Made by a program: the position numbers and the translations under genes
Source: a virus
Virus record (IMG/VR): IMGVR_UViG_3300032285_004110
Coordinates: 1-48,040 of that record
Reading direction: 5' to 3' (one strand)
DNA: 48,040 nt
The notes under the pieces: model-generated
The model's input: the letters and a program-made list of their open reading frames with translations, nothing else
Database searches by the model: none
What the model was told of the DNA's origin: nothing
In this document: positions 1 through 48,040 of the stretch, one piece after another
Layout of the letters: every line of letters starts with the position of its first letter
How positions within the stretch are numbered: position 1 is the stretch's first letter

Positions 1-162
1 TTGATTTGCCGTTTCTTTTTGATCTAACCATTTACCAAAAGCACTCGTTTCTTTATTAATCATCCAGCGTTTTCCACACATTATACAAAATAATTCCATA
101 TGTAGTTTTTGTGAGAATACTCTGTCTACAAAAACTCTTCCACGACATTTACCGCACCACAT
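1..162 (-). CDS. Zinc-ribbon protein (3' truncated by window edge)
   Basis: An open frame starts with ATG at 162-160 and runs off the window after 54 codons. The protein begins MWCGKCRGRV and has a second CxxC (CIMCGK) about 30 residues later, so it carries the four cysteines of a small zinc ribbon. The start shares one base with the stop of the metallophosphoesterase (TAATG), which indicates translational coupling; a GGAAAG lies upstream. Function is unknown. Small zinc ribbons of this kind are common phage accessory proteins and may bind nucleic acid or act as adaptors. The C-terminus is not visible. Confidence 0.6.
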   Translation of the reverse strand, partial: MWCGKCRGRVFVDRVFSQKLHMELFCIMCGKRWMINKETSAFGKWLDQKETANQ

Positions 163-962
163 TACAGTGTAAAAAACTTTCCATCCACTACACAGCTATA
201 ATCTGGTGAAACATGAATCATTTGAATATGAGGATAGTCATTTACAATATGTGCTACCGCAAATCCTTTTTGCCAATCATGGTGCTGAGTATATTTCATT
301 CCTGGGCCCTTTTCATCACACATGTGACCAATTTCATAGCCACGCAAAGTTTCGCCTTGTCCATTATTTCTAAGTTCATATGTTACCATATGAGAAGCAA
401 TTCTGTGTGAGTGTCCACGAATTAAAGAAATCTGCATATCTTCCATATCTTTTCTTGCTGATCCAGTTGCTGCAATTGAAAGTCCATGGTGTACATGTAT
501 ATCTCCAAAACGACGTTTAGGGAGTTCATCATAAAAAATATATTCATATCCCAATGAATCTAAAGACCAGAGCGCTTCTGGCGTTACTTCATTTGCATAG
601 TCTGGAAGCTTTTTATCAATATAATCAAAAATTCTAATATCGTGATTTCCAAGCGCTGAAAATAATTGTGCATCTGGAAGCATTTCTCTTGTTTTAGCAT
701 AAAAATCTCTAGCGCCTTTTGCTTCATGCCTCATCATTGGAACAATTAAATCACGACTGTCATCCTTGTGAAGTTGCATAAATTCTGCAGAACGACCTTC
801 TGTATACTTGCTATAGCATGCCTGATCGTCGGTGTCTCCCAAATAATCAACAACATCTGGCTTAAACCACTTCATTACTTTAAACCATAGTGCAATCATT
901 TTATCATCTTGATATGGAAACTGCTGGTCGGATGATAGCATCCACTTTAAATCGTTACTCAT
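162..962 (-). CDS. Calcineurin-like metallophosphoesterase
   Basis: This 266-residue protein carries the metallophosphoesterase motifs in order: D12-x-Q14 (the usual second residue is His, here Gln), G42-D43, G105-N-H-D108, HVHHG at 156-160 and G183-H-S-H186. Family members bind two metal ions and cleave phosphomono- or diesters; phage members include nucleic-acid phosphatases and nucleases, and the substrate here cannot be told. It has no signal peptide or membrane segment, so it is probably cytosolic. It is the first gene after the structural block and has its own promoter and leader hairpin. A GAAGG Shine-Dalgarno sits 6 nt before ATG. The downstream zinc-ribbon gene overlaps its stop codon. 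Confidence 0.88.
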   Translation of the reverse strand: MSNDLKWMLSSDQQFPYQDDKMIALWFKVMKWFKPDVVDYLGDTDDQACYSKYTEGRSAEFMQLHKDDSRDLIVPMMRHEAKGARDFYAKTREMLPDAQLFSALGNHDIRIFDYIDKKLPDYANEVTPEALWSLDSLGYEYIFYDELPKRRFGDIHVHHGLSIAATGSARKDMEDMQISLIRGHSHRIASHMVTYELRNNGQGETLRGYEIGHMCDEKGPGMKYTQHHDWQKGFAVAHIVNDYPHIQMIHVSPDYSCVVDGKFFTL

Positions 963-981
963 TATTTACCTTCATACGAAA

Positions 982-1003
982 AAAGTCACGGGTACGTGAC
1001 TTT
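982..1003 (-). terminator. Perfect 9-bp hairpin with U-tract in the metallophosphoesterase leader
   Basis: Arms 982-990 (AAAGTCACG) and 995-1003 (CGTGACTTT) are perfect complements around a 4-nt loop. Read on the minus strand the second arm runs into six T residues, the form of a Rho-independent terminator. It lies after the lectin-like gene (stop at 1048) and would end the structural transcript. It also lies downstream of the promoter at 1016-1043, so it falls inside the leader of the metallophosphoesterase transcript and may attenuate it. Confidence 0.7.
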
Positions 1004-1005
1004 GA

Positions 1006-1043
1006 TGTTACAATTATTGTAACATATGATTATGGTTTGTCAA
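1006..1043 (-). promoter_or_regulatory. Sigma70-type promoter with palindromic operator over the -10
   Basis: On the minus strand there is a consensus -35 TTGACA (1043-1038), a 16-nt spacer, and -10 TACAAT (1021-1016) preceded by TGT (extended -10). A perfect 9+1+9 palindrome (1006-1024, arms TGTTACAAT and ATTGTAACA) covers the -10 box and the probable start region, the position of a repressor operator. Transcription would start near 1009 and read directly into the hairpin at 982-1003. This is the best -35 match in the window. Confidence 0.75.
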
Positions 1044-1047
1044 TAGT

Positions 1048-1482
1048 TTAGGCTAAAACCCCTGTAGCAAAAAGAACAATCTTTAATTTAGTTGAAGTTG
1101 ATGTTCTAAATTTTACCTTTGCAGATGTTGTTGTTACTGCAGTTACCTGTGAAAAAACCTGAGACTGTGCAAATGTTGGCTGATCTAAACCTTCTGTATA
1201 AACTTGAACCCAACATTTTGGAGCTTCTGCAAATGGTTTAGCAAATTTAAACTCTTTTTCAGTAACAGTAGCTCCTCCAGATATTGATACAAGTTGTGGC
1301 CCAACAGCCTGAACTGTGCTGGATACGGTTGTAGATGATCCTGATGCAGTTGTGTTTGCAAGGGTAATTGTAGAAATTGTAGAGCCTTTATTAATTTCAT
1401 TTAAATCTAATATAATGTTATTAATAAGTTCCGCTGTTACTGGGTCGCCAGCATTGATATTTTTTGATTTTAAATCTGCCAT
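1048..1482 (-). CDS. Putative lectin-like tail protein (H-type lectin-like)
   Basis: A 144-residue protein. The N-terminal half is a Ser/Thr-rich linker after a helix (ELINNIILDLNEIN). The C-terminal half reads as a beta-sandwich: KEFKFAKPFAEAPKCWVQ, then FSQVTAVTTTSAKVKF, then LKIVLFATG. That pattern (F-x-x-pF-x-x-xP, then VT...F/V, then an aliphatic strand ending in A-x-G) resembles H-type lectin domains, which bind N-acetylgalactosamine-type sugars in other proteins. The match is by eye and modest. An AGGAG 6 nt before ATG is part of the preceding gene's end. It is the last gene of the tail block before a terminator, a usual place for an accessory receptor-binding protein. Confidence 0.5.
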   Translation of the reverse strand: MADLKSKNINAGDPVTAELINNIILDLNEINKGSTISTITLANTTASGSSTTVSSTVQAVGPQLVSISGGATVTEKEFKFAKPFAEAPKCWVQVYTEGLDQPTFAQSQVFSQVTAVTTTSAKVKFRTSTSTKLKIVLFATGVLA

Positions 1483-1485
1483 TTT

Positions 1486-1641
1486 TTACTCCTGTGTTTC
1501 TGCTGCAGCTTCTTGCTTTTGAATTTGTTCTACTAGCTGTGTAATCTCTGCACGAAGCACCGCAACATGAGTTTCATATTGTGAGACAATCTCACCAATT
1601 CTTTGCTGTAATGCCTGTATTACTAATTCTGCTTTATCCAT
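1486..1641 (-). CDS. Small coiled-coil protein
   Basis: A 51-residue ORF lies between the S74 fibre and the lectin-like gene. Its ATG (1641-1639) shares one base with the fibre stop (TAATG), and its stop is 3 nt from the next ATG. The sequence starts MDKAELVIQALQQRIGEI and is almost entirely predicted helix with hydrophobic residues at heptad spacing and an Ala/Glu/Gln-rich tail. There is no membrane segment, so it is not an obvious holin or spanin. It may be a small trimeric or dimeric tail accessory coil or a fibre chaperone. Function unknown. Confidence 0.6.
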   Translation of the reverse strand: MDKAELVIQALQQRIGEIVSQYETHVAVLRAEITQLVEQIQKQEAAAETQE

Positions 1642-4292
1642 TATATACCTTTCAAAGTATTTACTTCTTCTTGTAATGATTCTACCATATTTGATAATTC
1701 TTGTATAGCTTTTGTTAATGGGGCTATAAATGATTCCATAGATAATCCCTGCAAGCTTTCTGGATCTGAGGGGTCATCCATTGACCAACCAGCAAAATCA
1801 TCTACCCCAGATTTATCTACTGCTTCTTTTACATCTTGAGCAATAAATCCCCAGTGTCTTCTAACTCCTGGTCTTGGAGTATAAGTAGGCCTTCCATCAT
1901 TTCCTAATATTACTTCTCCATTTTCATTTTTATTTAAAATATTTTCTCCAGATATTTTTTTAAATGAAACTGGCTTTAAAGAATTTATAAAATCAAGACC
2001 GAGTACGCTTGGCTCAATTTCTTTTTTAAGCCTAATATCAGATGTTATATTAGAATAGTCTGCTGCATAAAGTCTAGTCCATCTTAATGGGCCAATTCCT
2101 GAAGATGTGAGTCCTAAAGCATTTGAATTATCTGACCATGGATAAAAATGAGTTGTCCATCCAGATCTATTTGATGCATAGAAGCCTACACCATTTAATG
2201 TAATACCATTAGATGAACCAGGGTTTGCATTTAAATATGCATAAGCGCTATTTGATCCAAAGTTTACTATGTATCCAGTTCCAGTAACATTTATGCTTGC
2301 AGCAGACAATGTTCCAGCATTAACCTTATCTGCATTTAATGAGAATGTAGAAATAAAATCTGCAACTACTGCCTGAGCAGATACTGTTCCAGTTGTTATT
2401 TTCCCGCCATTTATAGTTGTTGTTGTTACGCTACTATTAATGCTATTTACAATAGCATCTCTATTAAAGCTTGTAGACGGCAATGCGGCATCTGCAATAG
2501 CTTTTGCAGCTGCTGCAGAAACTTTAGCGGTATTAGCATCTGTTGCAGCTTGTTGTGCTGCTGTTGATGCAGAATTTGCAGTAGATACTGCTGTTGAGGC
2601 ATTTGTAACAACTGTTGACGCAGTGGTTCCACCTATTGTGACAGTTCCAGCAATTGATGCATTTCCATCAATTACTGCTCCTGTTGCATAAAGTTTTCCA
2701 TTTAAATCTACTTTAAATGCTGCAGCTGATGCAGATTGAGATCCTACCCAAAGTCTATATGTTGAATCTGTTGCACTTAATCTTACAATTGAAGGAAGAG
2801 TTCCTGTTATATCTCCTAAAGTTATATTACCATTACTATCAAATATTGTTCCGTTTCGAGATATAGTTCCATATGTTTGTCCAGAGGGTACATTGATTGT
2901 CCAACCTGCAATGTAACCTTGTTTTGCATCCAATTTTCCATCAGCTTGAGTAATTGCCACTGTTTGATTATTATTTGTATCATATGCAAATAATCCTGCG
3001 CTATTTAATCTTACTCTTGCACCCGTATTTGGTTGTGTTCCAGCATACAAGGATCCTGTTGATATTTGAACATCTCCGCTAAAAGAGCCACCAGTTGCAT
3101 TTATTTTACCTGTTGTATATAAATCTGATCCGTCCCAATATAAAAAGTTTGTTGCGCTACCTACTCTAAATTGACCTGTATTAAGCCAGTAATTATGTCC
3201 AAAATTTGTTGTTGATTTGTTAAGTATTATTCCACTATAATTACCTGAAGTTTGTGATGGAGTTATTGTTGTAGATGTATTTATAGATTGAGATATTCCT
3301 GTTCCTATTTTAAATAGGTCTGCTGTTTTTCCGCCGATTGAAATAATTGATCTTAGTTGTGCAAAAGCATCTGATGGAGCATTTGCATCCACAATTGGCC
3401 CAACTGTTCCAGATTGGGATCCTAACCATGTCAAAGCATTGTATGGACTTTTTGCTGTTACTTGCCAATAGTAAAGTGTATTAGGGATAAGTCCAGTTAT
3501 ATCAAAAGTTGTTGTTGCTTTACCATCAACTTGTCCATATTCCCACAAAGGATTAGTTGTTGTTGCTGGATTTTGGGTTGTCCACCTTATTACATATCCT
3601 GAAGTATTATTGTCTGAGTTTGCTGTCCATGAGGCTGTAAGCTTTGCACTAAAACCACTTTTATCATTTGCATCTATTGATCCCGTTACTGATGCAGATT
3701 GCGGTGCAGCTGGCGGAGTAGAAGTATCTGGATCTGCATTTTTAGGAGTTACTGATCCCCCAGCATCTGGCCCTACTGCAATAACATCTGTATTATTTTG
3801 AGTAAGCCATTTGTCTCTTGATCTTACTTTAACCCAACGTGGAGCAAAATCAGATGTATTGATTGTTACGTTTGTTGATGTTCCAACATATACGATGTAC
3901 TGATTTGCAAAATCTGCAGTAAGGCTTTCAAATATTACAACATCTTCTTGAATACTTGTTGGATCTATTGTAAATTTAACTCCATATGATTTAAATCCTG
4001 CAGTTAATGTTAAATTTTGTACACCTTTAGTATAATTTGGAATATCAAATCCATATTGAACTGTTGGTGATCTTGGGCCTTCTGTAACAATATGCGTCTC
4101 TGGGTTTTCATATAAATAGTTAAACCAAAATGAAAATACTTTTGCAGCCCTTGTTAGAGGAAGTTTTAGCTTTACTTCGTATGAACCTGGTGATGTTTTA
4201 GATGCCGCATCTGCTGCAGCATCTGTAGTTTTTTGTAAATCAGGAAATAAAAAATTTGCATCGCCTGGATTATCTGCATAATAACTTGCCAT
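1641..4292 (-). CDS. Tail fibre with fibronectin-III domain and peptidase S74 chaperone
   Basis: An 883-residue fibre. The N-terminus (about 1-185) is beta-rich and may attach to the tail tip. A fibronectin type III domain spans about 187-295 (TPPAAP linker, then LTASWTANSDNNTSGYVIRW and YYWQVTA). A long beta/glycine fibre and an Ala-rich coil (about 530-630) follow. The C-terminus is an intramolecular chaperone/auto-protease of the S74 family: the cleavage serine is S751-D752, with RLKK next to it and GFIAQDV and ESFIAPLTKAIQEL downstream. S74 domains help the fibre trimerise and then cut themselves off. A homologous S74 domain ends the gene at 28194-29390. The start overlaps the upstream stop (TGATG). 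Confidence 0.88.
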   Translation of the reverse strand: MASYYADNPGDANFLFPDLQKTTDAAADAASKTSPGSYEVKLKLPLTRAAKVFSFWFNYLYENPETHIVTEGPRSPTVQYGFDIPNYTKGVQNLTLTAGFKSYGVKFTIDPTSIQEDVVIFESLTADFANQYIVYVGTSTNVTINTSDFAPRWVKVRSRDKWLTQNNTDVIAVGPDAGGSVTPKNADPDTSTPPAAPQSASVTGSIDANDKSGFSAKLTASWTANSDNNTSGYVIRWTTQNPATTTNPLWEYGQVDGKATTTFDITGLIPNTLYYWQVTAKSPYNALTWLGSQSGTVGPIVDANAPSDAFAQLRSIISIGGKTADLFKIGTGISQSINTSTTITPSQTSGNYSGIILNKSTTNFGHNYWLNTGQFRVGSATNFLYWDGSDLYTTGKINATGGSFSGDVQISTGSLYAGTQPNTGARVRLNSAGLFAYDTNNNQTVAITQADGKLDAKQGYIAGWTINVPSGQTYGTISRNGTIFDSNGNITLGDITGTLPSIVRLSATDSTYRLWVGSQSASAAAFKVDLNGKLYATGAVIDGNASIAGTVTIGGTTASTVVTNASTAVSTANSASTAAQQAATDANTAKVSAAAAKAIADAALPSTSFNRDAIVNSINSSVTTTTINGGKITTGTVSAQAVVADFISTFSLNADKVNAGTLSAASINVTGTGYIVNFGSNSAYAYLNANPGSSNGITLNGVGFYASNRSGWTTHFYPWSDNSNALGLTSSGIGPLRWTRLYAADYSNITSDIRLKKEIEPSVLGLDFINSLKPVSFKKISGENILNKNENGEVILGNDGRPTYTPRPGVRRHWGFIAQDVKEAVDKSGVDDFAGWSMDDPSDPESLQGLSMESFIAPLTKAIQELSNMVESLQEEVNTLKGI

Positions 4293-5248
4293 CAGAAATC
4301 AAGACCTAGCCTATATTCTATATCCATTTGTTTCCCCAAAGGCTTAATGATTGAAGTTGATAAAACTGATCTGCTTATTAATCCATAATCTGATCTAAAA
4401 GCATCTTCGTCATTAATTCTTAAACCATCAAATAATACATTTGATTGTCCCGAATTTTTTGCTTTAATCCCAACAGATAATTTAACAATAGATTGATTAT
4501 CTGGTGTTCCATTACCATAACCACTTGTATATAAATTATTTAATGTTAAAGATTTTATCTTATACCCTATTGAAGTATCTGATGGATATCTAATTTCATA
4601 ATAGTTATCATTTGAATCATATGTTCTAATAAAAATGTAATCAAGATTTAAATCTGATTGATAGTATGCTAATGTTAAGCTATCATTTGAACTGTAGCCA
4701 GAGATATCAAGGTTAAAATTATAGAAATAATTTTTAGATCGTGAAGAAGCTGCATCCATAGACATATAATAGCTTCCAATTTTTGGCTCAGATGATGTTA
4801 ATGCTTCTACAAAGTTTCCATCTGAATCATACCATTCTTGATTATTTTCAAATGTAGATATTGAGTTACTTGCGTAATCTGTACTTCCAAATGTTGCGGA
4901 CGGGAATAAGCCAACTTCATTTATTACTCCAGCAACGTCTACTGGTATAGTTGTCTTATACACTATGCCGTAAGTGCTTTCACCTGTAGTTTGGCTTGTT
5001 TGTATATCTATGCTGCTCATGTTTACAAATGATTTATAAAATTCAAATTCAAGCTGAGTATCATTTACTGTTGCTTGTGTTGATCCTACCCCTAAAACTA
5101 TATCTTTTGAGTTAGAGATTGCTTTGCCTGCAAGGTATTGGGTAATGTATCTTTTACCAAACTTAGTTAAAATATTTTTGCTGCGGTATATTTCTTTTCC
5201 ATCTTCATAAAAAAAATATTCACCTGTTAAATTTAAATTATTGTCCAT
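4292..5248 (-). CDS. Putative minor tail / tail-tip protein
   Basis: A 318-residue protein with no membrane segment. The N-terminal 110 residues read like a tail-tip fibre-adaptor domain: KNILTKFGKRYITQYL, then IVLGVGSTQAT, then TIPVDVAGVINEVGLF. The rest is rich in Asp, Asn, Ser and Tyr with alternating beta strands (ISGYSSNDSLTLAYY), as in phage beta-sandwich receptor-binding or carbohydrate-binding modules. It starts inside the end of the preceding gene (11-nt overlap) with AGGAG 9 nt upstream of ATG, and it is followed directly by the S74 fibre, so it probably joins the fibre to the tail tip. This assignment rests on context and weak pattern resemblance. Confidence 0.55.
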   Translation of the reverse strand: MDNNLNLTGEYFFYEDGKEIYRSKNILTKFGKRYITQYLAGKAISNSKDIVLGVGSTQATVNDTQLEFEFYKSFVNMSSIDIQTSQTTGESTYGIVYKTTIPVDVAGVINEVGLFPSATFGSTDYASNSISTFENNQEWYDSDGNFVEALTSSEPKIGSYYMSMDAASSRSKNYFYNFNLDISGYSSNDSLTLAYYQSDLNLDYIFIRTYDSNDNYYEIRYPSDTSIGYKIKSLTLNNLYTSGYGNGTPDNQSIVKLSVGIKAKNSGQSNVLFDGLRINDEDAFRSDYGLISRSVLSTSIIKPLGKQMDIEYRLGLDF

Positions 5249-5603
5249 ATCCGTGTACTCCTACTACTGCATCGCCTATATGATTTTTAATGTTAAAAAC
5301 AAATTCAACATATTGATTTTTATTATCGTCTGTAATCATTTTTTTGCTAACTAAAGTTATATCTTCTAGGTTTGGTGCATCCAACCCGCTGTAAAATGCT
5401 TCTTCTTCTGCAGCAACCTCTTCATCAATAGTTGTTTGATCATCTGTATTTGCTAGCCCTGAAACACCTATCTCTTCTAGTGTTGATGGATCAACAATCA
5501 CATAATAATCTGGTTTTAAAGTTTTTATTAATGGGTCTCCTGGAAAAAGCAAAAGCTTTTGTGGCTTTGCTGTTTTTGAAGCTGGCTGCTTTATGTTACT
5601 CAT
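5238..5603 (-). CDS. Hypothetical tail-region protein
   Basis: A 121-residue protein that I do not recognise. It has a short basic N-terminus (KQPASKTAKPQK), a segment LLLFPGDPLIKTL, an acidic stretch (DEEVAAEEEAFY) and a C-terminal beta-strand region (VEFVFNIKNHIGDAVVGVHG). It is probably a minor virion protein, judged only from its place between the tail hub and the tip protein. There is no Shine-Dalgarno before the ATG; instead a TGG-TAGAAT box lies 6 nt upstream, suggesting an additional leaderless transcript. Confidence 0.5.
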   Translation of the reverse strand: MSNIKQPASKTAKPQKLLLFPGDPLIKTLKPDYYVIVDPSTLEEIGVSGLANTDDQTTIDEEVAAEEEAFYSGLDAPNLEDITLVSKKMITDDNKNQYVEFVFNIKNHIGDAVVGVHGYGQ

Positions 5604-5609
5604 ATTTAC

Positions 5610-5618
5610 ATTCTACCA
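5610..5618 (-). promoter_or_regulatory. Extended -10 box, leaderless start for the 5238-5603 gene
   Basis: Minus strand TGG-TAGAAT with the last T 6 nt before the ATG at 5603. There is no Shine-Dalgarno and no convincing -35. The same box and spacing occur at 32344-32352 and 29397-29405. Confidence 0.4.
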
Positions 5619-5620
5619 TT

Positions 5621-8600
5621 TCATCCCGTATAAATCGATCTGCAAGTTATTTTTGTTGTTGGTGAGGACTGGTTGTCATAAGTTGTATCCAAAGACAGTA
5701 CTGCAAACTTGCTTGCTGAATATCCTGAAGGTGTGTCCGTATCTTCTGAGGAGTATATTTTATTTTGTGGATAAGAAATTTCAATTACATCTCCTATTTG
5801 AATCAATGGGTTTATAAATGTTTCTAAGGTAACTACTCTTTGCTGTTTAGACCATTGCTCTGTCATCCATTTTGCTAAATCTCTAGCCTCTGTTTCTCTT
5901 TGAATCCATGTGGACTCAAAACTAACTTGCTCTTGTTTGTCTAAATCTGTTAATGTTGGATCTATATATTCAAATGGGTCTGATGGAACAATAAAATCTC
6001 CTACAACAGTAAAAGACTTTTCTTCACCATTTGCTAATGAAGCAAAAGCTCCGCTGTTATTCATTGCAAATATATCCATTGTAAAAGAATCTATTGATTC
6101 TCCAACAATTGTAACGTCTGGGTTATTTACGAGCTGAGAATATTTTGGAAATCCTGGAGTAGTATATCTAGTTTGTATTCTTCTAAGTTCTCTTGCGACT
6201 GGACCAAATTCTTTTATCCAGGAGGGGCTATCTATTTTTTTGCCTTGATCAAAAATAAAGTCTCCAAAATTTTTAACAACAGAAGATTCGCCGCCTAAAA
6301 ATCCTTTATATAAATTAAAACTATTATTAGCTAAAAATTCTGCTGAGGCTATTGAAGATGAATAGACGTAGTCAAAAGCAGATATCCCCTGAAGAGATAA
6401 TAAACCAATTTTTTCTGTTATGTTTAACGGATTAGAATCAACAACAACAAATGTTTTATTATTTATTAAAATTTTAAGCGCAAGAACTTTAGTTGTTCCC
6501 CCAGTTGGGACTGAATAATTTGCACGAATGTCTATTCTATAAAGCTGACCACCATTAATATTTGTAATAATTGTTCCGTCTGTATCTTTTTGAGAGTTAG
6601 TCATAGACACAGGTTTTCCATCAACTATTTTATAAAAATTTACATCCCTATAATTTTTTTCACCATTAGAATTTTGCGATGTTGATACTGTAAGCAAATA
6701 TCCGCTTTTATTATCTGAGCTTAAAGAAAATGCCAAACCAGAAGTAACTCTTTGCTCGCCAGTTCCTAACTGAGTTTTTGGATCTTTAACCAAAGGAAAG
6801 TACATGTTGGTTCCTATAACAAAGCTGTCGCCATTTAAATATTTTGCATTAGTTGTTGCCATTGAATAAATTGTATTTTGCTTATAAGAATTTGGCAAAG
6901 TTTTATCTGCATTTACAACTGTAGTTGCATCAGGTGCAAATAAAGTCATCATAGATTTTGGTATCGGATTAAATAAATTATTTGTGGCTGATGCAACAAC
7001 TTCTTTTAATGTAAAAACAGATTGATCTGATGTAATTGTTCCAGCAACGCTGTCCCACTTTTTACCTTCCCATTCTGCTGCTAATGTGTCAGTATTTACA
7101 GTGTGAGTCAATGAAGCAGTGTCAGTGCTGGAAACAACATTAAAAACATTTCTAGCTTTTATTCTATATTTACCTGTTGGAGCAAAAGTATTTGGCTTTG
7201 CAAGACCCTGACTTTTTTGAACATCAGATTCAGATTGCATCCATTTATATTTAACAGACAAATCATTAATATCTTGATATTGATATTGTATTGCATCGTA
7301 TTCAATAATTTCTTTTTCAATAACAAGATAGCCACTATAAGAATATAACTGCTTTTCTTGTCCCCTGATTACAACTGGCTCTAAATAGGCAACACCTAAA
7401 GGTGCATAATCGTCTGTTCCTTGTGTGCCCTCTGGTGGAGCAGTTGGCAAAAGATCTTTAGTAAGTGCTGCTGCTCCAAGCGACAATACTGGAGAACTAT
7501 ATAAAATATCTTTCGAGTTAATGTCATAAGAAGAGCTAAGCTGCGGACTATACAAAACCTTAACTGCTTTTGCTGATGGCACAGTCTCTACTGAAAAAGA
7601 TGCTATGTTTGGAAGCTTATCAGATTTTGCACTATACCTAAATGACATTTGTGGAGATTTATTTTTTGCAAATATATAATCTCTTGGATAAAATTGCAAA
7701 ACATCATTTTGATCAAATACAGCAACCATTTGAGTGTCTTTGCATAGATCTTGAATATGTTCCCATACAGTTTTGTTTGGATCTGTATACCAATAATTTG
7801 GAGTTATAGTTGCTGTATCTGTTTCAGCAACATTAAACTTATAATTTGTAAATCCGACAGAGTCCAGCAATCTTCTTATTATTGCAACAGAAGACATGTC
7901 TTTTGTCACAGTATCTGGTGGTTTAATGTACTGTAACTCTTTAGCCCCATCTAAGGCAGTAATTGATACGTCTCCAAATTCACTTATATTTGATGATTCT
8001 AAATAATAAACACCTAAATTTATTTTTTCAGATTCAATAATGACATATGGTTTAATCATAACATTTTTATACAAATTAATTTTATTTTTATCAAAAGCTA
8101 TTGCTTTATCATAATTTTCACATATTCTATCGTATGAATTTAAATTAAGTGAAATTGAATTTGCTGTTACAGAACCTACTGGAACAATTCCATCTACTGA
8201 ATCTGATGCGCTTTGGGATATGGTGAACGATTCTAGTCTTTGTGTTATATCTATAATATATCTTGCAGACATTTCTATTATTCCTAAATATCCGCCTGAT
8301 GTGCTAATTGAATTTATTTGTAATTTTAATCCACTTAAATCAACTCCTGCTGAAGGTGACGATGGTTCTGTTTCTGTCCATGTGGATCCGTTATAATAAA
8401 TATTTACAACACCAGAATCTGGACAGGTTGTTCCTGTGTATATAGTAGACTCTGCACCAGCTAAATTAATTAATTTTAGATTCCAGGAAGTTGGCTTGGA
8501 ATGAGATGCTTCAAACTTAATAGTTATTTTATTTGATATTGCTGTTTTTGATGCAGGATATGTTAACGATAAAATGCAATTTGATAATGAGTTTCCAGAT

Positions 8601-9004
8601 GCTTTGGGGGTTACCCAATATTTATATGCTGTTTTTATACTTGAAAAATAAAGTCTTTTAGAAAATTCTTTAGATGAAGCATATGTATCTTTTGAGCCTA
8701 CACCGCTTGATAATGTTGTTACTACGCTTGGATCTCCAGAAATCATATACTGAATTCCAGCGTATTTTGGGCGTCTTGGGTCAATTATGCTAGTTATTGG
8801 AAATAGTTTTTCAAAGGGTTTGTAGGTATACCCTCCCTGATCTGTAGGCGCCGTCAAAGAAGCCGTTAAAACCCCATCTGGAGCCGTTATAGAGGTACCC
8901 TGGATAATGTCATTCATATTATATTCAAGCATGCATCCATTTGTAATTAAAATGCTTGTTGATTTATTTATTGCGTTTAATACATTAGAAGATGCAGTTA
9001 ACAT
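5621..9004 (-). CDS. Tail hub / minor tail protein with jelly-roll insertion
   Basis: With the start at ATG 9004 (TAATG overlap with the upstream stop, AGAGG before it) the protein has 1,127 residues; a frame 11 codons longer exists but overlaps more. Residues about 300-480 look like a siphophage tail-hub domain: SEKINLGVYYLES, then ITALDGAKELQYI, IRRLLDSVGF, TVWEHIQDLCKDT and VAVFDQNDVLQFYPRDY. Residues about 725-885 (SGLAFSLSSDNKSGYLL, KVLALKILINNKTFVVVD, ISAFDYVYSSSIASAEF) resemble a concanavalin/LamG-like sandwich, possibly glycan-binding. The C-terminal part (QRETEARDLAKWMTEQW, then IQIGDVIEISYP) is typical of the closing barrel of hub proteins. Position right after the distal-tail-like gene fits. 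Confidence 0.75.
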   Translation of the reverse strand: MLTASSNVLNAINKSTSILITNGCMLEYNMNDIIQGTSITAPDGVLTASLTAPTDQGGYTYKPFEKLFPITSIIDPRRPKYAGIQYMISGDPSVVTTLSSGVGSKDTYASSKEFSKRLYFSSIKTAYKYWVTPKASGNSLSNCILSLTYPASKTAISNKITIKFEASHSKPTSWNLKLINLAGAESTIYTGTTCPDSGVVNIYYNGSTWTETEPSSPSAGVDLSGLKLQINSISTSGGYLGIIEMSARYIIDITQRLESFTISQSASDSVDGIVPVGSVTANSISLNLNSYDRICENYDKAIAFDKNKINLYKNVMIKPYVIIESEKINLGVYYLESSNISEFGDVSITALDGAKELQYIKPPDTVTKDMSSVAIIRRLLDSVGFTNYKFNVAETDTATITPNYWYTDPNKTVWEHIQDLCKDTQMVAVFDQNDVLQFYPRDYIFAKNKSPQMSFRYSAKSDKLPNIASFSVETVPSAKAVKVLYSPQLSSSYDINSKDILYSSPVLSLGAAALTKDLLPTAPPEGTQGTDDYAPLGVAYLEPVVIRGQEKQLYSYSGYLVIEKEIIEYDAIQYQYQDINDLSVKYKWMQSESDVQKSQGLAKPNTFAPTGKYRIKARNVFNVVSSTDTASLTHTVNTDTLAAEWEGKKWDSVAGTITSDQSVFTLKEVVASATNNLFNPIPKSMMTLFAPDATTVVNADKTLPNSYKQNTIYSMATTNAKYLNGDSFVIGTNMYFPLVKDPKTQLGTGEQRVTSGLAFSLSSDNKSGYLLTVSTSQNSNGEKNYRDVNFYKIVDGKPVSMTNSQKDTDGTIITNINGGQLYRIDIRANYSVPTGGTTKVLALKILINNKTFVVVDSNPLNITEKIGLLSLQGISAFDYVYSSSIASAEFLANNSFNLYKGFLGGESSVVKNFGDFIFDQGKKIDSPSWIKEFGPVARELRRIQTRYTTPGFPKYSQLVNNPDVTIVGESIDSFTMDIFAMNNSGAFASLANGEEKSFTVVGDFIVPSDPFEYIDPTLTDLDKQEQVSFESTWIQRETEARDLAKWMTEQWSKQQRVVTLETFINPLIQIGDVIEISYPQNKIYSSEDTDTPSGYSASKFAVLSLDTTYDNQSSPTTKITCRSIYTG

Positions 9005-9450
9005 TATACCTCTTCCAACGAAATAGATACATCCCAAAAAAGCTGTGGCGTGTCAGATGAACTAGCCTTAACATTTCTTTTTATAATACTAAATGAGCAT
9101 GAGGTAAATGTAGCAATAAAATCTTCAGTCCTAGATAAATTATAAGCTATTCTAACATTAAATGTTCCTTGACCTTTTGCACTTAAATAAAATGATTTTA
9201 AGTCTTCGGCTCCCCAGCCTCCATCTACAGTCATTGAGTTAAATGAAGGCACCATATTCCAAGAAGTAGACAAAGATTTTTTATCTGCTACGAATACTTT
9301 TCTAAGACTTCCATTTGACATTCTGGATGTTCTTTCAATTCTTTGAGTATCAAATGATATGGGTGATCTATTATGCTCAGTTAACTTTTGCCAAGTTCCA
9401 TTAGCATCTTGTATAAATAAAGCTGAACCTACTGGTAGTGTTAATGTCAT
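9004..9450 (-). CDS. Distal tail-like / minor tail protein
   Basis: A 148-residue, mostly beta-strand protein located exactly between the tape measure and the tail hub, where siphophages keep the distal tail (Dit) protein. It begins SALFIQDANGTWQKL and continues IERTSRMSNGSLRKVFVADKK and ends LFWDVSISLEEV, with Phe/Tyr-rich strands in between, compatible with the tail-tube-like fold of Dit N-terminal domains. No carbohydrate-binding extension is present, so it is shorter than lactococcal Dit. It overlaps the tape measure stop by 4 nt (ATGA) and shares a base with the hub start. The name rests on gene order and fold impression. Confidence 0.65.
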   Translation of the reverse strand: MTLTLPVGSALFIQDANGTWQKLTEHNRSPISFDTQRIERTSRMSNGSLRKVFVADKKSLSTSWNMVPSFNSMTVDGGWGAEDLKSFYLSAKGQGTFNVRIAYNLSRTEDFIATFTSCSFSIIKRNVKASSSDTPQLFWDVSISLEEV

Positions 9451-12400
9451 GATCTAATACTCACATTCATTGAATTTCCTACCATTTTAGCATTTAATTT
9501 TGTATCTTGTCCAATAGCTTGTTTTGTCTGCTGAACAACTTGTCTTACAAATGCTTCTGTATTCATTCCATCTGAAGGATAAATATTTTGAGTAAGATTA
9601 ATTACATTTCCGCCTGAACTATCACGCATAGGTTCAAATCTAAGGTTTGCTTTATTTACATCATATCTTGGAGAAGAGAATGGCACCTTAGCCATATTAG
9701 GAATAATCATTCCTCCAAATGCCAGTTCTGGACCTCTGTCTCCAACAATTGTAGGTATCTTTGGATTCAAATTCATTACTCCGTACCCAGCTTTTTCAAT
9801 TGGAAGATATCCATTAGAACCAACTGGCCCAGTAATCTTGTATTTTTGATCTTTAATAAAAAATTCTGTTCCTTGTGTTGTAGGTATTTTTTCTGCAACT
9901 AATTGCAAAGCTTGAACTGACATTTGTTTTTTGCCGTTTACGGTAGATGTGTTTATGCCAGCATTTGATTTTTTACCATCTTGATATGAAGTTGCATCAA
10001 CTTTTGTTTTCTTTCCGTCTTTTCCAACAATATAGATATCTCCGCTACCCATTTGAATACCCTTTGAAGATAAAGCTGAAGCTACAGCGTCTCCCGTTTG
10101 ATTAACGAGGTCTAGTGCTTGTGACCCAACACTCTTTTTATCTGGAACAAATGTGCTTCCTTCGTAATGACCTCCTCCGCTTGTAGAAACTTTTATTCCA
10201 GCTGTTTTTGAGGCACCTACAACTGCTGCAGCATCTTGTTTTCCTTCTTTGGTTAAAGCATATTCTTCAAGAGTTTTTCCAGCTGCAATTGCATTTATTC
10301 TAAATGTTGTCATTGCTGAATTTACATCATCAATTTTTTGTTTTTGTGTTGCTATTTTTTCATTAATTTTTCCCAAGCTTTCAGCTGCAAGGGCTGCTTG
10401 ATCAGAAAGCTTTTCTTGACCATCATTAATTGCTTTTATTTTTGCTTCAAGCGGTGCATTTTGTAATTTAAGCGCATCTTCAATTGATTTCTTTTGAGCA
10501 TTATATTGCTGATCTGATTGAAGTCCTTGAATGTCTAAACTTGCTTGTTGTGCTGCAGCTGAATTACCTGTTGCTAAAGCAGCATCATATTCTGCTTGCT
10601 TTTTAGCAATTTCTCTTGCTATGTCTCCTTCTTGCTTTGCAGCATCAAGAGCTTTTAATCTTGCATCAGCAAGTTTATTATTTGCATCAATTTGTGCTTG
10701 AAGAGCTTTGAGTTGATCTTTAGTGCTTATTTGTTGTGCTACGCTTTGTCCTTTTGCAGCTTTCATTAATGCTTTTTGTTGTGCAGTTAATTTATCAAGC
10801 ATTAAATATTGATCTTTTAATAACCCAGCTTTGTTTGAAGACGCTGTTGCTTCAGAAACAGTATCTGCAATTTTAGACAATACTTCAACTGCTTTTGGAC
10901 CAAGCGCTTCTAGGTTACCAGTAAATCCTTTTGCCGCAAGATTCATCTTGCCCCATAAACTTACAACTGTATCCAACGGATTTATAATCTTTTTTAACTC
11001 TGGGTTTTGCTTAATCATTTCATCTCTTGTTGCTTTTGTTAATTTTGCTTTTGATGATTCAAGAGAATTTAATTTATTAAGCATAGCTTCTTGTGCTTGA
11101 TATTCAGTTAATACTTTTGTATTGCCAGACTTGTCTGCTTGTGCTGCTTTTTTGCTTCTAGCAATCATGTCCTGTATACCAGCATCTATTGCTGTTAATC
11201 CAGTTTGTACTGCTCCTGCGCCTTCACGTCCGCCTTCTTTTGCTGCAGAACTATATCTAGATATTGCGCTGACTGCTACAGATTGACCATCTTTTATTTT
11301 ATTAAAACCAGCATTTCCTAATGTAAATGTAGCAGCATCTTTTGCTTTTTCAGAAAGCTTAAACATTGCCCAAATTTTCTTTGTAGCTTCTTCTGCTGAC
11401 ATTCCTGCCGCCATTAATTGAATTTTAAGATCTTCTGCAAGCTTTTTTGTATTTCCTTCACCTTTTGTTTGATTAATTAATTTAATTTGATCTGCGTAAG
11501 AATCTTTAACTTCTTTACGTAATTTTTTATATTGCTCAATAGTCATTTCTATTGGCATTCCAGCAGATTGCATGCTTTCATAAAGAAGTTGATTTTTTTC
11601 TCTTATTGCTTTAATATTTGCAACAGTGTCTGCTAATTTTGTATTATAATCTGTAAATTTTACTCCAGCTTTTTTTGCTGCTTCTGCAGTTAAACCATAT
11701 TGAAGCATTCCAATTCTTAAGTGTTCATTATGATCTTTCCATCTTTTAATTCCAATAACTGTTGCTGCTGTTACTGTTGCAATTGCAATTCCAACTGGAT
11801 TAAATGCCATGGGTAATCTTGCAAGAAGTGGTCCTACTTTTGTTAAAACACCAGAAAATCTTCCACCTGCTGATCCAAGCAAATTTAATTTATCTGCGAG
11901 TTTTCCTGCTGGACCTATTGGTTTTGTAAAATGCTCTGCAGATAAATTTTTTGCAAACATTCCATTTTCTCTTAGTGGGCCTTCTGCTTGTGGTCTTGGC
12001 ATTCTTCCCATAGATGAGTCTCCGCCCATCCCAAGCATCGAACCAAGCATTCCGCCAATCATGGATCCACCTGGCAAACCTGTCATTCCTCCAAGCATTG
12101 ATCCGCCCGTGTATCCGAGTGTGCTCATAATCATTGATTTTATAGCTCCGCCAAAATTATATCCTGGAATTATTCCTCCAGCATTTTTTGGAACAAATAG
12201 TTCTGGACCTTTTTCTCCAACAAGGTATGGCCTTCCAGCGTTGACTGGTCCACCATTTTCACGAGCAGCATCATAAACAGCTTGTAATTTTAATTGATTT
12301 TTGCCTGCAGCAACTACACGGAATCTTCCTCCCATGTAAACTTCGCTTTCATTTACATGAACAGGACCTGACGGGGAATGGAATGTTAAATCTGGAAATA

Positions 12401-15400
12401 TTTGAGATGCTGGAACTGCATTTCTATTTTTTACATCTGCAACTAGTTGTAGCTGACCAAATCCTTCAGCTGTATCTTTATTTGTACTCCATGAAGAACG
12501 ACGCATAATGAATTCTTTGCCTACAAGGTCATTCCATCTGCCTTCTCTTATTAAATTACTAATAACTGGCGGAAGATCATTCACATTTCTTACACCACGA
12601 TGTAATCTTCCAGTGAATTTAGTTCTTAATACTGAAAGATATTCTTGAACTGCTGGGTCATTAATGGCTGCGTAGTCTCCCTGCATATAATTAAACAATG
12701 CAGTTTTAGCTCTTGACTCAATATCTCCAATTGCAAATGCTGGTTCAACACCAGCGTTCATAAATCCAGATCCGCTATATCTTATACGTGCACCAATTTG
12801 TTGGTTTCTAATTCCCATTGGTCCTTGATATTTACCAATTTGTAATGCTCCATGTAATGGATCATTGTTGGTTATATCTTGATAATATGAATGTGGCATT
12901 GGGAACATTCCCGCTGCTCTTCTTTGAGTTGCGTAATCAACTGGCATTTGTCCATTTGGATATTTGGCAAATATTCTTTGATGCATTTCTTCTACTACAG
13001 GACTAACCCCATGTTTCATCCAGTTTAATGGATTATCTTTTGGTTTAGGAATGTTAGTATAAAGATGAGAATTTTTAGCCATGAATGCTTCGCTATTCAT
13101 GATTCCATAATTATGTTTACCTTTTCTAACTGAACCTCCGACTGTTCCTCCAGAATTAAGTCTTGCTCCCGCAACAGTTAGCATTCTTGCTACTGTTGGT
13201 AATTTAATATAATTTCTAAATTCTGAAGGAGAAGAAGAAATCATTTTACGCAATGGAGCTGTCATTCCGTTTTCAACTTTAAATACTCTAGGTGGTTTTG
13301 CTGGAGAAGTTTTTTTATTATTTAAACTTTCTAACATGTCACTATGATCTAAGTATCCTAGATTTTTTGCAATTGTATCAAACTGTTGTTTATTTTCAGC
13401 AGAAGATAAAGAAAATGAATTTTGTATAATTCCATATCTTGAAAGTTCATGAGCAAGCTGGTTAATTTCCCATGGCTGTATTACTGCTTGCCCTAAATAA
13501 TTAAATCCAGACTTAGCCTGTGTGCTTCCAGAGGTGTAGTGTGCTCTCTCTTGATTTGCAAAAGCGGCTTCTTTCTTTAATCTTTTTCCTGGTTCTCCAA
13601 GTAAATCAAATATTTTGTTTCTTACTGTGTAATCAACTTTTCCACTTGTGTATCTCCAGCTCTGTGTCTTCATCTGCTGGTTTCCAGATTTTGAAAGTGT
13701 ACGCCATTCTTTTGAAATAGGTTTAGTTATGCCATATTTTTTCTTTAAATCTTTTTGTAAATCAGAATAACTTTCTTGTGTAACTTTATCAAATTCTGAT
13801 TGCTTAAATACACCATTATTATTTTCTAAAGCTTTATTATATCTTTGTTCAAACCACTGGTTGGCTTCTTTTACAGCTTGTTCTGGACTTAAACCTAAAG
13901 CAACTAATGCTTCTGCATCATTTGCAATTGAAGCTGCTTTTGCATATTGATCAAAATCTGATGATGTATGATATTCAACATACCTACGCATTTGTTCTGA
14001 ATCTTCAAAGCTAATTCCGTAGTTTTTCTTTGATCTTTTTACAAGACCACCTATATATCCGCCAACATTTCTTAATGATATTTTTGAACCTCTGTTAGCT
14101 TTTTCAAGTGTAGGCATCATTGTCTCAGCAACTTCGGGAGGAAAATAAGTTTCACCTGGAGTTAATACAGCTGGTACAATTTTTCCTCCAGAGTTACGAG
14201 AATTTTTTGCAAGATTAACTAAATCTGGGTTATTTTTTGAAGCGCCTTGATTTAATATATACCCGCCCTCTTGCAAAACTGCTGGAGTGTTATCATAGTT
14301 AATTGATGTGTCTCCAGGGACTATGTTACCGTCTCTTGATGGATTATATACTTTTCCTCCAGAGTTTAATTGCTGTGGCTTTGTTGTATGAATGTTATAT
14401 CCAGCACCTGAAGTTCTAACTCCGCCTAAAGCTCTTGCAATTCTATCTGCAATTTCTTTTGTTGTTCCCTTATGAAACATTTCTTTCATGTTAGATTTTC
14501 CTGTAGCTGGATCAACTACTGGCTGTGATGTAAGTGGAACGGTTGTCAAATTAACAGTTCTTCCCATTCCAGCTGCTGTGGCTGCTGCAGTTTCTGCAAG
14601 CATTGCTTCAACAGTTGCATTCATTTGAATAACTTTTGCTCTAGCTTCATCAACAGTTATTTTACTTGCTTGTAAATCTGCAACAATTGCTTTTGTTTCA
14701 GCTGCTGCTAATTGTGTGATTTCAGAAAATTGTGGGAGAAGTGCTTGGTAAGATTGAGATAAACTTTCAGTTACAGTTCCTGTAGCCATAACTTCTGTTT
14801 TAAGTAATTTAATTTCTGCTTCTGATTGCATTGCAATTGCTGCAGTCATTGCATGCCATTTTGCAGCTTCTGAAGCAACAATTCCAGTGGAAACATTATT
14901 TACTGAAGTGACCCCAGGAATCTTTGGCATATCCTGATTCATGTAGGCTTGAGGATTTTTTCCAATTCTAACGTTTACTGGTCCAGCTCCTGGCACTGTT
15001 CCAAAAATTGTTCCCGCCTGTGGCATCTGAGCTGGAATCAAATGCGACATATCTCTTGAATAAGGTGCACCAATTAATGGATTATTTTTATCAACTACTC
15101 GTTGTCCAACAACTCCTGGTGCTACAGCATTTCCTGCAACAGTTGTAACTGCTGGCTGAACAGCAACCTTTGCAGCATTTGCTTTCATTTCAAGATTAGC
15201 AAATGATTCTGCAAGTGTATTTACAGCATTAGATAAAACAATTGTTGCTTCTGAATCACTATAAAATGATGTTGCAAGTCCTTTTGCTGCAGCTTCCGCT
15301 GCCATAATTTCAGGTGTAAGAAGTTTAAATCCTTGCCCACCTTTTCCTAATTGCTTTAAATGAAATATACCTTTAATTATGTATCCCAGGAAGTTTCCTA

Positions 15401-17075
15401 GAACACCAGTAAGCATGATTATTGGTCCAGTAACTGCTGTAATTCCTCCCAAAACATTTAAAAATGTTTTAACTGGTTTTGGTAAGTTTTCAAAAAACTT
15501 TATTATTTTATCTACAACATTTAATACTTTTGTACTTACTCTTAAGAATTGTTCTCCAGTAGAAGCTAGGTCTGCTTGAACAGAAGCCCAGGCTCGCTTA
15601 AACTGTCCTGATGCTGATTCTGTCATCAACTTTAATTCTCGTGAAGATATATTAGCAAGGTCTGATGCACTTGCTTTCATAAGATCCATAACTTGAAGAG
15701 TTTGTGATCCAGATTTTCCTAAGTTTTCAAATAATGCTGACATTCTAGCAAATTGAAATTTACCAAAAAGTTGTTCAATTGCTCTTGATTTATCTAATGG
15801 ATTTAATCCATCTAATGCTGATTGCAAATCTAAAATTGTTTGTGTTAGGTTGCCCGCATCTTTTGTTACTATGCCATTTAAATCAATTCCAAAGGAAGTG
15901 AACATATCTTTTGCAGTTTTTGTAGGATTAATAAGAGAGGCCATTGCTGACTTAATTGCATTTGCACCTTCTGTAGCATTAACTCCTCCTTCTTTCATTG
16001 CTGTAAGATAAAGAGCTAAATCTTTTACATCTCCACCTAAAGATTTAATTACTGGGCCAGCTTTTGGAATTGCTTCTGTTAAATCGGCAAGGCTTGTAGA
16101 TGTTTGGTTTTCAACTGCGTTAAGAAAATCAATTGATTCTGTTAATTGATTTGTATTTTGTTTAAATGCATTTTGAATAGCAAGAGTTGCTTTCATGGCA
16201 TCTTGTCTATCTACTTCTCCAAGAACAGCAAGTCTTGTTGTTTGCTGAGTTGCTTGAAGTAAATCATTTCCTTGTTTACCTGTTGCTGCTAAATCTGCAG
16301 CCAAAGATATTGTATCTTTATAAGCAACTCCATATGAACTAGCAATTTCTTTTGCAGTTGCGCTTACATCTTTTCTTATTTTTGCTAAATCTGCTGCTGA
16401 TGTTGCAGATAGTCCGCCATAAACTTTTGTTAATCTTACAAGTTCTGCATCTGCTTCTCTAAATGCTTTCTGTGCTGCTGCGCCAAATGCAACAAGAGGC
16501 ACTGTAAGTCCTACAGTAAGCTGACGGCCTGCCCACTGTGTATTTTTACCCCAGTTAATTAATTGGCCAGCTCCATCTTGCATGACCTTATTCATAATTG
16601 CAGCTTCTTGTCTAGCTAAAGCTGTTTTATTTTTTATCTCATCAAGACCTTTTGCAACCATTACATTGTATTGCATTAGACCTTGTGCATTTTTACCTAA
16701 TGGTTGAATAATCGATTGTTCAAGCATTACTTGCTGTTTTGCAAGATCTTTAATTAAGTTACTTGTTTTTTTAGTGTGGCCGTTCCAAGTATTATAGTAA
16801 TCATTTAATTTAAGACGGCCACGATCTAAATTCTTTCCAAACTTTTCTACGTCTGAAGTTAAAGAAACAAAGTGTGAAGAAAATTGTCCAGTAGAGCGCA
16901 TAGTCTCTGCAAAAGACTTGTTCATTACTGCAATTTGATTTGCAAGTTTTGCGTTTGTTCCAGCAGTTGTTTCTTGAAGTTTTATGAGTTGGGCAGTAAC
17001 TGCAGCTAGTTGAGTTCTTAAACTCGTAAAGTCTGCATTGGCGGTAATATTGGTCGTGATTAAATTATCTGCCAT
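9447..17075 (-). CDS. Tail tape measure protein with embedded ADP-ribosyltransferase-like domain
   Basis: A 2,542-residue protein, the longest gene, which sets tail length and is ejected on infection. Residues about 150-560 are a TP901-type tape measure core (DAELVRLTKVYGG, ATGKQGNDLLQAT, ESIDFLNAVENQT, YLTAMKEGGVNATEGANAIK). Hydrophobic segments lie near 545-575 and 1755-1785, with a Gly/Met-rich stretch near 1630-1670. Glycine-rich linkers of the type VGEKGPELFVP, AVLTPGE and VGDRGPELAFGG recur between modules. Two modules are inserted after similar linkers (GG-x-V-K/R-x-x-K-x-NYGI): one of unknown function at about 1018-1320 and one at about 1322-1605 that contains an R-S-E ADP-ribosyltransferase signature. 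The C-terminal third is Ala/Lys/Gln-rich coiled coil. The ATG at 17075 has only a weak Shine-Dalgarno. Confidence 0.95.
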   Translation of the reverse strand: MADNLITTNITANADFTSLRTQLAAVTAQLIKLQETTAGTNAKLANQIAVMNKSFAETMRSTGQFSSHFVSLTSDVEKFGKNLDRGRLKLNDYYNTWNGHTKKTSNLIKDLAKQQVMLEQSIIQPLGKNAQGLMQYNVMVAKGLDEIKNKTALARQEAAIMNKVMQDGAGQLINWGKNTQWAGRQLTVGLTVPLVAFGAAAQKAFREADAELVRLTKVYGGLSATSAADLAKIRKDVSATAKEIASSYGVAYKDTISLAADLAATGKQGNDLLQATQQTTRLAVLGEVDRQDAMKATLAIQNAFKQNTNQLTESIDFLNAVENQTSTSLADLTEAIPKAGPVIKSLGGDVKDLALYLTAMKEGGVNATEGANAIKSAMASLINPTKTAKDMFTSFGIDLNGIVTKDAGNLTQTILDLQSALDGLNPLDKSRAIEQLFGKFQFARMSALFENLGKSGSQTLQVMDLMKASASDLANISSRELKLMTESASGQFKRAWASVQADLASTGEQFLRVSTKVLNVVDKIIKFFENLPKPVKTFLNVLGGITAVTGPIIMLTGVLGNFLGYIIKGIFHLKQLGKGGQGFKLLTPEIMAAEAAAKGLATSFYSDSEATIVLSNAVNTLAESFANLEMKANAAKVAVQPAVTTVAGNAVAPGVVGQRVVDKNNPLIGAPYSRDMSHLIPAQMPQAGTIFGTVPGAGPVNVRIGKNPQAYMNQDMPKIPGVTSVNNVSTGIVASEAAKWHAMTAAIAMQSEAEIKLLKTEVMATGTVTESLSQSYQALLPQFSEITQLAAAETKAIVADLQASKITVDEARAKVIQMNATVEAMLAETAAATAAGMGRTVNLTTVPLTSQPVVDPATGKSNMKEMFHKGTTKEIADRIARALGGVRTSGAGYNIHTTKPQQLNSGGKVYNPSRDGNIVPGDTSINYDNTPAVLQEGGYILNQGASKNNPDLVNLAKNSRNSGGKIVPAVLTPGETYFPPEVAETMMPTLEKANRGSKISLRNVGGYIGGLVKRSKKNYGISFEDSEQMRRYVEYHTSSDFDQYAKAASIANDAEALVALGLSPEQAVKEANQWFEQRYNKALENNNGVFKQSEFDKVTQESYSDLQKDLKKKYGITKPISKEWRTLSKSGNQQMKTQSWRYTSGKVDYTVRNKIFDLLGEPGKRLKKEAAFANQERAHYTSGSTQAKSGFNYLGQAVIQPWEINQLAHELSRYGIIQNSFSLSSAENKQQFDTIAKNLGYLDHSDMLESLNNKKTSPAKPPRVFKVENGMTAPLRKMISSSPSEFRNYIKLPTVARMLTVAGARLNSGGTVGGSVRKGKHNYGIMNSEAFMAKNSHLYTNIPKPKDNPLNWMKHGVSPVVEEMHQRIFAKYPNGQMPVDYATQRRAAGMFPMPHSYYQDITNNDPLHGALQIGKYQGPMGIRNQQIGARIRYSGSGFMNAGVEPAFAIGDIESRAKTALFNYMQGDYAAINDPAVQEYLSVLRTKFTGRLHRGVRNVNDLPPVISNLIREGRWNDLVGKEFIMRRSSWSTNKDTAEGFGQLQLVADVKNRNAVPASQIFPDLTFHSPSGPVHVNESEVYMGGRFRVVAAGKNQLKLQAVYDAARENGGPVNAGRPYLVGEKGPELFVPKNAGGIIPGYNFGGAIKSMIMSTLGYTGGSMLGGMTGLPGGSMIGGMLGSMLGMGGDSSMGRMPRPQAEGPLRENGMFAKNLSAEHFTKPIGPAGKLADKLNLLGSAGGRFSGVLTKVGPLLARLPMAFNPVGIAIATVTAATVIGIKRWKDHNEHLRIGMLQYGLTAEAAKKAGVKFTDYNTKLADTVANIKAIREKNQLLYESMQSAGMPIEMTIEQYKKLRKEVKDSYADQIKLINQTKGEGNTKKLAEDLKIQLMAAGMSAEEATKKIWAMFKLSEKAKDAATFTLGNAGFNKIKDGQSVAVSAISRYSSAAKEGGREGAGAVQTGLTAIDAGIQDMIARSKKAAQADKSGNTKVLTEYQAQEAMLNKLNSLESSKAKLTKATRDEMIKQNPELKKIINPLDTVVSLWGKMNLAAKGFTGNLEALGPKAVEVLSKIADTVSEATASSNKAGLLKDQYLMLDKLTAQQKALMKAAKGQSVAQQISTKDQLKALQAQIDANNKLADARLKALDAAKQEGDIAREIAKKQAEYDAALATGNSAAAQQASLDIQGLQSDQQYNAQKKSIEDALKLQNAPLEAKIKAINDGQEKLSDQAALAAESLGKINEKIATQKQKIDDVNSAMTTFRINAIAAGKTLEEYALTKEGKQDAAAVVGASKTAGIKVSTSGGGHYEGSTFVPDKKSVGSQALDLVNQTGDAVASALSSKGIQMGSGDIYIVGKDGKKTKVDATSYQDGKKSNAGINTSTVNGKKQMSVQALQLVAEKIPTTQGTEFFIKDQKYKITGPVGSNGYLPIEKAGYGVMNLNPKIPTIVGDRGPELAFGGMIIPNMAKVPFSSPRYDVNKANLRFEPMRDSSGGNVINLTQNIYPSDGMNTEAFVRQVVQQTKQAIGQDTKLNAKMVGNSMNVSIRS
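12261..12698 (-). other. R-S-E ADP-ribosyltransferase-like domain inside the tape measure
   Basis: Residues about 1460-1605 of the tape measure. The three conserved pieces of an arginine-type mono-ADP-ribosyltransferase appear in order: R1493 in GRLHRGV; S1530 in RRSSWSTNKDTAEGF, the Ser-Thr position on the strand followed by the usual D/E-x-A-x-x-F helix; and E1576-S-E1578 in NESEVYMGGRFRVV, matching the ExEvl...FrV ending of the family. Spacing (37 then 46-48 residues) is normal. Glu-x-Glu would predict arginine as acceptor. Activity is inferred. Confidence 0.7.
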
Positions 17076-17084
17076 ATACTTATA

Positions 17085-17453
17085 TTACTCTATAGAGTAT
17101 CCTAATCCTGCTCCGATGCCAAAACCAGCTTCGCTGGCAAATGAACCTTGTAGTGAAACAACATCATCTGCTGATGCATTTATACCAAGTGCTCTTCTTC
17201 TAACATCTTCGAAGGAAGATCCCTCCTCATTTTGATTACTGCTTTCATCTAAATCTACACCTTGAATTGAAGCTAAGAATTTTCTTTTTTCCGATTCAGT
17301 TTTTTGCATTGATTTAAAAGTCTGGATTAACTCTGGCATTGAAAGATTGTCTTCTAATTGTTCGTAATTTATCCAATTACCAAGAAGAAAAACTTCCCCT
17401 TCTAAAGCGGCTAGATCTAGTTCTGCCCAGCCAGTACTGCTGCCGCTAGTTGG
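17085..17453 (-). CDS. Tail assembly chaperone, -1 frameshift extension (gpT-like part)
   Basis: This frame is open from the slippery site to the stop at 17087-17085 and encodes 122 residues that have no ribosome-binding site of their own. It is expressed, by inference, only as a fusion: 99 residues of the upstream ORF, slip at 17453-17459, then PTSGSSTGWAELDLAALEG and on, giving 221 residues. The sequence AALEGEVFLLGNW and the acidic, Gln-rich middle are like other G-T fusions. In lambda and relatives the short G protein and the long G-T protein coat and recruit the tape measure during tail assembly. The first internal ATG is at 17339, which is not a good start. It ends 10 nt before the tape measure. 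Confidence 0.8.
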   Translation of the reverse strand, partial: PTSGSSTGWAELDLAALEGEVFLLGNWINYEQLEDNLSMPELIQTFKSMQKTESEKRKFLASIQGVDLDESSNQNEEGSSFEDVRRRALGINASADDVVSLQGSFASEAGFGIGAGLGYSIE

Positions 17454-17749
17454 TTTGGGTCGTCCATCTTAATTCCTCCGCAAACTTCTAGAATGCGGTT
17501 GATAGTTGGAACGTCAAGTGTATCTTCAAATGCGTCAATGTCTTTAACTAGCTCTGGTAGCTGCTTTTCTAAAGCCACTGCACATGCTTCGATTAAAATT
17601 GTTAATGTTTCATCTTCTGATGTAACTTCTTGTGTTCTTTGAATGACTACCATAAACTTTCTAAGCTCTTTAATTGTTAAAGGCTTAAGCTTAACTGTTG
17701 CGCCATTTTGTAGTTGAATTTCTTCAACATCATATACTGTAGTTGCCAA
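17417..17749 (-). CDS. Tail assembly chaperone, short form (gpG-like)
   Basis: A 110-residue protein of the gpG type: a short beta N-terminus (VYDVEEIQLQNGATVKLKPL) followed by helices (TIKELRKFMVVIQ, LTILIEACAVALEKQ, VPTINRILEVCGGI). It lies between the tail tube and the tape measure, where this chaperone always sits, and it provides the N-terminal part of the frameshift fusion. The start codon is TTG (17749-17747) with a perfect AGGAGG (17756-17761) 6 nt upstream; no nearby ATG competes. It is read from its own promoter at 17779-17807, just after the tail-tube terminator. Confidence 0.88.
   Translation of the reverse strand: MATTVYDVEEIQLQNGATVKLKPLTIKELRKFMVVIQRTQEVTSEDETLTILIEACAVALEKQLPELVKDIDAFEDTLDVPTINRILEVCGGIKMDDPNQLAAAVLAGQN
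17453..17459 (-). promoter_or_regulatory. Programmed -1 ribosomal frameshift heptamer
   Basis: Minus strand C CCA AAC in the zero frame (codons GAC CCA AAC), a classical X-XXY-YYZ slippery heptamer. It sits 11 codons before the stop of the short chaperone ORF, and the -1 frame is open from before this point to 17085. Downstream stimulatory structure was not folded. Confidence 0.85.
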
Positions 17750-17778
17750 TTTAATCCTCCTAGGATTGTGTCTTAATT

Positions 17779-17807
17779 ATTGTATCATATTGAAAATACC
17801 ATAGCAA
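17779..17807 (-). promoter_or_regulatory. Promoter for the tail chaperone-tape measure block
   Basis: Minus strand -35 TTGCTA (17807-17802), 17-nt spacer ending in TGA, -10 TACAAT (17784-17779). The TGA gives an extended -10. It begins 8 nt after the tail-tube terminator stem and leaves a leader of about 25 nt with AGGAGG. Confidence 0.6.
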
Positions 17808-17814
17808 TAGAAAA

Positions 17815-17834
17815 CCCCCCAATTTCTTGGGGGG
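17815..17834 (-). terminator. Rho-independent terminator after the tail tube gene
   Basis: Perfect 8-bp stem (17815-17822 and 17827-17834, CCCCCCAA with TTGGGGGG) and a 4-nt loop. On the minus strand it is followed by TTTTCTATT. It lies 25 nt past the tail-tube stop codon. Confidence 0.88.
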
Positions 17835-17858
17835 CAATCTAGTAATTAATTATACTAA

Positions 17859-18596
17859 TTATGCTGAGTGTGTTGAAAGGACACGGTCAATAATTAGTCC
17901 GTATTCCTGACCTGACTTAGCACCGTCTGGAAGCAAACGGAATGTTACTGGGAATGTTGTTGCTGCGTTACGAGCCAAAGAGAACTGTGACTGTTGTACA
18001 GAAAGAACACGACGTGCATAATATACACGCTCAGTAATTAAACCAAGTGTGCCGTCAGATGCTGCGTTACCACCTTGTGGTGCTGCACCTACTGCAATTA
18101 ATTGACGCTCATTTGGAGCCTGTCCAAGAGCACCTGCTTCAAGACCAAGTGTACGTTTTGCAGTTGCACCTGTTCCTGAATCTACGAGAGTTGATGATCC
18201 TTGACCAAATACAGCAATAATGTTCTCTAGAGTACCTTCTGCCATTTCTGTTGCAATCATAACTTCCATTGTCTCCTTGAAAAGCTTTGCTGTATCAAGA
18301 AGCTGATCTACTGTTACTGAACCGTATGATGGGTTGTAAGTAATTTGAAGACCGTTGTTTGTGTAACCTACGTTACGGAATTTGTTTGTTGAATCTGAAT
18401 TAAGAGTTTCTGTATAAGACTTTCCTGCTGTCTTAACTACTGGTGTTCCTGATGAAGTTTCGTTTTCGAAAGCTACACCTGCAACTGAACCAGGCTCCAT
18501 GTTTTCTACATATCCTGATGTTGTGATGTCTTTAGTAGACAAAAAGAGCGGTGAAGCTCCGACAAGGATATTCTTAGCATTATTAAACTTTGCCAT
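17859..18596 (-). CDS. Major tail (tube) protein
   Basis: A 245-residue protein without membrane segments that starts MAKFNNAKNILVGASPLF and has alternating beta strands (LGLITERVYYARRVLSV, FPVTFRLLPDGAKSG, YGLIIDRVLSTHSA). Position between the tail-completion gene and the tail chaperone, its size, a strong AGGAGGT 7 nt before ATG, its own promoter and its own strong terminator all indicate the abundantly made tail tube subunit. Codons are visibly more GC-rich and regular than in neighbouring genes, like the major capsid gene, which fits high expression. Confidence 0.85.
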   Translation of the reverse strand: MAKFNNAKNILVGASPLFLSTKDITTSGYVENMEPGSVAGVAFENETSSGTPVVKTAGKSYTETLNSDSTNKFRNVGYTNNGLQITYNPSYGSVTVDQLLDTAKLFKETMEVMIATEMAEGTLENIIAVFGQGSSTLVDSGTGATAKRTLGLEAGALGQAPNERQLIAVGAAPQGGNAASDGTLGLITERVYYARRVLSVQQSQFSLARNAATTFPVTFRLLPDGAKSGQEYGLIIDRVLSTHSA

Positions 18597-18688
18597 GTTG
18601 TAAAACCTCCTGTTAAATAAACATATATATATATTGACTTACATTTTAAATCTAATCAAAGCTGGCTAGGCTTTTTACCTCAAGTCTA

Positions 18689-18717
18689 ATTTTACTGGAT
18701 AAGTTGACTAAAAGCAA
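18689..18717 (-). promoter_or_regulatory. Candidate promoter for the tail tube gene
   Basis: Minus strand -35 TTGCTT (18717-18712), 17-nt spacer, -10 TAAAAT (18694-18689). It lies in the 121-nt gap before the tail tube gene, which otherwise holds no gene; the long leader contains AT-rich DNA and the AGGAGGT site. There is no TGn extension, so support is moderate. Confidence 0.45.
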
Positions 18718-19227
18718 CTAATTAAATCTTCCTCTGCCATCTGTTGTTCTTGAGTATTTTACCTCTAAAATCACATCTGCCGATAAAAAGCCCTTTAGCT
18801 CAGATGAAGGCTCGATTGGCGATGTCTCTACAACATGTATGCTATGGAATATCAATTTAGTGGAATCTGAGCTATTATTAACATCTCTTGCGGATTCGTC
18901 CATTCTTCTGAATAGGTCCATCATTAAGTTTCTTACTTCATATATATCTGTTATGTCAGTTGAATATATTGTAAATAAAACCTTTTCGCATGCCAGCAGC
19001 CATATGTCCTCAAATGACAATCCGATCTTGTCGTAGACTATATGCTTTTTACCATTTAAGAATTGATCTAATTCTGGGGACTGCTGAACTGGAATTATAG
19101 GAATAATTTCAGCATTTAGATTATCTGAATAGTAATCGTTTTTATCAAAAATTCCTGTAGCCTTTAGCTCTTTCCATAGAAATTTACGGAGCTCAAACAT
19201 TGCGTCTATCTTATAATCTATTGTCAT
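18718..19227 (-). CDS. Putative tail terminator / tail completion protein
   Basis: A 169-residue alpha/beta protein with an N-terminal helix (MFELRKFLWKELKATGIF), a central IGLSFEDIWLLACEKVLFTI segment and a C-terminal strand ending SADVILEVKYSR. Size, the helix-then-sheet layout and position directly before the tail tube gene match the minor tail U / gp17-type tail terminator that caps the tube and joins it to the head. Its ATG overlaps the upstream stop by 4 nt (ATGA), so the neck genes are translated together. Identification is by gene order more than by residues. Confidence 0.62.
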   Translation of the reverse strand: MTIDYKIDAMFELRKFLWKELKATGIFDKNDYYSDNLNAEIIPIIPVQQSPELDQFLNGKKHIVYDKIGLSFEDIWLLACEKVLFTIYSTDITDIYEVRNLMMDLFRRMDESARDVNNSSDSTKLIFHSIHVVETSPIEPSSELKGFLSADVILEVKYSRTTDGRGRFN

Positions 19228-20012
19228 AGTGAGCCTCCAAATGATCTTTCTAATGCTGCATCCGCTTGTAATCTTATTTTACCAGGGCTAAAGCTATATT
19301 GCACTTTCTTTATATTCATTGGAACATCTAGTGCTGCCGCCATTTTAGAGTTAAATATTTTTTGTAGGCCTGAAGATTTAATAGATGAATTAACTAGTGG
19401 CCCGCCAAAAAATCTACCGTAGGCTAATGCAAACTGGTTTGTTGATGCTGTGCCACCAGGTCTTTTTACTGTTACTGAAGTTCCTTTTGGCATAAATACA
19501 GTTTCTCCATCTAATTCAAAAACAAGTCTTTCAGCAGATCTTGGCCTTATAACCACTGGCATACCAGATTCCATAATTGAGGCTTTATTTGCAAATACAT
19601 ATTTTTTCTTTTGTAGTTTATTGGTTGAAGGAACTGTTGATTTTGATAATTTAAAATCATAATTAATTCTAAACGAAAGGCCTTCTATATCTAGTCTGCT
19701 TAACTTAAATAGTCTAGATGCTGGATTTCCAGCTTTGTTCCACTCGTATACATGATGTAAAGATTTTGGTTTTATCCTTGCTTGTGAATCTAAATATTCT
19801 CCAAAGTCTTTTTCTATTTGATTAAATACTGTTGTCTTAAATAATTTTTTAAATGCATCATTTGTTGTAAGCTTTGATAAAACCGATGCTTCATAATATA
19901 AAAAAGCTGACACTTGCGCTACAGTACTATCTTTAAGAACTCCTGGAACTGATCCCGCCATAAGTCTTTCTAGTCCGCTTGCAGTTTGAATTAAGGCTAC
20001 GCTAGAGTCCAA
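19224..20012 (-). CDS. Putative neck protein (HK97 gp10-like)
   Basis: The frame is open from 20066, but the first possible start codons there lie deep inside the upstream gene. A TTG at 20012-20010 gives MDSSVALIQTASGLERLM and 262 residues with an 11-nt overlap, which I prefer; the choice is uncertain. The protein has an N-terminal helical part (VSAFLYYEASVLSKL, FKKLFKTTVFNQIEKDFGEYL) and a basic, beta-rich second half (RPRSAERLVFELDGETVFMP). It is longer than gp10-type tail-component proteins (about 150 residues). It lies between head-closure and tail-terminator genes, so it is probably a neck component. Confidence 0.5.
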   Translation of the reverse strand: MDSSVALIQTASGLERLMAGSVPGVLKDSTVAQVSAFLYYEASVLSKLTTNDAFKKLFKTTVFNQIEKDFGEYLDSQARIKPKSLHHVYEWNKAGNPASRLFKLSRLDIEGLSFRINYDFKLSKSTVPSTNKLQKKKYVFANKASIMESGMPVVIRPRSAERLVFELDGETVFMPKGTSVTVKRPGGTASTNQFALAYGRFFGGPLVNSSIKSSGLQKIFNSKMAAALDVPMNIKKVQYSFSPGKIRLQADAALERSFGGSL

Positions 20013-20430
20013 TTTCTTGATTTTCCGATCTCTTTGCAATAGAATTATATGCAAGAACATTTCCAAAAGGATCAGTTATTGGTGTTGAACCAAATACTTC
20101 AAAAACAGTTGGAGTTTCTGTCGGATAGTTTAATTCTTTCCAAATTACATTTCCTTGAAGATCTCTAATATTGCTAATTTTTTCTCTATAGTTAATTTGA
20201 AGATTTGTTCTAATTTCAATTGTTTGTTCATTGGCATATCTATTTGAAAAATTTTGTTTATCTCCAGATCTTGCTGTGCCAGAATTTGATATTATTCCTT
20301 TTGCTGAACATGCTATTGTTCTAGAGTAATTCCATACTTTTTTAATTGCTCCAGTATCTGGATCTTGCTCGTCTTGTTGAACATATATGTCAGCCTCCAT
20401 TGGCATAAGGGAGTCTACTATACTATTCAT
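20002..20430 (-). CDS. Putative head closure (stopper) protein
   Basis: A 142-residue protein read from ATG 20430 (MNSIVDSLMPMEADIYVQQ), one base after the stop of the connector gene; a TTG 12 nt earlier would add four residues. It is a small beta-barrel-type sequence (EADIYVQQDEQDPDTGAIKK, IACSAKGII, VIWKELNYPTETPTVFEVF) of the size and place of SPP1 gp16 / HK97 gp7-like head closure proteins, which plug the connector and receive the tail. No Shine-Dalgarno is visible, so translation is probably coupled to the connector gene. Confidence 0.6.
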   Translation of the reverse strand: MNSIVDSLMPMEADIYVQQDEQDPDTGAIKKVWNYSRTIACSAKGIISNSGTARSGDKQNFSNRYANEQTIEIRTNLQINYREKISNIRDLQGNVIWKELNYPTETPTVFEVFGSTPITDPFGNVLAYNSIAKRSENQEIGL

Positions 20431-20431
20431 A

Positions 20432-21409
20432 TTAAATAACAACCATTTTATTTAGCACATATGGAAGAAGTAATTGATCTGCATAATTATTTCCAGTGCC
20501 TGAGAATATAGATGTGTCGTATTCAAATTGCCAATCAAAAGTGGATATGTTTTTAATATATTTATTTTTCCAGTCTTTGTCTTTAGAAAAATAATCTTTC
20601 ATTAATTCTATACATGCAAGATCTACTTCATCTGGAACTTCAGACCATCCAAATTTGCCAGCAACTCTGTAGGTAACATCTTTAGCAAAAACTCCTGCAT
20701 AATCATTAATCGTTGGAGGAACCATACCATTTGCAACATATACAGTATTGTCAAGCATATTAGCACGATTAATTCTTATTCCAAATCCACTTTCTGAAAC
20801 TACTATATCGTAACCTAAGTTATTGATATTGTTAATAGCATCTACAAGCAAAATATCATTTGAATGTAATTCATGTAACTGAGAAAGTTTATATGGGAGC
20901 GGCAAAATATCTGTTCCAGCTCCATATACTACAGTAACATCATCATACAAATAAAATTGTTGCTGTGTATAATTTTCAATTAATTTTCTAGCATATCTTT
21001 CTGCCTCTAATAAATCAAAGAATGTTTTGTGATTAGGGTCAGAATAATCTGCTCCAACCCCTAAAACTTCTGCAGCTTGAGTCAAATCAGTATATGGAGT
21101 TTGAACAAAAAGCTTATGCTCTTTTCTAACTGGGCTTCCATCTACCACATATTCCCATATGACCTTTAGCTGCTTGTCTCTATCTGTTAATTCAAGAGGA
21201 AGATATGCAAGATAAACACCATTATCAGTTTCTCTTTTTTCTGATGTTATGGTTGTTATTAAAGTTCCAGGGTTTATTGCTGGTGTTACAGCAGGATCTT
21301 CTGTAACGTCATAAATTTTTACTGTAGGCAAAGAGTCTGCATCTACAGTTTCGCCTTTCCAAAAAACTCTGTGAGTAATTGGTGAATTGGTGCCTACTAA
21401 TATCTCCAT
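20432..21409 (-). CDS. Head-tail connector (adaptor) protein
   Basis: A 325-residue protein in two parts. Residues about 1-105 form an Ig-like beta domain (HRVFWKGETVDADSLP, GVYLAYLPLELTDRD, KEHKLFVQTPYT). Residues about 110-325 resemble gp15/gp6-like adaptors, with helices FFDLLEAERYARKLIENYT and VDLACIELMKDYFSKDKDWK and the C-terminal DQLLLPYVLNKMVVI. The adaptor ring docks under the portal. The N-terminal Ig-like part is an addition to the usual size of about 100-200 residues and may be exposed. A TAACAT box lies 6 nt before ATG and there is no Shine-Dalgarno, a weak case for a leaderless start. Confidence 0.68.
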   Translation of the reverse strand: MEILVGTNSPITHRVFWKGETVDADSLPTVKIYDVTEDPAVTPAINPGTLITTITSEKRETDNGVYLAYLPLELTDRDKQLKVIWEYVVDGSPVRKEHKLFVQTPYTDLTQAAEVLGVGADYSDPNHKTFFDLLEAERYARKLIENYTQQQFYLYDDVTVVYGAGTDILPLPYKLSQLHELHSNDILLVDAINNINNLGYDIVVSESGFGIRINRANMLDNTVYVANGMVPPTINDYAGVFAKDVTYRVAGKFGWSEVPDEVDLACIELMKDYFSKDKDWKNKYIKNISTFDWQFEYDTSIFSGTGNNYADQLLLPYVLNKMVVI

Positions 21410-21425
21410 TAACTTATGTTAACGT

Positions 21426-21818
21426 TTAGTTATAGAAGTCTTGAACTTCCTTTGGTGTCGCTAAACGAAAACCCTCCTCTGTATCAAAAATTGATTGAGC
21501 GTCTTCTTCTGACATTGCTACAAATGGATGTTTGTCTGTAAACGTATATCCATGAGCATCATATCTGTAATTTGCTCTTGTCATGCGTACCAAAACTGTA
21601 TCCTCTGGTTGATCTTTTGGGTCAAATTTTGGCAAAACTTCAATTTCTTCTGTTGCTGCTTCTACTGCTTCTAGTGTTTTTGCATATACGGAATATGTTA
21701 CACCTTCTTCTGCCATTGCAGCAATTACGTCTTTTTTATTTTTTAGACCTTCTGTGTCTACAGCAAACTCGGTTGCAATTTCCTTTAATTCAGCTACTGT
21801 TAATGTGTCAAATGACAT
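21426..21818 (-). CDS. SAP/HeH-domain head-region protein
   Basis: A 130-residue acidic protein. Residues 6-38 form a SAP/HeH-type helix-extension-helix (LTVAELKEIATEFAVDTEG, then KKDVIAAMAE), a fold that in other proteins binds DNA or protein. The second half (LVRMTRANYRYDAHGYTF, FVAMSEEDAQSIFD, FRLATPKEVQDFY) is a separate small domain that I recognise only as a type found beside capsid genes in actinophage-like genomes. It directly follows the major capsid terminator and is read from a strong promoter with AGAGGAG. It may be a capsid-associated or head-completion protein. Function unknown. Confidence 0.6.
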   Translation of the reverse strand: MSFDTLTVAELKEIATEFAVDTEGLKNKKDVIAAMAEEGVTYSVYAKTLEAVEAATEEIEVLPKFDPKDQPEDTVLVRMTRANYRYDAHGYTFTDKHPFVAMSEEDAQSIFDTEEGFRLATPKEVQDFYN

Positions 21819-21847
21819 ATTTAGTTCTCCTCTTTCTAGGTGCTTTA

Positions 21848-21876
21848 ATTATAGCATTGTTAAATTAAAATGAAAA
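21848..21876 (-). promoter_or_regulatory. Promoter for the neck gene block
   Basis: Minus strand -35 TTTTCA (21876-21871), 17-nt spacer ending TGC, -10 TATAAT (21853-21848): a consensus extended -10. The -35 lies in the T-tract of the capsid terminator. The leader of about 25 nt contains AGAGGAG. Confidence 0.7.
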
Positions 21877-21898
21877 GCCCCCAAATTTAATTGGGGGC
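21877..21898 (-). terminator. Rho-independent terminator after the major capsid gene
   Basis: Perfect 8-bp stem GCCCCCAA / TTGGGGGC (21877-21884 and 21891-21898), 6-nt loop, followed on the minus strand by TTTTCATTTT. It lies 26 nt past the capsid stop. Confidence 0.88.
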
Positions 21899-21923
21899 CT
21901 TTCGGTAGTTAATTCTTATTTAA

Positions 21924-22973
21924 TTAAGAAGCAACCTTAACGTTCTTTACGACTACCCAAGCATCAGCTTGTTCAATCTGTACGCCAACTCTTGTGTACA
22001 TTGTGTACTCAATTGAGTCTTTACGTGGCCAGAAGAAACGGTAAACAGTTACATCACGCTTGATACCAATAACAACGTTATTTGGGAATGTCAAGTGGAT
22101 ATCTCCGTGTGAACCTGATGGGCTTGAATATGTACCTGTCTGTGTCTCAGGAAGCAATGGAACTTCAACGATTGGAATACCAAATGCGTATGGAGCTACA
22201 TATCCTGCTGGACCACCAAGAACTGGAACATCGCCACGGATGATGCCTGAAGCAATATCCTGTGGAGTAACGTTCTGAATGTTCTGTGAGTTAGAGTATA
22301 GGTAATCCTGGATCAAGTTTGATCCTGAAAGGAAGCGAAGGTCTGTACGACGCTGCTTGTACTTACGTGGGAGTGCCTTAAGTGCTGAGTTAAATACTGC
22401 ACGAGAAATTCCCGCACCTGCTGCATCAACTACGTGACCGTATGTCTTTGCCTTCTTAACTGCACCGTCAAATGACTTGTAAAGAGCATCGCTTGAAAGT
22501 GATGTATCTCCGTTTAGGATAACATCTTCAATGTCGTTACCTGCCTGTGTTGCCATCATTCTGGCAATGTGATCTTCAAGATCAGCACCTTCAATGTTGT
22601 CTTCTAGAGACTCTGTTGAAAGCTCCCAATCCATGCGAAGTTTCTTTGTTGTAAGAGAGATCTTTGAGAAAGTTACACCGCTGTTAGAAGCTGTGTTCTC
22701 ACCTTCTGATGCAAGCTTTACAAGCTTCTCACCAATAGACATACGATCAATCTCTGTTGTGTCAGCTTTCATTCGGACAGTACGTGCAACTTTACCAATT
22801 ACGGTAGCATCGAACATATAGTCCAAGAATCGTGCTGATTGTTCTGGGTTTAGAAGTCCACCATTGCCATTTTCTGAAGCAACGTGAACACCTGAACCAC
22901 CAGTTGTTGAGCCAAAACCAGTTGATACTGTTGTACCAGCTGCTGCGGCCTTTTCTAATAATTCATTACTCAT
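21924..22973 (-). CDS. Major capsid protein (HK97 fold)
   Basis: A 349-residue capsid subunit. It has a flexible Gly/Ser N-terminus (residues 1-40), an N-arm and E-loop region (RFLDYMFDATVIGKVARTV, ISLTTKKLRMDWELS), a spine helix (LEDHIARMMATQAGNDIEDVI), the P-domain loop (VLGGPAGYVAPYAFGIPIVE) and a C-terminal A-domain (VIGIKRDVTVYRFFWPRKD). It follows the protease-scaffold gene by 21 nt, has the strong AGGTAGGTG before ATG, more GC-rich codons than its neighbours and its own terminator, all as expected for the most abundant virion protein. No separate delta domain is evident, so the scaffold is probably the nested product upstream. Confidence 0.93.
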   Translation of the reverse strand: MSNELLEKAAAAGTTVSTGFGSTTGGSGVHVASENGNGGLLNPEQSARFLDYMFDATVIGKVARTVRMKADTTEIDRMSIGEKLVKLASEGENTASNSGVTFSKISLTTKKLRMDWELSTESLEDNIEGADLEDHIARMMATQAGNDIEDVILNGDTSLSSDALYKSFDGAVKKAKTYGHVVDAAGAGISRAVFNSALKALPRKYKQRRTDLRFLSGSNLIQDYLYSNSQNIQNVTPQDIASGIIRGDVPVLGGPAGYVAPYAFGIPIVEVPLLPETQTGTYSSPSGSHGDIHLTFPNNVVIGIKRDVTVYRFFWPRKDSIEYTMYTRVGVQIEQADAWVVVKNVKVAS

Positions 22974-22994
22974 TTTTATTTCACCTACCTTATT

Positions 22995-23558
22995 TTAGTT
23001 AAAGATTTCATTTACGGAACCGAGGAAAGCTCCAGACCATTTTGATTTTGATTTAGTAAAAACCTCAGACCCGCCAAGGTCAGAGGACTTCTTAATTGCG
23101 GTTTCGCCTTCTACAGCATCTACACGCTTTTGAACACCATCAATGGTGCCTTTTATTTCTGCAACAGCATCACTAAGTGCGCTGTGCTTTTCTGCCAACT
23201 CAGAAATTCTAACGTCTACGCTTTTGCTGAAAGCTTCTACAGATGTTTTAATTTCTGTAACTTGTGCAGCATTAGCTTCTGTAGCTTTTGTGAGTGTGTC
23301 TGCGAAAAAGCCTTTTAGATCGCCTAACATTTTTGCAAAATCAGGTTCATCAACCTCTGTTGCATCGGCTGCTTCTTCAACGTTGTCGGCAGAGGTTTCA
23401 TCAGCAACTACATCAGTAGTTTCTAATGACTTGTCAAAAAGATTGACGTTTGATTCATCTGCTGCTGGAGCTTCTACTGTCTCTGCAACTGGTGTCTCTT
23501 CAACGATTGCTGCATCTGCTGCTGGAGCTTCTACAACATTCTCATCATGATGTGACAT
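22995..23558 (-). CDS. Nested capsid scaffold protein (internal start)
   Basis: This is the in-frame C-terminal part of the protease gene, started at ATG 23558 (residue 263 of the long form) and 187 residues long. The start is preceded by AAGGAGGT with 6 nt spacing, a stronger site than that of the full gene. The sequence is acidic and Ala/Val-rich (about residues 8-75, EAPAADAAIVEETPVAETV) and then a long helix (KMLGDLKGFFADTLTKA, VRISELAEKHSALSDAVAEI), the usual make-up of scaffold proteins. This nested arrangement is known from lambda C/Nu3. Separate synthesis is inferred from the ribosome-binding site. Confidence 0.75.
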   Translation of the reverse strand: MSHHDENVVEAPAADAAIVEETPVAETVEAPAADESNVNLFDKSLETTDVVADETSADNVEEAADATEVDEPDFAKMLGDLKGFFADTLTKATEANAAQVTEIKTSVEAFSKSVDVRISELAEKHSALSDAVAEIKGTIDGVQKRVDAVEGETAIKKSSDLGGSEVFTKSKSKWSGAFLGSVNEIFN

Positions 23559-24344
23559 TTTATTACCTCCTTCTACGTTTGCCTGTTTTGCTAATTGTGT
23601 TTCAGGCAACGGTAATCTTGACTTCTTAAATGAAGCAAGAATCTTATCTATTTCTTTTGATTTATTAATATCAGAACTTTCTACCCAACCAATTAGCGTA
23701 GCTGGTTTTCCTGATATTGGAGAATCAAAAGTTTTTTCTGTAGACATAAATACAGAATCACTTTCTTCGCAATAAAAAATATTTTCTGTAACAACTTCAG
23801 TTGCTAAACCTTTGTATATCATTTTTCCGCCAACTTTTTCAATTGAAAAAATATTACATAATTCATTTGCTGGAGAATCAACAATTGACAATTCAACAAG
23901 ATCATAATCTTTAATGAATCTAACAACTTCTCCTGTTGCTTTGTTCATTTCGTTTTCTGAGTCTTTAATTTTTCCGCCAATTGAAAAACCAGAAAGTGTG
24001 CCGTCGAGGACTTTTTCCCAAGTGTCTTGTGCACCTTTTGAAATATACGATGTTACATAAACACCATTATAAAATGTTTGAGATTTTTGATCATAGTAAG
24101 TTTCTGGTTTAAATGACACAACTTTACCAACTGCAACTGATTGATGCATCTCACGGAGATTTCCTCTAAAATTTTCAAATGCTTTTAGGCTGGCATCTGC
24201 AGTTACAACGTCGCCTGTTTGATCAACGTTATCTAAGGTAGCAAAACCTGATACGGTTCTATTCTCACGATTAACTTTTGTAAATGGAACTGAAAGATGG
24301 AGGTTTTCTCCATCGCTAGACCAATGCGACTTTTCGATGTTCAT
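22995..24344 (-). CDS. Prohead protease fused to scaffold
   Basis: A 449-residue protein. Residues about 15-175 are a S78/U35-type prohead protease: FATLDNVDQTGDVV, catalytic H67 in REMHQSVAVG, catalytic S121 in SGFSIGG, and the family signature DLVELSIVDSPAN at 148-160. Residues 176-260 form a linker with a small extra region. Residues 263-449 are the scaffold, also made separately. The protease matures the capsid and removes the scaffold. It follows the portal and precedes the capsid, the standard order. The ATG at 24344 has no Shine-Dalgarno; a TAAAAT box lies 7 nt upstream, so it may be a leaderless start. Confidence 0.9.
   Translation of the reverse strand: MNIEKSHWSSDGENLHLSVPFTKVNRENRTVSGFATLDNVDQTGDVVTADASLKAFENFRGNLREMHQSVAVGKVVSFKPETYYDQKSQTFYNGVYVTSYISKGAQDTWEKVLDGTLSGFSIGGKIKDSENEMNKATGEVVRFIKDYDLVELSIVDSPANELCNIFSIEKVGGKMIYKGLATEVVTENIFYCEESDSVFMSTEKTFDSPISGKPATLIGWVESSDINKSKEIDKILASFKKSRLPLPETQLAKQANVEGGNKMSHHDENVVEAPAADAAIVEETPVAETVEAPAADESNVNLFDKSLETTDVVADETSADNVEEAADATEVDEPDFAKMLGDLKGFFADTLTKATEANAAQVTEIKTSVEAFSKSVDVRISELAEKHSALSDAVAEIKGTIDGVQKRVDAVEGETAIKKSSDLGGSEVFTKSKSKWSGAFLGSVNEIFN
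23565..23572 (-). promoter_or_regulatory. Internal Shine-Dalgarno for the nested scaffold
   Basis: Minus strand AAGGAGGT, 6 nt (AATAAA) before an in-frame ATG in the middle of the protease gene. In the reading frame these bases encode EGG just before NKM, so the site is a full anti-Shine-Dalgarno match placed inside coding sequence. Confidence 0.8.
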
Positions 24345-24351
24345 ATGCTTA

Positions 24352-24380
24352 ATTTTATAGTGTTATTTACTATAACGCAA
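24352..24380 (-). promoter_or_regulatory. Candidate leaderless promoter for the protease gene
   Basis: Minus strand -35 TTGCGT (24380-24375, weak), 17-nt spacer, -10 TAAAAT (24357-24352), then 7 nt to ATG 24344. No Shine-Dalgarno. No TGn extension. Confidence 0.4.
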
Positions 24381-24386
24381 ATAACA
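24361..24386. repeat. Inverted repeat in the portal-protease gap
   Basis: 8-bp arms TGTTATTT (24361-24368) and AAATAACA (24379-24386) around a 10-nt loop, lying across the spacer and -35 of the candidate promoter. Without a T-tract it is a poor terminator; it could be an operator. Confidence 0.4.
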
Positions 24387-24397
24387 GTTGATTAAAC

Positions 24398-25984
24398 TTA
24401 TTTGACTTTTGGACCATCACCCTTGGCATTTCTGCCTTCCCCATTTTTATCTGGAGCGTTTGAAGACCTCTGCTGATCCCTAGTTTTATTTCCAGTAGAT
24501 TTGGCCTGCTGATCTGCCGCCTGTTGGGGTTTTAATTCAACAACTTCATCCCCACCATCTCTAGGAATCATATTTTTTCTAATTCTTACCTCATTAGGAG
24601 TAATAACCTGCATTCTTAAATAAATCTCATCAATTTGGCTTTGAGTTATTTCATCTGTAAGACTTAATTCATTAAATTTTAATTCAACAACATCTGTTTT
24701 TTCTGCAATTAAATAATTTAATTTCTTTTCTAATCTGTCTTGTGCTGGACGACAAACTTGTTCTTTAAACGTTTTATCTGCATCACGAGCAACCGCTAAA
24801 TTAACTCCCTCTGGAGTTCCAATCTTATTAATGGGAACTCTATGAGCTAATAATATTTCATCTCTATTTGTTTTACGATAAATATTAAACGAAGATTCTT
24901 GCTCTCCCGCTTCAATTGGTTCCATCTTAAATTCAGTCTTTGAGTCTGGTGTATCCGCTGGAAGTGGAATATAAAGAGATCTATGATTTTTTCCTTTTAA
25001 TCCAACTTGAAAAAATTCAAGCAATTTTCTTTCTGATTCTGGAGAAAGTTTTGCACCTTTAACTGTAATAATATATCTTGGGACCGCCTTGTTTTCAAAA
25101 TAGTCAAGGTTATATCTACCAGCAAATTCATTTCCAGCCAAAGCTTGCTGCGCTGCAATAATATCTGGTACACCATAATAGTTATTCATTGGTGTGTACT
25201 TTTTTAAATGAATAATTTCGTTTGGTCGATCTTCTTGTCCCGCAATTGGGCTAGGTGTTTCTAGATCTCCGAAGTTTCTAAAAAATACAGCCTTGCCATA
25301 AAGTAATTGAATAAAGCCGTCACGGAATCTACGCACACGCATTGTTTTAGCTGGTATATGACCGATATACCCTATATCTCCTGCTGTTGTACGTCCTATC
25401 TCAATGTAGCCGTTTCCAGTCGCCTCAAGGTCTGTGTAGGCCTTTATAAGGGTCTCTGTAAAAGATTCCTCTTCATTGCAATCATCAAGCCATTGGTCTA
25501 AACCATTTTTAATTCTATTTATTTTTGCACGAGCTCTTTCAAGCTGTTTGTCATCTGTAATTTGATCCATGGCATCTTTTGCTTTAGCAGTTTCTGAAAA
25601 TGTATATCCTAGACCAACAATATTTGAAACTTTTGCATTAATTGCTGCATAGTTATATGTTGATATCTCATATATTTTTGAAAGATATTCAAGATTGTAG
25701 GTTGGTTCAACTAAATCAAATAATGCATATCCGCTAATGGCTTGTTGCAATAAATTTTGTTGTGTTGCCACACCATCTTTACCAACAAAAGCTTTTGAAA
25801 AATCACGGTTTATTTTTCTTTTAAAATTAGTTCCTAGACCACGAAGTTTTTTAATTTCATCTAAGCCAATTTTAAATGGATCATCGTGCTCTTCAGATTT
25901 TTGAAAATGAAACCAGTCTGCGCTATTTGAGATATCTATAGTGTTTGATGAAGTTTGATCATCTTCAATATATTCAGCTCTCAT
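24398..25984 (-). CDS. Portal protein (HK97 gp3-like)
   Basis: A 528-residue portal with the HK97/PBSX-type core: YEISTYNYAAINAKVSNI, ATGNGYIEIGRT, HIPAKTMRVRRF, NEIIHLKKYTPMNNYYGVP (the portal stem region), DYFENKAVPRYIITVKG, KLLEFFQVGLKGKNHRSLYI, and the helix around PINKIGTPEGVNLAVARDA. It forms the dodecameric ring through which DNA enters and leaves. The C-terminal 45 residues are charged and low-complexity (QQAADQQAKSTGNKTRDQQR), probably disordered. It overlaps the upstream small gene by 4 nt (ATGA). The terminase is not in the window. Confidence 0.93.
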   Translation of the reverse strand: MRAEYIEDDQTSSNTIDISNSADWFHFQKSEEHDDPFKIGLDEIKKLRGLGTNFKRKINRDFSKAFVGKDGVATQQNLLQQAISGYALFDLVEPTYNLEYLSKIYEISTYNYAAINAKVSNIVGLGYTFSETAKAKDAMDQITDDKQLERARAKINRIKNGLDQWLDDCNEEESFTETLIKAYTDLEATGNGYIEIGRTTAGDIGYIGHIPAKTMRVRRFRDGFIQLLYGKAVFFRNFGDLETPSPIAGQEDRPNEIIHLKKYTPMNNYYGVPDIIAAQQALAGNEFAGRYNLDYFENKAVPRYIITVKGAKLSPESERKLLEFFQVGLKGKNHRSLYIPLPADTPDSKTEFKMEPIEAGEQESSFNIYRKTNRDEILLAHRVPINKIGTPEGVNLAVARDADKTFKEQVCRPAQDRLEKKLNYLIAEKTDVVELKFNELSLTDEITQSQIDEIYLRMQVITPNEVRIRKNMIPRDGGDEVVELKPQQAADQQAKSTGNKTRDQQRSSNAPDKNGEGRNAKGDGPKVK

Positions 25985-26319
25985 TGAACTTTACCATCCC
26001 TAAGCATTCCGTCTTTATAAACACCGATGTCTAGCGGGTCTGGTGTGAGTCCCCATTTAAGTCTTTCATTTTGATGCTCGAATTCTTCGTCGTCAATTTT
26101 TCTTCGCCCAGAAAGAAACTTAGGAGATCCTTCGTAAATACCATACGACCTAACTTCTCTAGCAAGAGCATCTATTCTTGACCTATTACCCTTCATTGAT
26201 GTTATAGATAAAAAGTTGCCATCATCGTCGCCTATCCAGCGTCCATCTGGCATTTCCCAGACATATATGCCTAATCTGGTTTCTTCAATAATTGATGTCT
26301 TTTTATTTAATATGTCCAT
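25981..26319 (-). CDS. Conserved-looking small protein before the portal
   Basis: A 112-residue hydrophilic protein coupled to the portal gene by an ATGA overlap. It has a beta start (RLGIYVWEMPDGRWIGDDDG), a helix (SRIDALAREVRSYGI) and a charged tail (RRKIDDEEFEHQNERLKWG). I do not recognise a family with certainty. The tight coupling to the portal suggests a role in head assembly or packaging. There is no Shine-Dalgarno; an extended -10 (TGG-TATGAT) lies 8 nt upstream of ATG together with a 14-bp palindrome. Confidence 0.6.
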   Translation of the reverse strand: MDILNKKTSIIEETRLGIYVWEMPDGRWIGDDDGNFLSITSMKGNRSRIDALAREVRSYGIYEGSPKFLSGRRKIDDEEFEHQNERLKWGLTPDPLDIGVYKDGMLRDGKVQ

Positions 26320-26327
26320 AGACCATA

Positions 26328-26350
26328 ATCATACCATTAGTTGCAACTAA
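26328..26350 (-). promoter_or_regulatory. Extended -10 box with adjacent 14-bp palindrome before the head genes
   Basis: Minus strand TGG-TATGAT (26336-26328) ends 8 nt before the ATG at 26319. Abutting it is the perfect palindrome TTAGTTGCAACTAA (26337-26350), in the promoter spacer region, where an operator could lie. The 62-nt gap contains nothing else. Confidence 0.45.
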
Positions 26351-26381
26351 AGTCCAGATTTTGTTCAGTATAGTGACAAAT

Positions 26382-28187
26382 TTATAGACTTATGGCTTCT
26401 GGCTGAATCAAAATTAATCTAACAGCTGTAGAATCGTTACCAGATGTGCTCTCTGATATTGCTAATGAGGTATCGTCAATTGAATTTACTATCCTATTTG
26501 TGTAAAGTCTATAATGATTTAATATGTTGTATTCTCCAAGTTCCGCTGGATATACTGCGAGGTTATTATACATATGGCCCAGTCCAGACTTTGAGTCTGA
26601 TTGATTTTGATTAAATTTGAGGTTAGTGGCTTGAGAAGAAAATGTTATAACTATATGATGTGGCAAATCTGGAGACATAAAATCCCATACATTTGTTGCA
26701 TTTGTTTGCTTTATGCCATTTACATATATTGAGCTAATTCCTGATTTTGTTATAACGCCCGCCTGATCCCACTCATATATTTTTGATGGCGCTGATACAA
26801 GTACATTTTCTGAATAGTTTGGAGTAAATATCATTTCGACTGTTTTAATGGATGGAATATTATTTAAATAAAATCCGTGGCCATTGTACATTCGTAGCCC
26901 ATTATTTTTATCATATGATAATACCCTATTATTTTTTCTTGGAAGAGAATAATCATAATCTGAAGATAAATAATAGCCTGAATTATCACTATAAAAATCT
27001 TTAGAACTAAAAAATAGAATATCTATTTTCTTTAATATTGGTAAATATTTTGTTGTATCAGGTGAAGACATTGTAACTCTTAAATAAAGCAAATCTGAAA
27101 ATTCATCATCATTTTTATTAAAATATGGCAAAGGGCTTCCATTTTTGCATTGTTGCCAATTTATATTATCTATACTTACTTCAACAAAAATACCGTCTAC
27201 GTCATTTTCCCAATATATTTGAGATGTTGTCAAGTCTAAATAATTTGGAACAATAAAAGAATCTGTAAAAGAAAATTCTAAAGATAATGGTTCTAAAGTT
27301 TTTTTAAAATAAAGATAAGACCCATCTTCAGACAAAGATACATTTTCTCCATATACACTTGTCCATGATTTTGAATCTGGATAAGAATATTTAAATTTTG
27401 GTTTTATTGGTTGTGCATTCATGCTAAATAAATATCCATTATCAATATTTATTATTTGTGAATAAGGTATTTCTTTTATTCCTTCATTATAATGATTGCT
27501 TATTTGAGATTGAGAGAGAGCAAATTTATAAAATGCTATACAGTCTATTATCAATCTTTCTTGTGATGGACCGCTTATAAAATTAATATATTCATTTACA
27601 AATTTGTAATTATTTGTTGGTTGCTTATCAACAATAACTCCATCCACATAAAGAGATATTGATCTATTTTCAAATAATGCAACAATATGTTTTGAGGTTG
27701 AATTAGATGTTGTATAAACTGCTTCATTATTACCAACCCTAAATACTATATTTCCATTTTCATAAAATAACCCAATATTTGAATTAATATCTGCAACTAT
27801 TGGACAGCTTACGCTGTAATCTGGAAAAAATGCCCAGGCTTCTATACTAAAAGAATTATCGCTGTAGTATTTAGTTGCTATTCCTTTTGGACTAAATGCA
27901 ACAGTTGTTTCTGAAAGTATTTGAGTTCCTCTTACACTACCTGGAACTAACGGCATAATCTCTTTATTAGATGTTCCTACCGCATATGCATCGTTTAAGT
28001 TGCCAGAGTAATCTATTACTGGTAACCCGCTTAATCCAGAATACTTCAGTCCGCTATCTTTTAAATCCTGATATGTTGCAAATTGAGATATTATTCCGCT
28101 ATAAGATCCAACTGTTCCTGACCTTACCTCGTCTAAAAGATAAAATGAATTTGGATGATCATTTAAGACCGCATTCTTATATGACAT
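26382..28187 (-). CDS. Virion protein with two LamG/concanavalin-like domains
   Basis: A 601-residue protein. The N-terminal MSYKNAVLNDHPNSFYLLDE is typical of phage LamG proteins. One jelly-roll lies at about 110-220 (FSIEAWAFFPDYS, IVALFENRSISLYVDGVIVD, IDCIAFYKFALSQSQI) and a second at about 448-552 (VEMIFTPNYSENVLVSA, ISSIYVNGIKQ, HHIVITFSS, LAVYPAELGEYNI). A beta region between them has the pattern of a discoidin-like fold (IYWENDVDGIFVEVSIDNINW). Such modules usually bind glycans, so this is probably a receptor-binding or capsid-surface protein. It lies between the fibre cassette and the head genes. GTAGGTAAAG precedes ATG. Confidence 0.72.
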   Translation of the reverse strand: MSYKNAVLNDHPNSFYLLDEVRSGTVGSYSGIISQFATYQDLKDSGLKYSGLSGLPVIDYSGNLNDAYAVGTSNKEIMPLVPGSVRGTQILSETTVAFSPKGIATKYYSDNSFSIEAWAFFPDYSVSCPIVADINSNIGLFYENGNIVFRVGNNEAVYTTSNSTSKHIVALFENRSISLYVDGVIVDKQPTNNYKFVNEYINFISGPSQERLIIDCIAFYKFALSQSQISNHYNEGIKEIPYSQIINIDNGYLFSMNAQPIKPKFKYSYPDSKSWTSVYGENVSLSEDGSYLYFKKTLEPLSLEFSFTDSFIVPNYLDLTTSQIYWENDVDGIFVEVSIDNINWQQCKNGSPLPYFNKNDDEFSDLLYLRVTMSSPDTTKYLPILKKIDILFFSSKDFYSDNSGYYLSSDYDYSLPRKNNRVLSYDKNNGLRMYNGHGFYLNNIPSIKTVEMIFTPNYSENVLVSAPSKIYEWDQAGVITKSGISSIYVNGIKQTNATNVWDFMSPDLPHHIVITFSSQATNLKFNQNQSDSKSGLGHMYNNLAVYPAELGEYNILNHYRLYTNRIVNSIDDTSLAISESTSGNDSTAVRLILIQPEAISL

Positions 28188-28193
28188 CTTTAC

Positions 28194-29390
28194 CTACTTT
28201 TCTTCTAAAGCTTGTACTCTCGCTGAAAGTTCTTGTACTGCTTTAATTAGTGGCGCTATAAATTCTTCATATCTTAAAGCTTGAGTTTCATCTTCTTTTT
28301 GAACCCATCCGCCAAAATCTTGAATGTTTAAATTGTCTAGAGATTCTTTAACTTCCTGAGCTATAAGACCATAATGTGTTCTATTACCTGGAACTGCAGT
28401 CTCAACTTGATTGCCATCTTCATCTACTGAATAATCTATTCCGCCAACATTAAACTTGTAGCTTACTGGATTTAACAGGTTAATAAAATTAAGACCTAGA
28501 TTAGATGGAGCTATTGTATTTTTTAAATTTTCATCTGATGTAACTACTGTAGATGTATTTATGTAGATATTTCCTGTTGCAATAACAGATGCTGCTCTTA
28601 TTGTTCCATTAGAAAAAATATCTTTCCAGTATCTTGCTGGTCCACCATCTGATGTATCTTTTCCTAAAGAATATAAGTTTGTAGAAAATGGATACCAGTT
28701 TGAGTTAACTCCAGTTGAAGATGTATTTGGTGACATAAGACCAATTCTTAATGATATTGGATCTATGCTTGGAGTTGCTCCATCAACTCCAGTAGGACCT
28801 TGTGGTCCCTGCGGTCCAGTTGCTCCAGTTGCTCCTCTTGGAATTGTAAAGTTTAATAAAACATTGCTTGATGTTCCAGAATTTGTTACGGATGCACTTG
28901 TTCCCGCTGCTCCCGTTGTAGTGGAGTTTACGGCTATAGTTGCTGCCGCATCTCCTTTTGCTCCTTGTGGGCCAGTTGCACCTGTTGCTCCAGTAGCACC
29001 GATTGGTAAAACTAAATTTAAAACTTGAGATGGGGAAGTTCCAGTAATTGATGCGCTTGCTGTTTGTCCAGAAGTTACTGTACCTATAGTTAAAACATTA
29101 GAAGGTCCTGGACCACCTAGCACTCCGTCTTGCCCTCTTGGAATATTAAATGTTAAATGTTGAGATGGTGCTGTTCCTGAAATTGTTACAGAGGCATTTG
29201 AACCTGCTGCTATTGTATTTGTTGCAATTACATCAAGAGAGTTTGCTGGACCAACTTCTCCTTGCGGGCCAGGGTGGGAATCAATGTAATCCGCAATATC
29301 TTTAGCAAGTAAAGATATATCTCTAGGAACATCTGGTGAATCCGTGTAGTCTGGAAATCGAAAGTTATGTTGATTTGGTGTTGTACTCAT
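28194..29390 (-). CDS. Collagen-like tail fibre with peptidase S74 chaperone
   Basis: A 398-residue fibre. After the N-terminus (HNFRFPDYTDSPDVPRDI) there are short collagen-type Gly-X-Y runs with GPQG and GATG units, near residues 55-65, 132-150 and 188-208, separated by beta-repeat units (SNVLTIGTVTSGQTAS). The C-terminus is a S74 auto-processing chaperone with S285-D286, N288-L-K290, HYGLIAQEV and EEFIAPLIKAVQEL. Collagen-like stretches trimerise. It ends the oxygenase cassette and the last oxygenase ends 17 nt upstream. The ATG has no Shine-Dalgarno but a TGG-TATAAT box 6 nt upstream. Confidence 0.88.
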   Translation of the reverse strand: MSTTPNQHNFRFPDYTDSPDVPRDISLLAKDIADYIDSHPGPQGEVGPANSLDVIATNTIAAGSNASVTISGTAPSQHLTFNIPRGQDGVLGGPGPSNVLTIGTVTSGQTASASITGTSPSQVLNLVLPIGATGATGATGPQGAKGDAAATIAVNSTTTGAAGTSASVTNSGTSSNVLLNFTIPRGATGATGPQGPQGPTGVDGATPSIDPISLRIGLMSPNTSSTGVNSNWYPFSTNLYSLGKDTSDGGPARYWKDIFSNGTIRAASVIATGNIYINTSTVVTSDENLKNTIAPSNLGLNFINLLNPVSYKFNVGGIDYSVDEDGNQVETAVPGNRTHYGLIAQEVKESLDNLNIQDFGGWVQKEDETQALRYEEFIAPLIKAVQELSARVQALEEK

Positions 29391-29396
29391 TTTTTA

Positions 29397-29405
29397 ATTA
29401 TACCA
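29397..29405 (-). promoter_or_regulatory. Consensus extended -10, leaderless start of the collagen-like fibre
   Basis: Minus strand TGG-TATAAT (29405-29397), then 6 nt to ATG 29390. A weak -35 TTCAGT lies 17 nt upstream of the -10. Clearest of the leaderless candidates. Confidence 0.55.
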
Positions 29406-29406
29406 C

Positions 29407-30072
29407 TTATCTTGTATACACTGAAAGATGCGATGTATACCTATCTCCTGATTTGATTTCATTTACTTTATGAAGGTACGGTTCGTTACTTGGGAATATA
29501 ATTAAACTACCCTGATCTGGCTTTAATGACACCCCTTGGTTTGGAAACTCAATCTCTCCACCCTCATAGTCATCATTTAAATACAAGATTATAGAAAATG
29601 CAAGATTTGTATGACCATCATAGTTGTCACAATGAGGGCCCATTCCAGGACCCACACCCCATCTTCTTAATGGAATCTCATTTATTGGTAAAACATAATT
29701 TGATGAATCAATATTTCTTGAACTAAAATAATTATCAAGACACATTTGAAATGCCATTTTTAAACTATTTGATATGTATAGTATTTTTTGATCTAATCTT
29801 CCAGCATCAATTACATCTTTAATGTTGGATATTAAAACATTTTTGTTATCTCCATATGTAATAGATGCATCATTGCTAGCAGTCCAAGGAAACCATTTTG
29901 TTATTTTACCGTAACTTCTAGCATCATTATCAACTTCATTTATAAATTCAACAAGCTCTTTTGGATAGCTTACAACATTTTTAAAATGCCAAATGTTATT
30001 GTCTAAAGCATTTGGTATAAACATATGATACATCTCATTTGGATCAAATATATTTGAATTATTTTCTATCAT
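29407..30072 (-). CDS. 2OG-Fe(II) oxygenase, prolyl 4-hydroxylase type
   Basis: A 221-residue enzyme with the double-stranded beta-helix signature: iron ligands H147-x-D149 (GPHCDNYDG) and H201, with R211 to bind 2-oxoglutarate. The characteristic YLNDDYEGGEIEFPNQG and PDQGSLIIFPS segments lie between. It would hydroxylate a protein or small-molecule substrate using O2 and 2-oxoglutarate. It is the last of a run of related enzymes and overlaps the preceding gene by 4 nt. Substrate unknown; the adjacent collagen-like fibre is a possible target. Confidence 0.85.
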   Translation of the reverse strand: MIENNSNIFDPNEMYHMFIPNALDNNIWHFKNVVSYPKELVEFINEVDNDARSYGKITKWFPWTASNDASITYGDNKNVLISNIKDVIDAGRLDQKILYISNSLKMAFQMCLDNYFSSRNIDSSNYVLPINEIPLRRWGVGPGMGPHCDNYDGHTNLAFSIILYLNDDYEGGEIEFPNQGVSLKPDQGSLIIFPSNEPYLHKVNEIKSGDRYTSHLSVYTR

Positions 30073-30827
30073 ATTTCTTCCACCTCAGATGCTGGTATAG
30101 CAGCTCCATATGGAGTAAGCCTTAAGCCTTTATTTCTGACTTCTTTCCATTCTTCTTGTTCATTTTTTTGCATGGCTCTTACTTCTGCAAGTTCTTTTGC
30201 CCAAGCATCTCTTACTTCTTGTGGGTAATCAGATTCTTCTCTGTCATCCCAAAATGAACCTAATGTATATCTTGGTTTACCTTTAACAACAGTAACTTCA
30301 TGCATATTTTTGTGTCCGCCATGAAATATTAAAAATGATCCAGACTTAGGGACCACTTCCATAGGCAGTTTTCCATGTTGTGCTTCAAACTTTAATGTTC
30401 CACCTTCAAAATCATCATTTAAATATAAAAAGCCTGCGTATCTACTTCTAGTAAACGCACCCATATTTCCTTCATTGTCACTATTGTCTGAATGCTTTGG
30501 TGCAAATGCTCCTGGCAACCATCTTTGAACATGAAAACTTATTTGAGACATTTTTTCTACAGGCTGATTTGCAACTTCAGCAGCAGCCTCTTTAAAACGA
30601 TTTTTTAAATCTGAAAACCAAGTGGGACTTAAATCAAATTTATTAAGTATCGGTTCCCCATCATATGGATATCTTGCAGAATAAGATTCATAAAAAGAAA
30701 TACCTTTCCAGTAATCCTCGTCTGTTTCAGCAAGCTCATTAAGTAATGCAATTACTTTTGAACATTCTTTTTGTGTTATAAAATCTTCATACAGATAAAT
30801 ATCATCAGAAAGTTTTACCAGATTCAT
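30069..30827 (-). CDS. 2OG-Fe(II) oxygenase, prolyl 4-hydroxylase type
   Basis: A 252-residue enzyme. Iron ligands are H112-S-D114 (APKHSDNSD) and H176 (MHEV), with R186 (KPRYTLGSFW) for 2-oxoglutarate. It has the YLNDDFEGGTLKFEAQHG segment of the family and a charged C-terminal helix (EVRAMQKNEQEEWKEVRN) not present in its neighbours. TAATG couples its start to the preceding gene. It is clearly paralogous to the other oxygenases here but divergent, so it probably acts on a different substrate. Confidence 0.85.
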   Translation of the reverse strand: MNLVKLSDDIYLYEDFITQKECSKVIALLNELAETDEDYWKGISFYESYSARYPYDGEPILNKFDLSPTWFSDLKNRFKEAAAEVANQPVEKMSQISFHVQRWLPGAFAPKHSDNSDNEGNMGAFTRSRYAGFLYLNDDFEGGTLKFEAQHGKLPMEVVPKSGSFLIFHGGHKNMHEVTVVKGKPRYTLGSFWDDREESDYPQEVRDAWAKELAEVRAMQKNEQEEWKEVRNKGLRLTPYGAAIPASEVEEI

Positions 30828-31651
30828 TACATTCCGCCAGCCTGCTGGTTATTTTTTGCATGTGCAACTTCTGCTGCAATTTCAACACCATCTATGACAT
30901 ACTTCATATTCTTCTTTGTGTCTTCTTCTAGTCGAACAAATTCTTTTTTCATCCAATTTACTGCACCAAATTTCTTTTGATTTTCTAGCCATTCTGGGCT
31001 TCCTTCATAAGGATACATAACAAAATTTCTTACAAAAAACTTTTGGCCATTATATATTGTTTTTACGCCATGGAAGTATGGTTCGTCTGATGGGAAAACA
31101 AGAATATCTCCAGCTTTTGGCTTGTGATTAATCAACTTACCATCAACAAAAAATTCTATATCTCCACCCTCATAATCATCATTTATATACATTGTGCATG
31201 TTAATTGAAATTTAGATCCAGGCATATCCCTCTCAGCAATAATAAAATCAGTGTGATATTGCATTGTCATTTTATTTTCAAGAATATCTATTTGATCATT
31301 ATACTTAGAAAAAGAACAACCACTAAAATGCCATCCAGGTTTCAACTCCACGTCGTGTCTTTTTATATAATCAAGCAAAACTAAGTCATAAGCTTCTTGA
31401 ACTTGATCTGCAAAATCTTTTTCTTCAATAAACATATCTTTGCTTTTTACATCTTCTGAAACTTCATCAATGTGTTTTTTTTGAGTGTATGTTCCAAATT
31501 TTGCCCATGGGTCCCAGGTTTTTAAAAAATATTCTCCATTTGAAGTTTCTTCAGACTTTTTCATAGTTTGATATAAAGCCTGTGGATCTTTCAAAATATT
31601 TCTGTAAACATCTACTCTTGGATATAGCTCAACATATTCTAAATTTGTCAT
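30827..31651 (-). CDS. 2OG-Fe(II) oxygenase
   Basis: Starting at ATG 31651 (AGGAGAG upstream, ATGA overlap with the previous gene) it has 274 residues; a frame 12 codons longer lies inside the upstream gene. Iron ligands are H133-T-D135 and H194 (YFHGV). The arginine position is unusual: the family's G-x-R-F is G-Q-K-F here, and R208 is the nearest arginine. The signature YINDDYEGGDIEFF is intact. A long N-terminal helical region (residues 15-125) precedes the catalytic barrel. Confidence 0.83.
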   Translation of the reverse strand: MTNLEYVELYPRVDVYRNILKDPQALYQTMKKSEETSNGEYFLKTWDPWAKFGTYTQKKHIDEVSEDVKSKDMFIEEKDFADQVQEAYDLVLLDYIKRHDVELKPGWHFSGCSFSKYNDQIDILENKMTMQYHTDFIIAERDMPGSKFQLTCTMYINDDYEGGDIEFFVDGKLINHKPKAGDILVFPSDEPYFHGVKTIYNGQKFFVRNFVMYPYEGSPEWLENQKKFGAVNWMKKEFVRLEEDTKKNMKYVIDGVEIAAEVAHAKNNQQAGGM

Positions 31652-32337
31652 GGTTGTTTCTCTCCTGTATGTTTCATTATCGTCCAAAAAAATGGAGACG
31701 TAAATCTATTGCCAGCGGTTACTGGTCTTACCCCGTGAGTGTAATACATATCTCCTGGGAAAAAATAAGCTGCTCCAGCCTTTGGTTTAAACTCAATTCC
31801 ATGCTGTGGGAAATATAATTCTCCGCCTTCATAATCATCGTTAAAATAAAATAGTCCTGCTAAGTCATACCAAGGGAAGTCGTTTGGTCTACCCTTTTCT
31901 ATTCCCGTATGAAACTCTTTATCTGCATGAGGCTCTTGTCTAGCGCCTACGGGCCACCTTACAATTGCTGGACCAGTTTCTTTTGCATCAACATTAAAAA
32001 ATTTATCTACTTCAACCTTTAATCTTGCAATCATAGAATTAATTAAATCTAGTATTGTTGGATCAGATTTCATTAAAGAATGATATGTACAAACCCTATC
32101 TTTCCATATATTTGCATCATAAAGGACTAACCCATCTTCGTCAATATGGGTTTCTGTTTGATCCCAAATTTTATTGTTAATTGCAAAATCAATTAATCTA
32201 GCTCTTTCGTCTTCTGTTAAAAAATTTTCTAGCTCTACTATGTTATCTGATGAATTACCAAAAAATCCTGATGGGGTTATTGATTTTGGAGCGTATAGCC
32301 CAATATCTTTATTTGCAATTTCTTTATTGTGATCCAT
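31648..32337 (-). CDS. 2OG-Fe(II) oxygenase, prolyl 4-hydroxylase type
   Basis: A 229-residue enzyme with H137-A-D139 (QEPHADKEF), H201 (THGV) and R211 (NRFTSPFFW), plus FYFNDDYEGGELYFPQHG and PKAGAAYFFPG. All catalytic residues are present. It begins a coupled run of four oxygenases (ATGA or TAATG junctions down to 29407). There is no Shine-Dalgarno; a TGG-TAGAAT box lies 6 nt before ATG, so a leaderless transcript may start here. Confidence 0.86.
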   Translation of the reverse strand: MDHNKEIANKDIGLYAPKSITPSGFFGNSSDNIVELENFLTEDERARLIDFAINNKIWDQTETHIDEDGLVLYDANIWKDRVCTYHSLMKSDPTILDLINSMIARLKVEVDKFFNVDAKETGPAIVRWPVGARQEPHADKEFHTGIEKGRPNDFPWYDLAGLFYFNDDYEGGELYFPQHGIEFKPKAGAAYFFPGDMYYTHGVRPVTAGNRFTSPFFWTIMKHTGEKQP

Positions 32338-32343
32338 TTTATA

Positions 32344-32352
32344 ATTCTACCA
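32344..32352 (-). promoter_or_regulatory. Extended -10 box, leaderless start of the oxygenase run
   Basis: Minus strand TGG-TAGAAT (32352-32344), then 6 nt to ATG 32337. A TTGAAA lies 19 nt upstream of the -10 and could serve as -35. No Shine-Dalgarno. Confidence 0.45.
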
Positions 32353-32360
32353 TATCTATA

Positions 32361-33062
32361 TTATTTCTTTTCAATTGTTTTTAACCTAATTGCTTTAACC
32401 TGATGTTTTCCTAGCATGTTCCCAAGGTGGTCTACAGCATCCCTATAAAAATTTGTCCATTTACCAGACATGTTTATCTTATAGACTTCTTCCCCATATG
32501 CCCTGGAATCAAAATTTGGCTTTGGAGTAAGGCTTGAGTCTTCAAAAACAATTTCAGAATCTTGTATATTTTCAAGATTAATTGGAAGAATTGAAAATAT
32601 TGGAGTATTAGCTTTAATTGTTATTTCAACATTTGGTCTTGTTATTCTTAAAGCACATGGTAACTCTCCAGTAAAAAATGATGTGCTCATTAATGTTGTA
32701 AATGGTTGAATCCCATCTCTTAAATAATTTGGGACTGGCATTGTTAGCATGCTTATGTTTTCATCAGTCTTAAAAATAATCCCCGTATTAAAACTTACTG
32801 TAGCGTTTCCTCTGCCAGCGTGTGCGTATTTTGATCCTGATAATATTTTTACATGATCTGAAGAAGAGTCCGAAACTCCATCCCAGATAAAAGTTATATC
32901 CTCTGGAAAAGATATTCCCCATCCCAATTGATTAGTAAGGCTAACTGGAAAACATTTATAGGCATGAGATTCCCATGTTTCATCCATCCAATCTCTTTTG
33001 ACTGAAAGTTGTGATATATTTGCAGAATCTTTTTGACTCTTATATGCCTTTATTTTTATCAT
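32361..33062 (-). CDS. DUF6065-like protein
   Basis: A 233-residue protein without membrane segments or known catalytic motifs. The pattern RDWMDETWESHAYKCFPVS, then NQLGWGISFPEDITFIWDG, matches my memory of the DUF6065 family (R-x-WMD, aY+C-P, n-GW-I, f-W-G). A second hydrophobic core (ISMLTMPVPNYLRDGIQPF, NTPIFSILPINL) follows. The function of the family is not known. It overlaps the preceding oxygenase gene by 23 nt and lies within the oxygenase run, suggesting that it works with them or on the same substrate. Confidence 0.65.
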   Translation of the reverse strand: MIKIKAYKSQKDSANISQLSVKRDWMDETWESHAYKCFPVSLTNQLGWGISFPEDITFIWDGVSDSSSDHVKILSGSKYAHAGRGNATVSFNTGIIFKTDENISMLTMPVPNYLRDGIQPFTTLMSTSFFTGELPCALRITRPNVEITIKANTPIFSILPINLENIQDSEIVFEDSSLTPKPNFDSRAYGEEVYKINMSGKWTNFYRDAVDHLGNMLGKHQVKAIRLKTIEKK

Positions 33063-33714
33063 TGCCTAATCTTTTGTCAACCAAAGCCCTGTATTCATCA
33101 TTATGTGTATTGTCATTGTAATCAAGCATTGTAACAATTGAATACTTTCTTCCACTTTCAACTGGCATTGCTATGTGTGAATATATATAGCTGGAAGGAA
33201 ATATATATAGGTCTCCCGCTTTTGGCTTTATCTTGATCCCTAATTTAGGAAATGAAAGTTCTCCACCGACATAGTCTTCATTTGGATAAGCTACAAGTGA
33301 AACCGTGGCGCTATAAGAAAATCCGTGATCTGCATGTTCTTGAAAATGTTGTCCTGGTCCATAAGATATAAAATTCATTACTTCCCAAAAATCCATTCTT
33401 ACGCTATGTGCAGTACAATAATCTTCAACTGGCCCAGATTGGACGTGCTTAGCAACTTTCCAAATCTCATTTATTTCTTCATCATATTCATTTCTAGGAT
33501 TTGGAATAGGGCCAATTTTTATATCCTGGCAGTCTCTATAACTTGGCCTTGTTTCGTCATATCCTACAGTTGCCCCTCGCCAATTATAGTGTCCGTTGCT
33601 TTTTTCAACAATTGCAAGAAGTCTTTCAATTAATTTTAGCTCTGGTTTTACAACATCCCTATAAACCCATAATCCTGGGAAAAGCTGTTCTTTATTTGAC
33701 CAAGTCTGTGTCAT
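33040..33714 (-). CDS. 2OG-Fe(II) oxygenase, prolyl 4-hydroxylase type
   Basis: A 224-residue enzyme with H127-A-D129 (FQEHADHGF), H180 (YSHIAMPV) and R189 (SGRKYSIVTML). The core strand region is VAYPNEDYVGGELSFPKLG and PKAGDLYIFPSS. The N-terminus (LFPGLWVYRDVVKPELKLI) resembles the entry helices of phage oxygenases of this kind. GAGAAAGAGA precedes ATG. It lies between the beta-hydroxylase and the DUF6065-like gene. Substrate unknown. Confidence 0.86.
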   Translation of the reverse strand: MTQTWSNKEQLFPGLWVYRDVVKPELKLIERLLAIVEKSNGHYNWRGATVGYDETRPSYRDCQDIKIGPIPNPRNEYDEEINEIWKVAKHVQSGPVEDYCTAHSVRMDFWEVMNFISYGPGQHFQEHADHGFSYSATVSLVAYPNEDYVGGELSFPKLGIKIKPKAGDLYIFPSSYIYSHIAMPVESGRKYSIVTMLDYNDNTHNDEYRALVDKRLGNDKNKGI

Positions 33715-33728
33715 TTTATCTCTTTCTC

Positions 33729-34307
33729 TTATTTATAGTTTAGCATATCATCAGGCAATATGTCAATAATTATGTGAGTTCTATCAAAATCTGTTGGGTT
33801 AGAAACAGAATGAATCATTTGATTATTTATTTCGTACCATCCGCCTTCTTTCATATGTATTGTATTATTCATTACTGTAAATGTGGTTAATGGATTTGTA
33901 ATAATTGGAACATGTATTCTTCTTGAATAATGAAGTAGGGGTCCTCCATCAACATGCTTTCTTATGTGACAATTTGCTTTAAGTTTAATAAATTCAGATC
34001 TAATTACTTTGCCAGAGTAGTATTCTTCCAGCTTTGAATGAATTTTATCTAGCTGTTTTTTTGCATTTTCATTTTTTAAAGAGTTTACATAATTAGTTAC
34101 TATTGGTTCTCCAACAACCCATTCGTAATCAGTTTCACAAATTCTAAACATTTCGGTGTCTCTGTGAGTATAGCCTTTTTCTTGTCTACTTTTATCTATT
34201 AGCCATTCGTTTGAAAAATTAGAAATTTCATTTTTAATATTATTTATTTCAAAATCTCCTAAATATAATATTGACCATTCAGTATTCTTTTTTAATCTTT
34301 TGTACAT
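33729..34307 (-). CDS. Aspartyl/asparaginyl beta-hydroxylase-like protein
   Basis: Starting at ATG 34307, 9 nt after GGAGG, the protein has 192 residues; another ATG 6 nt earlier is too close to the Shine-Dalgarno. It matches the aspartyl/asparaginyl beta-hydroxylase family: iron ligands H118-V-D120 (RKHVDGG) and H166 (HSVSN), the family strand YSRRIHVPIITNP at 127-139, WYEINNQ at 157-163, and R176-T-H for 2-oxoglutarate. It therefore has a different subfamily from its neighbours. It overlaps the sulfotransferase gene by 29 nt. The family modifies Asp/Asn in proteins; the target here is unknown. Confidence 0.83.
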   Translation of the reverse strand: MYKRLKKNTEWSILYLGDFEINNIKNEISNFSNEWLIDKSRQEKGYTHRDTEMFRICETDYEWVVGEPIVTNYVNSLKNENAKKQLDKIHSKLEEYYSGKVIRSEFIKLKANCHIRKHVDGGPLLHYSRRIHVPIITNPLTTFTVMNNTIHMKEGGWYEINNQMIHSVSNPTDFDRTHIIIDILPDDMLNYK

Positions 34308-34986
34308 ATTCATACACCTCCATATCTAATGAATTTATTTCTTCTATTCTATTTATTTGAGATTTGGTAAATTTAATTCCGACATCATATGATGAATTTG
34401 CTTTATCTGAATGTTTAAATGTTGAAAATTCAAATTCTTTTTTTAAACTGTTATTTAATTCTAATTTAAATAGGTCTATTTCTTCTAAAGTGTAGCATTT
34501 CATTTTATTTAGATTGTTTACTATGTCATTAAAATTTAACTTATAGTTTTCTAAATACCATTCATTATCTACTGCATGCTGAAATATAGGAACATTTTTA
34601 TTAAATTTTTCTATATTCATAGAGCCAGTTAAAAACTTTGATTGTAAATTAGATTGAATTTTTGATTGATCTCCATACAACCATCTTTCAAGCTTTTCTT
34701 CAGCTTCTATTCCAGCTCTTTTAGGCCCCGTTGTATACTTAAAATAACTAATAAATCTTTCTACTGGATTTCTTACTATTGTAAAAATTTCTGGATTATC
34801 CATATATTGCAAAGGCATTAATCCAAAATGGCCTCCAACAAACCTGCTTGATTTTATTTTTTCTATATCTATTTCTGTTCTATTTGATATAAAATGCTCT
34901 ACCCCATTTGATATCAAATGGGGTATAACATTATTTTTTATATATATACCTGAAGTTCTTGGTATATGTAGATGATATATTGACAC
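34279..34986 (-). CDS. Sulfotransferase-like protein
   Basis: A 235-residue protein with the two PAPS-binding signatures of sulfotransferases: the N-terminal 5'-phosphosulfate loop HIPRTSG (residues 7-13, directly after the first beta strand) and the 3'-phosphate motif TIVRNPVERFISYF (69-82). GGHFGLMPL (51-59) fits the carbohydrate (heparan 2-O-type) sulfotransferase subfamily. It would transfer sulfate to a sugar, lipid or tyrosine hydroxyl. The start is GTG (34986) overlapping the upstream TAG. No signal peptide. It sits between the Hint-domain protein and the hydroxylases. Confidence 0.8.
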   Translation of the reverse strand: MSIYHLHIPRTSGIYIKNNVIPHLISNGVEHFISNRTEIDIEKIKSSRFVGGHFGLMPLQYMDNPEIFTIVRNPVERFISYFKYTTGPKRAGIEAEEKLERWLYGDQSKIQSNLQSKFLTGSMNIEKFNKNVPIFQHAVDNEWYLENYKLNFNDIVNNLNKMKCYTLEEIDLFKLELNNSLKKEFEFSTFKHSDKANSSYDVGIKFTKSQINRIEEINSLDMEVYEYVQKIKKEY

Positions 34987-35483
34987 TAGAAACCTTTACG
35001 GTTGTGTAGTACTAGGTCTCCTGCAATTAGTATATCATTTGGTGCAGCATCAAATTCATAAACAGTTCTTTCTTCATCTATAACTGTTATTGACTCAACA
35101 AGAATTTCATTAAATGTATTATCTGAATTAATTACAAATATAGAATCTCCATTTTCAAGAATACCTGTTGTACTGAAGAAATATTTTCCTTGCTTCTTTG
35201 CAAGAATTGTTTGTTCTAATGAGAATCTTTTTTCTGAATCATTATTGATTATTAAGGTAGCATCTTTTATAGATGGTTTAATATTCTTTATTTTTGTTTT
35301 AACAAGTTCAACATTTTCAATAGAATCTGCTGACCATGTGTATGGGTCTACGGTAAATTCATCTGTCTGACCGTCCCATTTTACTGACCATACTTCATCA
35401 TCAAGTAAAATATCTTTTGCTTTCTTGAATTCAACTGAATCATTTGGTCCAACTACTCTTACTAGAGTGTCCTCATCAATACA
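34986..35483 (-). other. Hint (intein-like) domain, C267 to N427
   Basis: Residues 267-427 of the FFAPP-repeat protein. Conserved ends: Cys first in CIDEDTLV, His-Asn last in LVLHN. The block B TxxH is replaced by S-L-E-Q, and the residue after Asn is Arg, not Ser/Thr/Cys. The domain is too short for a homing endonuclease. Canonical splicing is therefore unlikely; cleavage at one junction is more likely. Confidence 0.78.
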
Positions 35484-36281
35484 TCCCCAGAACCCTGGTG
35501 GGGCAAAGAATGAAGGTGGGGCAAAGAACCCTGGTGGGGCAAAGAACCCTGGTGGGGCAAAGAACCCTGGTGGGGCAAAGAATGAAGGTGGGGCAAAGAA
35601 CCCTGGTGGGGCAAAGAACCCTGGTGGGGCAAAGAATGAAGGTGGGGCAAAGAACCCTGGTGGGGCGAAGAATGAAGGTGGAAAGAACGGCGCAAGTGTT
35701 GTAACCTGATTAGAACCAGCGGACTCAGCGGAAACTCCATTTGCATTTGTAGCCTTCACATAATATGTTTGCGATGTATTAGCAGTTTCAGCAACAGTAT
35801 ATGATGTTGATCCTGTTGAATATGTTGGGCCATCGCTTGATCTTAATGTGTAATCTGTTATTCCCTTTCCGCCATCTGCAGGGGCAGACCAAGAAACGTA
35901 GTCCTGATTTACCTGTGCTGTTGCAGATGGGGCGGAAGGGGTTGCTGGAACTGTAGTTGCTGTTATAGCAGTAGATGCTGAAGAATCAGGTGATGTTCCA
36001 TAATTATTTGTTGCTTTTACTGTAAATGTATAAGAAGTGGCAGAAGCCAATCCTTCTACTACTATAGGGGATGAGCTTCCTGTTGCTGTTTGACCACCAG
36101 AAGAGGTGACTGTAAATGATGTTGCTGGATAAGTTCCGTCTGGAGTAAACGATACAGTAGCTGCACCATTATTGTATGCACGATTTGTTCCTATATCTGT
36201 TGCAGATACATTTGTTGGAGCAAATGGAGCTAGGAAGTTATCCTGTCCTGATGATTTAATACCAAATTTCTTGTTAGCCAT
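34986..36281 (-). CDS. Fibronectin-III / FFAPP-repeat / Hint domain protein
   Basis: A 431-residue multi-domain protein. Two fibronectin-III domains (about 17-110, ATSYTFTVKATNNYG; about 112-195, YYVKATNANGVSA) are followed by 65 residues of hexapeptide repeat FFAPP[G/S] (199-263). Then comes a Hint (hedgehog/intein) domain: C267-IDEDTLV (block A), FSLEQTIL (block B position, with Q in place of the catalytic His), VYEFDAAPNDILIAGDLVL and H426-N427 (blocks F/G), leaving only RKGF as C-terminal flank. It is probably a virion surface protein that processes itself. GGGGA lies 7 nt before ATG. The sulfotransferase starts inside its stop codon. Confidence 0.85.
   Translation of the reverse strand: MANKKFGIKSSGQDNFLAPFAPTNVSATDIGTNRAYNNGAATVSFTPDGTYPATSFTVTSSGGQTATGSSSPIVVEGLASATSYTFTVKATNNYGTSPDSSASTAITATTVPATPSAPSATAQVNQDYVSWSAPADGGKGITDYTLRSSDGPTYSTGSTSYTVAETANTSQTYYVKATNANGVSAESAGSNQVTTLAPFFPPSFFAPPGFFAPPSFFAPPGFFAPPGFFAPPSFFAPPGFFAPPGFFAPPGFFAPPSFFAPPGFWGCIDEDTLVRVVGPNDSVEFKKAKDILLDDEVWSVKWDGQTDEFTVDPYTWSADSIENVELVKTKIKNIKPSIKDATLIINNDSEKRFSLEQTILAKKQGKYFFSTTGILENGDSIFVINSDNTFNEILVESITVIDEERTVYEFDAAPNDILIAGDLVLHNRKGF
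35493..35687 (-). repeat. 18-bp tandem repeat encoding FFAPP[G/S]
   Basis: Ten complete 18-bp units plus a shortened first unit (FFPPS). Only two main variants occur, coding for FFAPPG and FFAPPS, with one A-to-G silent change; otherwise codons are the same in all copies. That uniformity points to recent expansion by slippage or recombination and predicts copy-number variation between related phages. Confidence 0.95.
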
Positions 36282-36307
36282 TTTTTTCCCCTATTTCTTT
36301 TATTTTA

Positions 36308-39300
36308 TTAAGCTGTTAGGTCTCCAAGAAGTACCCATGTATTTGCTGCTCTTTTTACAAGAGTTGCAGATGACCATTGTGCACGAAGCTTGTTTCCTGG
36401 TGTGTAATTTAATGTTACTCCAGCTGCAGGTGAAACAGTTACTGCTCCAGCTCCTACTCTTAGAATATCCAAAGATGTTCCGACTGGGTAATTTGTTGAT
36501 GAATCTGCTGGAACTGTTAATGTTGTAGATCCTGATGCATTTATTTCAATTAATGAATCACGTTCTGAAAGATTTGAAAGTGTGTAATCTGCTGTTTTTG
36601 AAATAATTGTTGTAAGTGATGGAACACCTTGCTTTGTTTGAGATCCATCTGTAAATATTATTCCTGAAGCATCTACTGTAACTCCACCAGTAAACGATGG
36701 TGTTGCAAGATTTGCTTTTAATCCAAGACTTGTTGAAAGTCCTGAGATCTTTGACTGTGCAATTGCTGCAGAAGCATTTATATCTGCATCAACAATTGTT
36801 CCGTCAAGTATCATATCTGATGTAATTGCACCTGTTGCAATAGATAATGTTCCGCCAGTCTTTGTTAAACCTGAACCAGCAAGTATTGCCTGTGCTGCGT
36901 TAAATTGTACATAGTTAATGTTATCTGTACCAATTGTAAGTGTTCCAGATCCTGAAAGGATATATCCTGTATTTGCAGAAAGTGTTCCTGCTGTTACGAA
37001 ACAGAAATCTCCTCCTGACATTTCACCATTTGGATTATTATCATCGTCAGTTGCACGAGTCATTACCCACTTAGAAGATGCTCCTCCAAGAGAAGTTACT
37101 ACATAAATACCATTTTGCTTTGCATCTGTTTGTGATTTAACAAGAACTCTATCACCAACAGACATTGTCTGTCCATCAACAGTACCCATTGCTCCGTTTG
37201 CATCTGCTGTAAGAGTTGCTCCGTATCCATTGGTTCCATTAGCATAAGTTGTTGAAATATTTGTACTTGTTGCTGCCTTTACTGGTGCATGGAAATTAAT
37301 TCCAGAAGCAAAACCGTCGACATAAAGTTTGGTTGCTGCATGAAGATCTGATGTTGGTGCACCTGAAAGTGTAAGTGCTCCTGTCATTGTTCCACCAGCA
37401 AGTGCTAATTTTGCATCAAGTGCTGTTTGGGTTGCTGTTGAAACTGGTTTATTTGCATCTGATGTATTATCTACATTTGCAAGTCCAACCATTGACTTTG
37501 TAATACCAGAAACAGTTCCAGTAAATGTTGGTGAAGAAAGCGAAGCTTTAAGATTTAAAGCTGTTTGTGTTGCTGAAGATATTGGCTTATTAGCATCAGA
37601 TGTATTATCAACATTTGCAAGACCAACTGATGATTTTGTTAATCCAGCTACCGCAGTTGAAACTGCTGAATCAGCATAAGTTTTTGTAGCAAGTGCAGTT
37701 GTATCTGCAATGCCATGAATATTTGTTGTATCTGCTTCATGTGCTGCAAGTGATGCAGTAGACGCTTTTGTATTAATTTGTGTTTGAAGACTACTTGTTG
37801 TTGTATTGATTGATGTAACAGATGATTCAAGTGAAGATATTGTATTTTCAGCTGAATTTAGGTCAGATTGAAGTGTATATACTGAATTTTCTATTGTACC
37901 TATGGTTGCATCATAACTTGTTTTTGCTGCCGCAAGACCATTTGAAACTGTATTAATTTGAGTTTGAATAGATGAGGTTACTCCTGATAATCTACCTATT
38001 TCATCTTTTGTAACAGAGCCAATTGCTGTAGTTTCTGGTAAAACTACTGAGCCTGTAAATGTTGGTGCTGCTGATGGTGCTTTTGAAGCCAATGTCGATG
38101 TTAGGTTTGCAATTTTAGATATTGATATATCTGCACTATTGCTAATATCTGCATTAACAATTGTTCCATTTGCAATCATTCCTGAAGTAACTGTACCTTC
38201 TGGAAGAGTAACTGTTCCATTAAATGTTGGAGAAAGTATTGGAGCATATGTTGAATTAGCATATGCTGTATTTACTTTTGCATCAAGCTGATCTTGTACT
38301 GATGAAGTTACGCCATGCAAACGTTGAATTTCAGCATTTGTTGTATCTCCAATTCTTGCTGCATCTGCAAATAAGCCACCTACTTCAAGAGCATCTTTAG
38401 ATGCACCTGTAAAGTTTATTGTTGTTGTTGGTTCATCAACAACGCCTGAGAATAATCTCCATTTACCTTCTGAAGCATCACGAACAAGTCCTGAATGCTG
38501 ATATGTTCCATTGTTAAATGATGTAACAAATCCCAAGTCTAAAGAATTTGATTGATTATTTTCACCAAAATAAACTAGCGGATCTGATACAGAAAAACTT
38601 TCTGTATTTACAGTTGTTGTTGTACCATTTACTGATAAATTACCTGAAATTGTGATGTTGCCAGTTGTTATTTCTTCGGCTTCTACTGTACCAACCTGAA
38701 TAAGAGGTCCGCTAAATTTTGTTTGAGCCTGTATAGTGTTTGGAAGAGAAATAGTAATTCCATTATTGCTTGATGAATCTGTTTTAACAAGTCCATTATC
38801 AACATCTATAGATGCGTATAAAGTTTTTGTTGATGTTGCGTTATCCCATGTAGATCTTATGCCTCTACCAGGAACAAGTTTTGAATCTATTAAAGATATA
38901 ACTGTATTATCTATATTTAATTGGCCAGATGGAACTTTGCCAGAGTTATCTAATGAAGCAACTCCTCCAGCAATTCCTCTATCTGACATTGGAATATAAT
39001 CTGAGTCTACTGTGTTTGCAAGACCTGAGACTGCTGAATCTACATATGATTTAAGTGCTACTACGTTTGAATCAACGTTAATTGTTATTGTGTTAGCACC
39101 ATCATTGTAAGTTTTTGAAAGTCCTGCACCCATTGTAAGGGCTGTGTTAATAGCATCTTGGGAAATTTCACCAATTGCTACATCTGAATTATTTGCATAC
39201 GCAAGGGCGGTCCAGGTAGATGATCCGTTACCGAATTTAAATAGGTTTGTGTCTGACTCGACACCCATTTCTCCTGCTGCCAAAATTGGATTTACTGAGG

Positions 39301-39349
39301 TCCACTGTGAAGCTGTTCCTCTTCTTACTTGGATTCTTACTGTTGACAT
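36308..39349 (-). CDS. Tail fibre with Mtd-like N-terminal domain
   Basis: From ATG 39349 (AGGGGTGG 7 nt upstream; a GTG three codons earlier is less likely) the fibre has 1,013 residues. The N-terminus (MSTVRIQVRRGTASQWTS, then NPILAAGEMGVESDT, FKFGNGSSTWTALAY) is the Mtd-type adaptor domain that attaches fibres. It continues with repeats such as VGLANVDNTSDANKP, paired with SPTFTGTV units, typical of phage long fibres, and has a region TTTVNTESFSVSDPLVYF that is paralogous to the 45658-47655 fibre. The end (YVQFNAAQAILAGSGLTKTG, then SSTNYPVGTSLDILRVGAG) is a beta-rich tip. No S74 or collagen part is present. Confidence 0.85.
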   Translation of the reverse strand: MSTVRIQVRRGTASQWTSVNPILAAGEMGVESDTNLFKFGNGSSTWTALAYANNSDVAIGEISQDAINTALTMGAGLSKTYNDGANTITINVDSNVVALKSYVDSAVSGLANTVDSDYIPMSDRGIAGGVASLDNSGKVPSGQLNIDNTVISLIDSKLVPGRGIRSTWDNATSTKTLYASIDVDNGLVKTDSSSNNGITISLPNTIQAQTKFSGPLIQVGTVEAEEITTGNITISGNLSVNGTTTTVNTESFSVSDPLVYFGENNQSNSLDLGFVTSFNNGTYQHSGLVRDASEGKWRLFSGVVDEPTTTINFTGASKDALEVGGLFADAARIGDTTNAEIQRLHGVTSSVQDQLDAKVNTAYANSTYAPILSPTFNGTVTLPEGTVTSGMIANGTIVNADISNSADISISKIANLTSTLASKAPSAAPTFTGSVVLPETTAIGSVTKDEIGRLSGVTSSIQTQINTVSNGLAAAKTSYDATIGTIENSVYTLQSDLNSAENTISSLESSVTSINTTTSSLQTQINTKASTASLAAHEADTTNIHGIADTTALATKTYADSAVSTAVAGLTKSSVGLANVDNTSDANKPISSATQTALNLKASLSSPTFTGTVSGITKSMVGLANVDNTSDANKPVSTATQTALDAKLALAGGTMTGALTLSGAPTSDLHAATKLYVDGFASGINFHAPVKAATSTNISTTYANGTNGYGATLTADANGAMGTVDGQTMSVGDRVLVKSQTDAKQNGIYVVTSLGGASSKWVMTRATDDDNNPNGEMSGGDFCFVTAGTLSANTGYILSGSGTLTIGTDNINYVQFNAAQAILAGSGLTKTGGTLSIATGAITSDMILDGTIVDADINASAAIAQSKISGLSTSLGLKANLATPSFTGGVTVDASGIIFTDGSQTKQGVPSLTTIISKTADYTLSNLSERDSLIEINASGSTTLTVPADSSTNYPVGTSLDILRVGAGAVTVSPAAGVTLNYTPGNKLRAQWSSATLVKRAANTWVLLGDLTA

Positions 39350-39381
39350 ATTTGCCACCCCTAATTTAGACTTATTTGGTA

Positions 39382-39410
39382 ATTATAGCATCACAATAAT
39401 TCAAAAACAA
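39382..39410 (-). promoter_or_regulatory. Promoter for the large Mtd-type fibre
   Basis: Minus strand -35 TTGTTT (39410-39405), 17-nt spacer ending TGC, -10 TATAAT (39387-39382). The -35 starts next to the stop codon of the preceding gene. It leaves a leader of about 25 nt with AGGGGTGG. Confidence 0.65.
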
Positions 39411-39782
39411 TTATCCAATTGTTCCTGAATCAAATGTTATAGTATAAACCTCTGTTGAAAAATTTCCGCCATCGGCGAATTTTGTTGCTGTTGTATTTAC
39501 TCCATTTGCATAAACTGTATATATTGGCTGGCCATCATAATCGATAGCAAGTCCAATATCCATAAATGTTAATGCACCTGTGTCTTCTGCTGCGTCTGAT
39601 AAGAAAGCAATATCTTTCCAGACCCCATCAATCTGGATCTGCAATCTCCCAGTTGAGGAATTATAAGCTATAGGGGTTGAATTTAATACAAGGTTGTCTA
39701 CATTTACAGCTGCATTAAAAGTTGCAGCTCCTGCTACATTAAGACCATTCTTAACCTTAAAATTTTTATCTACTGTTGCCAT
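39411..39782 (-). CDS. Short fibre-like virion protein
   Basis: A 123-residue protein. The first 20 residues (MATVDKNFKVKNGLNVAGAA) are nearly the same as the start of the 513-residue protein just upstream (MAIVNKNFRVKNGLIVDGS), so the two share a virion-attachment or trimerisation tag. The rest (TGRLQIQIDGVWKDIAFL, then PIYTVYANG) is a beta domain. It may be a short fibre or a shortened duplicate of its neighbour. A GGGG lies rather far (about 15 nt) upstream of ATG. Confidence 0.6.
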   Translation of the reverse strand: MATVDKNFKVKNGLNVAGAATFNAAVNVDNLVLNSTPIAYNSSTGRLQIQIDGVWKDIAFLSDAAEDTGALTFMDIGLAIDYDGQPIYTVYANGVNTTATKFADGGNFSTEVYTITFDSGTIG

Positions 39783-39846
39783 TTAAGTTCACTATCCCCT
39801 AATTGTTTTGGTGGGGTTTTGATGGGACCCCATACCCTTTATTTAA

Positions 39847-41388
39847 TTATTTAATTAATGTTGCATATACCATAACATCTGTTGATGCATATGTTGTGGT
39901 TACCGCTATAGAAACATTACCTGATGCATAGGCAGCTGTTACTGTTCCAAGCTCTGCATCTGTTAAAATTGTTGCAAACTCTGTTATTGCTACGTTATTA
40001 CTTGTATCAAGTGTTAATAGAACTTCAGAAACTTGAGTATTAACTCCATTTTTTAATTTAACAAGTGCTTTTGCTGTACGGTAATCAGAACCTGACCATG
40101 TCAAAGCATTTACAGTTCCAGCTGAGGAAACTGATGTGGTTGCTGCACGTACTGCTGCTACATCATTTACATTAACTACTGTAAATGGTGTTGTTCCATT
40201 TAATTGAGCAGTATTTGCTGCTGCCTGTGTAGAATTTGCTGAAGCAATAGCTTCTGATTTAGCTGTAGCAATTGCTGAGTTGCGGTCTGAAACCTCTCCT
40301 GATATTGCTGTTGAAATTGCTGAGTTGCGAGCAGTAGCTTCTGCTGCTACCTTAGTAGTTGCATCTGTAGCTGCTGCAGAAATTGCTGCTGCTTGAGCTG
40401 CATTAGCCTTAGATGTGGCATCTGTTGCTGCTGCAGACTGTGCTGCGTTAGCCTTGGATGTAGCATCTGCTGCTGCTGTAGAAACTGCTGCTGCAATATC
40501 TGTTGCAACTTGTGTTGAATTAGCTTTTGTTCCTAAAGCTGTTGTAATAGTTGTTGTGTAATTAGCATCATCATTAATTGCTGCTGCTAATTCATTTAAT
40601 GTATTAAGAAGTGCTGGTGCGCCATCTACAACTGAATCAATTGCTGTTGCAATTGCTGAGTTACGGTTTGTAACTTCTGTTGCAATTGCAGTAGAAAGAG
40701 CTGATGCTGCTGTTGCTTCTGCTGCTGCTTGAGCTGCATTAGCCTTAGTAGTTGCATCTGTAGCTGCTGCAGAAATTGCTGCAGACTGTGCAGCATTAGC
40801 CTTTGATGTAGCATCTGCTGCTGCTGCAGACTGTGCTGCGTTAGCCTTGGATGTAGCATCTGCTGCTGCATCTGAAATTGCTTCTGATTTAGCAGTTGCA
40901 ATTGCTGAATTTCTATTTGTAACTTCTGTAGCAATTGCTGCAGATATTGCTGAATTACGTGCTGTTGCTTCTGCTGCTACCTTAGTAGTTGCATCTGTGG
41001 CTGCATTTGCTTGTGCAGTTGATGCTGCTCCTGCTGCATCATATGCGGCTGCTGTTGCAGCTAATGCACGAGCATTTGTAAAATAAAGATTTGATCCTTC
41101 TGCAAGATCTCCTGTATTGTGATTTGAAAGACTTGATACTGTACCTGTTACATTACCTGTTAAATTACCAGAAAATGTAGCTGATATCGTTCCAGCTGCA
41201 AAATTACCTGAACCGTCACGTTTTACAACAGTATTAGGGGTATTTGCGCTATCAGCTGATCCGCCAACTGTATTGATGATAAAAGCTGTTGAAGCTTCTG
41301 TTAATACATTATAGCCATTTACCGTTGCGACGGAACCGTCTACGATAAGGCCATTTTTTACTCTAAAGTTTTTATTTACTATTGCCAT
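39847..41388 (-). CDS. Ala-rich coiled-coil fibre protein
   Basis: A 513-residue protein. It has the shared KNFRVKNGLIVDG tag at the N-terminus, a beta region with NLTGNVTGTVS and LAEGSNLYFTNARA (a fibre module also in 45658-47655), then about 250 residues of Ala-rich helix with repeats such as ATDATTKANAAQ and EVTNRNSAIATA. The C-terminal 80 residues (TAKALVKLKNGVNTQVSEV, TTYASTDVMVYATLIK) form a beta head. It is probably a trimeric fibre with a long coiled-coil shaft. AAGGGAG precedes ATG. Confidence 0.75.
   Translation of the reverse strand: MAIVNKNFRVKNGLIVDGSVATVNGYNVLTEASTAFIINTVGGSADSANTPNTVVKRDGSGNFAAGTISATFSGNLTGNVTGTVSSLSNHNTGDLAEGSNLYFTNARALAATAAAYDAAGAASTAQANAATDATTKVAAEATARNSAISAAIATEVTNRNSAIATAKSEAISDAAADATSKANAAQSAAAADATSKANAAQSAAISAAATDATTKANAAQAAAEATAASALSTAIATEVTNRNSAIATAIDSVVDGAPALLNTLNELAAAINDDANYTTTITTALGTKANSTQVATDIAAAVSTAAADATSKANAAQSAAATDATSKANAAQAAAISAAATDATTKVAAEATARNSAISTAISGEVSDRNSAIATAKSEAIASANSTQAAANTAQLNGTTPFTVVNVNDVAAVRAATTSVSSAGTVNALTWSGSDYRTAKALVKLKNGVNTQVSEVLLTLDTSNNVAITEFATILTDAELGTVTAAYASGNVSIAVTTTYASTDVMVYATLIK
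40427..40476 (-). repeat. 50-bp direct repeat, copy 1
   Basis: Identical over 50 bp to 40820-40869; both code for the Ala-rich shaft of the fibre. The start-to-start distance is 393 bp, which is in frame. Several shorter imperfect copies lie between. Confidence 0.85.
40820..40869 (-). repeat. 50-bp direct repeat, copy 2
   Basis: Second copy of the repeat at 40427-40476, in the same reading frame. Recombination between the two would shorten the shaft by 131 residues without a frameshift. Confidence 0.85.
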
Positions 41389-41417
41389 AATTTATGACTC
41401 CCTTGTACTGCTTTTTT

Positions 41418-41978
41418 TTACTTTAATGCGGTTCTAAAATATCTAACTTTTACTTCGCCCGATATTGGAGTAACTGTTAGATTAATTATACCAGCAGAAG
41501 ATTCAAATGCAGTTACTGCAATTGGAGAATCTGCGTTTGTTACTATGTTTGATTCAGAAACATACATGTCTGATGAACCTTGCATAACTGTAATGTTTGA
41601 AAAATAATGCTCTCCTGTTGAAGGCTTGCTTATTTGCACAGCATAACTTGCTGTTCTATACTCTGAAGCAGAGTATGAATCAATAGTTGTTTTATTCTGT
41701 ATACCATTAATTGTTATGTCGTTGTTTCCGTCAATACCAAGAAGTGTCTCAATTCCAGTCGATTGATTTGAAAGTGATTGAACTGTTGTTGATAGTGTAT
41801 TTACTTTGTATGTCAGAGAATCTGAGTCTAATGAATTTGTTACACCAATCACATTTTGTATTGCTTCTATAGCGTCATTAGTATTTGCATGCTGCTCTGA
41901 ATGTGAAGGAGCAGATAAAGCATCTGTTGAATTGGGGTTAACTAAAACATCTTTTTCGTCTGGAAAATTTGTAGCCAT
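41418..41978 (-). CDS. Fibre-associated adhesin-like protein
   Basis: A 186-residue protein. The start (MATNFPDEKDVLVNPNSTD, then HSEQHANTNDAIEAIQNVIG) is a motif that I know from the N-terminus of several phage virion/fibre proteins. A coiled-coil stretch (TLSTTVQSLSNQSTGIETLL) and a C-terminal beta domain (RTASYAVQISKPSTGEH, IINLTVTPISGEVKVRYF) follow; the latter resembles the C-terminal head of the downstream fibre. AGGAGG lies 6 nt before ATG, and a TATAAT box lies 40 nt upstream. Confidence 0.68.
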   Translation of the reverse strand: MATNFPDEKDVLVNPNSTDALSAPSHSEQHANTNDAIEAIQNVIGVTNSLDSDSLTYKVNTLSTTVQSLSNQSTGIETLLGIDGNNDITINGIQNKTTIDSYSASEYRTASYAVQISKPSTGEHYFSNITVMQGSSDMYVSESNIVTNADSPIAVTAFESSAGIINLTVTPISGEVKVRYFRTALK

Positions 41979-42007
41979 TATTCCTCCTGGCGGTACTGCA
42001 TAAATTA

Positions 42008-42037
42008 ATTATACATTACTATTTTTTATAATCTAAA
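42008..42037 (-). promoter_or_regulatory. Candidate promoter for the adhesin-like gene
   Basis: Minus strand TATAAT (42013-42008) with TTTAGA (42037-42032) 18 nt upstream. The -35 region lies in the end of the oxygenase-like gene. A leader with AGGAGG follows. Confidence 0.45.
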
Positions 42038-42570
42038 CTATTTCTTATGTGTGTATATAAATATTCTGGGCCTTCTGTAAAATACCAATGTTCTGGCTCA
42101 CAATAAAAAAAGAAAGCATTGCAAACAAGGTTGTTTTCTGGATCTGGAAATTCTTCTCTCCAATGCTCTAAATCATTTCCGTATGTCATTAATGCATCAT
42201 TTTCTTCTAATAGATATGGCTTTCCTTCTACCCAAATTTTCCAAGGAGTTTTTTGAAATACACAAAAATTTATATGATAAGTACAAGCATTGTCATCTTT
42301 ATGTTTCCACAGTTTTGCTTCTTTTCCTTCATAAATCGACATAAGGCACCAAGTAGGCTTTATGCTTTCTAATTCAAAATGGTCTCTTGCAAATTCTGTA
42401 AGCATTTCATGAAATTCTTTTAATTCTGGTGTGTTTGCCCATTGATGCCTTCCAAATGATTCATCATAATTTGGTTGTGTTGACCACATTTTCATAGCAT
42501 ATTGCTGTAATCTTTTTAAATCATTTGGTGGCAATATTGTTTTGATTATTTCCGATTCTTTTATACTCAT
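42019..42570 (-). CDS. 2OG-Fe(II) oxygenase-like protein (separate family)
   Basis: A 183-residue protein from ATG 42570, which shares a base with the upstream stop (TAATG). H90-K-D92 (LWKHKDDNACTYHIN) and H136 (DLEHWREEF) give the H-x-D...H iron triad of a double-stranded beta-helix, with PWKIWVEGKPYLLEENDALM between. It lacks the NDDYEGG segment of the other oxygenases, so it belongs to a different subfamily. No clear arginine for 2-oxoglutarate can be named. It lies in a small island of three non-fibre genes inside the fibre module. Confidence 0.65.
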   Translation of the reverse strand: MSIKESEIIKTILPPNDLKRLQQYAMKMWSTQPNYDESFGRHQWANTPELKEFHEMLTEFARDHFELESIKPTWCLMSIYEGKEAKLWKHKDDNACTYHINFCVFQKTPWKIWVEGKPYLLEENDALMTYGNDLEHWREEFPDPENNLVCNAFFFYCEPEHWYFTEGPEYLYTHIRNSLDYKK

Positions 42571-42809
42571 TACCATTTTCCAATGGGGCAAGTTGCTTTT
42601 TCAAGTTTTGTTTTTACTTTCATAATACAACCACATTTTTTACATTGTGTAGTTAATTTAATTAATTCTGGACATAATTTACAAATTACAAATCTTTCTT
42701 TAGATTTTTCGTCATCTATCCATTCTGTATTTGGATTTATAACGTCCCACGGTCTTGTCTGTCCTAAACTTTGTTTATATTTTTCCCAAGGACTGAGTTC
42801 TTCACTCAT
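42570..42809 (-). CDS. Zinc-ribbon protein (DUF6171-like)
   Basis: A 79-residue protein with a C-terminal metal site: C43-x-x-C46 (VICKLCPELI), then CKKCGC, then KLEKATCPIGKW. The order C-x2-C, then T-x-Q-C-x2-C-G-C, M-x-x-K, and a terminal CP-x-G-x-W matches my memory of the DUF6171 family, which is frequent in environmental phages and of unknown function. The ATG overlaps the upstream gene by 8 nt and the stop overlaps the next ATG. It probably acts with the oxygenase-like protein translated after it. Confidence 0.7.
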   Translation of the reverse strand: MSEELSPWEKYKQSLGQTRPWDVINPNTEWIDDEKSKERFVICKLCPELIKLTTQCKKCGCIMKVKTKLEKATCPIGKW

Positions 42810-43041
42810 CTATCCATTCCAATCTATAGTCGTTTAGTATACATTCTGCAACAATATCACTTATGCCAATTATATATTTTTTGTCTTCTATTGTATATTT
42901 TAAAATATGTCTTCCGTCTGTTTTTAAATTTGGTGTAATTTCATATTTAATATTTTCTTTATTTTTAAAAAAATTTACTAAATCATTATGTTCAGATATT
43001 GTTAATAAAATAATGTTATTTTTATAAATATTTATAGTCAT
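42802..43041 (-). CDS. Small hypothetical protein
   Basis: A 79-residue mixed alpha/beta protein (MTINIYKNNIILLTISEHN, then HILKYTIEDKKYIIGISD). I do not recognise a family. It is the first gene of the three-gene island in the fibre module. No Shine-Dalgarno is present; a TGA-TACAAT box ends 7 nt before ATG, consistent with a leaderless transcript. It has AT-richer codons than the flanking fibre genes, as do the two genes that follow. Confidence 0.6.
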   Translation of the reverse strand: MTINIYKNNIILLTISEHNDLVNFFKNKENIKYEITPNLKTDGRHILKYTIEDKKYIIGISDIVAECILNDYRLEWIDE

Positions 43042-43048
43042 AATACTA

Positions 43049-43057
43049 ATTGTATCA
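43049..43057 (-). promoter_or_regulatory. Extended -10 box, leaderless start of the three-gene island
   Basis: Minus strand TGA-TACAAT (43057-43049), 7 nt before ATG 43041. The same TGA-TACAAT occurs before the tail chaperone gene. No recognisable -35. Confidence 0.45.
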
Positions 43058-43059
43058 TA

Positions 43060-45648
43060 TTAGCACCAGCCACTTGTTTGATCTGGGCATAATCCATATG
43101 TTGTATTACATACTAAATCATATCCTGACCCATTCCATGAATCCCAACAACAAGTTACAGATTCATTACAATTTGCTGGTGCAGGGGTTGGTGTTGGTGT
43201 TGGTGTTGGTGTAGGAGTTGGTGCGGGAGCACATCCAGGGCAATTTGATAAATTATAATCTGGACATCCTATTGCTGTTCTACAAACAGTGTATGTTCCA
43301 CAACCATCTGAACAATTATAGGTTTGTGTTGCTGGTAGTCCCGAATAGCCAACACAAGCTGTACAATCTAATGTAGGTGTAGGGGTTGGTGTAGGGGTTG
43401 GTGTAGGGGTTGGTGTAGGGGTTGGTGTAGGGGCAGCCACACAAGCTCCATTTGTTGCAGCAGATAATGCATCAGAATATGTAGCTCTATAAACTGTTCT
43501 TGTTGATGTTCTTCCACCAACATTTGTTGTATCTGATGGAATGCTTACTCCAGAAAATGGTCCAGTTACACTTGGGCTTTGAACATAATATCCATTTTGG
43601 AAATCGCAAATAGATGTACCGATGTAGTATGTAACTTCTACTACTGGAACGCATCCTGCTACTTGATCAATATTTGGACAAGTTCCTGGGGTAATACAAG
43701 TTCTGTAATACCTAGATCCAGATGGACAATTTGCATCATTTTTTGTAAGAGTATAACTTCCATCTGTTGGATAATAAGAATTACAAGTACTGCAATTTAC
43801 TGATTGATATCCGCAATCTGTAGAATTCCATGTCCAAGCATAAGTTCCAGCATATTGTTTTGTGCCATATGTTGTTGCAGAACATCCATATCTATATGTT
43901 CCACTTGCAATGCCATTTATAAGTTGAGGCTCTCTATAATCAAATATAGTTCTTGTCCAAGGCATTTTTGTTGTTCCAGAGCAATCGTATCCGAAATCAG
44001 TTCCATTTGAATAAGCTTCACATGATCCATATGTTACGTTATTTGGCTGTGTAGGCCTTACGTAATTAGAGCTTGCAGCATATGTACTTTCTCCATATTG
44101 ATTTCTTGCCCAAATTTGAACAAAATATTCACTACTTGTATTTGCCCCATAAGAATATGTTGAGCTATTAGAACCAGTTGTGGTAATTGCTCCAGTGTCT
44201 ATGTTTGACCTATACCATTGATACCTATATGATGTTGGATTACCAGTCCATGAGCCATTGCTTGTTACAACAATATTTCCATTAGATTCAGCAATTGTTG
44301 GAGAAGATATATTTACAGGAGGAGATGGATTTGCACAAGTTAATGAATTACTTTGTGATTGAGAAGTTCCTGCTACATTTGTTGCATAGGAAACAACATA
44401 TATAGATTGTCCATCATATGAACTATCCAAAGTAATGGATCCGCCATATTGACCTAATGCTTGTCCATTTGCAAACCAACTGTATGAAGTTGAATCTGGG
44501 TTATTTGCCCAATCTGCACCTGTTGTTAAATAAAAATATCTTCCTGTAGCTGATATAACTGGAGGCTGAATAATTGAAGGAAGAGGTGGCATAGGTAAAG
44601 ATGTAGTAGTTTCATTTGATTGCCATGAAGTTTCTGTAAAGCCAGTTGCGGTTCCATTAACTATAATTTTAAATGTATATGCATGTCCGCCTGATAAAGT
44701 ATCTGTTGTAAAGCTTGTATAAGATCCATTGTAAGTTTCAAAAAAATAATTTAACTGACCATTATTTACTGGAGATCCATCTATTGCAATTGTACGAATT
44801 TCATAAGATGTTTGCGTAAGATGTTCATTTGTCCAATTTATAGTTATTGCATTTGCATTTTGAGCAAATGATGTTGCTGTTACTTTAGGCTTAATTGGTT
44901 TAAGATCATAAATTACAGCATTCATTCCCTGACCCTGAACGTTTGAGTTTGAATAAGTTTTCCATGGGCTAGTTGTATTTATTGCAGCAAGAAAAATTCC
45001 AAGTGTTCCAGAAGCTAGCCCTGTATTTATTGTATAAGATGTTACATCCCCTAAATCAATTTGTGTAAATGCAACTTCTGGACCTTGATACTGAAGATAA
45101 TATCCGTTTGCACCTTTTGATTTATTCCATGAAAGCTTTACAACACCATTTGATTCGACCATTGCAGAAAGAGATGTCATTGTTTCTGGAGCAATAACTG
45201 TTTGATACATTGATCCATAAGATGGTAAACTTTCTCCTGAATCATTTACAGCTATAACAGAACATCTTATTAATCTTCCAACCATAAACATACATACTTG
45301 GTCTGAAATAATTGAATATGAGTTAGATGTTGCTCCTGCTATGTCCTCCCATATTAATGATCCAGAAATTGCATAGTAGCCGCTTTGCCATTGATATTTG
45401 TATGATGTTGGAGAATTTGTCCATGTGCCATTTGAAATAGATACATTTTGATTAACAATATTAGCTATTCCTGTTGACCATGAAAGCTCTGGAAGTACTG
45501 TATTTACTGGTATTGGTGCAACTATTTCTTTCCATTCTGTACCATTGTGAATAAATGCTTTTTTATACGGTTGCCAAGAGGTACCGTCGTTAACTTTTAT
45601 ATTTTTGAATTGATTCCAAGAGGAGCCGTCAAAAATTTTAAATGGCAT
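43060..45648 (-). CDS. Cysteine-rich, PT-linker virion protein with fibronectin-like domains
   Basis: An 862-residue protein. The N-terminus has three copies of a 15-18 residue unit (FDGSSWNQFKNI, NDGTSWQPYKKAF, HNGTEWKEI), probably an attachment module. Ig- and fibronectin-like domains follow (SISNGTWTNSPTSYKYQW and its later variant; VVKLSWNKSKGANGYYLQY). The last 320 residues hold about two dozen cysteines in short modules joined by two (Pro-Thr)n linkers, and the protein ends at a cysteine (TSGWC). Disulfide-rich heads on PT stalks are rare in phages and suggest folding outside the cytosol or metal binding. AGGAGG lies 6 nt before ATG. Confidence 0.75.
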   Translation of the reverse strand: MPFKIFDGSSWNQFKNIKVNDGTSWQPYKKAFIHNGTEWKEIVAPIPVNTVLPELSWSTGIANIVNQNVSISNGTWTNSPTSYKYQWQSGYYAISGSLIWEDIAGATSNSYSIISDQVCMFMVGRLIRCSVIAVNDSGESLPSYGSMYQTVIAPETMTSLSAMVESNGVVKLSWNKSKGANGYYLQYQGPEVAFTQIDLGDVTSYTINTGLASGTLGIFLAAINTTSPWKTYSNSNVQGQGMNAVIYDLKPIKPKVTATSFAQNANAITINWTNEHLTQTSYEIRTIAIDGSPVNNGQLNYFFETYNGSYTSFTTDTLSGGHAYTFKIIVNGTATGFTETSWQSNETTTSLPMPPLPSIIQPPVISATGRYFYLTTGADWANNPDSTSYSWFANGQALGQYGGSITLDSSYDGQSIYVVSYATNVAGTSQSQSNSLTCANPSPPVNISSPTIAESNGNIVVTSNGSWTGNPTSYRYQWYRSNIDTGAITTTGSNSSTYSYGANTSSEYFVQIWARNQYGESTYAASSNYVRPTQPNNVTYGSCEAYSNGTDFGYDCSGTTKMPWTRTIFDYREPQLINGIASGTYRYGCSATTYGTKQYAGTYAWTWNSTDCGYQSVNCSTCNSYYPTDGSYTLTKNDANCPSGSRYYRTCITPGTCPNIDQVAGCVPVVEVTYYIGTSICDFQNGYYVQSPSVTGPFSGVSIPSDTTNVGGRTSTRTVYRATYSDALSAATNGACVAAPTPTPTPTPTPTPTPTPTPTLDCTACVGYSGLPATQTYNCSDGCGTYTVCRTAIGCPDYNLSNCPGCAPAPTPTPTPTPTPTPAPANCNESVTCCWDSWNGSGYDLVCNTTYGLCPDQTSGWC
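43177..43230 (-). repeat. (Pro-Thr)n-coding simple repeat 1
   Basis: GGTGTT-type 6-bp units, 54 bp, coding for the PT linker before the last Cys-rich module. Confidence 0.8.
43373..43434 (-). repeat. (Pro-Thr)n-coding 12-bp tandem repeat 2
   Basis: Units of GGTGTAGGGGTT, about five copies with no change, coding for the longer PT linker. The identical codons suggest recent slippage. Confidence 0.85.
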
Positions 45649-45657
45649 TTATTCCTC

Positions 45658-47655
45658 CTAATACTGTATATAAATATCGCCAGCTACGCCAACAACTGGT
45701 GGTGTTTGAGTTGTACCATATGTAATTTTAGATTGATAAGCATTAACTGCATCTGCTTTTGTCAAATAGTCTGAAGATGCTTCTGTTTTAGAAAGATAGC
45801 TGGAAAGGTTTATTGTTGACCAAGATGCTGTGGAACCATCTGTTGTTAAATATTTTCCATAATTTCCAGATTGGCTTGGGAGGGAATCTCCTAATGTAAG
45901 TCCAGTCACAGTTACTGATGAAAAATCAACAATTCCAATAAATGATGGATTTTCAATTGTTGCATATTTTAAGTCTGCTTGTGCTGATGTTAATTTACCG
46001 TTTAATGCAGCTTGTGTAGCAGAAGATATTGGTTTATTTATATCTGTTGTATTGTCAACATTTCCAAGCCCAACCATAGATTTTGTTATACCAGAGACTG
46101 TTCCAGTAAATGTTGGTGATGCTATTGGAGCTTTAGAAGATATTTGAGTTTGTATTGAACTGGTTACTCCACTTAAATATCCAATCTCTGTATTAGTAAC
46201 TGATCCAACTTCAAGTCCGCCTACTTTTAATGTATCATATATTACTGATGTAAAATCTATTTTGCTTGATGTTGGTTCTGTAGCTCCAGATATAAGCTTC
46301 CATTTTTTATCTGATGAATCACGAACAAGTCCTGTATGTGGATGATTTCCTCCATTATTTCCAGAGGCTCCGTATGCTCCATAAATACCGATATCTAGAA
46401 TATCTGTGTTATATTGATTTTTAGATAAATAAATTAAGGAATCGTTTATTGCTAAATTTTGAGAATTAACTGTTGTTGTTGTTCCTGTTACATTTAAATC
46501 TCCTGTAACAGTTAAGTTTGATGCATTTACAGTTCCTGTAAATGTGGGAGAAGATACTCTAGCAATTGTTGATGGAATTACTGAATCTAATATTTTAGTT
46601 GTATTATCAAGACCTGCAAATCCACCCTGTTGGTTTCTATCTGCTTCTAAAACATAATCTGAAACTGTATTAGATAAAGTTTGTGATGTTACGTATGTAT
46701 TAGCGGCCTCAGTTTTAGATAAATAATCATTTGAAATAGTTAAAGATAAATCATCTGTTGCTGTATTAATTGCTATTAAAATATCATTAAATTTATTATT
46801 TGTTGCAGAAATTGCTCTTGCGTTTGTAAAATAAAGGTTTGAGCCTTCTGCTAAATTAGATGTTGTAAATGAAGCAAGATCTGTTATGCCAGCGTTGTAC
46901 TGAATTGCATCAATTGCATCAGCAATATCGGATGCCACTGCTGCTTTTGCTCTGGCATCTGTAAAATATTTATTTGTTCCCTCAGCAACATTACTTGTTG
47001 TAAGAGTATTTATTGCTCCTGAAACTGCTGTTGAAATTGCTGCGTTTCTATTTGAAGCTTCTGTTGAAATTGCTGAATTTAAATTAGATGCAACTGCTGA
47101 TAACGCAGAATTAACTTTTGTAGTAGCATCAATTGCAGATGCTGCAATTGCTTCATTTTTTGCAGCATTTGCTTTTACTGTAGCGTCTGAAGCTGCTGTA
47201 GATTGTGCCAAATTAGCTTTTACTGTAGCGTCTGTTGATGCAGTAGCAATAGCTTCAGTTTTTGCAGTTAAAATAGCAGTATTTCTATTTGTAACTTCTG
47301 CTGCAACTGCATTTGTAATTGCAGAAGCATTTGCAGATATTGCTCTAGAATTTGTAAAATATAAATTTGATCCTTCTTCAATATCTGAAGTTGTAAGAGA
47401 ATCAATTAATTCTGATATATTAATATTGTTAGGAATTTGAGATGCTGGAATTTTTCCTGTTGAGTCTAGTGTTGCAACTCCATTGGCTTGTCCAATTTTA
47501 AACGCATAGTTTGAAATAGAATTCCATTTTAAACCATTACCTATTTTTATTTTTAAGGTGTCTGTTTCAATACCTAATTCTCCTGGTAAAAGTATAGGAT
47601 TATTTAGAGACCAGTTCTGGGCTGTATCTCTTCTTAATTGAATTCTAGTTGTCAT
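45658..47655 (-). CDS. Tail fibre with Mtd-like N-terminus and Ala-rich shaft
   Basis: A 665-residue fibre. Residues 1-52 are an Mtd-type domain (MTTRIQLRRDTAQNWSLN, NPILLPGELGIETDT, IKIGNGLKWNSI). Residues about 90-290 have LYFTNSRAISANA units and Ala-rich helices (ATVKANAAKNEAIAASA). A central module (TTTVNSQNLAINDSLIYL, then HPHTGLVRDSSDKKWKLISG) and repeats (VGLGNVDNTTDINKP) are shared with the 36308-39349 fibre. The end (YGTTQTPPVVGVAGDIYIQY) is a short tip. It is a mosaic of modules found in the other fibres of this window. TAATG couples it to the upstream gene. Confidence 0.83.
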   Translation of the reverse strand: MTTRIQLRRDTAQNWSLNNPILLPGELGIETDTLKIKIGNGLKWNSISNYAFKIGQANGVATLDSTGKIPASQIPNNINISELIDSLTTSDIEEGSNLYFTNSRAISANASAITNAVAAEVTNRNTAILTAKTEAIATASTDATVKANLAQSTAASDATVKANAAKNEAIAASAIDATTKVNSALSAVASNLNSAISTEASNRNAAISTAVSGAINTLTTSNVAEGTNKYFTDARAKAAVASDIADAIDAIQYNAGITDLASFTTSNLAEGSNLYFTNARAISATNNKFNDILIAINTATDDLSLTISNDYLSKTEAANTYVTSQTLSNTVSDYVLEADRNQQGGFAGLDNTTKILDSVIPSTIARVSSPTFTGTVNASNLTVTGDLNVTGTTTTVNSQNLAINDSLIYLSKNQYNTDILDIGIYGAYGASGNNGGNHPHTGLVRDSSDKKWKLISGATEPTSSKIDFTSVIYDTLKVGGLEVGSVTNTEIGYLSGVTSSIQTQISSKAPIASPTFTGTVSGITKSMVGLGNVDNTTDINKPISSATQAALNGKLTSAQADLKYATIENPSFIGIVDFSSVTVTGLTLGDSLPSQSGNYGKYLTTDGSTASWSTINLSSYLSKTEASSDYLTKADAVNAYQSKITYGTTQTPPVVGVAGDIYIQY

Positions 47656-48040
47656 TATTCGTATGATCCTCCGCCATCTAGGATACTTCCTCCTATAATG
47701 TCTTCGGATCCTCCTCCGTCTATTAGATTATCATTTTCTAAAACTTCTTGCTCTGTTCCACCATCAAATAATGTTAAATTTTTCCATGATGGATCAACAT
47801 TTGTTTCCAATGGCCCTCCTCCATCCATTCCGATGACTTCTGGAAGAATTACTGCTGCAGACTCTATCTCATTATACTCTAAAAATGTTACTGGATTCTG
47901 CATATCAATTGTTGCTACTTCGCCATCATAAGCATGAGTGTGTCTATAAAATGGTGTAGGATCTGTGCTTGGGGGTGTAAGCTCAATCCATTCAAATCCA
48001 TTAAATATTCTTAAATTTTTAGAAGTTACGTTAAAATAAA
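47655..48040 (-). CDS. DGG-repeat virion protein (5' truncated by window edge)
   Basis: The frame is open to the right edge, so the true start lies outside; the visible part is 128 residues. It begins NVTSKNLRIFNGFEWIELTPP and contains YRHTHAYDGEVATIDM. The second half has four spaced D-G-G units (IGMDGGGPLE, LFDGGTEQE, LIDGGGSED, ILDGGGSYE), each followed by an acidic residue within two or three positions. I do not know this motif; it is likely part of a fibre or neck protein. The stop overlaps the start of the 665-residue fibre (TAATG). Confidence 0.6.
   Translation of the reverse strand, partial: YFNVTSKNLRIFNGFEWIELTPPSTDPTPFYRHTHAYDGEVATIDMQNPVTFLEYNEIESAAVILPEVIGMDGGGPLETNVDPSWKNLTLFDGGTEQEVLENDNLIDGGGSEDIIGGSILDGGGSYE

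Follow-up and report, generated by a model that had tools for sequence, protein, structure and literature searches.

A candidate compact operon boundary in uncultured actinophages, with a sigma-A-type promoter and putative RNA hairpins between tail and replication genes

Promoters of the sigma-A/sigma-70 extended -10 type are recognized by their -35 and -10 hexamers, which are spaced 16-18 nt apart. In the mycobacteriophages L5 and D29, an intrinsic (Rho-independent) terminator is located at the end of the late genes (PMC5712189). Inverted repeats associated with gene starts have been described in other actinophages, namely the ESAS of cluster K and the repeats of cluster EG, both of which occur in many copies per genome (PMC3203893, PMC7302621); base pairing of the ESAS within mRNA was poorly supported according to its authors. 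In E. coli, the tR2 terminator has to lie more than about 30 bp from a stop codon to be fully effective, and a terminator located less than 100 bp into a coding region can remain functional (PMC4824070). It has also been reported for the E. coli enzyme in vitro that RNA polymerase can be recycled after termination at nearby promoters (PMC6978380).

In this study, we analysed a 48,040-base stretch of viral DNA, the IMG/VR virus record IMGVR_UViG_3300032285_004110 (here called the window), which is not a whole genome and whose long ORFs lie on the minus strand. The gap between the stop codon of an H-type lectin-like gene and the start of a metallophosphoesterase (MPE) gene holds a promoter, a palindrome, a hairpin and a U run (Table 1), and the coordinates given for this stack in an initial annotation of the DNA are right. 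We suggest that the site is a compact actinophage operon boundary, in which a sigma-A-type promoter is combined with RNA hairpins that end tail transcripts, and we consider this interpretation probable, if only slightly so.

Table 1. Features of the leader in the window, and loci with a comparable repeat at a second promoter in relatives
Feature	Position	Strand	Remark
-35 hexamer TTGACA	1038..1043	(-)	identical in 146/149 distinct leaders
Extended -10, TGT-TACAAT, 16-nt spacer	1016..1024	(-)	TACAAT itself at 1021-1016
IR1 left arm TGTTACA, overlapping the -10	1018..1024	(-)	covariation with right arm
IR1 right arm TGTAACA, overlapping the expected start site	1006..1012	(-)	covariation with left arm
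Expected transcription start, ~7 nt past the -10	1009	(-)	inferred from promoter geometry
Hairpin II, AAAGTCACG-TACC-CGTGACTTT	982..1003	(-)	pairs kept through double changes
Six-U run	979..984	(-)	984-982 paired with AAA, 981-979 unpaired
AAGG, Shine-Dalgarno-like core of the MPE gene	969..972	(-)	
MPE gene, PHROG 221, first gene past the tail genes	162..962	(-)	synteny
H-type lectin-like gene, last of the tail side	1048..1482	(-)	4 nt between its stop codon and the -35
whiB/tRNA-Asn promoter hairpin loci	L095 (G001) ~1499; G003 38345; G005 63585; G011 82272; G018 16004; L361-L425	(-) for G003 and G018	

Position and conservation of the leader

Among cultured phages, the MPE protein is most similar to those of the Rhodococcus phages NiceHouse, Grayson and Trina (56-59% identity). 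In these three phages and in Streptomyces phage BillNye, the tail genes precede the MPE gene, and further downstream lies a gene for a DnaB-type helicase. The closest IMG/VR relative (L002) has the order tail genes, leader, MPE, a small protein whose cysteine pairs resemble those of a zinc ribbon, a helix-turn-helix (HTH) protein weakly like HTH_17 and below the Pfam cut-off, small genes and DnaB. Based on this gene order in relatives, the leader sits at the boundary between the structural and the replication module. A whiB gene was found in 7 of 7 large relatives tested, which points to an actinobacterium as the host; the MPE protein had no match in the GTDB genomes scanned, and a scan with a tail protein likewise gave none. 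A large protein encoded in the window (36308-39358, minus strand) contains an Mtd_N domain (major tropism determinant N-terminal) and is perhaps a receptor-binding tail protein. A GC-rich, terminator-like hairpin lies 3' of an Ig-domain protein gene (17835-17814, minus strand), and the same hairpin is present in the relative G001 near 72058.

Judged against 20 dinucleotide shuffles of the window, each single element of the leader is unremarkable: one 9+1+9 palindrome was seen where 0.3 were expected, one 9-bp stem followed by TTT where 0.35 were expected, and three TTGACA-16..18-TAnnnT combinations compared with 3.6. The significance of the site lies in its conservation across 149 distinct leaders. 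The promoter is indeed the only 11/12 match in the window, as its initial description as the best -35 of the window implied; however, relatives with larger contigs hold many that are as good or better, and the ranking is therefore a trait of a window made up of structural genes.

Leaders were gathered by scans with two MPE proteins, the palindrome and the hairpin sequence, which yielded 152 distinct leaders, or 149 without the three Rhodococcus phages, in which the intergenic space is too small for such a leader. About half of the 149 were found via the MPE protein, while the rest came from the hairpin and palindrome scans and are biased towards those elements. Since pattern scans would bias prevalence, the 76 protein-only leaders were counted separately: the hairpin is at its expected place in 70 of them (51 with a GTCAC stem, 13 with GGCCATGA and 6 with other stems), and 6 have no hairpin there. 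Besides the -35 hexamer (Table 1), the 16-nt spacer is kept in 142 of the 149 leaders and a TGT or TGC precedes the -10 in 137, the commonest -10 being TACAAT (116 of 149). The MPE promoter and the terminator-like hairpin just past its expected start, first proposed from the window alone, are borne out as conserved by the comparison of the leaders. In 16 of 137 leaders, the distance from the stop codon to the -35 is -4, which by position places the TGA of the upstream gene inside the TTGACA hexamer. Promoters at other sites in relatives (G001 at 4268 and 94084, G002 at 4419) have a start codon about 6-7 nt past the -10, as for leaderless mRNAs.

The exact palindrome in the window, TGTTACAAT-n-ATTGTAACA at 1006-1024, extends over the -10. 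When up to 3 mismatches were allowed, no second copy was found in the window, and 13 other IMG/VR stretches hold the exact form, 13 of 13 at the same locus. For the hairpin, 116 of the 117 copies checked among the matches listed are followed by MPE according to an automatic test, and the remaining one (L083) reads MSNDLK before the DNA ends. Among the matches listed from IMG/VR, no palindrome or hairpin copy was seen off this locus. The initial annotation had taken the palindrome for an operator with sites elsewhere and had looked to a second copy or to conservation of it; the former is missing, whereas conservation is strong, and with every copy checked at this locus and a variable loop the proposal of sites elsewhere was not upheld.

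Pairing within the two repeats

The second repeat, hairpin II, forms a 9-bp stem with a 4-nt loop in the sense RNA (-10.7 kcal/mol, z -5.6) and is directly followed by the U tract, of which three residues are unpaired when a 9-bp stem is assumed. Its pairing was examined in 43 leaders in which both repeats were spelled out, by comparison with shuffles that ignore relatedness and therefore overstate independence: 94.1% of cells were paired compared with 87.0% in the shuffles, two-sided changes were present in 53 cells compared with 15.6, and covariation was 0.251 compared with 0.125. This signal was lost when partners were slid by 1-3 columns, and each half of hairpin II pairs better with its true counterpart than with permuted halves (z about 8). 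The double changes that preserve pairs include A-U to G-C, U-A to C-G and C-G to U-A, and one-sided departures in the core give G-U on the sense strand and no A-C.

The U tract is kept just as closely in the main group. Following GTGAC, T occupies positions 3-6 in 51, 51, 51 and 49 of 51 leaders and position 7 in 15 of 51, so that the run is six in the window and in nearly all leaders of the GTCAC group. Six U are also kept where they are unpaired, as in CGTGACC-CTTTTTT (L038 and relatives, whose stem ends CC) and TGTGGCT-CTTTTTT (L041). A stable short-loop stem in the sense RNA with a U tract directly 3' of it is the pattern expected from selection for an intrinsic terminator, as far as can be judged from the leaders compared. 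In the GGCCATGA group, a stem of 9-11 bp is retained and the U tract is absent. Where hairpin II is present, this group included, it begins 6-17 nt past the -10 (mostly 12-14), which would be consistent with a 5'-terminal stem-loop that shields the replication mRNA from 5' decay, termination being secondary or absent. We consider this quite unlikely as the main function, as it leaves the six-U tract, and its keeping where unpaired, unexplained. One lineage has neither hairpin and a different promoter before MPE; an HNH_3 endonuclease gene precedes MPE there (L059 2686-2949, also L078, L235 and L269).

The first repeat, IR1, lies over the -10, and in most relatives it reads TGTTACAATTACTGTAACA, that is 7+5+7 instead of the perfect 9+1+9. 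The 9+1+9 form of the window is incidental, and comparison of the leaders indicates that the conserved element consists of 7-8 bp arms around a variable loop of mostly 5-7 nt. The arms of IR1 match each other better than permuted arms (z 6.8). On supported branches of the MPE tree, the third pair changed jointly between T-A and C-G in 5-6 independent cases against 0 (two-sided median p 0.06), and 6-7 of 12 cases in the same test changed on the left without the right; at the sixth pair, joint changes stood at 6-7 against 0 (two-sided median p 0.016). Several leaders with the -10 TACACT have a longer, 8-bp IR1 stem, for example TGTTACAC-TTAGG-GTGTAACA, and in L034 (G013 39185) the stem grows to 13 bp. 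Roughly a third of the leaders have an IR1 that is weak or missing in the usual place. IR1 is hairpin-like in its variable loop and longer stems, but its departures from pairing gave G-U and A-C at 22:25 with 33 ties, and it may act as DNA. By eye, the palindrome is not a divergent promoter, as several groups do not retain the final T of the opposite-strand -10.

The symmetry over the -10 and the start site could suggest that IR1 or the hairpin II palindrome is bound as a DNA operator by a dimeric repressor, for example the weakly HTH_17-like protein that is encoded in the operon. In the GGCCATGA group (e.g. L034 in G013), the ATAT loop makes hairpin II a complete palindrome in the DNA, which would fit such a site. 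However, the 5-7 nt that are usual for the IR1 loop shift the spacing of the half-sites, where an operator would be expected to keep it fixed, the copies checked are at one locus only, and the core of hairpin II wobbles in the sense RNA only. We therefore regard a repressor site as improbable.

An inverted repeat around a -10 is also present at a second promoter, which precedes whiB or tRNA-Asn in five large relatives (Table 1). Here the left arm lies in the spacer, the -10 in the loop and the right arm past the start. A WhiB protein scan gave 65 loci with 31 distinct promoters, the repeat being absent from some relatives. Each arm of this repeat pairs better with its true partner than with permuted arms (z 8.8 with G-U, 5.2 with A-C), and its wobbles favour sense G-U over A-C by 22:4. 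As the left arm precedes the expected start, RNA that forms this hairpin must come from upstream. In many cases a modest U run follows this hairpin, and the -35 is near the upstream stop codon. Among 190 strong promoters in 13 genomes, strong -10 hairpins (score 22) numbered 7 compared with 0.3 in shifted controls, although these seven are not independent, the 13 genomes being related; most of them sit at whiB and tRNA promoters, and one at MPE. Hairpins at the -10 as a general rule were rejected, short perfect repeats numbering 18 compared with 8-26 in shifted controls, and most tRNA promoters have no -10 hairpin. It is conceivable, though we put this forward only tentatively, that at least two boundaries (MPE and whiB/tRNA) carry promoters interleaved with hairpins that only RNA of the upstream operon can form, since the left arm precedes the start site, and that these end or mark the old operon while their arms change in sequence and keep their pairing.

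A possible order of events at the boundary

The comparison of leaders establishes the conservation of the promoter, the pairing and covariation of both repeats, the U tract of the main group and the position at a module boundary. On this basis we infer that transcription would start close to the site expected from the promoter geometry, and that the strong sigma-A-type promoter would drive a replication operon comprising MPE, the Zn-ribbon-like protein, the HTH protein, small genes and the DnaB helicase. Hairpin II with its six-U tract would act as an intrinsic terminator for most tail transcripts, 44 nt past the tail-gene stop codon in the median. In 137 leaders this distance is 30-58 nt, although in part it follows simply from the promoter sitting in between; the promoter may fill the stretch that has to separate a terminator from a stop codon, which for tR2 is about 30 bp (PMC4824070). 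IR1 would fold as RNA only in read-through RNA from upstream, because the promoter's own RNA starts inside the right arm. That RNA would carry hairpin II at about +7 to +28 and might be partly attenuated there or pass through, after which hairpin II would become the 5'-terminal stem-loop of the replication mRNA. As a speculation, polymerase released at the terminator may restart at the adjoining promoter.

Several observations go against this interpretation. A terminator within the first 31 nt of a promoter's transcript should silence the operon unless it is leaky; the position near the 5' end is in itself no bar, as terminators have been reported to work early in coding regions (PMC4824070). 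Furthermore, the GGCCATGA group has no U tract, IR1 is weak or missing in many leaders, and the HNH lineage is without both hairpins.

The same arrangement, with promoter and terminator both conserved and hairpin and U tract spanning roughly +7 to +31 in main-group leaders, could instead serve as an attenuator, in which most RNA from 1009 ends at about 979 as a short RNA of 31 nt and a phage or host factor gates entry into the replication genes. We regard this as unlikely. The sole antiterminator candidate, the spacer paired with the Shine-Dalgarno region, is no better than permuted pairings (z 0.3), no Rfam family reached its cut-off, and the roughly 6 nt that separate the hairpin from the expected start are too few for a leader peptide, although a protein factor may still take such a role. 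Lineages that have lost the U tract or the hairpin keep a promoter, whose main role is therefore probably gene expression rather than production of a short RNA. A three-way junction that would hide the Shine-Dalgarno sequence in read-through RNA, as found in the minimum-energy fold, was likewise not above permutation (z 0.3) and was discarded.

Comparison with known systems

If the proposed boundary is correct, it shows how widespread uncultured (aquatic) actinophages may part their late from their replication genes in about 80 bases, and it provides a testable rule, by which read-through RNA is the sole target of hairpins that surround a -10. A further caution is that perfect symmetry across a -10 does not by itself imply a protein operator.

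The leader resembles the L5/D29 terminator in having a stem-loop where the structural genes end, at a module boundary, here with 9 bp, a 4-nt loop and a U tract; it differs in that the hairpin is located just downstream of the expected start of the next operon and not before its promoter. With the ESAS and cluster EG repeats it shares an inverted repeat in a short gap immediately upstream of a start codon, but here a single locus is concerned, as far as the copies checked go, and both repeats covary. The promoter, with TTGACA, TGn, TACAAT, a spacer of 16 and an 11/12 match, is of the sigma-A/sigma-70 extended -10 type, except that its -10 doubles as an arm of an inverted repeat. By analogy with polymerase recycling, the terminator beside the promoter could feed it with released polymerase. 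The parts are therefore known ones, arranged in an unusual, compact and conserved order.

Follow-up and report, generated by a model that had tools for sequence, protein, structure and literature searches.

The window, by which we mean the whole 48,040-nucleotide stretch of viral DNA analysed here, contains a block of minus-strand genes between positions 29407 and 36281 in which each gene named by the initial annotation was found in its place, and in which every Pfam assignment lies above the curated cut-offs. Read along that strand, the block begins with a repeat protein (34986..36281) made up of an FN3 head (residues about 1-198; Pfam fn3, 4e-7) that its relatives share, an aromatic-proline array of FFPPS, ten FFAPP[G/S] units and FWG (residues 199-266; 35484..35687), and a C-terminal Hint domain (35001..35483), behind which come the residues RKGF and a stop (34986..35000). 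There follow a sulfotransferase (34279..34986; Sulfotransfer_2, 4e-7, 31 bits against a cut-off of 22), an Asp/Asn beta-hydroxylase-like 2OG oxygenase (33729..34313; Asp_Arg_Hydrox, PF05118, 2e-11), prolyl-hydroxylase-like oxygenase 1 (33040..33714), a DUF6065 protein (32361..33062; PF19541, 6e-30) and prolyl-hydroxylase-like oxygenases 2 (31648..32337), 3 (30827..31687), 4 (30069..30827) and 5 (29407..30072). Oxygenase 3 more probably begins at an in-frame ATG (31651) than at the TTG. We regard oxygenases 1 and 2 as core, together with DUF6065 in cassettes of the PP type. A collagen-like fibre with a Peptidase_S74 end (28194..29390, minus strand) adjoins the block. More than 100 viral loci repeat the same array with the same kinds of enzyme alongside, which indicates that the block is more than a chance arrangement.

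All five oxygenases carry PF13640 (2OG-FeII_Oxy_3; E values from 3e-8 to 2e-12). Their iron-binding HxD...H motif (H127, D129, H180) is invariant in 20 aligned oxygenases that include the window's five, and a Lys or Arg, as judged by eye, occupies the later 2OG-binding position. The oxygenase profile best matches a prolyl 4-hydroxylase (3itq, 5hv0; 2.3e-13) that we take to be from Bacillus anthracis, followed by human prolyl 3-hydroxylase 1 (1e-12), 5c5t (presumably the PBCV-1 prolyl 4-hydroxylase; 5e-8), lysyl hydroxylases (including 6ax6, which we take to be the mimivirus collagen lysyl hydroxylase; 1e-5) and EGLN1. On the strength of the domain, the profile matches and the motif, the proposal that these are enzymes of the protein prolyl-hydroxylase type is borne out. 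The B. anthracis enzyme has the same HxD...H core but is cellular and encoded by a single gene, and we know of no link between it and a repeat fibre of this kind. The giant-virus 2OG hydroxylases are virus-encoded and match the cassette-enzyme profile, and the substrates of those from PBCV-1 and mimivirus are thought to be repetitive viral proteins. The cassette differs from them in belonging to tailed bacterial phages, in its several consecutive oxygenase copies, in the presence of DUF6065, and in a proposed substrate that consists of aromatic FFxPP repeats with a Hint domain instead of collagen or PAPK repeats. Cassettes of the PP type hold three to seven oxygenases; the window's five are diverged, consecutive copies in the structural region, on the strand of the repeat protein, and oxygenase 1, which matches both the B. 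anthracis and the PBCV-1 prolyl 4-hydroxylases, is of the type most common next to the repeat gene. Genes with PF13640 occur elsewhere in these genomes too, so not all of them would act on the tail.

The count of ten FFAPP units given by the initial annotation is exact; G comes next in seven of them and S in three. Its view of X-Pro-Gly as the recognised sequence fared less well: what 144 distinct repeat proteins conserve is aromatic-aromatic-x-Pro-Pro, with any of G, S, A, R, F, V, L, N or T behind the PP, and an FFxPPG unit is entirely absent from 32 of these proteins. G is nonetheless the most frequent residue at that position (746 of about 1,600 units). FFxPP arrays are found on a PASTA-like head as well as on FN3 heads. 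A scan of bacterial genomes for FFxPP returned 31 hits, almost all of them single matches. All records of the relatives are uncultured; in the isolate collection neither DUF6065 nor the repeat had a close match, and the sole match to the repeat protein was a weak one to its Hint part (phage NCTB tail protein with an intein domain, LT598654, 27% identity, E 2e-3).

A survey of co-occurrence, suggested at the outset for PPG and collagen-like fibres alike, showed that FFxPP tails track with oxygenases but collagen-like fibres do not. An oxygenase lies no more than 3 kb downstream of the FFxPP array at 60 of 64 loci, compared with 4 of 58 (TP)n proteins and 2 of 52 viral collagen-like (GPQGP) proteins; where both flanks are available, the counts within 3 kb are 21/21 for FFxPP, 3/23 for collagen and 1/23 for (TP)5. 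Arrays lacking adjacent enzymes (the first copies in L116 and L151, and those of L166 and L183) were considered as counterexamples and set aside: L116 and L151 each have a second array followed by oxygenases, L183 (G025) has three PF13640 genes clustered elsewhere, and in L166 a second array lies at the contig edge, where the sequence ends.

The enzymes also vary with the tail among fibres found only by their portal or FN3 head. In that set, repeats containing PP are accompanied by three to five oxygenases and DUF6065 in 24 of 24 cases; single-proline repeats (n = 9) have zero to two oxygenases and lack DUF6065; and proline-free (FGA)n repeats have no adjacent oxygenase (0/6). The Spearman correlation over the full set, 0.43, was given no weight, class C having been found there in part through the repeat itself or DUF6065, and the comparison of classes was redone without loci found by either route. 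On the portal tree, the PP-versus-other label undergoes three changes that are forced by supported branches, with the cassette concordant in all of them; these three are the only independent changes of PP state counted. Within a close clade (portals about 91% identical), L027 and L631 have TPFGF in place of FFxPP, and the core cassette has been replaced. The 5 kb around the single-proline fibres of L564, L630 and L631 are free of oxygenase genes, and in L027, L630 and L631 two diverged oxygenases lie about 7-8 kb downstream, adjoining a collagen gene. The repeat and oxygenases also co-occur in contigs of up to 205 kb that lack the window's portal. The oxygenase 2 type is present in phages without that portal, and in such phages DUF6065 and two oxygenase types accompany the repeat on the PASTA-like head.

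This co-variation leads us to propose the repeat tail as the likely substrate of the cassette oxygenases. The idea that the phage hydroxylates its own fibre thus most likely holds insofar as the presence, number and type of oxygenases follow the tail prolines across fibres with the same FN3 head, but not in its collagen and X-Pro-Gly form. It might be countered that the tail and the oxygenases are merely exchanged as one recombining block, with the enzymes directed at other virion or host proteins or at small molecules. The repeat and enzyme genes are indeed adjacent and in a variable region, a swap of the whole block would also yield co-variation, and 2OG oxygenases are frequent in aquatic phages, with extra copies elsewhere in the related genomes; 2OG oxygenases were present in 14 of 16 cyanophage genomes (PMC3037559). 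We nevertheless consider linkage alone unlikely: the number of enzymes rises stepwise with the proline content of the tail, collagen-like and (TP)n fibres show no such link, DUF6065 and two oxygenase types follow the repeat onto a different head, and L027 switched its repeat and core enzymes but retains the rest of its fibre region.

We would place much less weight on the initial annotation's own version, in which X-Pro-Gly sites in the collagen-like fibre and the PPG tail are the substrates. The collagen-like gene does adjoin the block, and G does prevail after PP, but the cassette is retained without any collagen-like ORF in L034, L036, L038 and L043, and L036, whose repeat has 28 PP and no PG, holds the cassette with neither a collagen-like ORF nor PPG, a situation named at the outset as one that would refute the PPG/collagen form of the idea. 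Conversely, in L075, L080 and L084 the collagen runs are longer, yet the stretch from these fibres to the portal gene is devoid of oxygenases, and the L080 clade has long collagen runs without the cassette. The cassette thus does not require the collagen fibre, nor does the fibre suffice for it, and together with the repeat proteins devoid of FFxPPG and the unlinked viral collagen controls this makes the X-Pro-Gly version very improbable. One of the three both-flank collagen controls that do have an oxygenase nearby, L313, carries the same cassette itself.

Another reading is a role in host takeover, where the enzymes would shift 2-oxoglutarate levels or nitrogen control or modify host proteins and their place beside the fibre would be incidental; elongation factor Tu is a known bacterial substrate of prolyl 4-hydroxylase. 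A takeover role has been proposed for cyanophage 2OG oxygenases (PMC3037559). A row of five diverged copies among the structural genes, next to a single repeat protein and on its strand, together with the dependence on proline, leaves this explanation with hardly any probability here.

DUF6065 would be the constant partner of the prolyl-hydroxylase-like enzymes in PP-type cassettes: of 52 DUF6065 loci located by other means than the repeat, 51 also encode an aromatic-proline repeat protein in the same orientation. Its AF2 model (pLDDT 84.7) resembles the barrel of trimeric dUTPases, which Foldseek retrieves with a probability of 1.00, yet with E values of 1e-3 and TM(query) of only 0.3-0.44. 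The family thereby gains a genomic context and, as the model predicts, a likely fold.

The Hint domain (residues 267-427), absent from the initial annotation, was modelled at an AF2 pLDDT of 93.2. Foldseek matched the model best to 6tmm, the Tetrahymena BIL2 (E 3.6e-7), then to 2lwy of C. thermocellum (8.3e-6) and Hedgehog 1at0 (TM(target) 0.81), and a profile search also returned the bacterial intein-like (BIL) domain 2lwy (E 2.4e-7). Its termini, GFWG-C...LHN-RKGF, are those of type A BIL domains, with an N-terminal Cys267, a C-terminal His-Asn427 and no Cys, Ser or Thr beyond; unlike these domains, it lies at the extreme C-terminus behind a repeat array, and its block-B motif is SLEQ rather than TxxH, Gln replacing the intein His (L455 and L101 have SLEH, L512 TAEH). 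The Cys is invariant in the aligned domains, a set chosen for having it, and the HN terminus is missing from about half of Hint domains. It departs from a canonical intein in its +1 residue, which is Arg and not Cys, Ser or Thr, and in having only four residues after HN in place of a long C-extein. Type A BILs, with their terminal His-Asn, are able to splice or cleave (PMC4031507). In the window protein, self-cleavage at Gly266|Cys267 appears most likely; RKGF, a possible C-extein with [K/R]x[F/Y] ends compared among relatives, would perhaps be ligated to the tail. The Hint-less alleles of L006 and L007 (portals 98% identical) end in FFAPPGFWD and a stop, the window having FFAPPGFWG|CIDEDT there; they stop one residue beyond the FW common to both versions, just where the cut is proposed, an indirect sign of processing. 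In L098 a Peptidase_S74 domain, of the self-cleaving intramolecular chaperone family of phage fibres, takes the Hint position after the FFxPP array; its fold and chemistry are unrelated, and self-processing is proposed for both.

We consider it probable that the block is a fibre-finishing cassette. The substrate would be the C-terminal (FF-x-PP-x)n tail of a protein with an FN3 head that presumably sits on the virion surface, a tail whose prolines the adjacent 2OG-Fe(II) enzymes would hydroxylate post-translationally in the infected cell; in many members, the window included, the type A-like Hint would then cut itself off, leaving the modified repeat as the end of the mature protein, and a sulfotransferase and Asp-hydroxylase might be added. 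Gene content, the predicted folds of the Hint and DUF6065, the linkage and the co-variation of the enzymes with tail prolines are what the analysis shows. The hydroxylation chemistry, the Hint reaction, the place on the virion and the benefit, possibly a stiffer or stickier tail or an altered host range, are what we infer. More tentatively, and somewhat short of probable, the cassette may be a mobile maturation module of tailed phages that joins substrate and enzymes, its tail fitting FN3, PASTA-like and long-fibre heads and bringing its own hydroxylases, a dUTPase-fold partner, a self-excising Hint that exposes the modified C-terminus and the same add-on. Searches of the open literature on prolyl hydroxylation in phages, on DUF6065 and on oxygenases of freshwater actinophages turned up no report of the cassette. 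The 2OG oxygenases of aquatic phages are common and mostly unexplained, and FFxPP tails would offer one large group of them a named, testable substrate chosen by co-variation rather than by guess. If correct, phages would finish a structural protein of their own by multi-enzyme post-translational chemistry combined with an intein-like self-cutting domain, and a hydroxyproline-rich appendage would be made inside bacteria by a chemistry associated with animals, plants and giant viruses.

The sulfotransferase and the Asp-hydroxylase are optional parts of the cassette. A sulfotransferase stands beside 14 of 119 repeat proteins tabulated, and a place for either enzyme in the core was rejected, with 0 of 86 proteins without an HN-type Hint carrying one; both occur only with Hint domains of the HN type, with which they may have arrived.

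The proline-rich tail of the window's repeat protein and the genes beside it form a real and recurrent module, and on balance we infer that this tail is quite probably the substrate of the oxygenases, which would hydroxylate it. Giant viruses are known to hydroxylate viral proteins with enzymes of their own; new relative to this are the present substrate, this gene set and their combination with a Hint domain, none of which was found described in the literature library searched. No close cultured relative was found either. The window is a linear virus record of 48,040 bases, and an actinobacterial host is likely, because Streptomyces phages have portal proteins 56-58% identical to that of the window. 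The gene block described in the initial annotation is borne out, including the ten FFAPP units of the repeat protein (34986-36281, -). Between an Mtd_N-type fibre (36308-39358, -) and a collagen-like fibre with a Peptidase_S74 end (28194-29390, -), the - strand encodes the repeat protein, a sulfotransferase, an Asp/Asn hydroxylase, an oxygenase, a DUF6065 protein and four further oxygenases, in that order. For 30827-31687 (-) the listed TTG start is probably an error; an ATG at 31651 overlaps the preceding gene's stop.

Scanning viral contigs for FFxPPxFFxPPxFF gave 114 loci with an in-frame array. Where at least 3 kb of downstream sequence was available, an oxygenase lay within 3 kb in 60 of 64 cases, compared with 2/52 viral collagen-like (GPQGPQGP) proteins and 4/58 viral (TP)5 proteins (Fisher <1e-23, overstated because many loci are related; the oxygenase profile was built from the window's clade and may be less sensitive in the controls). 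The predicted co-occurrence with oxygenases holds for FFxPP arrays and fails for collagen-like proteins. In the reverse direction, 51 of 52 DUF6065 loci found independently of the repeat had a same-strand aromatic-proline repeat ORF. The top matches of the oxygenase profile are protein prolyl and lysyl hydroxylases (P4H 3itq/5hv0, 2e-13; human P3H1, 1e-12; P4H 5c5t, 5e-8; also LH3 and EGLN1); PiuC-type dioxygenases match too (6e-11), and HxD...H is invariant in the aligned enzymes.

Fibres sharing the window's head but carrying other repeats, found by the FN3 head alone or by portal, provide a natural experiment within one portal family (50-91% identity). All 24 PP-repeat fibres are followed, less than 5 kb downstream, by DUF6065 and three to five oxygenases; nine fibres with single-proline units (TPFGF, SPFxVFGF) have zero to two oxygenases, without DUF6065; and none of six almost proline-free (FGA)n fibres has any within that distance, PF13640 genes being possible elsewhere in these genomes. 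On the portal tree the PP label requires three changes, as many as the supported branches force; in shuffles the figure is 14. One change is a deep split. Another is the L080 clade, whose fibre region lacks both the repeat protein and the cassette (collagen is present in 3/4). The third, L027/L631, is nested in the window's close clade: FFxPP has become TPFGF, other genes replace the core oxygenases and DUF6065, and L027 retains the collagen fibre. Such co-change would be expected of an enzyme-substrate pair; the main rival is that repeat and enzymes are exchanged as one linked block. In TPFGF phages (L548 12016-13373, L027 2527-3252) several unknown proteins at the cassette's place, one a distant DUF6065 match (E 5e-4), could be enzymes suited to that tail. 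Near (FGA)n or single-proline fibre genes, a ribonucleotide reductase with B12-dependent-type domains (L566 11398-13431, L555 3254-5284) occupies the place expected for the cassette.

The collagen-like fibre, initially proposed as a substrate, is probably a bystander, because the cassette occurs without a collagen ORF (L034, L036, L038, L043) and collagen runs occur without the cassette (L075, L080, L084). Nor does X-Pro-Gly stand as the recognised motif: the conserved unit is FF-x-PP-x, with A, S or G at position 3, and position 6 is G in slightly less than half of units and in no unit of 32 of the 144 distinct repeat proteins. A separate collagen-type cassette is possible in L206 (626-2953 and 7310-8637), where very long GPQGP collagen accompanies one diverged oxygenase adjoining a distant DUF6065-like protein.

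A Hint domain and a four-residue end, missed initially, make up the final 165 residues of the repeat protein. Pfam detects the domain only weakly (E 0.016); when 40 relatives are aligned, they match 2lwy, a bacterial intein-like domain of solved structure (E 2.4e-7), as well as several inteins, and an AlphaFold2 model (pLDDT 93.2) matches 2lwy, BIL2 6tmm (E 3.6e-7) and the autoprocessing domain of Hedgehog (TM 0.81 on target). It begins with Cys directly behind the repeats (GFWG-C) and ends LHN-RKGF; type A BILs likewise terminate in His-Asn and are capable of splicing, although cleavage is commoner (PMC4031507). The window's copy lacks the block-B His, so any activity of it is putative; we propose cleavage directly after the repeats, before this Cys. 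L006 and L007 (portals 98% identical) match the window's DNA through the last repeat, stop at FFAPPGFWD*, and resume matching directly upstream of the next oxygenase, so that a natural Hint-less allele ends at the proposed site; Hint, sulfotransferase and Asp hydroxylase (~1.7 kb) are a single insertion or deletion. The latter two genes adjoin 14/33 HN-type Hint proteins versus 0/86 others (Fisher 1e-9, near relatives counted separately). C-termini of the form [K/R]-x-[F/Y] occur behind HN (16/35) and on Hint-less short tails (20/46), a shared ending that splicing predicts and that is suggestive only. In L098 a Peptidase_S74 domain stands in the Hint's place.

The tail also has other carriers. 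In contigs of 98, 105 and 205 kb (the last L144) without the window's portal, a short PASTA-like protein bears the array; its neighbours are oxygenases in L144 and, in the other two, DUF6065 together with two oxygenases that belong to types of the window. The DUF6065 model (pLDDT 84.7) resembles trimeric dUTPases (prob 1.00, E 1e-3) and, speculatively, the protein is perhaps a binding partner of a trimeric fibre. In loci such as L110 5518-5916 (on the 105-kb contig) and L139 2989-3396, again on contigs that lack the window's portal, an oxygenase on the opposite strand lies beside the short FFxPP-tailed PASTA-like protein. A long fibre-like protein of the window (43060-45648, -) terminates with runs of (TP)n and with Cys-rich stretches; its relatives in L108, L145 and L153 end in FFxPP arrays, with Hint in L108 and L153, so the tail can sit on two proteins per genome. 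Between the fibres, 42019-42591 (-) encodes a 190-residue protein with an HKD...H pattern (PHROG 2954, annotated as ferrochelatase, E 6e-15) that may be another 2OG-type enzyme, and a short protein truncated by the window's end (47655-48038, -) has repeated DGGG/DGG motifs at its C-terminus.
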